DNA of 64,000 nt from contig CP136063.1 in NCBI GenBank assembly GCA_032622095.1, positions 61,703,897 through 61,767,896 of the forward strand, written 5' to 3'. The notes under the pieces were generated by a model, which saw only the letters and a program-made list of their open reading frames with translations, searched no databases and was not told where the DNA came from. The stretch is from Siphonodentalium dalli (lineage: Eukaryota > Mollusca > Scaphopoda > Gadilida > Siphonodentaliidae). Below, piece by piece: positions 1 through 64,000 of the stretch (position 1 is its first letter; every line of letters starts with the position of its first letter). The position numbers and the translations under genes were made by a program.

Positions 1-225
1 ACGTTTATTAGTGACAAAATTGTACAATAAAATTTCTAGTCTCTGTTAACAGTAACCACTATTGTTCGTTAGCTAAACAACTACACCTGTTTAGACTAGA
101 AAATATTCGAAATAAAATTAATATTAATCGATAGAAGCAATTCTGGACAGGAGTCTTCGATTCAGATCTAATATTTTATACCCCGGTAACTATATATTAC
201 ATGTTTACAAAGAGACAATCCACCT
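1..225 (-). mobile_element. TTAA-1 element, fragment cut by window edge
   Basis: Right part of the 520-bp TTAA-1 family (see 30,699-31,218 for the reference copy). It ends at AGACAATCCACCT, followed by GTAATTATCAAG. The paralogous site in copy C (about 47,724) reads CTTAATTATCAAG without an element, so the target was TTAA and one base has since mutated to G. Confidence 0.8.
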
Positions 226-1687
226 GTAATTATCAAGTTATTTTGGTGAGAGGATCACAATCCACAACACTATACAGTCTCAATGTAGCAAATATTGGGC
301 CAAGATATACATGTGTACATTTTTTACTTTGAACCTAAATGTTCGAAACCTCTCATAACGTTTAAAACCCAGTGTGCTATCAGAATGCAATGTCATCCGG
401 CGATGACCGATGTTTTGGTTGTCACATGGTTTACATTAGGGGATTACCAAGGACAAACCTCATATGCTCAACCACCACCATCAAGTCCATCAAAGGATTA
501 AGGTCTCTGAACAGTGCACATGTACAGCATTACTACTAATACCAGGTTGGATCTTCCTTGTTAAACCACTCCTAATCAATCAGATGATTTAGCCATCCAT
601 TACACATTGGGCCAAACCAGACACACTACAGTCAGACCTCAAAATTAGCCATGGCAAAAGGCATTGCCATAAAAAAAAGCTGTAGAAGACTATTTAGTAA
701 ATCGTGCAATTCTTAAGAAAATATGTAGGAGAAAAATGACAATTTCAAGGGCTGCTGCACAATACATGAGTCCTGGTTTGTAAAAAAGTGGAATCAGTGT
801 TATGGTAGTGGCATACTAATTGTGTATCCATTCCGATGACCCAATCTGAAATGACGTTATAATTAAGAAACCTCAAAACGATAACAAGTAAATAGGGCCA
901 TAACATTTATCGGACGAACCCCATAATCAAAATTGACCTGTCCTTACACTGGTAAACTCCATACCAGATTTGGTCCCAATCCGATAACCCAAATTAAAGC
1001 TATCATCCAAAAACCATTGTTGGGTGAATGCGTGCATGCACACAAGAAGAGACAATGAGGATTATACACATGTAGACGAAATGTTGCTTTTGTAATGAAA
1101 CTAACAGCTATATCTTTTGACAATATTACTTTTTAGAAAAAAAATTGGTTATTTTTATGCCTTTCAGAATCGTGACTAAGGGGACAATTACGGCGTTGCG
1201 ACTAACGGGACAAATTTCAGAAGTCAATATTCTCAAATAATTCTGTTTGCCATAAACCAGTTTCCATTAATGCAGTAAATTGACTTCATATAGAGAGATA
1301 ACTTATAGAGACTGAAAATAGATATCTCACTGATGTGGAAGTTCTTACCCTTTTGGTGAAAGGAGGGGACACTTTTGTGACCATCAAAGTTAACATTGTT
1401 TGTAACATTCAGCATATTATTTGTGAAATTAAACATTAAAGTAACATTGCATAGCCACTATTATTATGTAAATATACCAGTATTACACAGAATAGCAATA
1501 TTAACCTGGAAATACTAAATACTATACGAAGGTCACCCCACATGTAATTTTGAAACAAAAGAATTACCAAGAAAAATGTTATTGAATTTTTACTCTTCAG
1601 ATACTGTCCTTTGAAAAAAAGTAACGAATGCTCTGTATAAATAATTGGATTTTTATCTACCATGTCTCATTTTCATGGAATTGCTCA
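226..1687. other. Duplicated noncoding spacer, left end of copy A
   Basis: No supported gene. The stretch matches 47,730-49,740 of copy C at many points. Around 640-830 it contains a decayed version of the short reading frame that is open at 48,154-48,402 in C. Between 1,170 and 1,210 it has two copies of a TGACTAA[C/G]GGGACA word that recurs in C and in the B/C junction. C has about 450 bp more than A here (roughly 48,860-49,330). Confidence 0.6.
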
Positions 1688-3117
1688 TTATATAGTTACC
1701 GGGGTATTAAATATTAGATCTGAATCGAAGACTCCTGTCCGGAAATGCTTCTATCGATTAATATTCATTTTATTTTGAATATTTTCCGGTCTAAAAAGGT
1801 GTTGTTGTTTAGCTAACCAACAATAGTGCTTACTGTTAAGGACTATGCTAACCCAATTTTCCCAAAATTGATGGAGTCAAAATAAAGGCTTATGTTCACT
1901 TTTGTTAGTAAACACAGTAACCAAACACATGAATGCAACACGTTAAGAGTATAATTCATGGTGGAAAATGTTAGAAATACTAAATGTGAGGTTTTTAAAA
2001 TCTATTTTTTCGAACCCAAAAATCAATAAACACAAAGTCCATATCAAAGAAAAAAATATGGCAATGTGTACTGAACACTGTGAAGAATGATGAACAATAA
2101 AACAATATTCATATTTATCAAGCATTCTTTTATAAAATTACTAAGAACCAATTGTTTACAAATAATTGAGTAACTTGTCTGACATCGATTGTAGTAAGGT
2201 AGCAGTTAATTGGTAATATGTGGACAGTGGTGTGTTGTGAATCTCTTGACAAAAGAACTGCGTAATCCCCAATATGGGGTACCCCATAGCCCAGAAACCT
2301 GGTCACCAATCAGCCTGAACCAGGATATAGTATTATCATGGTTCAGCACTGGCTGGTCATAATCCCAACAGGCTTGAGTGAACATTATCTTGACCCATCA
2401 AATTCAGTTCCCAAATAGCTTTTCTGAGCAATGAAATCTACCATTTGTAAACAACTGCTTCCAAGCCAAAACTCTTCATAAAACTGGAGAAATGTGAGTA
2501 TATCATTATTGTTCATCATTCTTCACAGTGTTCAGTACACATACCCATATCTTTTTCTTAGATGTGTTTGTTGAATTTGGGTTGGAAAAAATAGATTTTA
2601 AAAACTTCTATAAATTTCACATTTTGAATTTCTAACACAATCTACCATGAATTATACTCTTGAATTGTTGCATCCATGGGTTTGGTTACTGTGATTACTA
2701 ATAGAAATGAACATATACCTTTATTTTGGACTCCATTAAATTTGGGGAAAATTGGGTTAGCAAAGTCCTTAACAGAGACCATAAATTTTATGGTGTAATG
2801 TTGTCACAAATAAACATAAATTATAGTCATTATCGTTAATAACTATGGAATCAAATAATACAACCAATCAATCTGGGGCAGTTGACTTTCGGTACGTATC
2901 CATAGGAACAGCCTAATGCTGTTTCTCGCTATATGGTATCACCCGAATGGCCTGTACACAATTAGACAAATTAACGGGCCCAATAAAATATTCGAAATAA
3001 AATTAATATTAATTGATAAAAACCTTTCCGGACAGGGGTCATCAGTTCATATTTATTATTTTACCTGTATACCCACGCAACTATTTCAAATTTGTTATTC
3101 AAAGAGATAATCCATCT
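1688..3117 (+). mobile_element. TTAA-1 element interrupted by a TTAA-2 element
   Basis: The left part (1,688-1,839) and right part (2,769-3,117) together match TTAA-1. The extreme left terminus is degenerate. The right end is AGATAATCCATCT followed by TTAAAGTGC. The interruption is a second element that entered at the TTAA inside the conserved word CTGTTAACAGAGACC. The same interrupted structure is present in copy C (about 49,745-51,190), so both insertions predate the A/C split. Confidence 0.8.
1840..2768. mobile_element. TTAA-2 foldback element (929 bp)
   Basis: Ends are GGACTATGCTAACCCAATTT on the left and the near-complement on the right (GGGTTAGCAAAGTCC), with inverted arms of roughly 250 bp or more. 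TTAA flanks both sides (1,836-1,839 and 2,769-2,772). Uninterrupted TTAA-1 copies read CTGTTAACAGAGACC at this point, which acts as an empty site and shows a 4-bp TTAA duplication. No transposase frame is visible, so it is non-autonomous. TTAA targeting suggests a piggyBac-like or Kolobok-like enzyme, but the ends do not settle this. Confidence 0.8.
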
Positions 3118-3254
3118 TTAAAGTGCATTATCTACATGAAAGTTCAACAGAATGCTATTGAACGGGACCATTTCTCTCTCTTTAAGCACAAGCCCCAACC
3201 AACCATTTCACTTAATCCTTTTATTCAGCTATTAAAAGGCATGTATGTTGCAAT

Positions 3255-3463
3255 ATGGATAAGAAACAAATATAATAAAGATATTATACAATGTTGTGTA
3301 CAGTATGTGTTTTTCTTGTACGAGTCCAGGTTGCGGGGAAAAGTCGTATTGGACGAGACACGCCAGTGTCGAGTCCAACATGACTTTTCACCACAACCTG
3401 AACGAGTACAACAAAAACTCATAGTGTACACAACATTGTATAATGACATTTGTATTATCCATC
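3255..3463. repeat. Long near-perfect hairpin (about 95-bp arms)
   Basis: The sequence from GGATAAGAAACAAATAT to about 3,350 is repeated in inverse complement at about 3,368-3,463. The loop is under 20 bp, around GACACGCCAGTGTC. The same structure lies at 51,285-51,488 in copy C. It looks like a foldback MITE. The long reading frames across it are by-products of the inverted repeat. Confidence 0.75.
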
Positions 3464-3606
3464 TGTATGTTTATCCAGATTTTGGGAATAAATCTTTTGT
3501 GGGTATTTTGGTATTTGTCGGCACATAATTTGATCATCAGAAAGGATGATTTGGAAAAATAAAAATAAACTCAATGCGGAAGTGAAACGTCTGCTAAAAT
3601 CCATCA

Positions 3607-3624
3607 GTGTTGCGCGCGCAACAC
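3607..3624. other. 18-bp perfect palindrome
   Basis: GTGTTGCGCGCGCAACAC is its own complement and is identical in copy C at 51,634-51,651, inside otherwise diverged DNA. It lies on the 3' side of the minus-strand zinc-finger genes. Function unknown. Confidence 0.6.
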
Positions 3625-3830
3625 AATTTACCGATTCATTTCGCAATAGAGTTAATTCGTGACGTCGCAGAGTCCCAATAAAAAGTGATATTGACTTTCG
3701 GGAGTCTAATATGACTTATGCCAGGACTATCACGTGGCGGCTTTTGCCCAATCGGAAATGGTGTTAGCTAAGGGATGATGGATAATAATACTGCTTATTG
3801 ATAAACTATGATTTTTAATTCATTCAAACA

Positions 3831-5728
<1,898 letters not shown>

Positions 5729-5817
5729 CTTTTCTGTGTCTTTACTTTACAGTCGGATTACTCTTTTATTGGACCCATTCTGCTATATATATATATATCA
5801 ATTTTAGTTGTGCCTCA

Positions 5818-5900
5818 CCCATGTGGATCCTCATTTGTCGAGTCAGATAATGTTATCCAGTATATCCTGCTTCACAAACATTACATTTAAACGAAGGATC
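5818..5900 (-). pseudogene. Vestigial zinc finger upstream of array A
   Basis: On the minus strand the DNA reads FKCNVC, then GYTG and, after a stop, LTRQMRIHMGE. This is a recognisable finger whose frame is broken. A matching vestige lies at about 54,128-54,215 in copy C. It shows that the array once extended 5' of the present ATG, so the ATG at 5,728 may be an internal methionine of a longer ancestor. Confidence 0.6.
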
Positions 5901-5934
5901 GCATGATTACGGATCCGAGTGTTAGTCATTTCAC

Positions 5935-6095
5935 CGGATGAGTGTATGGCGTGTCACGTGGTCTCACATCGCATGAGTGTATGGCGTTCCACGTGGTCTC
6001 ACATCGTATGAGTGTATGGCGTTCCACGTGGTCTCACACCAGATGAGTATATGGCGTGTCACGTTGTCTCACACACTTTTCTTCAAAGCCACGTG
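5935..6095. repeat. About 35-bp tandem repeat with CACGTG E-boxes
   Basis: Units read roughly ATGAGTGTATGGCGTTCCAC followed by GTGGTCTCACA. CACGTG occurs at 5,955, 5,990, 6,025 and 6,090, with 35-bp spacing for the first three. It lies about 250 bp 5' of the minus-strand zinc-finger start. Copy C has a longer version at 54,240-54,475. The TATGGCGT...GTGG core resembles the linker part of degenerate fingers in this locus, so it may be decayed coding DNA. An enhancer role is only possible. Confidence 0.6.
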
Positions 6096-7246
6096 GACTC
6101 AAATCGGAATGGATTATCTTATTAGCAAACGGTGTGACATATTTCCACCACCAAGGCACTGAAGTTTATTGTGTGCGTTTCCATGGTGCTGATCCCGAAT
6201 ATTAAAGGAAGTTGTATCTGAGCGGGTTTGTGTCCAGTTTAAAAGTCCGGAAGATCAAGCGGTCGTCAGCATAGCACTTGCATGAGTCATAGGGCATAAA
6301 GTTATCACTGGAATAAAAAGACAATATCAAGATAAATGATAATATAATAAAACAGCGACCATGGTGAAGGGACAACACAACGGTACATTATATTCAGTAT
6401 ATTCGTGCAGCAGAAACAAAGCAACATTATAAGTTTATCAATTATGTTGGTACATACATGTAGACAAGTGGTCCTGTTCCATCCCGTTTTTATCACAAAA
6501 GTGTATTAAATCATTATTTAAAATCTCGGAGTAAATAAAGAGCTTTTAAACAGAATAAAAAGAGGCTCAGTGGAGAATCCTGAATTTTATAGAAATCTGC
6601 CGACCCAAGCCCGTTAACAGAGCTGTTGTCAAACGAAGGAGTGACCACCTCCTATATCAAGCTAAAATTGTGCAATATACTGGAGGCCGGATTGTATATA
6701 CCAATAGTCTATACTATTGTGCTCCAGTCAACCACTGAGATATCGTTGATGAAATTGTGCATTTTTATCATTGGATAAGGTCTTTGGTATAAACAAAATC
6801 ATCTCTATTTGTTAATGTTTTGTTACCTTTATCCACAATAATGTAAATAGGCAAGTGATGAGTTATGTATTCCACACGAAACACCAGCGCAAAATGATGA
6901 GATGACAACTGTTGTAAATTATGATGTCAATGAGGGTTGCACGGCATTCTGTTATTCTTGTGGGTTTAGTTATTGTTCGTAGAAACATAAAAGAATTCAA
7001 CCCGTTTAAGACATTCTTATGGCATTATCAGTATTTATGTTTATGTTGAACTCACCCCCTTCTCTGTCATCCCTATGGTTTTCATATAAACAGTAACTCC
7101 CCTTTTTGTCAGTACGTTGGAAACTCAGCTGTCGGCAAAGTTTCAACAACACCTATTAACCAACCAAAGCCGGACGCTTTGGGTCGTATTTTGACTATAC
7201 ATGTATCTAATTTTGTGACGTCACCAATTATTATCTAATACGACGC
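6096..7246. other. Conserved noncoding spacer, A and C (part in B)
   Basis: No gene seen. It matches C 54,475-56,115 and, from about 6,780, B 34,620-35,310. It includes a perfect palindromic CRE-like GTGACGTCAC at 7,215-7,224, preserved at B 35,281-35,290 and C 56,091-56,100. Confidence 0.6.
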
Positions 7247-7573
7247 AAACTCCATACAGCGCCCTCTACGCTATCGCTGCGATATAGCACTGCCATAATG
7301 ACATTAATTGGTAAGGAATTCTTACGTGTTTTTAGTTCTTATGTTTTAGGATAAAAAGTGTATGTCTGGCTCAGTTCATTTTGTTCGTATCAATACCGAC
7401 AGAATTATCATTATTGCAAACTGAAAAAAAATTGGTGGTGAACAAGATAATAGGTAACTAAATACAGTTCCGCGACGATATGTAAAAATAGATTTATCGT
7501 CTGCAAAGCACCATCATTATGGCAGTGGTATCTCAGCGGAGCGATGAGAGATAACTCTGTCTGGAGTTTTGAG
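7247..7573. mobile_element. 327-bp inverted-repeat element, 8-bp duplication
   Basis: TACGACGC flanks both sides (7,239-7,246 and 7,574-7,581), while copies B and C have a single TACGACGCTGTTG at this position. The imperfect arms start AAACTCCATACAG and CTCAAAACTCCAGACAG and both run into CACTGCCATAATGA. It has no coding capacity. An 8-bp duplication fits hAT-type movement. It is absent from B and C, so it is a recent arrival in A. Confidence 0.85.
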
Positions 7574-7637
7574 TACGACGCTGTTGTTTTGAATTTCGGG
7601 AGCGCGAATCTCGCACAGAAGATCGGTGGGCTTGAAA

Positions 7638-8088
7638 GTTACAAGCAACTAATTATATAGAGTTACGCTTCTTGATTTTGTGTAGGGAAACTCGAGTCAG
7701 CATAAAACAAAATCTGGCTGCTGATTGGTTGATTATCATTGAGGGAAATATCCCTAAGCGGGAACATAAAATCATAGCCTACGTAAATATGGCGATCATG
7801 CTTGTTTGGATGTCCAGGAAGAGTCTGGTGGGATCCCGATGCTATGGAAGGGGTCTGGGTATTTTCATGCTGCTGAATTTTGTGCAGTAAATGGGGTAGT
7901 TGTGGAAATGCAAGATTTTCGTTTGAAAACAATACCGAAAAGGGCGCGTTTGACGTCACAGACTGGTACATCGGATGACGTTCTAAGGGAAAATTGACCA
8001 CCTGAAGTTCACATAGGCTCAACCCATGGCTGGCGGGACTTCTAGTTAACAATGTCGCCTATATGGGAAATAATTAGGTGTTTGTAAC
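7638..8088. mobile_element. About 451-bp element with GTTACAA ends, A only
   Basis: Copies B and C read CTTGAAGCATTAATG where A has this extra DNA. The ends are imperfect inverted repeats: GTTACAAGCAACTAATTAT against GTTACAAACACCTAATTAT. The target duplication is unclear because a few extra bases remain at the right edge. A 129-codon minus-strand frame (7,663-8,052) spans it; I do not recognise its product and it may be chance. Confidence 0.6.
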
Positions 8089-9289
8089 ATGTAGCATTAA
8101 TGTCGTAATCGGCTGCAAAGAGCCCAACCCAAATCATTCGACGTGCAACATTCTCCTATTTATATAAACATCATAAAATAATTTATTTGTGTTTATTTAT
8201 AAGGGAAAGTGGATCCATACTGAATTTCTAACGGGTCTACCCCGGCACTCTACTGGATCAAATCATCGGAACCTTGGAAGTTTTAATATTTTTTAAAATA
8301 AACTAAACTCAAACTCTCAGTGTAAAAAATCTTGTGAATATTGAGAACAATTATATGTTCTGAGGAGTAGACCGATTTACTATCACATTTTTGAGTTTAT
8401 TAGTTATTTTGGGTATATAGGCCTACTAGTACCGGTATTTTAGGCCCGTCTTGTGCGTCGCGCCAAACACGGGTCGTGCTATCTTAGCTTGGCTTGACAT
8501 TGGCGCGTCTCTGGCACTTGTCACGTTTGTTTGATTTATACATCGAGCCATTTTAGCATACATGTATCTGATACAAAATTATGTCTGCTATAATCAGTTC
8601 CCATGGGGATCACAACGGAGATACGCCGTGATGGTGTCATCTGAAAATTAACTACCTGTATAATCTGGCCCTCGTTGTCTCTTTATTTATACTTCTATTA
8701 TAGTACATTAATCTCGGAAACGCTATCGGTGGTTTCTATATCGGGATCTTGCCATTCATCTCCCTTTAACCTTTGTGTATACTTCTGCAATATGTTTATC
8801 CACCAATTTTGTGAAAAGTCCTTTGTCAGTCAATGTCCCCGTATACCTTACGTACTATTGCCTTCAATGTATATTGACAACGATCAAGAGTCTGTAGTCT
8901 GGTGATTCTTATACGCCGTGTCGCGCACTTCGACCAATCCAAAAAAAAAAAAACATTGTAATCCAATACATCGAATAGGGGCCCAGTATCAACCAATAAA
9001 CTTACCGATAATGTCATGCTGTAAGCACTATCGATCGAGGTACCTGTACCGGTACTTCCCATTAATGGTATGCCTATCTCACGTGAACAGGGGCGATGTA
9101 TGAAATTATATGTCAAATGGTTGTAGATCAGATGAATTCCAGTGATTGATATCCGAAATGAAGTAGCGTGAAAAGGTGAAGCCTAATTCATAGGATGACA
9201 AGGGAATGGAGATGAATGATGTACATAAATAAATTATCCCTTAGATGTCATATACTTGTGATAATATAAATTGATAGAGAAGTGAAAAT
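8089..9289. other. Conserved three-copy noncoding spacer
   Basis: Matches B 35,367-36,551 and C 56,184-57,358 closely. A 96-codon minus-strand frame (8,826-9,116) is open in A and, as 89 codons, in C (56,914-57,183), but a single-base loss in B shifts it. I treat it as unsupported coding. No RNA gene recognised. Confidence 0.6.
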
Positions 9290-9591
9290 GAGAACCTAGA
9301 TATGAGATGCATAGGAGTAATATAATGAGAACCTAGATATGAGACGCATGGGAGTAATAGAATGAGAACCTAGATATGAGATGCATGGGAGTAATAGAAT
9401 GAGAACCTAGATATGAGATGCATGGGAGTAATATAATGAGAACCTACATGTAGATATGAGATGCATGGGAGTAATAGAATGAGAACCTAGATATGAGATG
9501 CATGGGAGTAATATAATGAGAACCTAGATATGAGATGCATGGGAGTAATATAATGAGAACCTAGATATGAGATGCTTGGGAGTAATAGAAT
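9290..9591. repeat. 37-bp minisatellite, 8 units (copy A)
   Basis: Units begin GAGAACCTAGATATGAGATG and end AGTAATAGAAT or AGTAATATAAT. There are eight units; the fifth has a 6-bp insertion. The paralogous positions hold 1 unit in B (36,552-36,588) and 40 in C (57,359-58,838), with identical flanks (AAGTGAAAAT on the left and GAGTAGTGTTATCATG on the right). Confidence 0.95.
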
Positions 9592-9637
9592 GAGTAGTGT
9601 TATCATGAGTATTGAACGACGAATGAAATAATCATAT

Positions 9638-9928
9638 ATGAAACACACGTACATCACTATGCATCATGTGTATCACCCATATGGTCACAATGATAACCCC
9701 TATCTCACATACAAATGCATAACTCACACATGTGTGTGCAGTGTATATTCGCCATACAAGAACGATGAAATAGACATCATAACAAAAATATTACAAATAG
9801 CCATAATTATTAGTATCATATTCCGTTTAGAGTGTTTCCCCTTATATATCATGGGTGAGTATTTTGACCGGTGGTCACATGATCTCGAAGAACCTCGATC
9901 GAGTTTTTTTACACAAATCGAGGTTTAG
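9638..9928 (+). CDS. Conserved small ORF of unknown nature (copy A)
   Basis: A 96-codon frame matched by a 95-codon frame in C (58,885-59,172). The only length difference is an in-frame 3-bp change near codon 33, and the C-terminus FFTQIEV is shared. A hydrophobic stretch (ITKILQIAIIISIIF, about residues 47-61) could be a membrane segment. The start used by the frame scan may not be real. In B the equivalent is deleted after about 36,800. Purely repetitive origin is as likely as a gene, and I do not recognise a family. Confidence 0.25.
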   Translation: MKHTYITMHHVYHPYGHNDNPYLTYKCITHTCVCSVYSPYKNDEIDIITKILQIAIIISIIFRLECFPLYIMGEYFDRWSHDLEEPRSSFFTQIEV

Positions 9929-10200
9929 TACATCGATTTTGGGTTCTCCCTGATCTGATCAAATTCAAACGCCGATCATATTGGCTTTACAGACACAATA
10001 AAAACGACACAATACGCATACACAAATTACTAGCACATCTTGCAGAAGAAATAAATAAAGTAAACCTACACATCGGCGGGAAATATATCAAAATTTCTCC
10101 AACTAACCGTTTAATATCAAGTCAATAATATAAAACTAATTAATAAATAGTTGGTATCCTGCATCGTCACCCTCTATTGAACTATTATCACAAGTATTAA

Positions 10201-11223
10201 AGATGGATTATCTCCTTAAATAACAAATTTTAAATAGTTGCGTGTGTATAAAACAATACATATGAACTGAAGACCCCTGTCCAGAAAAGCTTTTATCAAT
10301 TAATATTAAATCGGGACCGTTTATGTTACTATTTTAGAATAGACCATTCGGATGATACCATATTGCGATATAGAGCACTGGATTGTTCCTATGGCTACGC
10401 ACCGAACGTCAAATGTCACAGATTGATTGTTTGTGTTGTTTTGTTCCACATATATAAGCGATATTGAGTATAATTGACGTTTATTTCTGACTTAATTGTA
10501 CAATCAAATTTCTGGTCTTGGTTAACAGTAACTACTATTGTTCGTTAGCTGAACAAACACGCCTTTTTAGACCAGAAATTATTCGAAATAAAATTAATAT
10601 TAAAGATGGATTATCTCTTTAAATAACAAATTTTAAATAGTTGCGTGGGTATAAAATAATAGATATGAACTGAAGACCTATGTCCGGAAAAGCTTCTATC
10701 AATTAATATTGATTTTATTTCGAATATTAAATCGGGCCCATTTATGATTCTATTTTTATAACCGACCATTCGGATGAGACCGTATTGCGATATAGAGCAC
10801 GGGGCTGTTCCTACGGCTACGCAACGAATGTCAACTGTCACAGATTGGTTGTTTGTATTATTTTGTTCCACAGATATAAGCGATACTGAGTATAATTAAC
10901 GTTTATTTGTGACAAAATTGCACAATATAATTTCTGGTCTATGTTAACAGTAACCACTATTGTTCGTTAGCTGAACAAACACACCTCTTTAGACCAGAAA
11001 ATATTCGAAATAAAATTAATATTAATCGATAGAAGCATTTCCGGACAGGAGTCTTCGATTCAAATCTAATATTTTATACCCCGGTAACTATATAATACAT
11101 GTTTACAAAGAGATAACCCACCTTTAATCGATAGAGCATTTCCGGACAGGGGTCTTCGATTCAAATCTAATATTTTAAACACGGTAACTATATAATACAT
11201 GTTTACAAAGAGATAATCCACCT
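10201..11223 (-). mobile_element. TTAA-1 element (outer copy) hosting a second TTAA-1
   Basis: Left end AGATGGATTATCTCC follows TTAA (10,197-10,200). The right end AGATAATCCACCT is followed by TTAATAGGC (11,224-11,227). The outer copy is split by an inner copy at 10,604-11,123. Copy C carries the same outer insertion uninterrupted (60,312-60,818). Copy B has the empty site CAAGTATTAATAGGCAATG at about 37,076-37,094. Confidence 0.9.
10604..11123 (-). mobile_element. TTAA-1 element nested inside another TTAA-1 (520 bp)
   Basis: It entered at AATATTAATCGATAG of the outer copy and left TTAA on both sides (10,600-10,603 and 11,124-11,127). Ends are AGATGGATTATCTCTTT and AGATAACCCACCT. Its length equals that of three other copies. 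The minus-strand 86-codon frame (10,611-10,871) recurs in several copies but simply reflects family sequence. Confidence 0.92.
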
Positions 11224-12058
11224 TTAATAGGCAATGAATATTTTTCCAAATTATTATTCATGGATTCAGATGCAGTTTCAGAATGGTCGATCTACAAATA
11301 TCACTGAAGAAACAGAAAGGTCCTTCCCTACAAATAGAATATATAGTATATATGTGAATAGTGATAGTCTACTGGCGATGATGTGCTAGTATTCGTCAAA
11401 TGTCGGATTTGTTGAAGTGCTCTTCTGAAGAAAATACATGACTCGCCAATAGTTGTGTAACCGCTGGCGATTCCATGAAGTCGGAGTCTAGTGGGTGTGG
11501 ATCTCCAGGGTGGTTGTACCTCCGAGGTCTGACAGCCTCTGGGGGGGGGGGGGACGTGTATTTTCTGGGAATCTGGGATTGGACCCCCCCCCCCCCGCGC
11601 CCCCTCGCCTCTGGTCAAAGAATCACCCCTTACAACAAACATGGATCTGATAGTCTGGTCGTCGAGACTCGATTTTGAGGTGAACCTAGAACAAATTGGT
11701 GACACGATGATTTTGTTGTCATTTTGTCGGGCAGAATATGGGGAACAATATATCGAAAATCCGCTGAAATCCGTTCTGGGGGAAAAAATTCTACTGTTCT
11801 TTGAAATATGGTCCTATTTCTGGCTTTTTGTGTGTCAATTTTATAGTTCCTTATTAATCCAATCAAACTGATGGAAAGAAGCGCTCAACCGTGAACAAAT
11901 TTTCTATGCAAAGATTTTTGGTGTATTTGAGTGAGACTGTACTTACATAATACGATATATTAATTTCCCATTAATTCCAATGTGGGAAAGTCGTCATTTT
12001 TGGGTCAAATGACAGGAATATGTAAAAGAAATGGTGAAAATTTACAAACAATATTTAA
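11224..12058. other. Duplicated spacer, with 64-bp G/C-run remnant
   Basis: Matches B 37,081-37,388 and B 39,350-42,680 without their inserts. At 11,544-11,607 a G run and a C run are bracketed by CCTCTGGG and CCTCTGGT, the target site of the hAT-like element in B (37,397-39,144). It may be an internally deleted relic of that insertion. No gene supported. Confidence 0.5.
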
Positions 12059-12578
12059 AGGTGGATTATCTCTTTCTAAACATGTATTATATAGTTACCA
12101 GGGTATAACATATTATATTTGAATAGAAGACTCCTGTCCGGAAATGCTTCTATCGATAAATGTTAATTTTATTTCTAATATTTTCTGGTCTAAAAAGGTG
12201 TGTTTGTTCAGCTAACGAACAACCATGGTTACTGTTAACAGAAATCATAAATTTTATTGTACAATTTTGTCACAAATAAACGTTAATTATAATCATTATC
12301 GCTTATATCTGTGGAACAAAACAATACAAACAAGCAATCTGGGATATTTGACTTTCGGTGCTTAGCCATAGGAAAAGCCCAGTGATCTATATCGCAATAT
12401 GGTATCATCCGAATGGTATATTCTAAAAATAGTAACATAAACGGTCCCGATTTAATATTCGAAATAAAATCAATATTAATTGATAGAAGCTTTTCCGGAC
12501 AGGGGTCATCAGTTCATATCTATTATTTTATACCGACGCAACTATTTAAAAATTGTTATTTAAAGAGATAATCCATCT
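12059..12578 (+). mobile_element. TTAA-1 element (520 bp)
   Basis: Flanked by TTAA at 12,055-12,058 and 12,579-12,582. Ends are AGGTGGATTATCTCTTT and AGATAATCCATCT. The empty site is in copy B at about 42,677-42,700, where ACAAACAATATTTAAGTTT runs through without an insertion. Confidence 0.93.
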
Positions 12579-12582
12579 TTAA

Positions 12583-13837
12583 GTTTTCCAGATGTAATGA
12601 TACTGTTAAGTATATTTAGCTTTATCTAGCTTTCATCTGTGAAAACTGCAATTAGTTGAAGATTAGGATTATTATCACTCAGACTTCAGTAGTTCGATCA
12701 AATTCAAGAGGTATTACACAATACAGTATAGGAACAATGGCCATTTGATAAAATCAACCTGGTTATCAGGTGGGACCTCATAAGACCAAATGAATAATAT
12801 ATTGTTTCTGCACTATATTATGTATGTGTCTCTCACTTGAATTTTATAGAATAGCCCATTATATGTATTACAGTGATAACGGTAAGTCTCATTTCAAGCA
12901 GAATAAGCATAATCCATTGAACCAAAAAATATCTGACAATAATGTATAAGCATTTCTAGACACATATCAATTTTTTTTATAAACTTGATCAAATTGAACT
13001 ATCAGTAAATTTCAAAATACTGACTCCGAGAGCCCTAGATTCGCTCTCAATGCATTGTATTTTCAAAATATTTCCGGGGGAGGCACCCCCTCCCCTGCCT
13101 TCTCTCGCTCAGCTCTTCGGCCTTCAGGATATGCCCTCGGCATACCATTGCGCAAAAGCAGGCCCCAGATTCGCTCTCAATGCATTGAATATTCAAAACA
13201 AAAAAATTCCGGGACACAAATTCTCACCTTTCCAAAGATACCAAATTTGTCCTCAAGTACGGTGGGTATATTAAATAGATTATTTGGGGGTCTCTGCCGC
13301 TCACCTAGCGATATTAACGTTCAACCATATTCTGGTGTTTCTTGGTGTGGTCAGTTAGGCTCGTGGTATAAAGTGATTAAGGATTTTCTGGCCGAATGAG
13401 TTGTTGCCAATAAATGCCAGCCATTGCAAGACTATGTCCCAATTTACATGAAATTTCACAAGGATATAGGAATATGATGGAACAATTTTTTGGCATCACA
13501 TCCATATTTTTAAAAGATATATTTGATTGAGAAAATTAACTGGAAAGTGAGCAAAATTATGCCAATCACAAGAAGTCAAAACTAATAAAGCAAACAGTTA
13601 TAATTATTGTGCCATCTTATATATTAGGATTCTACGATGAGGAGAGAGACCCTCATTTTATAAAATAACTCACTATTTTAGCTATGAATACATTGAGTTG
13701 ACGGCACCTTCCATCGGCTGAACACGAATATGTGGCCAATTACTTTTTTGGGACAATTTTTTGGTATGGGAAGCCAAGTTGGCAATGGTGTGAGCTGGAT
13801 CAAAGGATGTATAAGGCTCTCTATTTTGCCCCTATAG
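12583..13837. other. Duplicated spacer with short tandem repeat
   Basis: Matches C from 61,503 on and B 42,690-42,935 plus 46,868-47,216. Around 13,030-13,200 a unit of about 120 bp beginning GATTCGCTCTCAATGCATTG occurs twice. No gene supported. Confidence 0.55.
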
Positions 13838-16814
13838 TGTGGTCGTCGGAAGGTTAGACCAGAAGAAATTGGTAAAGAATCGGTTTTGGTGTCATTCGAC
13901 GCGGGATAATCTCGTGTATAACATATCCAAAATCCGCTTTGGGGAAAATTCAGGATCCGAGATGGCGTCCAACATGGATGCCGTTAGTCAAAAGAGACTC
14001 TGACTGAGATTAGTTCGATTATAATGAGCACAAATGTTGTCATGTGTATACAAATGTATACCACCTTTCTATAGAAAAAATGGAACCCCTCGCCCCAGAT
14101 GGCCGCCAAAATGGCGGCCTAAACTCGAAAATTTGAAGTTTTTGCCTAATACCTTAAAGATCAGTTCCTGATGTTTGATAATGGTTGAGACTGCCGACCG
14201 TGATTAGTCTTCTTCATGTTAATTCAGCAATGAAAGATACTATAAATGGGGTCCCAGGCTCATCTACACCGTTAACAATTCGATTTTACAGAACACGGTA
14301 TAAAATTCCACAAAAATCGCCATTGGGATTCCAGTCATATATCAACAAGAAATGGACAGAACTGTACAATGTAAGTTGGGCACACCATTATCTATCGACA
14401 CTCCAATTCCATGAAACCCAAATTGGCACTTTGTCTCAAAATGGCTGCCAAAATGGCGGTCAAAATATGAAAAATGGCTGATATTGATCACATTGTCATT
14501 CAAACCATTATAAGTAGTGGTTGATGAATAAAATTGACTACATAAATACGAATGTATACCTCTTTATGATGTCATTATGCTAGCTCTATGGAAAAACTTA
14601 AAAATCAGTACCCAAAATGGCCACCCGATGTGAAAAATACCATTTTCTATCACTGCTGTTTACCACTTCTTGCTCTCTGAACTGGGAAAAATGGGTACAC
14701 TATTTCAATAGTCGTGTCAACTGATCATTCCAGCAATGACATGTCTAATCGTTTAGGTCATAGTCCGGTCCTTCCCTAATAAGTTGTAACGAATGCTGTA
14801 TGAAATTTAATCAAAAATCTGCTTTGGGGCTCTGGTCATATTTTATATTTAGGGATGAGCAGATCTTGTCTACAAAATAATTGACCGTTTCTTTTATTGT
14901 GAACATTCCATCTCAAATAGACAAAAAGAAACTAATAATTTTTATCTAATATGGCTTACGAAATGAAAATGGTAGACTCTGACCATCTTGTCATATAATG
15001 GAAGTTGTGATTAGTGGATGCAGTTGATAGTTGGCTAATATTGGTGGCTAATAGGCACTTTTTAGTTCATAGAAACATGCGATTGCCACCATATTTAGCT
15101 TAACCTGCATTTATTATCACAATTTTCATTACAGCACAGAAACCAATCGTCGTTGGCGTACCCAAATGGTCTTATCTCCAAACAAGTTATATCTTTTTAA
15201 AAGAAAACGAGGGAGTAAACAGAAAAAATATGTGGTTCAATGGACAGCTAATGTCAATTGTCATTGGGATAAATACAACAATACGCCATGCTTTCTCAAC
15301 ATTAGGAGAAATGTTGTCTGAAATATTCAACCTTCATTTTCTCAAAACGTTGAAAATGTGGGTTACGACACTATAGCACTGATGCGACGAAATATTAACT
15401 ATTCGGGCTCGGCCATCATTTCGTTTCACTTGCGGTACACGTCTCAATAGTCGCAACAGAGGTTGACCCATAATAAGTAAGCAGAGTGCGATTTTGACTT
15501 CAGCATACCCTATCGGATATCTGATAAAATCAGCTATGGGAAAACTTTAAGATCCGAGATGGCATAAAATAGGCCCCTCCGACAACAATAGAAGACATAA
15601 GTATAGGTTATTTGTGCTTTTATTCCTTTACGAAAAAAAATTGTACGTGAATATTTATCTCTTATTGAATACAGTATTGTTTTAATGTGGACTATGTATG
15701 AAAAATCATATTCTCTAACATCTTAAGAAGGTTACCAAAACATGAATGTGTCCGATTTATAGCTAGGTTGAGATACACTGAAAAAACTCTCTAGTTAGAC
15801 GATTTGCATAGAAAGTAAATCATAACGACTATAAATTTCCGCTAAACGGATTGTGAACGCACATTTTTGTAACTAGCTGAACTAAATGTAGCCCATGTAC
15901 ATTGTTCAGTTCTGTCCATTTCTTGTTGATATTTGACTGGAATCCCAATGGCGATTTTGTGGAATTTTACACCGCGTTCTGTAAAATCGAATTTTTCAGG
16001 GTGTAGATGAGTCTGGGACCCCATTTGTTGTATCTTTCATTGCTCCAATGCTGCATTAACATGAATAAGACTAACCGAAATCACCAATCGGAACCATTAT
16101 CAAACAACAGGAACTGAACTTTAAGATATTAGGCAAAAACTTCAAATTTTCGAGTTTAGGCCGCCATCTTGGCGGCCATCTGGGGCGAGGGGTTCCATTT
16201 TTTTATGGATAGGTGGCATGCATGATACTTTGCCTTCGCAAAATGTTTATATTTGTATACATATCACTGTGGGGGGAAACTGTTTCACCAGAATCGATTC
16301 TATGGCTATTTCCGTTCCGACCCTATTGTTACATTTACTGATTTTTCGACCATTTTTAATGACAAAATATGTAAATCATTCAGAAAAATGGTAAGTATAT
16401 AGTTTTAAAATAGTTCTCCACACATACTTCAGTGGATCTAGATCCAGGAAACATTCATTTCAATGTTCCAGAATGGAAACACTCTCCATATCACATATTA
16501 ATTTTAATTTTATGTGATGATCAGTCGTATTGTGTTGATAATTTTGCAAAACTTAATCTTAACCTTCGAAATAGTATGTATGAAACAAGAGAGGATCTCG
16601 TCAGTTTCAACACGATTTATATTTGGTCATATAAACTCAATCTTGACACATCAAACTATTTGAACATGTAAAAAACAATCAGTAAAACGCGTAATTGCAA
16701 AGTAACAGGTGGGTTCCGACTATATAATGTTCGGTTCCGACTCCTTCTCACCCCAAATTGATAGGTTCCGGTTCCATTGCCGGTTCAATCGACACGAAAT
16801 GACTCTGATTTTAA

Positions 16815-17334
16815 AGGTGGATTATCTCTTTGTAAACATGTATTATATAGTTACCGGGGTATAAAATATTAGATCTGAATCGAAGACTCCTGTCCGGAAA
16901 TGCTTCTATCGTTTAATATTAATTTTATTTCGAATATTTTCTGGTCTAAAAAGGTGTGTTTGTTCAGCTAACGAACAATATTGGTTACTGTTAACAGAGA
17001 CCAGAAATTATATTGTGCAATTTTGTCACAAATAAACGTTAATTATACTCATTATCGCTTATATCTGTGGAACAAAACAGTACAAACATCCAATCTGTGA
17101 CATTTGACATTCGTTGCGTAGCCGTAGGAACAGCCCAGTGCTCTATATCGCAATACGGTCTCATCCGAATGGTCGGTTCTAAAAATAGTAACATAAATGG
17201 GCCCGATTTAATATTCGAAATAAAATCAATATTAATTGATAGAAGCTTTTCCGGACATAGGTCTTCAGTTCATATCTATTATTTTATACCCACGCAACTA
17301 TTTAAAATTTGTTATTTAAAGAGATAATCCATCT
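16815..17334 (+). mobile_element. TTAA-1 element (520 bp)
   Basis: TTAA at 16,811-16,814 and 17,335-17,338; ends AGGTGGATTATCTCTTT and AGATAATCCATCT. It lies inside the CACTG-ended element, so it arrived later or moved with it. Confidence 0.92.
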
Positions 17335-17597
17335 TTAAGACATAGTAATGCAATAAAAATGGCCTGGAGCTTCAAAACTTATTTTGGATCCGCCGAAGCT
17401 TATGTATGTTTCTTGACTATTTGCGTCAAACATTTGTACAGTTAAATTTCAATCGTAAGATCATCATTTGCAGATAGAGTGGGTATCTCTATTTCCCGAG
17501 AATCAGATGATATTATTGCAAGAAGAAGTTTGCCGTGGTTGACAATCACGTTTGACATTTTGTAGATTCACATCCTGATGATTAACTTGTTATTCTA

Positions 17598-18235
17598 ATG
17601 GGAGAAGATGACGTTGAGTCATTGGGTGGAAACCATAGATACAGAATCGTTCATTTGTGGGTGCAAGGGAAGGAACTGAGACAGGGCGATGTAGAATTCG
17701 TGCTGAACGAAGAAACAATGTCGCTTGAAGTTGTGTCTGTGGCAGAATGCCATCTATTAGTAAGTCCATGTGCCAAAGTTTCAAAAAAGAACACACAAAT
17801 GAAGGATGTTCATTCCAGGAGGTCATTATTTACCGACACGATCGACTCAAATATTAATGTAGATTTCTGCGACCCAGATAACGAGATATCTGCGATAGTG
17901 GACAAGATAACTGGCCTCTTACCAGAAATAATACACCAATTAAAAGACGCAGACAGGTTTCCAGACTGGATGTCTTTTCTTCAACAATTAACATCGGGGA
18001 CACTCGCTATAAATAATGTGTATTTTCAGCTATTTCTAGATGTACGATTTCTTGAATCCGAGGGTGCAAAAGCATGCGATATACTCCGGAGGTAAAACAG
18101 TTCTGGGCCGTTGGCTGCATACTATTTCTTTCTGAATTCATTCGGTTTATGACAGGGACGAAATGTGCAGGGTTCCAGGATTGGGAAAGTGTTGCTACAA
18201 AGATGCCCGAACTAACTTTGTGTGCCCCAGTTTAA
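17598..18235 (+). pseudogene. Fragment of an uncharacterised invertebrate protein
   Basis: A 165-codon frame from ATG 17,598 reads to 18,095, but near 18,065 the similarity moves to another frame. That frame continues MRYTPEVKQFW, then FIRFMTGTKCAG, and stops at 18,233. I recognise from memory a pattern common in coral and mollusc hypothetical proteins: a NN-x3-Q-LFLDV-type segment, then MRY-x3-K-x-FW, then F-IRFM-x-G-x-K. I cannot name the family or its function. Here the frame is broken by a one- or two-base change. The fragment sits wholly inside the 16,265-19,360 element, which may have captured it. The N-terminal part (LGGNHRYRIVHLWVQG onward) is not recognised. Confidence 0.5.
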
Positions 18236-19360
18236 AAACACTTAGGACAAAATAAAATTATCCAGAGAGTGAATGCAACAAACCAGGAATCATTGGTCAA
18301 AATATAGAACATTTTAAAAGTGCAGCCACAAACGACGTCTCGTATAAACTTTGTTTATATGGGAAAAGGATTGCAATGGGCTTTGGGACACAGCTTGGAG
18401 AGACTGATTTATTTAGGCAGCTTTGGCGGGCGTGCTGGTTGCAGCCGGTGTGGTGAAGGTGTTTACTGAATTAAGTCAATCGCCGACCTCCATCGCATCA
18501 TCATTGAGGGGGGGGGGGGCCGCTGCATCGGCCTGTGTCACCAGATCGACGGATAAATCAACTAAGAACAGCGAGTCCTCCAGGCTCAACATCGCGCCAC
18601 CGATTCCATTATACATTCTGAAGAAAAACAAATTCAAAAGTTTTAGAGGCAATCTTTATAATGATATGAATTCAAAAGCCATAGATATCCAAAACTGGTA
18701 CATTAGACTGCAAAAGGACCATAATCTCATCGCGCTATTCAATAAACATTAGTGGCCATTTAGGTTACCCGTTCCTTGCTGTCATGGTGTGTCATAACTG
18801 GCAAAATGAAGCTGGGCAGCCTGAGAAAACAAGCGTATATCGAATAGAACCGGCTCTTTAGAAGGGACGATAGAATCGATCTAGAACATGAAAGTCACAA
18901 ATGAGTCGGAACATTTTTCACTATTTTTGACGGTTCATTTAGATTGTTATTCTGCTGCGGGAATCTTGGGAGATGGTTTCATTACACTCTGCCACCATCC
19001 TGGTATACGTCCTGACAATTTCCGACTGGATTTACAGGCGAATAGACCAAATTTGCAGCGTCGAATGATACATTGAATTTACATGGGAAATGCACACGCT
19101 CGAGTTGTATGGTCTAAATGTGTGGATATATGCACGTAACGGAACATCGATTGCATAAATATTGTTACTGTATTGCTATAAACCTTTCGTAGATCAATAC
19201 TAATAGTTTAAAACTTACATTTGTGTCATTTCTTTGTGAAAATGGCGCCCAAAACTTTCTAGAAAAGTTAAAAAGTCAAAATGGAGTCGGATCTCAACGC
19301 CGATAGAGACGGAACAAACGGGCGATAGAATCGATCCAGGTGAAACAGTTTCCCCCAGTG
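18236..19360. other. Remainder of the CACTG-ended element
   Basis: Holds two unrecognised frames (18,423-18,752 and 18,888-19,076 plus strand). The first has a low-complexity Gly/Ala/Ser segment encoded by a G run at about 18,508. Nothing supports either as a gene. The subterminal word GATAGAATCGATC occurs near 18,870 and 19,324, in keeping with repeated binding sites near the right end. Confidence 0.4.
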
Positions 19361-19805
19361 CATATGGCAACATTTGTTCTCACTATAATCGAATCAATCT
19401 CAGTCATAGTCTTTTTGATTAAGGCCGGCCATGTTGGACGCCATCTTGGATCCTGGATTTTTCCCCACAGCCGATTTTAGCGGATGTTGGATATGTCGTA
19501 GGCTCATAGCAGAGATTCTCCCGCGTCGAATGACACTAAGATCGCTTATTTACCAATTTCTTCTGGGTCAACCGCCTTTTTTTGTGTACCACGACCACAC
19601 TACTATTTCAACAATACCTCGTGCACAATTGATACTGTATAACATATTTAAAAACAAGTATACTGTGCGTTGCTGTACGCTATATTACCAACGTTCCCTA
19701 CGATGTCAGATGCATCATATTTTGTGACACTGGTGCACTTTGACACAAATAGCATGGCATATATTCATACTTCAGTGATTTTCTAACAGAAATGACACAA
19801 GACAG

Positions 19806-21860
19806 TTGAAAAACAACACTAAGAAGCTAGCATATATTGAGACAATTTTAAAGAAAAAGATTAAAAGCTTCAATGATATAGAGAAAACTGAAACGAAAGA
19901 TGGAGGGAAATGTTTAACCATTAACTTAGATACCCTCATATTTGAGAAATACAACTGCGGTTTCGTCAGCAGATATTGGAATTCTGTGAAATGTGTTGAA
20001 AAAAATGGCGCCTTATGGAAAATAGTAACTGACCAGAACAATGTTGTTGCTGGAGATTTAATCACTGTATGTCGCAAAAAGCCAAAACGGAAGGTAACGA
20101 TTCATATTTACAAGACCAATAATAGTTTCATGATACAAGGTTCAAAGAACAGTATTGATTGGTGGTTACAGGTAGAGTTGCCACATGTCTACCAGTTTGC
20201 CTTTAAGAAGCAAATATCTGGGAAATCGAAACAGGATATGGCACTGAGCAGCGATTTCATTGTTCCGTGTATAGCAGCAGTAGCAGCAGATACTAACCAG
20301 AATGTCTCACCACAAGAAAGAAGTTCTCACACACTACGCTCGTGTTCTGTCGCGTTAGTCTCACCCAAACTTCGAGTAAATTTGCATAAGAAGAAGTTGA
20401 ATTACAGTCAGGTGTCTTCTTCAAATATGAGGAATAAGAAAAATCCATGCACCGTGACGCTCATCACACCTAAACCTAAAAAGAACATGCAGCAAAGAAA
20501 ACTTTTCTTCAGTGAGTCATCTGCATCTAACAGGATGAAAATAACATTATCCGAACTTCAATCTTTAATCGAAGAAATGATAATCGACAGAGCAAAAACG
20601 GAACGTGAGTTTAACACAAGGATTGCTAAATTGGAAGACAATATTAATGATCTCCAAAAGCAAAACGTGTTGTTGCAGAATAAGCAGTCTAAGCCTCTTT
20701 TGAAAGAAATGGATAAGGTCAACACAAAAAAGGAACGCGAATTCAACGAAAAGATTGATACATTGGAATGTGATGTCAATGACCTACGAAAGCAACATGT
20801 GTCATTGAAAAGTAATCTGTCACATATTATCAAGTCACAGAAACCTATTCTAGAAGTTGAAAAGAGTGCTTCTTCTGGCCAAGTGCAAAATCCAGTGGCC
20901 AGGATAACGGCTGAACGCGTTCAACCTATTTCGAGTGCGGTGGATAACATGTGTGTAACAGATCCCGATAATACAGAGAAATACATCGTGGTACCTGCAG
21001 TTGAAGTACACAATCGTTTCACTCCGTTGGATGACTCTATGAAGAAAACGACTCAGCAAAATTTACATTCGAAAAATGCGATAAATCTAACATCAAATTC
21101 TCAACGAATGTCACAAAGAGTCAACCCCAGAAAAGTACATCTGATCGTTGGCGACTCAGTCTTGCGTTACCTGGATCCGAAAAAAATGTCCCGAGGTGAT
21201 TATGTCAAGAAAGTTTCGATAGGAGGATTGAGATTGGAAGGCGTGTTGGAATGGTTTGAGTCATCGGATGTCATTGAGAATGTGCACAAGATTACAATAC
21301 ATGTCGGTATAAATTCTTGTCGGCATGGAATGGAAACAGACGAGCAGTTATTTACAGGTGTGATATATAAGATCCGAGAATTGTATCCACAAGCGCTCAT
21401 CAGATTCTCTTCAGTACTACCGACACCTAGTCGAGCTGGTGCGAATAAAGTCATTTATTCTACTAATGAATTATATCGACGCCTATGTTCAGGGATGGGG
21501 TGCCAGTTCATCGATCATGCGCCCAGTTTTTCAGAGCGCAGTGGTTTCGTCCCACGTAGATATTTTTATGACAACTGGCATCCAAGTGATCTTGGAATAG
21601 AGATGTTGGTGAATGACATAAAAGTTGGAGTCATGAACGTACAATCTGAGCAGTACCGAGAATCTTCAGAAGCACAAAACAGTGAAATCAGACCCAGGGT
21701 AAGAATGAACAGAAATGAAAGTTCAAGATCTAATGAACAGTTTCCAAAAGAAGTGCATCGCGCACGTTTTGTTGATAATGTGGGGGCGATGAATGTGAAT
21801 GACATTTCAGGATTGCGTGCAATACTCGCAAGTGCTCTTAAAATAATTGGTAATGTTTAA
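19806..21860 (+). CDS. LINE ORF1 protein, SGNH esterase type
   Basis: A 684-codon open frame. Residues about 1-140 form a basic N-terminal domain with the VTIHIYKT...IQG pattern seen in ORF1-like proteins of marine invertebrates. About 245-345 is a coiled coil (LEDNINDLQKQN and LECDVNDLRKQ repeats). About 447-600 is an SGNH hydrolase: GDSV near 449 (Ser), GIN near 500 (Asn), and DNWHPSDLG near 588 (Asp/His). All four catalytic positions are kept. ORF1 proteins bind RNA and form the retrotransposition particle; the esterase role is unsettled. The listed start is a TTG codon and the frame opens at 19,779 without an ATG, so the true start is lost, upstream by splicing, or truncated. The frame is unbroken although ORF2 is not. 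Confidence 0.85.
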   Translation: MKNNTKKLAYIETILKKKIKSFNDIEKTETKDGGKCLTINLDTLIFEKYNCGFVSRYWNSVKCVEKNGALWKIVTDQNNVVAGDLITVCRKKPKRKVTIHIYKTNNSFMIQGSKNSIDWWLQVELPHVYQFAFKKQISGKSKQDMALSSDFIVPCIAAVAADTNQNVSPQERSSHTLRSCSVALVSPKLRVNLHKKKLNYSQVSSSNMRNKKNPCTVTLITPKPKKNMQQRKLFFSESSASNRMKITLSELQSLIEEMIIDRAKTEREFNTRIAKLEDNINDLQKQNVLLQNKQSKPLLKEMDKVNTKKEREFNEKIDTLECDVNDLRKQHVSLKSNLSHIIKSQKPILEVEKSASSGQVQNPVARITAERVQPISSAVDNMCVTDPDNTEKYIVVPAVEVHNRFTPLDDSMKKTTQQNLHSKNAINLTSNSQRMSQRVNPRKVHLIVGDSVLRYLDPKKMSRGDYVKKVSIGGLRLEGVLEWFESSDVIENVHKITIHVGINSCRHGMETDEQLFTGVIYKIRELYPQALIRFSSVLPTPSRAGANKVIYSTNELYRRLCSGMGCQFIDHAPSFSERSGFVPRRYFYDNWHPSDLGIEMLVNDIKVGVMNVQSEQYRESSEAQNSEIRPRVRMNRNESSRSNEQFPKEVHRARFVDNVGAMNVNDISGLRAILASALKIIGNV

Positions 21861-22180
21861 TTATTTCAAATCGTAATTGATGATGAGTATCATGAGACCA
21901 CATGTATGTATATGTATAAGTATATATGTAGTACGTGCCTGTGTATGTACGGGTATGTATATGTATATGTATATGTGTACATATATATATGTATGTTGTA
22001 CATGTATGTACATATACATGTATGTATGCATATATGTGCATCTTAATTATCTATTTTCTTTGCATGTACAGGAAGTACTTGCATTTGAGTGATTGAAAAG
22101 TTATAGATAGTACAATTTGAATATATACCCTTCCTGCATGGTTTCATTCTGACTTCGGTGGTGCAAGTTTTATTCATATT

Positions 22181-25100
22181 ATGTCTGAGCGGAATATTTC
22201 AACTGAAATTACGTCGAATAAAGCTACCTTTACATTGTGGAATGTTCAAGGAATTAAATTAGATGACAACAGTTTCCTCGAAAAGTTGATAAAGTATGAT
22301 TTTATAGCTTTGGTAGAAACATGGCATAAAGAAAGTTTCGGATATTCATATTCCGGGTTATAAATGCATACATTTCCCTAGACTTGACGGTGATAGAGGT
22401 GGAATTGTATTTTATTATCGCAATCAATACGCAAGATTTTTCGTAAATTCTAAAAGAATAAGTGAGTTTACCATTTCCGTCGAATTCAAGGGAAATATGT
22501 TTAATATTTCTAACAAAATTGCTTTCATAGCCAATTATATCCCCCCTGCCAACTCCAGTTATTGGGATACAAGAAGTGATATGAAGACAAATGTGTTTTC
22601 GCAAATTCAGAATCATTTACTACATTATCAAACATGTGATCTTATAATTATGGCAGGTGACTTTAATGCTCGGACGGGAATTAAACCGGATCATGTTGTT
22701 GGAGAAAATGATCGCAGTAATCACCATATACCAGTACCTGATGATTATATATTAGATACAAGCAAAATAAGGACTAGTATGGATTCGAATGTTAACAGTT
22801 TTGGTGACCAGTTATTGGCCGTCTGTAGTAATACAAGCATGAGAATTGTTAACGGGCGTACATTGGGTGATGCCTTAGGCCATTTCACTAGTTACCAATA
22901 TAATGGTGCTAGTGTCGTTGATTATGTTATAATATCGGAAATGTATTTGTCCGATATCGATTATTTTTGTGTTAAAATACCTACCGAACATTCAGATCAT
23001 TGTCAGCTAACGGCTCATTTTAATTATTATACAACGCAGGGCACAACAAAACATGCGTTTATTCAGACAAAATGTAGATTGAAATGGACTATGAACAGCA
23101 AAGAAATAGCACTGGATCACATTCAGAAGCCGGAATTTCAGAATAAACTCGAACGATATAAATTAATGACTTACAAAAACGATCGCGTTGGTACCCTTGC
23201 GATATTGGATGACTTTATGTCAATGGTTAATCATATAAATTATGTATCGTGTACTCATATTCCAAATCGTAGAAGAAAAAATAAAAGGAAAAGAAAGTGG
23301 TTTGACGAAAGGTGTAAGACATTAAAGTTAGATCTGAAGAACACGATTCATAACATGAGACAAAATCCATTCAATAACTCTCTTAGAGTTAAGTTTTTCG
23401 TCACTTAAAAAGCCTATAAACGGGAACTGAAACTGAAACGAAAAACATTTTATCAAGATTTATACAATAAACTGGAAAATATGGAATCTAATGATCCAAA
23501 AACATATTGGGATATTATCGGGGAAATGCGCATCAAACCTAATCATTCACATGATTTGGATCCTGATAGAGCAGTTGACTTCTTCACTGAATTATATTCT
23601 ACAAATAATATACCACCAGTCAAGAGAAATATTATGTTGAAACAGATTAATGTTGATAACACAAATATTACTTCTTCCGAAATTTTGGCGGCAATCAGTG
23701 AACTTAAACTTGGTAAAGCCGAGGGACCGGACAATATCAGTAACGGGCTTCTGAAAACAATTGGTCCGCACATTGTGTTTGAAATTAAAAAACTGTTCAA
23801 TCAGATATTATCATCCGGGCATTATCCAGATAGTTGGAGTAAATCTGTTCTTAGTTTAATATACAAGAAAGGTGACCGTAACGACCCTAATAACTATAGG
23901 GCTATTGCGGTCAGTTCTACCATTGGTAAGTTATTTAATAAAGTTATTAATCAAAGAATGAATAAATATCAGGAAGTGAACAATATTATAAGCGACAACC
24001 AATTTGGATTTTGTAAAGGGAAGAGCACAACCGACAGCGGTTTTATTCTTAAAACAATCATAGATAAATACAGGATTTCTAAAAAACCTTTATATATATC
24101 ATTTGTTGATTTTAGAAAGGCTTTTGACTCAGTTAACAGAGATTTACTCATGCTAAAACTTAAATCTATAGGCATTTCAGGTAGGATTTATGACATAATC
24201 CAATCAATGTATGATTCAAGTTTTTATAGCGCAAAAACGAACAAAGTGATTGGGCCATCGCGTTTGTCGCATGTTGGTGTTCGTCAGGGTTAAATTATAT
24301 CGCCCAATTTATTCAAAATTTTTATAGATGATATCAAGTATGTTTTGAGAAGACCTGTGATCCAGTTAATGTGGGAGACTCAAAGCTCAATCATTTATTA
24401 TTTGCCGATGATCTTGTTTTAATCTCAAGCACTCAAACTGGACTTCAGTCTTGTCTAAATAACTTAGGCTCATATACGCTCAATAATGGGTTAAGCATTA
24501 ACGTTGAAAAAACAAAATGCATTATATTAGGATCTAATTGTCAAGCAGGATCTCCTAGATTCTCGATAGGAAATGAAATTGTTGATGTAGTTAATGAGTT
24601 TCCATATTTAGGAATTAAATTTTCTTCTAACGGCAAATTTTCAAGTGCTCAAAATGAGTTATCATCTAAAGGTAGGAAAACATTTTATTCGCTTACTAAT
24701 GGCTTCAACGCAACAGCTATTCCGCCATTAGATATTGTATCCAAGTTATACGATAAGCTTATCAAACCTATCGCTTTATATGGCTGTGAAATTTGGGGTT
24801 CTGAAATAACGCCGAGTAGCCGATACAAAATGCCGTCTGAATTACTTCATACCAAGTTTTGTAAGAGAATTTTAGGTGTTGGTGATGGTGCAACTAATCA
24901 CGCTGTACGCGCTGAACTTGGTAGGTATCCTTGTTATATTGATGTCATATGCAGAATGGCTAGTTATGCACTTAAGTTGACCTCACATACTCGAAATGAC
25001 CTTTTATACAATGCTATTTGTGAACAAAGAGCGCGGAAAAGTATGTCAACGTCAATATTTAGAATACTAGAGGCATATGGCCTCGATTTAGATCCCGGCA

Positions 25101-25642
25101 TAGATTTATCAAACAACAAATTTAATGTAATTGTCGGTAAACTTAAGCAAAGATTACGAAACGAACACGTCGCCGAATTTATCAAATCGATCTTTGATGA
25201 CAACAAGAAAAGTGGTGAAAATAAATTACGAACTTACAGGCTTTTTAAAGATAATTATTCTATGGAGAAATATCTTATTGGAACAAAATGTGTGGAAGAT
25301 AGAATGCGTTTTACAAGGTTAAGGACTAGTAACCACAATTTATCCATTGAAAAGGGTCGACATTTCAAACCGAAGAAGAAATCCATTGAAGATCGAATAT
25401 GTTTACATTGTCCGATCAAACAGAAACTAGTTGAAGATGAATTTCATTTTATAATGAAATGTCCGTTATATGCTGATTTGAGAAATGAACTATATGAAGT
25501 AATGAAAGTGCAATATAATGGATTTAGCGCTATGTCAGAAACTCGGCAATTCAATTTGATTCTCAAAAATGAAAAACCAGATTCTTGTTATAAAATATGC
25601 AGCTTGATTAGAAAATGTTTTGATCGAAGATCCCAGCAGTAG
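22181..25642 (+). pseudogene. LINE ORF2, endonuclease-reverse transcriptase, broken
   Basis: Starts at ATG 22,181. The APE-type endonuclease shows WNVQG, ALVETWHK, GDFNARTG, VVDYVI and SDHCQL. The reverse transcriptase shows NNYRAIAVSS, QFGFCKGKST, FVDFRKAFDSV, VGVRQG and FADD (24,401-24,412). The C-terminal end has a zinc-knuckle-like C-x2-C...HFIMKCPLY (about 25,400-25,460). Four lesions are visible: a frameshift near 22,350, a TAA at 23,406, a TAA at 24,291 right after VRQG, and a frameshift near 24,355. This copy cannot make the enzyme. The two TAA codons are single-base changes, so the copy is not very old. Confidence 0.9.
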
Positions 25643-25915
25643 CAACTATGTGTAGAGTATTATTCAACCAAACTGTATGGTTGCATCCTTTACATGTATA
25701 TAAATGTATATAAGGTAGTTTTTATTTTAAAGTATTAAGTGCACTTATATATATTATATTGTATAGGAAATACTAAATAACTAATTATATATTCAATGAA
25801 ATAACTACATCACTTGTGTATATTACTTGTTGTATTTATTTAATATTGTTATTGTGTGCATACTGCCTTACATGGTGTTTTATGCTAATAAATGTTATGT
25901 TATGTTATATTGTAA

Positions 25916-27169
25916 TTTGAAATAATTATAGTTTAAGTACCCCTAATATTATTTTTTTAAATATTTTGAACTCATTTAGTCATCCATTAAAACGAAACCA
26001 AAACGAGATTACGAAATGTTTTTCTGAGACAGTTGATCAAACAATACAACAGCCCTAAAATTAACTTGGATGACCGATTGCGCAGTATCTATACCTGCAT
26101 GAATTGCATATGTTGTGGATTGTGTCCGCTGTGTATGAGATGTGTAACCTTGTTTTGATTGATTTTAATAAGAATAGTTTGCACCTGCAAAGAGGGAAAC
26201 GCGTGCAACACTAAAATAGATTCGGAAAGACCGGGAATCTGTACCCTCTAACAAGATAATACTTGTTATATATACACATTTGATAAATTATGTTTATATA
26301 TAAATACAGTGTTTTAGGTTGTCAATCTAATGCATATTCAGGTGTTTTTCTATGATTAAAAACGAAAATTATTTGAACAGGGAATTATTTCATACTTGTG
26401 AGAAATTTCGGTCGGAGGGTTTTCCAAGTTTTTAGTCACGTGATATTTACAATCCATTTTGTCAAAGTTTGCCTTCGATCTGTCCGTTTTGGTCGCGTGG
26501 TTCTGCTGACTTGTGGGGGATCTCCGGGGGTTGGTTGATTTGGGGAATCGATATCTAGTCTCCCTGGGCTGTCATCAGTGGGTGGTTCCTCGGATTGAGT
26601 ACTTCAATATAATACACAATGTTTTAAGTAATCAGTTTGTATTAAAATTTGGCTGTCTCTTATAGGTGACTGGAATAACGTCAATAAAAGAAATGGAATG
26701 CTTGCCATTTGTAATCATGTGGGAATTTTAGTCCATCATATGACAAATACGCTACCTTACAGGTCAATATAAACTGTATTTCACCAATATTCAATGGCAT
26801 ATTGAGATTGATTACTTTGATATAATGGGCATACTTTGCATCATTGGGATACCTCAGTCCTGTGATAAAACCACATATGGTCAGAAGAACTTTATGATTT
26901 ATTCATTTGGTCATTTCAGTTAAGTATGACATCAATTACAACCTATCATATATTGAAAGATAGTATGAATTGAAAGCTGAATGAGAGTACTATCTTTTGA
27001 GAGTTGAGTAAAAAATAAAATAAAATAATAGTATTAGTGAATAATATGTCAGGTCAGGTGGTCTTCGCTTAAATATTTTCGGTTGTTGGAGGTAGTAATA
27101 TCTTGCTGCATAGCTGACATTGATATGGAATGATTCAGTGTGTTTTCATGTGTATATTCAAGGTGCATT
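25916..27169. other. Intergenic DNA, nothing recognised
   Basis: Lies between the LINE 3' end and the B zinc-finger remnants. It has short AT-rich stretches (for example AAAATAAAATAAAATAAT near 27,012) but no frame, repeat or RNA gene I can support. It does not match the left flank of copies A or C, so the left edge of copy B is a junction near 27,170. Confidence 0.4.
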
Positions 27170-28243
27170 GTTAAGAGAATCCATTCTCACACATGCAACA
27201 TGTACATAGAGTTTCTCCCGGGCGGATCCTTGCGTGTTTAGCTAACTAAGCTTTTTGAGTAAATCTTGTCTCACAAATAACACAAGTATATGGCGTTTCA
27301 CTTGTATGTATCCTATTATGTGCAACCAGCTGACCCTCACAAATGAATTCCTTCTCACAAGAAACACCCGTATATGGTAACAATTAATTCCTTCTCACAA
27401 GCATCACCCCTATATGGTAACAACGAATTCCTTCTCACAAGCATCACCCCTATATGGTAAACATGAATTCCTTCTCATAAGCATCACCCCTGTATGGTAA
27501 CATTGAATTCCTTCTCACAAGCATCACCCGTATATGGTAAACATGAATTCCTTCTCACAAGCATCACCCGTATATGGTAAACATGAATTCCTTCTCACAT
27601 GCATCACCCGTATATGGTAACCATGAATTCCTTCACACAAGCATCACCCCTATATGGCAACTTATCCTTATAGATACTCATGTGTCAAGTCTATTTTGTT
27701 TCACAAACATCGCATCTAAACGGCCGATCTCCTATGTGGATCTTCACATGTTGTGTCTCTCGTTAGCTTTGAATCAAGTCACTCACATAAACGGCGTTTC
27801 ACCCATGTGGATCCTCATGTGAAAGATTAGACTAGTCTACCTCGTGAATTTCTTCTGACAGAGGCCACAATTATAGGGCATTGGATCTGTGTGCATTTTC
27901 GCGTGTTTGGCGAGGCTTCCTTTTTTACTTAATCCTTTCAGACAAATATCACATTTATGTGGCGTCTCTCCCATGTGGATCCTCATGTGCACAATCAAAT
28001 CACCAATATGAGAGAATCCTTTTTGACAAGTATCACAATTGTATGATTTCTCCCCCGCGTGGATCTTCATGTGTACAGTCAAATGACTTATCGCAGTGAA
28101 TCCTTTCTGACAAATATCACATTTATATGGATTCCCACCCGTGTGGATCCTCATGTGTACAGTCAAATGACTCATCCGAGCGAATCCTTTCTGAAAAATA
28201 TCACATTTATATGGTTTTTGGCCCGTGTGGATCCTCTTGTGTA
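27170..28243 (-). pseudogene. 3' part of zinc-finger gene B, cut off
   Basis: Minus-strand continuation of the B array beyond the 4.7-kb insertion. Three to four fingers remain in frame (27,837-28,175), for example FTAISHLTVH, FSHIGDLIVH and GLSKKGSLAKH, ending in QKKFTR and a stop. Further left only finger scraps remain (27,180-27,340 and 27,660-27,830) around a 40-bp minisatellite. Without the insertion these would be the C-terminal fingers of the gene at 32,961-34,449. Confidence 0.8.
27341..27660. repeat. 40-bp minisatellite made from half a zinc finger
   Basis: Eight units of exactly 40 bp, each carrying GAATTC or a one-base variant (27,345, about 27,385, then 27,425, 27,465, 27,505, 27,545, 27,585 and 27,625). 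On the minus strand one unit reads PYRGDACEKEF, a first-half finger whose first Cys is Gly. Since 40 is not a multiple of three, the amplification destroys coding. Confidence 0.85.
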
Positions 28244-28500
28244 CACACTTAGAAATAAAAAGCCATATAGGTACTAAGGTAGTACCAATATGTCTGATAG
28301 TACCAGACCAACAGGTATTGAGAAGAATATGGTTCTAAAAATTGATATAGTACCACACCATGTTGGTACTATCCACTCTCAGAACCTGAATGTTAGCCAC
28401 GTGATAATTCATTTGGCACTAGCGCGATCTCGGTACCCAAGTGTTACCCACGTGCTGGCATCACGTGATAATTCATTTGGTACTAGCCGATCTCGATAAA

Positions 28501-28692
28501 ATGGCGGCGTCTAGCCACTTCAAGTTGATACGATTGAGATTTTTTACAGTATATAAACATGGACGAAGAGACAAACAAACATCAGACTTAGACATTTTAT
28601 GTTGGGATCGGACTGGGCTTACATGTTGTAGTATATATGCCAGTTTAGGTACGTTGTTCGCTCGCTGGGTGGATTTAAGATTAGGGAAGTAA
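28501..28692 (+). CDS. Unrecognised short ORF inside the 4.7-kb element
   Basis: 63 codons from ATG 28,501, starting MAASSHFKLIRLRFF and ending RWVDLRLGK. It is basic at the N-terminus with no motif I know. The element could have picked up a host first exon here, but nothing beyond an open frame and a good ATG context supports that. Confidence 0.15.
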   Translation: MAASSHFKLIRLRFFTVYKHGRRDKQTSDLDILCWDRTGLTCCSIYASLGTLFARWVDLRLGK

Positions 28693-30289
28693 CTTCTCTG
28701 AAATTCATCAACATATTTTTGTGAAGGTGAAATTGTACCTAACTGGCTTCTCAATAACCTGGAATATTGTCAGCACTGTGTGGATTATGGTTGTACATGG
28801 ACGGGACAAGATGATATATAACCTCCGAAAAAATAACGGGCGTTTACATAATTGAAAGCAGCTATTTTCGGTGACTGAGCTAGACCAAATTGAAAAGTCA
28901 CTGAGTGCAGTGTGGTTTAATACATGCACAACACAACAGTATTGTGAATTACAAAAGACAGATACTTAAGTTTCACAACATTATAAACCGCCCAATTAAC
29001 TCACAAGAGTCAACCACTGGTGACTATGATTACGAGACATCCAATTCTGTAGAAATTAGTCAGAGTTATGACGTCAAAGATCAGTCATGACTCCTGACTC
29101 CTGAGTCAGTAACAAGTTTGATGGCTACAACGTACAAGTACCTGTGCAAAGGACGACGGATAATATTCTTCAATTTTCATCGAAACGTGATTTGAGAACC
29201 ATGTCGCCATGACTTGTCGCCTACATGTAGTTACGGATTCTGATATTCTTTTGATCGAAACGCCTGTGATGCTGTGATATTGTTCTGATATATTTATGGA
29301 ATGGTGGATAATGTCGGAGATATGGATCCAATTCTGGGACACACGTTATAACTGAATCAATCGCAAGCTTTTAGTAACGTACTACAGCTATGCTCTAATT
29401 AATCACCCCCTTTAACAAGGTTGTAGGGCGTTAATGACAGTCAGACACCGGTTATACCATACCGCCGTTCAACCATGGTCAAGTGGTTGATATGTGGCAA
29501 CCGCAGATAATCTTTATACAGTCTTATTAATAATATTGTGTGACCACTGTACGCCGCACTAATTTTGTACATGGACACCTTGTAAACACCCAGTCCAGCT
29601 TTTCATCAGCGCCATGCACCATATTAACTATACACAAAACAATATTTCAATTAATAATTTGTTTACGGTTTTATTAACATTCAAAGTTGGTCACTGACCG
29701 ACATTCGCAACTACTCGTAATATCGGTGGCCAATGTCGTTAAGGGGGAGGGGTCAATTAGAGCTTAGCTGTATACATACATGAACATGTAGACCATTCCA
29801 ATGTCCAGATGCTTCATGTTCTTATCAAAACATGTCTGGCTACATGTGTGGTTATCATTCTGAGCGGTTCGGCCATTTCCGCTAGGAAATAACCTCATCC
29901 ATAACTGGAAACCATATTAGCGAAATTCTACATTATATGGCTCTGGTGATCAGGCAATGCCACTGACTTGATGACGCTGCGCATATATGCGAATGGAGAA
30001 TAATTTATTAACTATGGCTTTACCAAACTTTATCATATATTAAATACATTAAACTCTCTTTGTGTTACATGTATCTTAGTATTTGTTCATTTACTGATAC
30101 AGCGCATTGTAAGTGTACGATAAGCAAAACACTGAACACCGTGGAAATTTTTTTGGGAGTGTGATAATAATTCTGGTAACCCATTCAACACCTCCTTGTA
30201 GCGAGGACTAGTGAGCGCTATAGCGGTATTTTTCAAACAACAGTTTTAATTAACCAAAGTTAATGGTCTCCCCATTTTTGAGTATTTTG
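28693..30289. other. Interior of the 4.7-kb element, no feature seen
   Basis: AT-rich DNA with no convincing frame, repeat or RNA gene on either strand. Confidence 0.35.
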
Positions 30290-32180
30290 CTTATCGCACA
30301 CTATTTACAAAGGTTTGGGAGTTATCGCAAAGATTTGCTCCCTTGGCTGTGAATGACCGATCGGTCTATTTTAGCATGTCCGGGAAATTATAGATTGATA
30401 GGTTGGTCACTCAACTCAGTTTAAGATGTCTGATTTATAATGTTCACAGAAGCCCATTATCGGCAAAAAGCCTTTGCGACAAATCTCAAACATCTTTGCG
30501 ATAAATCGCAAAAATATAATCGCCCAGTACGTAGTCTGAGAGTTATCATAAAGATGTTTGAGATTTATCGTAAAGGTTTGTGTGTTATCGCAAAGGTTTG
30601 CTCCCTCATCACTCATGCATCTGGCTATGAATGACTGATCGGTCTATTTTAGTCCGACCGGGCATAGATTGATAGGTTGTTCACTCAGACCTGTTTAAAG
30701 ATGGATTATCTCTTTGTAAACATGTATTATATAGTTACCGGGGTATAAAATATTAGATTTGAATCGAAGACTCCTGTCCGGAAATGCTTCTATCGATTAA
30801 TATTAATTTTATTTCGAATATTATCTGGTCTAAAAACGTGTGTTTGTTCAGCTAACGAACAATAGTGGTTACTGTTAACATAGACCAGAAATTATATTGT
30901 GCAATTTTGTCACAAATAAACGTTAATTATACTCATTATCGCTTATATCTGTGGAACAAAACAATACAAACAACCAATCTGTGACATTTGCCATTCGTTG
31001 CGTAGCCGTAGGAACAGCCCAGTGCTCTATATCGCAATACGGTCTCATCCGAATGGTCGGTTCTAAAAATAGTAACATAAATGGGCCCGATTTAATATTC
31101 GAAATAAAATCAATATTAATTGATAGAAGCTTTTCCGGACATAGGTCTTCAGTTCATATCTATTATTGTATACCCACGCAACTATTTAAAATGTGTTATT
31201 TAAAGAGATAATCCATCTTTAAGATGTCTGATTTATAATATTCACAGAAGCCCATTAGTGCAAAAAAACCTTTGCGACAAATCTCAAACATCTTTGCGAT
31301 AGATAAAAAAATTTATTCACACAGTACGTAATCTGAGATTTATCGTATAGATGTTTGAGATTTATCGTAATGGTTTGCGTGTTATCGCGAAAGTGTTTGT
31401 GGTTTTTCGCAAAGTTGTTTTGTGATTTATCGCGAAGGTTTGCTCGCCTTATCCCACATGCATCCCACAAGTTTTGCTCCTCTCAACATTCTTGCATCTG
31501 GCTGTGAATGACTGATCGGTCTATTTTAGCCCGACCGTTCAATTATAAATTGATAGGTTGTTCACTGAGACCTGTTCAAGATGGCTGATTTATAATGTTT
31601 ACACACAAATTAAGAAATTTTTAGCAACAAAAAAGTTTGCCACAAATCTCAAACATGTTTGCGATAATTCGCAACATTTAATCACCCACTACGCAGTCTG
31701 AGAGTCCTCGTAAAGATGTTTGAGATTTATCGTAAAGGTTTGCGAGTTATCGCAAAGGTGTTTGTAATTTTTCGCAAAGTTGTTTTGTGATTTATCGCGA
31801 AGGTTTGCTCGCCTTATCCCACATGCATGCTTGCTGCCAAAGAACGATCGGTCTATTTTAGCCCAACCATGCTATTATAGATTGATTGGTGGTTTACCCA
31901 GACCTGTTGTAGATGTTGGATTATATTTATATGGTTCAAGTCCATTAATGCCAATGCATGAAAATATATCTGCGATAAATCACAAACCATTAATCGCAAA
32001 CCTTTTGTAATCAATCGAAAACCTTTACACTAAATCGCATATACCGGTACTTATTGCAAAGTTGTTTGCGATTCGCAAAGGTTTGCGATTTATCGCAAGG
32101 TAGTTTTTTTATTTATCGGGCTATTCTAGATCGATCGGTGTTTCATCGAGACCAGTTCCAAGATGTTTGATTTATGTTTA
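30290..32180. repeat. Tandem array of about 300-bp hairpin-bearing units
   Basis: Landmarks such as GATCGGTCTATTTTAG recur near 30,358, 30,637, 31,516 and 31,846, with a degraded copy near 32,115. Each unit has an inverted pair: AAATCTCAAACATCTTT (30,481-30,497) with its exact complement at 30,550-30,566, followed by repeated TTATCGCAAAGGTTTG words. One unit is interrupted by a TTAA-1 element. Confidence 0.75.
30699..31218 (+). mobile_element. TTAA-1 element, reference copy (520 bp)
   Basis: TTAA at 30,695-30,698 and 31,219-31,222. Left end AGATGGATTATCTCTTT and right end AGATAATCCATCT are inverted repeats. The arms match imperfectly for about 140 bp, including TGTCCGGAAA and TATTTCGAATATT. 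The neighbouring tandem unit gives an empty site, CAGTTTAAGATGTCTGATTT (30,417-30,436), against the filled CTGTTTAA...TTAAGATGTCTGATTT. The 86-codon frame inside (30,951-31,211) is open in several copies, but a protein is unlikely. Confidence 0.95.
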
Positions 32181-32739
32181 CTTAATATTATTGCACACAA
32201 ATTAAGAAATTATTTTTGGACATTCAGACCAATTTTACTCCACATGCAGGGAACAGGGAATCCTGAAATCGAGATCTTAAACTTTGATTTAAGTTCAAAA
32301 TCACGATCAAGGTTATACTAATAAAAGTAATGCATGTATAATTCGGATTATTTCATTATCACTATGCAATGGAGTGGTTTTGTACTTTATTCAATGTTTA
32401 AACGCCATAGCTTCATTTGGAATCTAAATTGCCACATTGTTAAATTTGCCGTCGGCCATGTTTCGTAATTTCGAGTGCTTGGTATCTGGGCAGGTTCTCC
32501 GCTTAGTACCTATATGTTTGGTTCTGTGGAGTACCAAATTGCTAGGTACTATGCATAGTACCTAAATACTTCAGAGTACCTGTCTTTATATTCGGTACTT
32601 CATATAATATAATGGGTGTGTATTTCTTGGCATTTCATGTCGTGTGCGTCATGACTTCGGTGACATAAAGGCAGAGTGGGTATTATATGCACAATGCCCG
32701 GATAGAACCTAAATATTTAGTAGGTAATCCAGAGTACCA

Positions 32740-32890
32740 ATCATATTGGTACTCTAGAGTACCTAAACTTTTGGTACTCCAGAGTACCACTTTTGGTACT
32801 CCAGAGTACCTAAACTTTTGGTACTCCAGAGTACCTAAACTTTTGGTACTCCAGAGTACCACTTTTGGTACTCCAGAGTACCACACAGTT
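32740..32890. repeat. GGTACT palindromic repeat cluster near right end
   Basis: Seven closely spaced copies of GGTACTCCAGAGTACC or near variants, separated by ACTTTT or TAAACTTTT. The 16-mer is an imperfect palindrome. Similar but looser words lie at 28,280-28,370 near the left end, so this looks like subterminal binding sites. Confidence 0.85.
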
Positions 32891-32960
32891 GGTACTCCCC
32901 CTGGGACAAAGCTTAGTACCTACGTAGGCACTCTGAAGTACCTATTTTTTTAAGAGTGTA

Positions 32961-34449
32961 GAGTCAAATAACTCATCGTAGCGAATCCTTTCTGACAACT
33001 ATAACACTGATATGGTTTCCCGCCCGTGTGGATCCTCATGTGCGCAGTCAGACTACTATTCTGTGTGAATCCTTTCAGAAAATATCACACTTATATGGAT
33101 TCTCGCCCGTGTGGTTTCTCTTGTGCGCAGTAAAATTACTCATCTGAGTGAATCCCTTCTGATAAATATCACACTTATATTTATTTGGTTTCTCTCCCGT
33201 GTGGATCTTCTTGTGTACAGCCAATTGACTCATCTGAGTGACTCCTTTCTGACAAATATCACACATAAATAACTTCTCTCCCGTATGGATCCTCTTTTGT
33301 ACAGTTAAATTACCCATCTGAGTGAATCCTTTCTGACAAATATCACATTTAAATGGTTTCTAGCCCGTGTGGATTTCCTGGTGCACAGTCAATTGACTCA
33401 TCCAAGTGAATCCTTTGACAAATATCACACTTATATGGTTTCTCACCCGTGTGGATCCTCATGTGCACAATCAGATTACTCATCTGGTTGAATCCTTTCT
33501 GACAAATATCACATTTATATGGTTTATCTCCCGTGTGGATCCTCTTGTGCACAGTCAATTGACTCGTCTGAGTGAATCCTTTCTGACAAATATCACACTT
33601 ATATGGATTCCCACCCGTGTGGATCCTCTTGTGTACAGTCAGACTACTCATATGAGTGAATAGTTTCAGACAAATATCACATTTATATGGTTTCTCTCCC
33701 GTGTGGATCCTCATGTGTCTAGTCAAAGGACCCATCAGAGCGAATCCTTTCTGACAAATATCACATTTATATGGTTTCTCGCCCGTATGGATCTTCGTGT
33801 GTGCAGTCAAATTACTCTTCGAAGTAAATTCGTTCTGACAAATATCACACTTATATGGGTTCTCGCCCGTGTGGATCCTCTTGTGTACAGTCAAACTACT
33901 CATATGGGTGAATCCTTTCTGACAAATATCACATTTATATGGTTTCTCGCCCGTGTGGATCCTCTTGTGTACAGTCAAATTACTCATCTGTGTGAATCCT
34001 TTCTGACAAATATCACATTTATATGGTTTCTCGCCCGTGTGGATCATCTTGTGTACAGTCAAATTACTCATGTCAGTGAATCCTTTCTGACAAATATCAC
34101 ATTTATATGGTTTCTCTCCCGCGTGGATCATCTTGTGTACATTCAAATGACCCACCTGAGCGAATCCTTTCTGACAAATATCACATTTATATGGTTTCTC
34201 GCCCGTATGGATCTTCGTGTGTGCAGTCAAATTACTCTTCGAAGTAAATTCGTTCTGACAAATATCACACTTATATGGTTTCTCTCCCGTGTGGATCCTC
34301 ATGTGCACAGTCAAATCACTCATCTGAATGAATCCTTTCTGACAAATATCACATTGATATGGTTTCTCGCCCGTGTGGATCCTCTTGTGTACATTCAAAT
34401 GACTCATCCCAGAGAATCCTTTCTGACAAATATTACATTGATGTGCCAT
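32961..34449 (-). pseudogene. Poly-C2H2 zinc-finger gene B, 5' part
   Basis: ATG at 34,449; the protein begins MAHQCNICQKGF, the same layout as A and C. Twelve full fingers are read to about 33,430, then a 2-bp loss in the QKGF codons (TCCTTTGACAAATATC) shifts the frame and the open frame stops at 33,349. Further fingers follow at 33,075-33,317 and to 32,961 with another one-base loss near 33,078. Helices are the most varied of the three genes: GMSH, QMSD, SKSN, QVGH, DMSN, QMSN, HMSS, LMGP, QTSQ. As it stands it could encode a 366-residue, 12-finger protein with an odd tail. The original array was severed at 32,959 by the 4.7-kb element. Expression is unknown. Confidence 0.85.
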
Positions 34450-34472
34450 CTCTCCTGTTTCTTTAATAAAAG

Positions 34473-34589
34473 AAATAAAATCAATATTAATTGATAGAAT
34501 CTTTACTGGGCAGGGATTTCCATCTCTTACGTATTATTTAATACACAGGAAACTATATAATATTTGTTATTCAAAGAGATAATCCATCT
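34473..34589. mobile_element. TTAA-1 right-end fragment
   Basis: About 117 bp of the right arm, ending AGATAATCCATCT then TTAAGATTATAAAC. A matching fragment is at 55,174-55,291 in C (followed by TTAAGATCATAAAC), so it predates that split. Confidence 0.8.
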
Positions 34590-34593
34590 TTAA

Positions 34594-37396
34594 GATTATA
34601 AACTCCCATTATTTTACTAGTCTCTTTGGTATAAAACAAAAACATCTCTGTTTGTTAGTTTTAGCTCCTTTATCCACAAGAAGGTAAATAGGCAAGCGAT
34701 GAGTTATGTCTTCCACAAAAAATACCAGCGGTAAATGATGAGATGATAGTTGGAGAATATAATGTCAATGAGGGTTGCACGACATTCTATTATTCTTGTG
34801 GGTTTAGTTATTGTTCGTAGAAACATAAATGACTTCCATCGGTTTGAGACATTCTTATGGCATTATCAGTATTTATGTTCATGTTGCAATCTCCCACCAG
34901 GAAACATTATTTGTTCTCCTTATATGTATTTAGTTAGTTAGTAATGTTCAAGTTTTTCAAGAAAGATATTGACGTCAGAATGTGGGCATCCAAGTTGATT
35001 CTTGTTTATATGATCACGGATTTCAATAAATAAGCTTTCAAAGATTTTCATGAATATAGATAAGTCTGCTCGAACTTGTGCTTTTATGTTATCATTAACA
35101 TAAATTCCAACACACCCCCTTCTCTGTCATTCCTATGGTTTTCCTATAAACAGTAACTCCCCGTTTTGTCGGTCCTTTGGATAATCAGCTGTCAGTCAAG
35201 TTTCAATAACACCTATTAACGAACCAAAGCCGGACGATTTGGGTCGTATATAGACTATACATGTACATGTATCAGATTTTGTGACGTCACCAATTATTAT
35301 CTAATACGACGCTGTTGTTTTGAATTTCGGGAGCGCGAATGTCGCACAGTAGATCGGTGGGCTTGAAGCATTAATGTCGTAATCGGCTGCCAATATGCCA
35401 ACCCAAATCAGTCGACCTGCAACATTCTCCTATTTATATAAACATCATAAAATAATTTATTTGTGTTTATTTATATGGGAAAGTAGGTCCATACTGAATT
35501 CTAACGGGTCTACCCCGGCACTCTACTGGGTCAAATCATCGGACCCTAGGAAGTTTTAATATTTTTTTAAATAAACTAGAATCCAACTCTCAGTATAAAA
35601 AATCTTGTGTTGAGAACAATAATGTTCTGATGAGTAGACCGATTTACTGTCACAATTGCGAGTTTATTATTTATTTGGGTACCGGTATTTTAGGCCCGTT
35701 GTGTACATGTATGACACGCCAAACACGGGTCATGCTATCTTAGCTTGGCTTGACATTGGCCCGTCTCTGGCACTTGTCACGTTTGTTTGATTTATACATC
35801 GAGCCATTTTAGCATACCGGTATATGATACAAAATTATGTCTGCTATAATAAGTTCCCATGGGGATCACTACGAAGATACGCCGTGATGGTGTCATCTGA
35901 AAATACACTACCTGTATAATCTGGCCCTCCTTGTGTCTTTATTTATACTTCTATTAGTACATATAATTTAATCTCGGACACGCTATCGGTGGTTTCTATA
36001 TCGGGATCTTGTCATTCATCTCCCTTTAACCTTTGTGTGTACCTCTGCAATATATTTATCCACACATTTCGTGAAAAAGTCCTTTGTCAGTCAATGTCCC
36101 CGTATACTAACGTACTATTGCCTTCAATGAATATTGACAACGATCAAGAGTCTGTAGTCTGATGATTTTATACGCCATTTCGCGCACTTCGACCAATCCA
36201 AAATAACCCAAACATTGTAATCCAATAAATCGAAGGGGCCCAGTAGCGACCAATAAACTTACCGATAATGTTATACTGTAAGCATCACCAATCGAAGTAC
36301 AATGTACCGGTGCTTCCCGTTAATGGTTTACAAGCCTATCTCACGTGAACAGGGGCGATGTATGAAATGATATGTCAAATGGTTGTAGATCAGATGAATT
36401 CCAGTGATTTATATCCGAAATGAAGTAGTGTGAAAAGGTGAAGCCTAATTCAGAGAATGACAACGGAATTGAGATGAATGATGTACAGAAATAAATTATC
36501 CCTTAGATGTCACATACTTGTGATAATATAAATTGATGGAGAAGTGAAAATGAGAACCTAAATATGAGATGCATAGATGTAATATAATGAGTAGTGTTAT
36601 CATGAGTATTGAACGACGAATGAAATAATCATATATGAAACACACGTACATCACTATGCATCAGATGTGTCACTCATATGGTCACAACCCCTATCTCACA
36701 TACAAATGCATAACTCACATATGGGTGTGTGTATATACACCATACAATAACGATGAAATGGACACAATAACAAAAAGATTACAAATAGCCATAATTATTC
36801 ATAGCCAGTAAGTCCCAAAACAAAGAAGTCCCGATATCAAAGATTCAAACGCCGATCATATTGGCTTTACAGTACACGATAAAACGACACAATACTCGTA
36901 CACAAATTACTAGCAAAATTTGCAGAAGAGATAAATAAAGTAAACCTACATGTACACATCGGCGGGATAGGCTATATATCAAAATTTCTCGGACCAACCG
37001 TTTAATATCATGTCAATAACCTAAAACTAAATAGTTGGTATCATGCATCGTCACCTTTTATTGAACTATTACCACAAGTATTAATAGGCAATGAATATTT
37101 TTCCAAACCATTATTCATGGATTCAGATGCAGTTTCAGAATGGTCGATCTACAAATATCACTGAAGAAAAAAAAATTCCTTACCTACAAGTAGAAAATAT
37201 AGTATATATGTAAGTAATAGTCTACTGGCGATGATGTGCCAGTATTCGTCAAATGTCGGATTTGTTGAAGTGCTCTTCTGAAGAAAAAACATGACTCGCC
37301 AATAGTTGTGTAATCGCTGGCGATTCCATGAAGTCGGAGTCTAGTGGGTGTGGATCTCCAGGGTGGCTGTGCCTCCGAGTTATGACAGCCTCTGGT
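34594..37396. other. Three-copy noncoding spacer (copy B)
   Basis: Matches A 6,780-11,543 without the A-specific elements. It contains the CRE-like palindrome (35,281-35,290), a single 37-bp minisatellite unit (36,552-36,588), a local deletion near 36,806-36,838 and the empty TTAA-1 site near 37,080. The 63-codon frame at 34,750-34,941 is also open in C (55,554-55,745) but is not open in A; coding is unproven. Confidence 0.55.
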
Positions 37397-39144
37397 CAGG
37401 GGCGGCGGAAGCTACAAAAAAGTGGGGGGGGGCACCATTTAAAAAAAAAAACTACATATATGAATTAAACCAGTCGCAGACAGCGGTATCCCCCACTGAA
37501 ATGTGCAGTTGGGGGAGTGCTGAAAATATCTGGCCGGACCTGGTTTGCGAACTTGTTCTAGATACTGGTCAAGTGAACTCATATACCAAATATCTTTGAA
37601 ATCCGTTGAAATGTGTGGAAATGAGCCCTGTGACGTCGTCCATTTGCACACAAAAAAATAAACAAAGTCCAATAACTCTGCTAAAAATATCCGACCGGAC
37701 CTGGTTTGCGAACTCGTTCTAGATACTGGTCATGTGAACTCATATACCAAATTTTTTGAAATCTGTTGACATTTGTGGAAATGAGCCCTGTGACGTCGTC
37801 CATTTGCACACAAAAAAATAACCAAAGTCCAATAACTCTGCTGAAAATATCCGGCCGGACCTGGTTTGCGAACTCGTTCTAGATACTGGTCATGTGAACT
37901 CATATACCAAAAATCATTGAAATCCGTTGACATTTGTGGAAATGAGCCGTGTGACATCGTCTATTTGCTATTTGGTAAATTCAACAAAAATAATAAACAA
38001 AGTCCAATAACTCCGGTAAAAATAACCTGCCGGACCTGGCTTGCGAACTCATTCTAGGTAATGGTCAGGTGAACTCATATAGGCCTACCACAAATCTTTG
38101 AAATCCGTTGACATTTGTTCCAGTTATGACTTACAAATTCGGGACGGACAGATGGCTAGACGGACAGACGGACCCCATTCCTATATCCCCCGCCAAATTG
38201 CAATAAAAGTGTTTTCAAATGTGCTCCAGCGCAAAGATTGTTTAGTATGATATGGTATTCGTGGTTACCATTATGAATGTAGAAACAAGAAAGAGTTTAA
38301 ATGATGCTACTCACTAATCTTTGGAGCCAATGTGTGAAATATGACTGCATGATAACGTTGATACAACTTCTACAACCTGCATCCTTTGTCACAAGTGTTA
38401 TGATGAAATTAGTATACAATATACTGTATAATCCAATTAACTCCACATACGACACACGTTGATATCGAAGAAACAATAATCACAAGTAACTTTGAATATT
38501 AAATAACACTACAATATATATGTACAGACACTGATCTTGCCAGTACACAGTAAACTTTTGTAGAACAAAATTATTGTAACTTTTCTTATTTGTCAGTAAT
38601 TACTAATTAGCTGAATTGATAAAAATCCTAGTCAAGCTATTCCAATGAATACTCAGCATCAACTGATAGCCTATATAGCATGTGATCCAATATCAGGAGT
38701 TTGACCACCTTGGCATGAAATTGTATACCTGCCAAGTCCCACGTTTGCAGTTTTATTGCAGAAACTAAAATTTAAACCCTTCATTGATATGATGAATGTG
38801 CTTTTAATTAGACAAGTTGCTGTGTCCAAGACATGGCTCTGATGGTATCCCCAGAAGACCTGAGATCTACAAAGAACTCAGAGTCTGTAGTCTAATTCCC
38901 AGAGGGCAATTACTCAGACAGAGTGTCAATACTGACCAAGGGATTAACTTGCTATCTTGCTAGCCATAGCCATAGGGGCATAACTGATAAGATTAAACAC
39001 ATGTGTTACCATTGGAATGTTTTCTTGGGAACCAAAAAATATTTTCTCCATTGTATTTAGTATTGGAAGATTATGTACCCATAATTGGGGGAAAAAAGTG
39101 GGGGGGCACGTGCCCCCTGTGTCCCCCCGGCTCCGCCGCCCCTG
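37397..39144. mobile_element. hAT-like non-autonomous element (1,748 bp)
   Basis: Flanked by an 8-bp duplication CCTCTGGT (37,389-37,396 and 39,145-39,152). Ends are CAGGGGCGGCGGAAGC and, complemented, CAGGGGCGGCGGAGCC, a typical hAT CAGGGGC start. Inside are about four tandem units of 160-177 bp (37,510-38,120), each with GGCCGGACCTGGTTTGCGAA, and then a GGACGGACAG stretch. No transposase frame. Confidence 0.85.
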
Positions 39145-39997
39145 CCTCTGGTGGTCTAGGAGGTGTGATTCTCCAGGGTGGCTGTACCTCCGAATTATGG
39201 CAGCCTCTGGTGGTCTAGGAGTGTGAATCTCCAGGGTGGTTGTACCTCCGAGTTATGGCAGCCTCTGGTGGTCCAGAATTGGCAACACAAGCTGCGATAT
39301 TACAGTTTATTCACAAATGAAATATTCACACATGGAGATGCCTAGGACTAGTCAAAGAATCACCCTTTACAACAAACATGGATATGATAATCTGGTTGTC
39401 GAGACTCGATTTTGAGGTGAACCTAGAACAAATTGGTGACACGGTGCCTTTGTTGTCATTTTGCCGGGCAGAATCTGGGGAACATTATATCCTAAATTCG
39501 CTGAAATCCGTTTTGGGGAAAAAATTGTACTGTTCTTTGAAATAGGGTCGTATTTATGACTTTTTGCTGTTCCTTATTAGTCCAGTCAATCAGTTGGAAA
39601 GAAACCCCCAACTAAACAAATTGCTATCCAATGTTTTGTTTTTGGTGTGTTTGAATGCGACTATACCATGTACTAACATAGCCAAATACCCACGAATCCC
39701 AGGGTGGGAAAGTCAATTAAAAATGGTGAAAATTGTAATTTTGTAGTTGAGACTCGGATTTTAAATGAAGCTATATCAAATCGGTAAAAAGCTGCTTTTT
39801 GTGTTATTTTGTCGTGAAGAATCTGGGAAACAATATATCCACAAAAAAACCGCTGTGGGGAACATTTTCTACAGATCTTTGAAATGGGATCCTATTTATG
39901 GCTGTTTTGTGTCAGTTTTATAGTTCCTTATTAGTCCATTCAAACTGATGGAAAGAAACGCTCAACCGTGAAGAAATTTTCTATGCAAAGACTTTTG
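39145..39997. repeat. Duplicated spacer with local tandem repeats (B)
   Basis: Contains about three units of roughly 60 bp around CTCCAGGGTGG...GCAGCCTCTGGTGGTC (39,145-39,275), then DNA matching A 11,610-11,930. A second, diverged copy of part of the latter (starting AGACTCG near 39,745) makes an approximately 345-bp tandem pair. No gene. Confidence 0.5.
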
Positions 39998-42559
39998 GGG
40001 TGCTATTCACCGGCTGGGTTTATAATATAGTCCAGGTAGTTTTACGAGGCGACGCTCAATGCGAAGCTATCGGTGGACATCGATGGGAAGACATCGCCGC
40101 GCGGTATAGGATTATCCGATCAAGGCGATTGGCGTCAATCATAGATTGACCATCGGTCACATAAACATGCTGCGTGTAACAGTACACGTTTGGTTCATTT
40201 CAACAATGAGCAACCGAGGAAAATTACGTGGGGCAAAATATACCACCGACGACATGGGGGGTCTACAAAAAAATTTCAGTATATAGGGCCGGGGTGCGTG
40301 GGTGGTTCAGAGGCCCAAACAATCATGCTTGTAAATTTACAAGTACTGACCATGTAATGTTGTTGTAAGCATGTTAATATCATGTTTGTTGGCATATGGC
40401 TATATAGACAGCTATAGTGACTAATATAGCCTCAGATTTAGCAACCTTCTGGATTTCACAGGATCCCGTCCCACTTCACAGTGGAAAACCGTAATTTATT
40501 AAAAAAAATATATATATTACCCAGTTGTATTACCCGAATAAAAGTAATAAAATAAAAAAAAAACTGTATCACAAATACTACATGGAGAATACTCAATGAT
40601 GACCAGATATCATTAACCCGATTTTTGCATAACATGAAATTGAAAAGGGTATCTCATAAATTTCTAATGTCTGAAATACTGTCTTGTTCTGGCATGCAAT
40701 CAAATTAATTCCTTCTGGTTATTTCTCATCTTTAATGATTGCAAGTAATGTTAATTTGCAACACTTATCCAAATAAAACTGAATTGGTTATGATGAATGA
40801 CCGTTACTGTTTATTGTTCAGACAATCCCAACTGAAGGCGACGCTATTCTCCTTGAATTTACGAACTTCATCTTGAAGCTTAAATACTGCTCAACAAGAC
40901 TAAACTAAAATACTAATTGTATACTGTTATCGCCTACAAATAGATGAACTGAAATAATGTGATGCATTCAGATGCTTTGAGAAATGTCATTCTTCAATGT
41001 CTTCAAAGTCAAACTAAAATCAAGAATAAAATCTGACTGAGACTATACTGCAGACTCTAGTGCACACATATACATACAAATGGTTGAGTTATAATAATGC
41101 AAAATGTGTTTACGGGTAGAACCAGGTTGGTAGCTCTGGTATGCATCGACAAGCGAAACCTGTGATGTGCAGTAATATATGCATACACCCTTCCGCTATC
41201 ATTCAGGTCTATCACCATACCAAACCACTTAAAAATTCGACAACCGACACTTCAACTTATATTGCAAAAATAAATATACTGAATTTCATAAACAGGGCCC
41301 ATGGATAACTCTGGTAGGCATTGGTGCTCACAATCCGTGATATTATGCATATTTGTTCCCCATTTCTGGTCCGTCACATGTCATAGAGCATCAAAATATG
41401 ACAACCGACTCTTGAGTTATAACGCAAAATGTTTGTATGGACGGACGCATGGACGGCTCGAGACGTCAACTATATACCCGCCGACTAATATCGGGGGTAT
41501 AATAACCATATATCTATGTGTATACTTAACCAAAACAATTCCCCTCCTCATCACCCCTGTGGATAAGACTAAAGAGTTCTTTGATCATGCACACATAATT
41601 GTAGAACCCCTGAACTGTTTACCACTATTTACACTGGCCAGTGTTCTCTGTCAGACTAAACACGCTCGATATATAAAGGCTATAATGCGGTCTAGGGCAA
41701 TTTGTGACATACAGTGTACATACACAATGCTTTATTATTGTTGTTAGATACTGGAAAACCAGGAAACATCTGGAAATAAAGTTTATTTTTCGTTTTTCTG
41801 ACCTGTGATTTACCGATTAAGCATGTTATTGCTTGAGTCTTAATTTTACACAGTTTGCACCAACAAAGGACAGTGGAATGGGATTGAAAGGCAGTTAACA
41901 CAGTTATTGAAGAACGGCTGAAAAAAACTCTTGAAATTTGGATAAAAACATGAGAAAGGGGGTGGGTCCCTAACATTTGGAGGAAAATATTTACACAAAT
42001 GGGGTGGTGGGTCCCTCGGGGTCGGAAAAAACGTTTTGGGCCCCTATATGTGCAATTGTTTTCCAGACCCCCCCCCCCCCCCACCCCCACTGCCGACGAA
42101 CGTAAAACGTTTTTGGGCATTGTGGAGAGAAGAATAAAAATATTTAAGAACAAAGAAACCGGCACCATTCACCAGCGCCGGAAAACAAACCAAAACCAAA
42201 ACACAAAAAAAATTCTTTTGAGACGTTATCTTCTCGGCTCTTCATTTTCACACTGTGCTAATTAAAAAACCTCATTAATATCAATGAAACTCATTCTGCA
42301 GATGTATAAACGCCAGCATGAGTCTCCACACAATTATACCAAAAAATTATACCACTATACATGCCGATTGTGGCCGGTGAGTGTTCATGAATTAGTCGTG
42401 AGACGGCGTCAATTGACAAGTGACAAATCTGATAGATTGGATCAATCACACCATCGACAGCGTGTGTCGTTTGCGCTAAAGCAAAGATACCTTTGCGTTC
42501 AGCCGCTACCAAATAAACTACCTGGTTTATAAAATAGTCTCGCTTGGTGAATAGCACCC
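39998..42559. mobile_element. 2.6-kb element with GGGTGCTATTCACC ends
   Basis: The left end GGGTGCTATTCACC and its exact complement at the right end are flanked by TTG (39,995-39,997 and 42,560-42,562). Copy A reads through without it (GATTTTTGGTGTATTTG near 11,911-11,927). A 3-bp duplication and GGG ends suggest PIF/Harbinger-type movement, though TTG is not that group's usual TWA target. No transposase recognised. Internal DNA includes an approximately 230-bp near-tandem pair (41,100-41,440) and a C run at about 42,069. Confidence 0.7.
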
Positions 42560-43443
42560 TTGGTGTTTTTGAGTTAGACTATACTTATATAATACCATAT
42601 ACCAAATTTCCCATGAATTCCAGGATGTTTTGGGTCAAAAGACAGGAATATGTAAAAGGAATGGTGCAAATTTACAAACAATATTTAAGTTTAACAGATG
42701 GAATGATACTGTTAAGTATCTTTAGCTTTCATCTAGCTTTCATCTGTGAAAACTGCAAATAGTTGGAGATTAGGTTTGTTCAGTCTTCAGTAGTTCAATC
42801 AAATTGAAGTGGTATTACACAATACAGTACAGGAACAATGGCAATTTGATAAAATCCACCTGGTTATCAGGTGGGATCTCATAAGACCAAATGAATAATT
42901 AATATTGTTTCTGCACTATATTATTATACTTTAATTTCCTCCAATATCATGAAGAGTTACAAACATATATACAGGCTAAACATATACATAAAGGTTCTGG
43001 ATGTATAGATATACACATAACAATATTCTATATACACGTCAAATAACTTATACACGGTATGTGAACGAGGGGAAAATTATAATGTGACACAAAGGTATAT
43101 TTCCAATTAATATGGGCACTAGTACCAAAGTGCGCATTATGTGACTTGTGCTAAAGTTACAAGTAATTAATAATAATATTGAAAGAAGGTATTTGTCATT
43201 TTGTTAAAATGTTCACAGTATGTATCGACTGGTGTGATGAGCAAACTACTAGCCTGGTTCGATGTGATAAAATTTTCAAATATTCGCAGTCACTCTGACA
43301 AAAAAGATGACAAGATCCCTCCAATCCGAGTCAACTGGAATATCGGATGGGTGATGACCAAGGAAGCAGGCCAGTAGCTCATCCTTTTCCAGTCCGTCTA
43401 CATGCAGGGAGGCCTCAATCCCAAACTGGTCAAGAAAATCCTG

Positions 43444-46400
43444 TCATACACAGTTCCGTAATTCAGCAAGGAAGATACAATCAATAAATATGTGCATAAT
43501 AAGACATTGGTATGGCATGCCACACTTTAAACAAATGCCACTATCGTGATATGCTGTATGTGCGAGCAAGCGAGCTACCAGTAAGAAAGTGAATTTTTCC
43601 TTTGGGTAGTCCCTGCATGTTACCCATAAAGGAGATATGCAAAGCGATGGATGTGCAGTGGCAAATACTGATAATTTCGGGTCAGTAGTCACAGAAGATA
43701 TCCAAAAAATCCTTTCAAATTCTGATATTTGAGTCTGCACCAAGTTTTTCCACACATATTTGGAAGGGAATAAGCCAGATATTTCAAAGTTATATACATG
43801 CTCTAAAAGAGAGAAGTTAGCTAAGATATGGTATATGTCAGACATATGTGAGTGTAGCTCTTGACGGCCAAAAAGGTGCTCGTATAATCTGAAAACGAAT
43901 ATGCGTTTTGCAGCTTTGTCTGATGACAATCTACAGAGCGACCCGAACAGAGATAGCTTTTTCCTCTCGATGATGCTAGCAACAGAGCTAATACCCATAA
44001 GACCCTGTGTTATCACCGTTCGCGTCGCTCTGGGTAAACCCTGCATGTTTTTCAGGCACATGCGGTGTACTCTTTCTAATTTCATCATATCGGACTGTGA
44101 CAAGCATCGTAACATCTCAGAACCGTACAAGCCACAACTTAATACAATAGACTTATATATTTTCAAGCAACTGAAAGGAGTTATACACCAGGATATATGA
44201 CTGCTTTGGTAAGAGAGAAATAACTACGCCGTATTTTATCACAAAGGTGATCTATCATATGTGAACTTTGTTTGTATTTAGCAAGAGGTATTCCAAGGTG
44301 GATTGCAGAATCAACTTCCCTCAAATTTGTAGAGTATTCGCAGAATGACCATGTACGGTTACATTTTTCAAATTCATGTTTTGTTTCATTAAATACAAGG
44401 ATAACAGTTTTTGTAGGGTTATACTTAAATCTCCAAAACTGACTGTACCGGAAACATATACGTATCAAGTTCGATATGCCTTCCTTAGTATGAGAGAGGA
44501 GCATCATCTGCTTGAGTTATGGCAGAACAGTTTATACCTTGAATTTGAAGGCCATAGTATTGATTTTCTAATTCCTGGAGTAGGTCATCGATATATAACA
44601 TATATAGCAAAGGAGACAATATATCACCTTGTCTTGTTCCCTGATGCACAGTGAACCATCTGGAGGTGAGATGATCGAACCTGACACAACATTCTATATT
44701 GTAAGCAGTGAGCGAATAATTTGCCCAATTTTTCCAGTGATACCTCTTTTGTGGAGTTTGTATAACAGACAATTTATCCAAACGCAATCAAATGCTTTCT
44801 GAGTATCGAGTAGGCACACAAACAACTTATTGCCACGGTCTTTGGTGAAGGAGATACATTCTTGAACGAGGTAAGACGTCATCATACAGCTAACCTCTAT
44901 CTGAAACCCGTGTTGCAGAGGACTAACCGCGATTAAGTGCGGAGTATTTGTGTGTAGGCGGGTAAGTATGACCTTTTCAAATAATTTATATATAGCCGGT
45001 AGTATGGTTATTGCACGATAATTATCAAAGTTATCTTTGGATTTGGTTCCGCCTTTGTGTAGGGTAATCATCACACCTCGTTTGGCCGCTGAAGGGATAT
45101 GAACCAGGCTGAACATGTGTGTGAACATATAAGCTAAGCATTTAGATAATTGGCATCCACCGTAAATGAAGTGTTCGTTCACAATTGCATCATAACCTGG
45201 AGCTTTGCCAACGTTCAATGACGGTAATAGCCGCTCTAATTCATCGGCTACAACGGGGTAAGTTAGCAAGTTATCAATTGTGGACAATTCGGGAGTACAT
45301 GAAGTAGTATATACATAATCGTTAACATGTGCATAATGGTCATCGTCGAAGGTTGTACATTGTAGTGGTGAATACAATTCTTCGAAATATAAAGCAGAAG
45401 CAGCTGAAATTTCGTTAGCACCTCGATAAGTCTTCCCATCATAATTGAAGAATGGAGGGGTTAGTCGGTTGCGATCGCGGCGTTTCGCATTGAATAACTT
45501 GAAAAAAGTTTCATGACCCAATTCCGCATTTCTATCTATTTCTGCGTGGATTTCGCTCAGATAAGATTCAGATAGCTTCCGATATTCACGTCTGAAATCC
45601 CGCTTGGCAAGTTTGTATTCTAAGTAAGAATTATTATGATCCCCTCTAGGACGACCACTTGTTATCCATATATTCCGCAATTCTTCCATCTTGTGATGGA
45701 GGGACTCGAGGTGCTCGTTCCAGAATGGCTTCAAATGAGAAACGTAGACACCCTTTGGGATAACAGTACGGCTGGCATAAACAAGTGCATCAACTACTTC
45801 GATATAGAACGTGTCCAACGACTGTGCATCCTTTATTTCGAATGTCGGTAACATTGTTGTTAAAGCATCTTCAAACCTTTTATGCAAGTCTGAATTTGAC
45901 TTGAGTAATTTCCACTTGAATTTGATAGATTGCAATGATGTGTCAGTTACTGAACACGAGGAAAGTAAAGGTAAATTCAACGACATTCGGATAGGCCTGT
46001 GGTTGGACACGTTTAACGAATCATCATCATATATACACGATTCTCTAATTAAATGCTTATCATCATTATGCAACAGGAAATGGTCAATATTTGTGCCGGA
46101 AGCGTTATAAACATCAGATGATGGCACAAACGTTTTAATTACACTGTGCCTGTGATATTCTTCAATAACAGAGAACATTTGAAATTTCTCTACAAACCGA
46201 CTAAATCTGAGGTTTCTTGCATCCGATTTGTTCAAGTTACCGTTAAAGTCACCCATGAGAATCACATTACCCAGTGAGTTGAAAGAGTATATGCAGTCAC
46301 CTATTTTGGATATGTACTCGTCATATAATTCGACGGATATGTTTGTGGATGGAAGATAAACTTGAAGAATATACAGAAAGACCTTATCTGAAACACGGCA

Positions 46401-46763
46401 TTGGATACCAGCAATGCGATCATCATCGATGTCTAAAACAGACACTCTATCGATCAGGCGATTTGACCACAATATTGACACACCACCTTTCGGACGACCA
46501 GGATCACGAGGTCCTGAACCACGCTGACTAAAATCACATACAGTGTGATTCACATAACATGGAAAGAGTTACTTCATAAGATGACTTTCTCGCTCGTCAA
46601 GCCAGTGTTCACTGACACCTACTATGTCTATTGATTGGTGAGATAGAAGATTGGACAAGTATGAAGCTGATGATTTTATCCCGGTGGCATTCCAGGACAA
46701 TAGATTCATTGTAGAAAAATCACAACTACCCATGATTGGTGTTGAAAGAATGCAGTCAGTCAT
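43444..46763 (-). pseudogene. LINE ORF2, endonuclease-reverse transcriptase, broken
   Basis: ATG at 46,763 overlaps the ORF1 stop in ATGA (46,763-46,760). The endonuclease shows LLSWNATGIKSS, GVSEHWL, GDFNGNLN, NIDHFLLH and SNHRPI. The reverse transcriptase shows NYRAITILPAIYKLFE, CLLDTQKAFDCVW, GTRQGDILSPLLYMLYIDDLL and an ADD core (QADDAPL). Lesions: TAA at about 46,569, a frameshift near 44,700-44,780, and further shifts near 44,500 and 44,170. The C-terminal part (44,166-43,444) has the C-x2-C...H-x3-C pattern (CLKCGMPYQC, HIFIDC). This is a different family from the LINE at 19,780. It is a dead copy. Confidence 0.9.
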
Positions 46764-46866
46764 GCACGGATTGTAGCTTTACTCTCGGGCCGAATGTAGG
46801 ATACGGCAAACAACATACTTTGGCCAGAAATTACGTTCTTCGACGTGAACTGCATGAGGTTCGAAT
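46760..46866 (-). pseudogene. Remnant of LINE ORF1 C-terminus
   Basis: The frame reads SDSNLMQFTSKNVISGQSM to ATIRA and stops at TGA 46,762-46,760. Only this tail of ORF1 survived 5' truncation. The longer frame to 46,972 runs into flanking spacer DNA and is not real. Confidence 0.6.
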
Positions 46867-47216
46867 CAGAATAAGCATAATCCATTGAACCAAAAGATAT
46901 CTGACAATAATGTATAAGCATTTCTAGACACATATCAAAATTTCCATAGTTACTCTTTATAAACTTGATCAAATTGAACTCTCAGTAAATTTCAAAATAC
47001 TGACTCCGAGAGCTCAAAATATTTCCGGGGGAGGCACCCCCTCCAGAACCTTCTCCCGGTCAGGCATTTGGTCTTCGGGATATGCCCTCGGCATACCATT
47101 GCGCGAAAACTGGTGCTCCAGAATCGCTCTCAATGCATTGTATATTCAAAAGATTTCCGGGGGACACACATCCTCACCTTTCCAAAGATACGGTACCAAA
47201 TTTGTCCTTAACTTCT

Positions 47217-47719
47217 CATGACGTTATGGTAACTATATGGGATCTATATTTTACTGATTGCAGATCAATGCTTTTGACTTAATTTTTTGTACGATACGGT
47301 CTAAAACAGACCGTGACTAACGGGACAGAAAGCGGACATGATATTTATATCTCTACGGGGGTGCATACATTTATGTTAACCGCTGGAAACAAACAACAAC
47401 TGTTTTGTCTCAAATGATGACAAGTTAAAACCCTCACTCTATGTACTGATACAGATATGGCACCACCTTCTGACTGTGAAAAAATAAACAAACAGTGGCG
47501 TGACTAACGGGACATCCAAAATCTTGACTAGCGGGACTAAACGTTTTCCCACTTTTGTATAGGAATTTGGGTTTGCAGCTAGCAGATACTAGGAAGAAAA
47601 CAATAATTTCGACTAAAACATGTTATAACATAAACTTTTAAAATCAAACAATCTTGAATCTACTGTTGATAACTAAAACATGAGATTTAAAGGGGCAGTC
47701 AGTAGACTCAGTACACATA
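47217..47719. other. Junction between copies B and C
   Basis: Homology to A (13,240) stops at about 47,216 and homology to A 226 begins near 47,720. In between there is no gene, but the word GTGACTAACGGGACA occurs near 47,322 and 47,501 with a variant near 47,524. The same word recurs at 48,772 and 48,795. Confidence 0.5.
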
Positions 47720-48153
47720 CCTAAACTTAATTATCAAGCTATTTTTGTGTGAGGATCACAATCCACAACACTACAGTGTCAGTGTAGCAATTATTCGGTC
47801 GAGATATACATGCATACATTAATTACTTTTAATCTAAATGTTCGAAACCTTTCATAACTTTTAAAACCCAGTGTGCTACCTACCAGAATGCAATGTCATC
47901 CCGAGATGACCAGTGTGTTGGTTGTCACATGGTTTATATTAGGGGATTACCAAGGACAAACTTCATATGCTCAACCACCATTATCAAGTCCATCAAAGGA
48001 TTAAGGTATCTGAACAGCGCACATGTACAGCATTGCTACTAATACCAGGTTGTATATTCCTTGTTAAACCACTCCTAGTCAATCAGAAGATTTAGCCGTT
48101 CATCACACATTGGGCCAAACCAGACACACTACAGTCAGGCCTCAAAATTAGCC

Positions 48154-48402
48154 ATGGTAAAACGCATTGTCATAGAAAAAGCTGTAGAAGGCAATTTAGT
48201 AAATCATGCAATTCTTAATAAACGCTGTAGAAGAAAAATGGCAATTTCAAGGGCTGCTGCACAATACATGAGTCCTGGTTTGAAAAGTGGAATCAGTGTT
48301 ATGGTAGCGAATGATTTTAAACCCGAAACAAATTTAAGAGAGAAAATTCGATTCATATTACCCATAATCGAAGTTGACCAGAATTTTGGACTGGCATACT
48401 AA
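48154..48402 (+). CDS. Unrecognised 82-residue frame, possible HTH remnant
   Basis: Reads MVKRIVIEKAVEGN then ISRAAAQYMSPGLK, faintly like the psq-type helix-turn-helix (…AVxxG…RAAAxxYxxP) of pogo-family transposases and related genes. The A counterpart (about 640-830) is frameshifted. Basic and short; probably a transposon remnant. The family call is weak. Confidence 0.2.
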   Translation: MVKRIVIEKAVEGNLVNHAILNKRCRRKMAISRAAAQYMSPGLKSGISVMVANDFKPETNLREKIRFILPIIEVDQNFGLAY

Positions 48403-49744
48403 TTTTGGTTCCATTCCGATGACCCAATCAGAAATGACGTTATAATTCAGAAACTTCAAAACGATAAAATTCTAAGTTAAAAGGGCCATAACTGTGGTAA
48501 AATTCATCGGACGAACCCCGTAATCAAAATTGACCTATCCTTGCACTGGTAAACTCCATACCAAATTTGGTCCCAATCCGATAACCCAAATTAAAGCTAT
48601 AATCCAAAAACCATTGTTGGATGAATGCGTGCATACACACAAGAAGAGACAATGAGCATTTTACACATGTAGATGAAATTTAGCTTTTGTAATGAAACTA
48701 ACAGCTATATCGGTAGACAATATTACTTTTTAGAAAAATAATTGGTTATTTTTTAAGCCATTCAGAATCGTGACTAACGGGACAATTACGGCCGTGTGAC
48801 TAACGGAACAAATTTCAGAAGTCACTATTCTCAAATTCTGTTTGCCATAATCCAATTTACATTAAAGGCACGTGAGGCCTTAATTGTCGAAAATATTCAT
48901 ATTTTGTTCCAAACACTGTAAACAGAAAAAACATTAAAACGCATACAGTTTCGTTCATATATACCATGACCATCGCGTAAACAGCATGTTATCGTAAAGA
49001 CCTGCTATATTTTAACTAAGCAAGAGCCTGATTGTGTTACAGAAGACCGCACAATGCTACTGGCTAATCACACACAAATGGCAGAAACGCTATTATTAGT
49101 TCCATATCAGGAATTCACCAACAAAGAACGCTCTTTATGTTTACCATCATAATATAAACAAACGCCAGAGAAGTAACTTTTTATGCTTTTGTTTACATAA
49201 CAACGGACAAAAATATGACAATAACATACTGTTTATGCGATATTTCTTATTTGTATACGGACAAAGTCTATCTAAATTTTTATGTGCTTTCTGATTGTAG
49301 CGGTTTATTTTCACAGGATACCCACCACCAAGGTCAACCGTACCTTTAATGTAGTAAATAGACTCCATATAGACAGATAACTTATAGAGACTGAAAATAG
49401 ATATCTCACTCATATGAAAGTTCTCATCCTTTTGGTGAAAAGAGGGGACAATTTTGTGACTAATGGAACTATCAACGTTAAAATTTATTGGTAACATTCA
49501 GCACATTATTAGTGAAATTAAACATTAAAGTAACATTACATAGCCACCATTATTATGTAAATATACCAGTATTACACAGAATAGCAATATTAACCTGGAA
49601 ATACTAAATACTGGACGAGGGTTACCCCATATGTAATTTTGGAACAAAAGAATTACCAAGAAAACATTTATTGAATTTTTACTCTTCAGTAACGAATGCT
49701 CTGTATAAATAATTGGATTTTTATCTACATGTCTCTTTTTCGTG

Positions 49745-51190
49745 GAATTGCTCATTATATAGTTACCGGGGTATTAAATATTAGATCTGAATCGAAGACT
49801 CCTGTCCGGAAAATGCTTCTATCGATTAATATTCATTTTATTTCGAATATTTTCTGGTCTAAAAAGGTGTTGTTGTTTAGCTAACCAACAATAGTGCTTA
49901 CTGTTAAGGACTTTGCTAACCCAATTTTTCCCAAATTGGATGGAGTCAAAATAAAGATTTATGTTCACTTTTGTTAGTAATCACAATAACCAAACACATG
50001 AATGCAACATTCTAAGAGTATAACTCATGGTGGAATATGTTAAAAATACTAAATGTGAAAGGTTTTTAAAATCAATTTTTTCGAACACAAAAATCAATAA
50101 ACACAAAGTCCACATCAAAGAAAAAAAGATGGCAATGTATACTGGCCACTATGAAGATTGATGAACAATAAAATAATATTCATATTTATGAAGCATTCTT
50201 TGATAAAATTACTAGGAACCAATTGTTTACAAATAATTGAGTATCTTGTCTGACATCGATTGTAGTGATGTAGCTGTTAGGTGTTAATATCCGTGGACAG
50301 TGGTGTGTTGTGAATCTCTTGACAAAAGAATTGTGCAACCCCCTATCTGGGGTACCCCATCGCCAAGAAACTAGGTCACCAATCAGCCTGAATCGGGATA
50401 TAGTATTCTCATGGTTCAGCACTGGCTGGTCATAATCCCAGCAGGCTTGAGTGATCATTATCTTGACACATCAAATTCAGTCCCCAAATAGCTTTTCTGA
50501 GCAATGAAATCTACCATTTGTAAACAACTGTTTCCAAGCCAAAACTCTTAATAAAACTGAAGAAATGTGAGTATATCTTTATTGTTCATCATTCTTCACA
50601 GTGCTCAGCACACATACCCATATCTTTTTTTTTAGACAAGACCTTTGTGTTTGTTGAATTTGGGTTCGAAAAAATAGATTTTAAAAACGTCTATAAATTT
50701 CACATTTTGAATTTCTAACACAATCTACAATGAATTATACTCTTTAAAAAGTTGCATCCATTGGTTTGGTTACGGTGATTAATAATAAAAATGAACATAA
50801 ACCTTTATGTTGAACTCCATCAAATTTGGGGGGAAATGGGTTAGCAAAGTCCTTAACAGAGACCATAAATTTTATGGTGTAATTTTGTCACAAATAAACA
50901 TTAATTATACTCATTATCGCTTATAACTATGGAATAAAATAATACAACCAATCAATCTGGGACAGTTGACGTTCGGTGCGTAGCCATAGGAACAGCCTAA
51001 TGCTGTCTATCGCTATATAGTATCACCCGAATGGCCTGTAAACACGTGGACAAATAAACGGGGCCAATAAAATATTCAAAATAAAATTAATATTAATTGA
51101 TAAAAGCCTTCCGGACAGGGGTCTTCAGTTCATATTTATTATTTTACATGTATACCCACTTAACTATATCAAATTTGTTATTTAAAGAGA
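49745..51190 (+). mobile_element. TTAA-1 element interrupted by TTAA-2 (copy C)
   Basis: Paralogue of 1,688-3,117. The TTAA-1 left terminus is degenerate as in A, and the right terminus is cut short near 51,190 (GTTATTTAAAGAGAACGGG). TTAA-2 occupies 49,908-50,852. Confidence 0.8.
49908..50852. mobile_element. TTAA-2 foldback element (945 bp)
   Basis: Ends GGACTTTGCTAACCCAATTT and GGGTTAGCAAAGTCC, TTAA on both sides (49,904-49,907 and 50,853-50,856). Paralogue of 1,840-2,768. The arms are better preserved here. Confidence 0.85.
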
Positions 51191-51284
51191 ACGGGACTAT
51201 TTTTCTCTCTATAAGTACAAGCCCCAATCAACCCTGTCACTTGACCCTTTTATTCAGCTATTAAAAGGCATGTGTGTTGCAATA

Positions 51285-51488
51285 TGGATAAGAAACACAT
51301 ATAAAGATATTATACAATGTTGTGTACAGTATGTGTTTTTCTTGTACGAGTCCAGGTTGTGGTGAAAAATCTTATTGGCCGAGACACGCCAGTGCCGAGT
51401 CCAATATGACTTTTCACCACAACCTGGACGAGTACAACAAAAACTCATACTGTACAAAACATTGTATAATTACATTTTTATTATCCAT
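51285..51488. repeat. Long hairpin, copy C
   Basis: Same approximately 95-bp inverted arms as 3,255-3,463, with CGAGTCCAGGTTGTGGTGAA pairing with its near-complement downstream. Just beyond (51,720-51,790) the phrase CTTTCGGGAGTCCAATAT is repeated in tandem, where A has a single one. Confidence 0.75.
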
Positions 51489-51976
51489 CTGTATGTTTAT
51501 CCAAATTTTGGGAATAAATCTTTTGTCGTTATTTTTGGTATTTGTCGGCACTTAATTTTGATCATCAGAAAGCATGATTTGCGAAAATAGAAGAAACGCA
51601 ATGCGGAAGTGAAACGTTTGCTAAAATCCATCAGTGTTGCGCGCGCAACACAATTTCACCGATTCCTTTTGTAAAAGAGTTAATTCGTGACGTCGCGGAG
51701 TCCCAATAAAAAAGTGATATTGTACAGTCGGGAGTCCAATATTACTTTCGGGAGTCCAATATATTACTTTCGGGAGTCCAATATGACTTTTTCCAGGACT
51801 ATCACGTGGCGGCTTTTGCCCAATCAGAAATGGTGTTAGTTAAGGGATGGATAATAATACTGCTTATTGATAAACTATGATTTTTAATTCATTCAAACAT
51901 CATAAAATCAACTCAAACTGAATATAAGATTCAAGAGTTCTAACACACAAACAAATTGAATGTGTTGAATACTATC

Positions 51977-54056
<2,080 letters not shown>

Positions 54057-54127
54057 CTCTCCTGTCTTTACTTTACAGTTGGATTACTCTTTTATTGGAG
54101 CCATTCTGCTATATATCAATTAAGTTG

Positions 54128-54215
54128 TGTCTCACTCATGTGGATCCTCATTTGTCGAGTCAGATGATATCCAGTATATCCTGCTTCAGAAACATTACAT
54201 TTAAACGAAGGATCG
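54128..54215 (-). pseudogene. Vestigial zinc finger upstream of array C
   Basis: Minus strand reads FKCNVS then GYTGYHLTRQMRIHM, a finger whose second Cys is Ser. In A the Cys is kept but a stop interrupts it (5,818-5,900). Confidence 0.6.
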
Positions 54216-54239
54216 CATGATTACGGATCCGCGTGTTAG

Positions 54240-54475
54240 TCATTTCACCGGATGAGTGTATGGCGTGTCACATGTCTCATCGGATGAGTGTATAGCGTGT
54301 CACGTGGTTCATCGGATGAGTGGCTGGCGTTCCACGTGGTCTCACACCGTATGAGTGGCTGGCGTTCCACGTGGTCCCACACTGTATGAGTGTATGGCGT
54401 TCCACGTGGTCTCACACCGGATGAGTATATGGCGTGTTACGTAGTCTCACACACTTTTCTTCAAAGCCACGTGGA
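54240..54475. repeat. E-box tandem repeat, copy C
   Basis: About six units of 32-35 bp, with CACGTG at 54,301, 54,333, 54,368, 54,403 and 54,468, and CACATG or TACGTA variants in others. It lies about 250 bp upstream of the minus-strand 15-finger gene, so it falls in the likely promoter region if transcription starts nearby. Confidence 0.65.
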
Positions 54476-57358
54476 CTCAAACCGGAATGGAGTATCTTAT
54501 TAGCAAACGGTGTGACATATTTCCACCACCAAGGCACTGAAGTTTATTGTGTGCGTTTCCATGGTGCTGATCCCGAATATTAAAGGAAGTTGTATCTGAG
54601 CGGATTTGTGTCCAGTTTAAAAGTTCGGAAGACCAAGCGGTCGTCAGCATAGCACTTGCATAGTCATAGGGCATGAAGTTATCACTGGAATGAAAAGAAA
54701 ATATCAAGATAAAAAAAAAATCAAGATAAATGATAAAATAATAAAACAGCGACCGTGGTAAAGGGACAACACAACGGTACATTATATCCAGTATATTCGT
54801 GCAGTAGAATCAACGCAACATTATATATGTATATCAAGTTTATCAATTATCTTGGTACATACATGTAGACAGGTGGTGCTGCTTCATCCCGTTTTAATCA
54901 CAAAAATGTTTTAATCATTATTTTAAATCTCGGAGTAAATAAAGTGAGTTTAAACAGAATAAAAAGAGGCTCAGTGGAGAATCCTGATTTTATAGAAATC
55001 TGCGACCCAAGCCCGTTAACAGACCTGTTGTCAAATCAAGCAGTAACCACCTCCTATACCAAGCTAAGATTGTGCAACATACTGGAGGCCTGTATCTAAG
55101 TATTCTATATATAGAACAAATAATTGTCACATTAATTGATACTATATTTAGAACATTATAATAAAATAGTATAGAAATAAAATCAATATTAATTGATAGA
55201 ATCTTTTCCGGGCAGGGATTTCCATCTCTTACGTATTATTTCATACACAGGAAACTATATAAAATTCGTTATTCAAAGAGATAATCCATCTTTAAGATCA
55301 TAAACGCCCATTATTTTACCATGAAATGTGCCATAGGTTCCATTGCAGTTCTGGTTATATACCGGTAGTCTATATTATTGTGCTCCAGTCAACCACTGAG
55401 ATATCGTTGATGAAATTGTGCATGTTTATCATTTGATAGTCACTTTGGTAAACAAAAACATCTCTGTTTGTTACTTTTAGCTCCTTTATCCACAAGATGA
55501 TGAGATATGTATTCCACACAACATACCAGCGTAAAATGATGAGATGACAACTGTTGGAGAATATGATGTCAATGAGGGTTGCACGGCATTCTATTATTCT
55601 TGTGGGTTTAGTTATTGTTCATAGAAACATAAATGACTTCAATCGGTTTGAGACATTCTTATGGCATTATCAGTATTTATGTTTATGTTGCAATCTCCCA
55701 CCAGGAAACATTATTTTTTCTCCTTATATGTATTTAGTTAGATAGTAATGTTTCAAGTTTTTCAGGAAAGATATTGACGTCAGAATGTGGGCATCCAAGT
55801 TGATTCTTGTTTATATGATCACGGATTTCAATAAATAATCTTTCAAAGATTTTCGTGAATACAGATAAGTCTGCTCGAACTTGTGCTTTAATGTTATCAT
55901 TAACATAAATTCCAACCCATCCCCTTCTCTGTCATTCCTATGGTTTCCATATAAATAGTAACTCCCCCGCTTTGTCGGTCCATTGGAGACTCAGCTGTCG
56001 GACAAGTTTCAATAACACATATTAACGAACCAAAGCCGGACGATTTGGGTCGTATAATGATAGACTATACATGTACATGTATCTGATTTTGTGACGTCAC
56101 CAATTATTATCTAATACGACGCTGTTGTTTTGAATTTCGGGAGCGCGAATGTCGCACAGTATAGATCGGTGGGCTTGAAGCATTAATGTCGTAATCGGCT
56201 GCCAAGATGCCAGCCCAAATCAGTCGACCTGCAACATTCTCCTATTTATATAAACATCATAAAATAATTTATTTGAGTTTATTTATAGGGGAAAGTAGGT
56301 CCATACTGAATTCTAACGGGTCTACCCCGGCACTCTACTGGGTCAAATCATCGGACCCTAGGAAGTTTTAATATTTTTTTAAATAAAGTAGAATCCAACT
56401 CTCAGTATAAAAAATCTTGTGTTGAGAACAATAATGTTCTGGGGAGTAGACCGATTTACTGTCACAATTGCGAGTTTATTATTTATTTGGGTACCGGTAT
56501 TTTAGGCCCGTTGTGTACATGTATGACACGCCAAACACGGGTCGTGCTATCTCAGCTTGGCTTGACATTGGCCCGTCTCTGGCACTTGTCACGTTTGTTT
56601 GATTTATACATCGAGCCATTTTAGCATACCGGTATATGATACAAAATTATATCTGCTATAATCAGTTCCCATGGGGATCAGCACGAAGATACGGCGTGAT
56701 GGTGTCATCTGAAAATACACTACCTATATAATCTGCCCCCCCCCTTGTGTCTTTATTTATACTTATATTAGTACATTAATCTCGGAAACGCTATCGGTAG
56801 TTTATATATCGTGATTTTGTCATTCATCTCCCTTTAACCTTTGTGTATACCTCTGCAATATATTTATCCACACATTTCGTGAAAAGTCCTTTGTCAGTCA
56901 ATGTCCCCGTATACTAACGTACTATTGCCTTCAATGAATATTGACAACGATCAAGAGTCTGTAGTCTGATGATTATTATACGCCATGTCGCGCACTTCGA
57001 CCAATCCAAAATAACCCAAACATCGTAATCCAATAAATCGAATAGGGGCCCAGTAGCGACCAAAAAACTTACCGATAATGTAATACTGTAAACATCATCA
57101 ATCGAAGTATTTGTACCGGTACTTCCCATTAATGATATACCTATCTCACATGAACAGGGGCGATGTATGAAATGATATGTCAAATGGTTGTAGATCAGAT
57201 GAATTCCAGTGATTGATATCCGAAATGAAGTAGTGTGAAAAGCCTAATTCAGAGAATGACATGGCCACAAGGGGATGGAGATGAATGATGTACAGAAATA
57301 AAGTATCCCTTAGATGTTACATACTTGTGATAATATAAATTGATAGAGAAGTGAAAAT
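54476..57358. other. Conserved noncoding spacer (copy C)
   Basis: Matches A 6,096-9,289 and B 34,594-36,551. Holds a TTAA-1 right-end fragment (55,174-55,291), the CRE-like palindrome at 56,091-56,100 and a C run at about 56,737. No gene supported. Confidence 0.55.
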
Positions 57359-58838
57359 GAGAACCTAGATATGAGATGCATGGGAGTATTATAATGAGAA
57401 CCTAGATATGAGATGCATGGGAGTAATAGAATGAGAACTTACATATGAGATGCATGGGAGTAATAGAATGAGAACCTAGATATGAGATGCATGGGAGTAA
57501 TAGAATGATAACCTAGATATGAGATGCATAGGAGTAATAGAATGAGAACTTAAATATGAGATGCATGGGAGTAATAGAATGAGAACCTAGATATAAGATG
57601 CATGGGAGTAATAGAATGAGAACCTAGATATGAGATGCATGGGAGTAATATAATGAGAACCTAGATATGAGATGCATGGGAGTAATAGAATGAGAACCTA
57701 GATCTAAGATGCATGCGAGTAATAGAATGAGAACCTAGATATGAGATGCATGGGAGTAATAGAATGAGAACCTAGATATGAGATGCATGGGAGTAATATA
57801 ATGAGAACCTAGATATGAGATGCATGGGACTAATAGAATGAGAACCTAGATATGAGATGCATGGGAGTAATATAATGAGAACCTAGATATGAGATGCATG
57901 GGAGTAATAGAATGAGAACCTATATATGAGATGCATGGGAGTAATATAATGAGAACCTAGATATGAGATGCATGGGAGTAATAGAATGAGAACCTAGATA
58001 TGAGATGCATGGGAGTAATATAATGAGAACCTAGATATGAGATGCATGGGAGTAATAGAATGAGAACCTATATATGAGATGCATGGGAGTAATAGAATGA
58101 GAACCTAGATATGAGATGCATGGGAGTAATAGAATGAGAACCTACATATGAGATGCATAGGAGTAATAGAATGAGAACTTAAATATGAGATGCATGGGAG
58201 TAATAGAATGAGAACCTAGATATAAGATGCATGGGAGTAATAGAATGAGAACCTAGATATGAGATGCATGGGAGTAATATAATGAGAACCTAGATATGAG
58301 ATGCATGGGAGTAATAGAATGAGAACCTAGATCTAAGATGCATGCAAGTAATAGAATGAGAACCTAGATATGAGATGCATGGGAGTAATAGAATGAGAAC
58401 CTAGATATGAGATGCATGGGAGTAATATAATGAGAACCTAGATATGAGATGCATGGGAGTAATAGAATGAGAACCTAGATATGAGATGCATGGGAGTAAT
58501 ATAATGAGAACCTAGATATGAGATGCATGGGAGTAATAGAATGAGAACCTATATATGAGATGCATGGGAGAAATATAATGAGAACCTAGATATGAGATGC
58601 ATGGGAGTAATATAATGAGAACCTAGATATGAGATGCATGGGAGTAATATAATGAGAACCTAGATATGAGATGCATGGGAGTAATAGAATGAGAACCTAT
58701 ATATGAGATGCATGGGAGTAATATAATGAGAACCTAGATATGAGATGCATGGGAGTAATAGAATGAGAACCTAGATATGAGATGCATGGAAGTAATAGAA
58801 TGAGAACCTAGATATGAGATTCATGGGAGTAATAGAAT
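57359..58838. repeat. 37-bp minisatellite, 40 units with higher-order repeat
   Basis: Exactly 1,480 bp, 40 units of 37 bp. Rare variants recur at a fixed distance: GATCTAAGATGCATGC at 57,701 and 58,330, and GAGAACTTAAATATGAG near 57,543 and 58,172. The spacing is 629 bp, or 17 units, so a 17-unit block was duplicated. Confidence 0.95.
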
Positions 58839-58884
58839 GAGTAGTGTTATCATGAGTATTGAACGACGAATGAAATAATCATAT

Positions 58885-59172
58885 ATGAAACACACGTACA
58901 TCACTATGCATCATGTGTATCACTCATATGGTCACAATGATAACCCCTCTCTCACATATAAATGCATAACTCACATATGGGTGTGTGTATATACGCCATA
59001 CAAGAACGATGAAATAGACATAATAACAAAAATATTACAAATAGCCATAATTATTAGTATCATATTCGGTTTAGAGTGTTTCCCCTTATATATCATGGGT
59101 GAGTATTTTGACCAGTGGCCACATGATCTCGAAGAATCTCGATCGAGGTTTTTTACACAAATCGAGGTTTAG
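58885..59172 (+). CDS. Conserved small ORF of unknown nature (copy C)
   Basis: 95 codons, paralogue of 9,638-9,928, with most differences being substitutions and one in-frame 3-bp change. Same hydrophobic stretch at about residues 46-60. Not recognised; it may be chance conservation of a repeat. Confidence 0.25.
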   Translation: MKHTYITMHHVYHSYGHNDNPSLTYKCITHIWVCVYTPYKNDEIDIITKILQIAIIISIIFGLECFPLYIMGEYFDQWPHDLEESRSRFFTQIEV

Positions 59173-59174
59173 TA

Positions 59175-60046
59175 CAGTCAGTCAGGGTATAGCGGATCAC
59201 TTTTTAATTTTTCCCGTACTTCTCTGCAACTAAAAGGAATTTCCTGGATTTTTTCATTAAGTTGATATTTATAGACATGTATATACTGCTTCCTTTGGAA
59301 GTAGAATTATTTGTACCAAGTCCTCCTTTATTTCGGAAAATTAGATCGTTTGACAGGCGTAAATTGGTCAGTAGCTGACCACTTTTGTCAGACAGTCAGT
59401 AGCGGATCACTTGCTTCAATGAATAATTTTACCCTTCCTACCTCACTTTTACACCTTGTTAGCATAAGATGTATTGTAACAAGCTAGTTTGAAGATAGTT
59501 TTGCACAATACACTGTACCTCTAGTTTTAATGTACTTAGTAACAGAAAACCCCACAGAAAACAAGCATGCCAGTTGTTTATATTTTCTAAAAATAGTTTC
59601 GTTTTAACTTTACTGGTTACTGCCCATGTGCGATCCGCTATTAACGACTCATGCAGGCAAAACAAATGGACACTTTCAAGATGAAGGTAATTACCAATCA
59701 AAATTAAATTTTTATGGCATGAATTAGTATGATGGAACAACAAAATAAAATACTTACCACTAGCGTAGCTGATCCACAACTTCATTTAATTTTGTCATAA
59801 AAAAAATATTCACGACCCGGCTCTCCTATTTTCGTTTCGCAATTTTTCGGTCGGCTTCGTAAAAATGTGAAAAAATGAAGTTGCCGACGGACAATTCGAA
59901 TATAACTTTGTACGGTATATTTTAATAAGTATCTTCATAAAACTACCACAAAAGAATGGCCACAACTTTTATTAATAATGAGATTTTATTGCGGAAACAT
60001 AATCTGATCCGCTATACACGATGATCCGCTATACCCTGACTGACTG
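59175..60046. mobile_element. 872-bp TA-flanked element with CAGTCAGTCAGGG ends
   Basis: Left end CAGTCAGTCAGGGTATAGCG and its complement at the right end are flanked by TA (59,173-59,174 and 60,047-60,048). Copy A shows the empty site TTTAGTACATCGATTTT (9,926-9,942). Inside, AGCGGATCAC or its complement recurs (59,191, about 59,404, about 59,630 and 60,006-60,028). The ends and TA duplication fit a pogo/Tc1-mariner-type MITE. No transposase. Absent from A and B, so recent. Confidence 0.9.
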
Positions 60047-60311
60047 TACATCGATTTTTGGTTCTCCCTGACCTGATCAAATTCATACGACGATCATATT
60101 GGCTTTACAGTACACAATAAAACGACACAATACGCATACACAAATTACTAGCACAACTTGCAGAAAAAATAAATAAAGTAAACCTACACATCGGCGGGAT
60201 ATATATCAAAATTTCTCCAACCAACCGTTTAATATCAAGTCAATAATATAAAACTAAATAGTTGGTATCCTGCATCGTCACCCTCTATTGAACTATTATC
60301 ACAAGTATTAA

Positions 60312-60818
60312 AGATGGATTATCTCCTTAAATAACAAATTTTAAATAGTTGTGAATACATATGAACTGAAGACCCCTGTCCGGAAAAGCTTTTATCAATT
60401 AATATTGATTTTATTTCGAATATTAAATCGGTACCGTTTATGTTACTATTTTTAGAAGAGACCATTCGGATGAAACCATATTGCGATATAGAGCACTGGA
60501 CTGTTCCTATGGCTACGCACCGACAGTCAAATGTCCCAGATTGATTGTTTGTGTTGTTTTGTTCCACAGATATAAGCGATAATGAGTATAATTGACGTTT
60601 ATTTTGACAGAAGTGTACAATAACATTTATGGTCTTGATTAACAGTAACCACTATTGTTCGTTAGCTGAACAAACATGCCTTTTAAGACCAGAAAATATT
60701 CGAAATAAAATTAATATTAATCGATAGAAGCATTTTCGGACAGGGGTCTTCGATTCAAATCTAATATTTTATACCACGGTAACTATATAATACATGTTTA
60801 CAAAGAGATAATCCACCT
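60312..60818 (-). mobile_element. TTAA-1 element (507 bp)
   Basis: TTAA at 60,308-60,311 and 60,819-60,822; ends AGATGGATTATCTCC and AGATAATCCACCT. Orthologous to the outer copy in A (10,201-11,223). It shows the uninterrupted AATATTAATCGATAG that was the target of the nested insertion there. Confidence 0.92.
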
Positions 60819-60939
60819 TTAATAGGCAATATTTTCCAAATCATTATTCATGGATTCAGATGCAGTTTCAGAATGGTCGATCTACAAAATATCACTGAAG
60901 AAATATAGTATATATGTGAATAATGTATGGAATACTATT

Positions 60940-61502
60940 AGGGCCACTTCCGAATGGCGCTTTCGGCGCGCGCCGCAAGCGACAAAAAGTGCGCCATTAG
61001 TAACGCGCCGAAAACGATAAAAAGTGCGCCGAAACATACCCCAATGGCGCACTTTTTGTCGCTTCCGGCGCGCGCCATTAGGGAGTGGACATAATAGTAT
61101 GCCTAATGGCGCTTTCGGTCCGCACCGAAAGCGACAAAAAGTGCGCCATTAGTAACGCGCCGAAAGCGACAAAAAGTGCGCCGAAACATACCCTAATGGC
61201 GCACTTTTTGTCGCTTCCGGCGCGCGCCATTATGGAGTGGACATAATAGTATGCCTAATGGCGCTTTCGACCCGCACCGAAAGCGACAAAAAGTGCGCCA
61301 TTAGTAATGCGCCGAAAGCGACAAAATGTGCGCCATTACGGCGCACATTTTGTCGCTTTCGGCGCGCGCGACAAAAAGTGCGCCGAAAGTGCCAAAAAGT
61401 GCGCCGAAAGCGACAAATAGTGCGTCGTAACGGCGCATTTTGTGTCGCATTCGGCGCTTTCAGCGCGTTACTAATGGCGCACTTTTTGTCGCTTTCGGCG
61501 CT
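60940..61502. repeat. GC-rich palindromic tandem array
   Basis: A period of about 152 bp (AATGGCGCTTTCG at 60,953, 61,105 and 61,257), each unit rich in GCGCACTTTTTGTCGCTT and its complement AAGCGACAAAAAGTGCGC in alternating orientation. Much more GC-rich than its surroundings. It replaces the DNA that in copy A runs from 11,350 to 12,770. Strong cruciform potential. The overlapping frames here read repetitive Arg/Lys-rich peptides and are not genes. Confidence 0.85.
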
Positions 61503-64000
61503 CAGGTGGGATCTCATAAGACCAAATGAATAATATATTGTTTCTGCACTATATTATGTATGTGTCTCTCACTTGAATTTTATAAAATAGCCCATTATTA
61601 TGTATAACAATGATAACCGTCAGTCTCATTTCAAGCAGAATAAGCATAATCCATTGAACCAAAAAATATCTGACAATAATGTATAAGCATTTCTAGACAC
61701 ATATCAATTTTTTTTATAAACTTGATCAAATTGAACTCTCAGTAAATTTCAAAATACTGACTCCGAGAGCCCTAGATTCGCTCTCAATGCATTGGATTTT
61801 CAAAATATTTCCGGGGGAGGCACCCCCTCCCCTGCCTTCTCTCGCTCAGGTCTTCGGCCTTCAGGATATGCCCTCGGCATATATACCATTGCGCAAAATC
61901 AGGTGCCCCAGATTCGCTCTCAATGCATTGTATATTCAATACAAAAAATTTCGGGGACACAAATTCTCACCTTTCCAAAGATACCAAATTTGTCCTCAAG
62001 CACGGTGGGTATTTTAAATAGATTGTTTGGGGGTCTCTGTCGCTCACCTAGCGATATTAACGTTTAGCTCAGATGGACACCATATTGTGGTGTTTCTTGG
62101 TGTGGTCAGTTAGGCTCGTGGTATAAAGTGATTAAGGATTTTCTGGCCGAATGAGTTGTTATACCCCTCTCTCCAATAAATGCCAGCCATTGCAAGACTA
62201 TGTCCCAATTTACATGAAATTTCACAAGGATATAGGAATATGATGGAACAATTTTTTGGCATCACATCCATATTTTTAAAAGATATATTTGATTGAGAAA
62301 ATTAACTGGAAAGTGAGCAAAATTATGCCAATCACCAGAAGTCAAAACTAATAAAGCAAACAGTTATAATTATTGTGCCATCTTATATATTAGGATTCTA
62401 CGATGAGGAGAGAGACCGTCATTTTATAAAATAACTCACTATTTTAGCTATGAATCCATTGAGTTGACGGCACCTTCCATCGGCTGAACACGAATATGTG
62501 GCCAATTACTTTTTTGGGACTTTTTTTTGGTATGGGAAGCCAAATTGGCAATGGTGTGAGCTGGATCAAAGGATGCACAAGGCTGTCTATTTTGCCCCTA
62601 TAGTGTGGTCGTCGGAAGGTTTGTCCCAGAAGAAATTGGTAAAGAAGCGGGTTTGGTGTCATTCGACGCGGGATAATCTCGTGTATAACATATTATATCC
62701 AAAATCCGCTTTGGGGAAAATTCAGGATCCGAGATGGCGTCCAACATGGCTGCCGTTAGTCAAAAGAGACTCTGACTGAGATTAATTCGATTATAATGAG
62801 CACAAATGTTGTCATGTGTATACAAATGTATACATTTTTGCAAAGTTAAAATATTATGCCACCTTTCTATAGAAAAAATGGAACCCCTCGCCCCAGATGG
62901 CCGCCTAAACTCGAAAAATTTAAGTTTTTGCCTAATACCTTAAAGATCAGTTCCTGATGTTTGATAATGGTTGAGACTGCCGACCGTGATTAGTCTTTTT
63001 CATGTTAATTCAGCAATGGGGCAATGAAAGATACTATAAATGGGGTCCCAGACTCATCTACACCCTTAAAAATTCGATTTTACAGAACACGGTATAAACT
63101 TCCACAAAAATCGCCATTGGGATTCCAGTCATATATCAACAAGAAATAGACAGAACTGTACAATGTAAGTTGGGCACACCATTATCTATCGATACTCCAA
63201 TTCCATGAAACCCAAATTGGCACTTTGTCTCAAAATGGCGGTCAAAATATGAAAAATGGCTGATATTGATCACATTGTCATTCAAACCATTATAAGTAGA
63301 GGTTGATGAATAAAATTGACTATATAAATACGAATGTATACCTCTTTATGATGTCATTATGCTAGCTCTATGGAAAAACTTAAAAATCAGTGCCCAAAAA
63401 GGCCACCCGATGCGAAAAATACTATTTTCTATCACAGCTGTTTATCACTTCTTGTTCTCTGAACTGGGAAACAATGGGTATACTATTTCAATGGTCGTGT
63501 CAACTGATCATTCCAGCAATGACATGTCTAATCGTTTAGGTCATAGTTTACTCCGGTCCTTCACTAATAAGTTGTAACGAATGCGGTATGAAATTTAACC
63601 AAAATCGGCTTTGGGGCTCTGGTCACATTTGATATTTAGGGATGAGTAGATGTTGTCTCCAAAATAATTGAGCGTTTCTTTTATTTGTGAACATTCCATC
63701 TCAAATAGACAGAAAGCGGAAACTAATAATTTTTATCTAATATGGCTTCCAAAACGAAAATGGTAGACTCTGACCAGCTTGTCATATAATGGAAGTTGTG
63801 AGTAGTGGATGCAGTTGCTAGTTGGCTAATCTTGGTGGCTCATATATATCGAAACTATTTATTTTCAATCTTTTGGTGGCTTCCCGCGGGTTGGCACAAT
63901 TTCGTCGCATTAGTGCTATAATGTCGTAAATCCATTTTGGCGGGAAATGAGTATTTGATATCATTCGAATCGTGAGAAAAAATCCAATTCGATGGGCCAA
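61503..64000. other. Duplicated spacer and inverted-repeat arm (copy C)
   Basis: Matches A 12,770-15,060, including the left arm of the large inverted repeat (A 13,838-14,400). No gene. Homology to A in the same orientation ends near 63,842. Confidence 0.6.

Follow-up and report, generated by a model that had tools for sequence, protein, structure and literature searches.

In a 64-kb window of the Siphonodentalium dalli genome (the whole stretch of 64,000 nucleotides that we analysed), we characterized a repeat family, TTAA-1, which is a non-autonomous MITE: its inverted repeats are imperfect and about 125 bp long, its ends measure 17 bp, it folds back strongly, and its copies have no protein-sized frame in common. 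With a unit of about 520 bp, TTAA-1 is probably a Kolobok-type cut-and-paste DNA transposon. We treat this membership as provisional, since purines (RR) at the ends are a weak mark on their own and the Kolobok identity of the transposase is what we infer.

Copies of TTAA-1 in the window

The copy at 30,699-31,218 (plus strand) starts with AGATGGATTATCTCTTT and finishes with the reverse complement of those 17 bases, with TTAA at both flanks. Using this copy as the BLAST query against the window, we obtained ungapped 520-bp matches at 16,815-17,334 (plus, 97.7% identity), 10,604-11,123 (minus, 97.1%) and 12,059-12,578 (plus, 91.3%). These four align without gaps, which bears out the count of four copies of exactly 520 bp in an earlier note on this DNA. 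The description of the whole family as uniform at 520 bp holds for these four of the six complete copies and fails for the other two. The copy at 60,312-60,818 (minus, 89.6% identity) has 507 bp, and an older minus-strand copy, split by the 10,604 copy into a right part (10,201-10,603) and a left part (11,124-11,223), has 499 bp when the nested copy and one TTAA are subtracted.

The window also holds three partly paralogous blocks, A (about 200-15,100), B (34,600-42,900) and C (47,700-63,900), pieces of which are about 80-95% identical. The 60,312 copy is the C paralogue of 10,201...11,223 and lacks the nested copy. Besides the two parts at 10,201 and 11,124, the same BLAST search returned partial copies at 1-225 (minus), truncated by the window edge; at 1687-1839 and 2769-3117 (plus), the two parts of an old decayed copy whose left part lacks the outer 27 bp and whose right end adjoins TTAA; at 49,754-49,907 and 50,853-51,190 (plus), the C paralogues of those two parts, the right one with its terminus gone; and at 34,462-34,589 in B and 55,174-55,291 in C (both plus), two paralogous right-end fragments that adjoin TTAA. 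Together, all TTAA-1 copies cover about 7% of the window.

Ends, inverted repeats and coding capacity

A scan for the 17-bp end, with up to three mismatches and without requiring TTAA, located 16 sites in the window, where shuffled sequences led us to expect 0.99 (the largest shuffle gave four), and all 16 were termini of TTAA-1 family members. When the pattern included TTAA minus one A, the same 16 ends stood against an expectation of 0.06. Scanning for TTAA-flanked inverted 14-bp ends at most 6 kb apart returned 36 pairings, many of them redundant, which included all the complete copies, while ten first-order random sequences of equal length gave one pairing in total. A further inverted pair of 14-bp words adjoining TTAA, alike at 12 of 14 positions, was seen at 14,158-16,120; it lies within an inverted repeat of about 320 bp (14,054-14,373 and 15,898-16,223).

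The two terminal motifs named earlier, AGATGG and AGGTGG, are both present, but they are the right and left ends of one element rather than marks of two element types. AGATGG forms the right end of all six complete copies and AGGTGG the left end of five, the exception being 30,699, whose left end is AGATGG; all six therefore have the termini 5'-AG...CT-3'. In the 30,699 copy, the left terminal inverted repeat spans about 125 bp (30,699-30,823) and the right one, on the opposite strand, about 126 bp (31,093-31,218); the two match at 105 of 126 columns and are identical over the outer 17 bp. Across the five copies compared, the left repeat measures 124-125 bp and the right 113-126 bp, with 95-105 matches in 125-126 columns. 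Folded as a single strand, the 30,699 copy reached -107 kcal/mol against -43 for shuffled sequences (z = -12.6; none of 100 shuffles as good).

The longest stop-free frames in five copies ranged from 76 to 110 codons. A 94-codon frame is the longest in the three copies at 30,699, 16,815 and 10,604, where it is one and the same frame; in 12,059 the longest has 76 codons, and in 60,312 it is a different frame of 110 codons. The 76-codon frame is open in 30,699, 16,815 and 12,059. All of these frames fall short of transposase size, and the five copies do not share one longest frame. TTAA-1 thus combines the structural features of a MITE: it is short, has terminal inverted repeats and a target duplication, lacks a transposase gene and occurs in several copies of similar size.

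Target duplication and empty sites

As had been claimed, TTAA-1 duplicates TTAA on insertion: all six complete copies have TTAA on both sides, and four empty sites can be read on both sides. Among the 16 ends, which were found without requiring TTAA, 15 abut it; the exception belongs to the window-edge copy, which abuts GTAA. We counted five independent insertions with an unfilled relative in the window, taking 10,201...11,223 and 60,312 as one. For the 30,699 copy, the unfilled relative is its tandem neighbour, around 30,417-30,425 (104 of 120 aligned bases identical); for 12,059, it is B 42,677 (105 of 112); for 10,201...11,223, it is B 37,076 (113 of 119), and the same insertion in C, 60,312-60,818, gave 108 of 114. 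The 10,604 copy sits in an internal TTAA of the older copy, and its empty site lies inside the C element, at 60,716 (115 of 120). Of the five empty sites proposed earlier, these four show one TTAA becoming two, while the fifth can be checked on one side only: the window-edge copy has GTAA at its flank against TTAA at C 47,724 (52 of 58 bases identical). The 16,815 copy has no empty site within the window. At 10,604 and 60,312, the neighbouring bases (ATTAA to the left of the element, TTAAT to its right) settle the length of the duplication as precisely four bases. For the four empty sites other than B 37,076, insertion into the filled copy is the simple reading, although precise excision from the empty copy is also possible.

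From a filled site alone, a duplicated TA lying inside TTAA looks the same as a duplicated TTAA, and the copies could then be a Tc1/mariner-type element reading AAGG...CTT whose TA targets happened to lie in TTAA. In the window, 404 of the 5,420 TA dinucleotides lie within TTAA. Since the targets of all five independent empty sites are TTAA, an outcome with a chance of about 2e-6 under random choice of TA sites, we take TTAA rather than TA to be the duplicated target; a TA element with a strong preference for TTAA would fit as well. The end motif of mariner elements is CAGT-like, and the ends of TTAA-1 are not. We therefore regard a Tc1/mariner-type origin as very improbable. Copying of the repeats by duplication of blocks A, B and C did carry some paralogues along, namely the pairs 10,201/60,312, 1687/49,754 and 34,462/55,174. 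As a substitute for transposition it has next to no chance of being right, because for five insertions the aligned relative has a single TTAA and no element, the 10,604 copy is located within another copy, and a search at E 1e-8 matched the flanks of 16,815 nowhere else in the window. Sola3 is a further superfamily that duplicates TTAA, with GAG-type ends. Its target suits TTAA-1, but the GAG motif differs from the AGG and AGA that we observed, and a Sola3 MITE seems quite unlikely to us. Size does not separate it from Kolobok, since the mean lengths of insect MITEs given in excerpts of PMC5199201 are about 428 bp for Sola3 and about 386 bp for Kolobok.

The remaining candidate is a piggyBac MITE with unusual ends, which we consider unlikely. 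The TTAA duplication at the empty sites agrees with piggyBac, whose MITEs share it together with terminal inverted repeats, and piggyBac inverted repeats are sometimes very long, up to 528 bp in Crassostrea virginica (excerpts of PMC10813416). The piggyBac end motifs listed in the same excerpts are CACTA, CCCTC, CCCTT and CCCAT, whereas TTAA-1 starts with AG at both ends in all six complete copies; the earlier remark that the ends are unlike those of piggyBac was therefore correct.

Probable assignment to Kolobok

Kolobok elements are described in excerpts of PMC9587614 as making TTAA duplications and having 5'-RR and YY-3' termini, unlike piggyBac. The earlier note had not assigned the repeat to any family. 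We found both traits in TTAA-1, namely a 4-bp TTAA target duplication and RR...YY termini (AG...CT) in all six complete copies, although RR ends weigh little because one end in four starts with RR by chance. On the opposite side of the balance, 94- and 76-codon frames stay open across copies, though they are far too short for a transposase.

Several described elements resemble TTAA-1. In Xenopus, ten full-length Kolobok elements (Table 5) are reported with AG termini, and the T2-MITEs combine TTAA with AGGRR ends (excerpts of PMC6004289). The T2-MITEs, which belong to Kolobok, are like TTAA-1 in their TTAA duplication, in their RR...YY ends starting from AG, in being short with terminal inverted repeats and no transposase gene, and in having amplified in waves. 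They differ in the AGGRR motif, which TTAA-1 lacks (AGGTG on the left, AGATG on the right), and the likeness is judged by description rather than by sequence. Likewise by description rather than by sequence, Kolobok1-Andl of Anopheles darlingi, which is 751 bp long with a 14-bp inverted repeat and is listed as degenerate, shares the size class and TTAA with TTAA-1 (excerpts of PMC6428116). The solo LTDRs of KolobokP are about 450 or 660 bp long and have inverted repeats of 11-18 bp and RR...YY ends; no strong target specificity is described for KolobokP in the excerpts of PMC9587614, whereas TTAA-1 has TTAA in all six complete copies and inverted repeats of about 125 bp.

We also considered the copies at 12,059 and 16,815, which lie on one strand 4.2 kb apart, as a KolobokP-like LTDR pair, that is, direct repeats around a coding interior. 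This reading was rejected because each copy has its own TTAA, the two differ by a K2P distance of 0.085, the bordering sequence runs on in B and C uninterrupted by the copies, and the interior contains no Pfam domain.

Since TTAA-1 carries no transposase gene, it would need one supplied in trans. For a Kolobok-type element, the 17-bp ends together with the repeats behind them would be bound by a DDD/E transposase from another locus, one with the C/DxxH signature of Kolobok enzymes. This transposase would excise TTAA-1 and join it to a 4-bp-staggered cut at TTAA, which would leave TTAA on either side of the inserted element.

Search for a transposase partner and for relatives

We searched parts of the window against Pfam, covering 10 open frames, six-frame readings of 25,640-30,402, 38,200-43,102 and 12,580-16,812, and four readings of TTAA-2 (a second TTAA element described below) plus six frames. 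No transposase domain was found in the parts scanned, which says little, as Pfam's coverage of the Kolobok transposase is uncertain. Above the cut-offs we obtained C2H2 zinc fingers, reverse transcriptase (three frames) and one GDSL lipase-like domain, and endonuclease matches stayed below the cut-offs. Stray matches with E values of 0.07-0.4, among them A_deamin, DUF5810, DUF2552 and Glyoxalase_5, were regarded as noise.

In the prokaryote and virus collections, the 17-bp end occurred in 20 viral stretches and at least 118 genome stretches. In a comparison of all 138 loci against the 520-bp copy, the best among the matches listed was 33 bp at 88%, and TTAA preceded one of the 138 end matches; we therefore judged these occurrences to be chance rather than relatives of TTAA-1. 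An internal 24-mer of TTAA-1 had no viral match, Rfam at gathering scores and ARAGORN returned no hits, and a literature search with 12-13-base words from the TTAA-1 ends gave matching titles that look unrelated.

The empty site in block B

The insertion at 10,201...11,223 and 60,312 is common to A and C, and B 37,076 has a single clean TTAA in its place. The closest pair of blocks changes along the sequence, which suggests local exchange or a complex duplication. B pairs most closely with C at 8,090-9,286 (1,158 sites; dBC 0.038, dAB 0.077, dAC 0.085) and at 6,781-7,048 (246 sites; dBC 0.061, dAC 0.098, dAB 0.114). Immediately to the left of the insertion, 228 sites make A and C the closest pair (dAC 0.057, dBC 0.083, dAB 0.114), and both lack two short insertions that are present in B; the 86 sites to its right favour no pair (0.035 each). 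A dAC of 0.269 from the first three-way alignment left of the B empty site had included unrelated C sequence and was replaced.

If the site followed the B-C tree, a Kolobok-type element would have departed from B seamlessly, a behaviour described in excerpts of PMC7351741 as special to piggyBac. Because the 228 left-flank sites put A and C closest and the 86 right-flank sites are indecisive, a pre-insertion site after local exchange appears likelier than seamless excision, and that B 37,076 is a donor site restored without a footprint would be distinctly improbable.

Age layers of TTAA-1

The copies at 30,699, 16,815 and 10,604 form a young group, with 12-15 pairwise differences in 520 positions (K2P 0.023-0.029). 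Their distance to 12,059 alone is 0.085-0.099 (8.5-9.9%); for 12,059, 60,312, 10,201 and the window-edge copy taken together, the range is 0.070-0.099. The old copies at 1687 and 49,754 lie further off, at 0.135-0.163, and the short fragments at 34,462 and 55,174 furthest, at 0.18-0.24. Ten sites divide the three young copies from 12,059, 60,312 and 10,201, while each of the nine alternative three-and-three splits of these six copies had no such site. At eight of the ten sites, the older 1687 and 49,754 copies carry the non-young base (49,754 is gapped at one), from which we take these eight sites to be derived in the young group. At the remaining two, the old copies side with the young group; at one of these, the window-edge copy sides with the older layer. 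This comparison draws on few independent events, as 10,201/60,312 and 1687/49,754 each represent one insertion.

The proposal that copies of equal length arose in bursts from one master therefore fits the three young copies with their eight derived sites but not 12,059, which belongs to the older layer. Equal length in 12,059 consequently reflects a stable architecture and not a single burst. The comparisons support one recent burst that would have come from one source, laid over older layers about 7-24% away.

The 10,201/60,312 pair has a K2P distance of 0.056, against 0.057 (uncorrected) in the local A-C flank, as would be expected if the element had inserted before A and C split. The young 10,604 copy is nested in the older copy in block A alone.

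A second TTAA element and other repeats

TTAA-2, at 1840-2768, is 929 bp long, with a terminal inverted repeat of about 324 bp and ends GGACTWTGCTAACCC; it lies inside the old TTAA-1 copy, and its C paralogue at 49,908-50,852 has 945 bp. It interrupts the old TTAA-1 copy (1687-3117) and the C paralogue of that copy at the internal TTAA that corresponds to position 177 in the 520-bp copy. TTAA is present at both of its flanks, and the empty site is visible in the uninterrupted TTAA-1 copies. Its GG...CC ends likewise fit the RR...YY rule of Kolobok.

Other repeats share the window with these elements. Tandem arrays with an 84-bp unit (28 codons) lie at 4204-5724, 27,931-28,245, 32,956-34,439 and 52,307-54,052; C2H2 zinc fingers were read at the 27,931-28,245 array, and the arrays may be a cluster of zinc-finger genes, whether intact or in decay. 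LINE-type reverse transcriptase frames with weak endonuclease matches occur at 19,806-25,642 and 44,694-46,553. In the former, a GDSL lipase-like domain lies upstream of the reverse transcriptase, an arrangement reminiscent of esterase-bearing CR1-like LINEs. Together with the partly duplicated blocks A, B and C, these features suggest an animal genome. A 37-bp minisatellite has about 40 copies in C (57,356-58,841) and about eight in A (9287-9594). A tandem array at 60,953-61,424 has a 152-bp unit with GGCGCACTTTTTGTCGCTT-like words in both orientations, and another at 32,723-32,898 is built of the palindrome GGTACTCCAGAGTACC.

Significance

Our analysis contributes a TTAA MITE family whose boundaries are well defined and for which one 64-kb window supplies several empty sites; the family is otherwise ordinary. 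Its young and nested copies are useful for working out the order of the local block duplications. For elements of this kind, TTAA combined with purine-first ends should point to Kolobok and not to an odd piggyBac.
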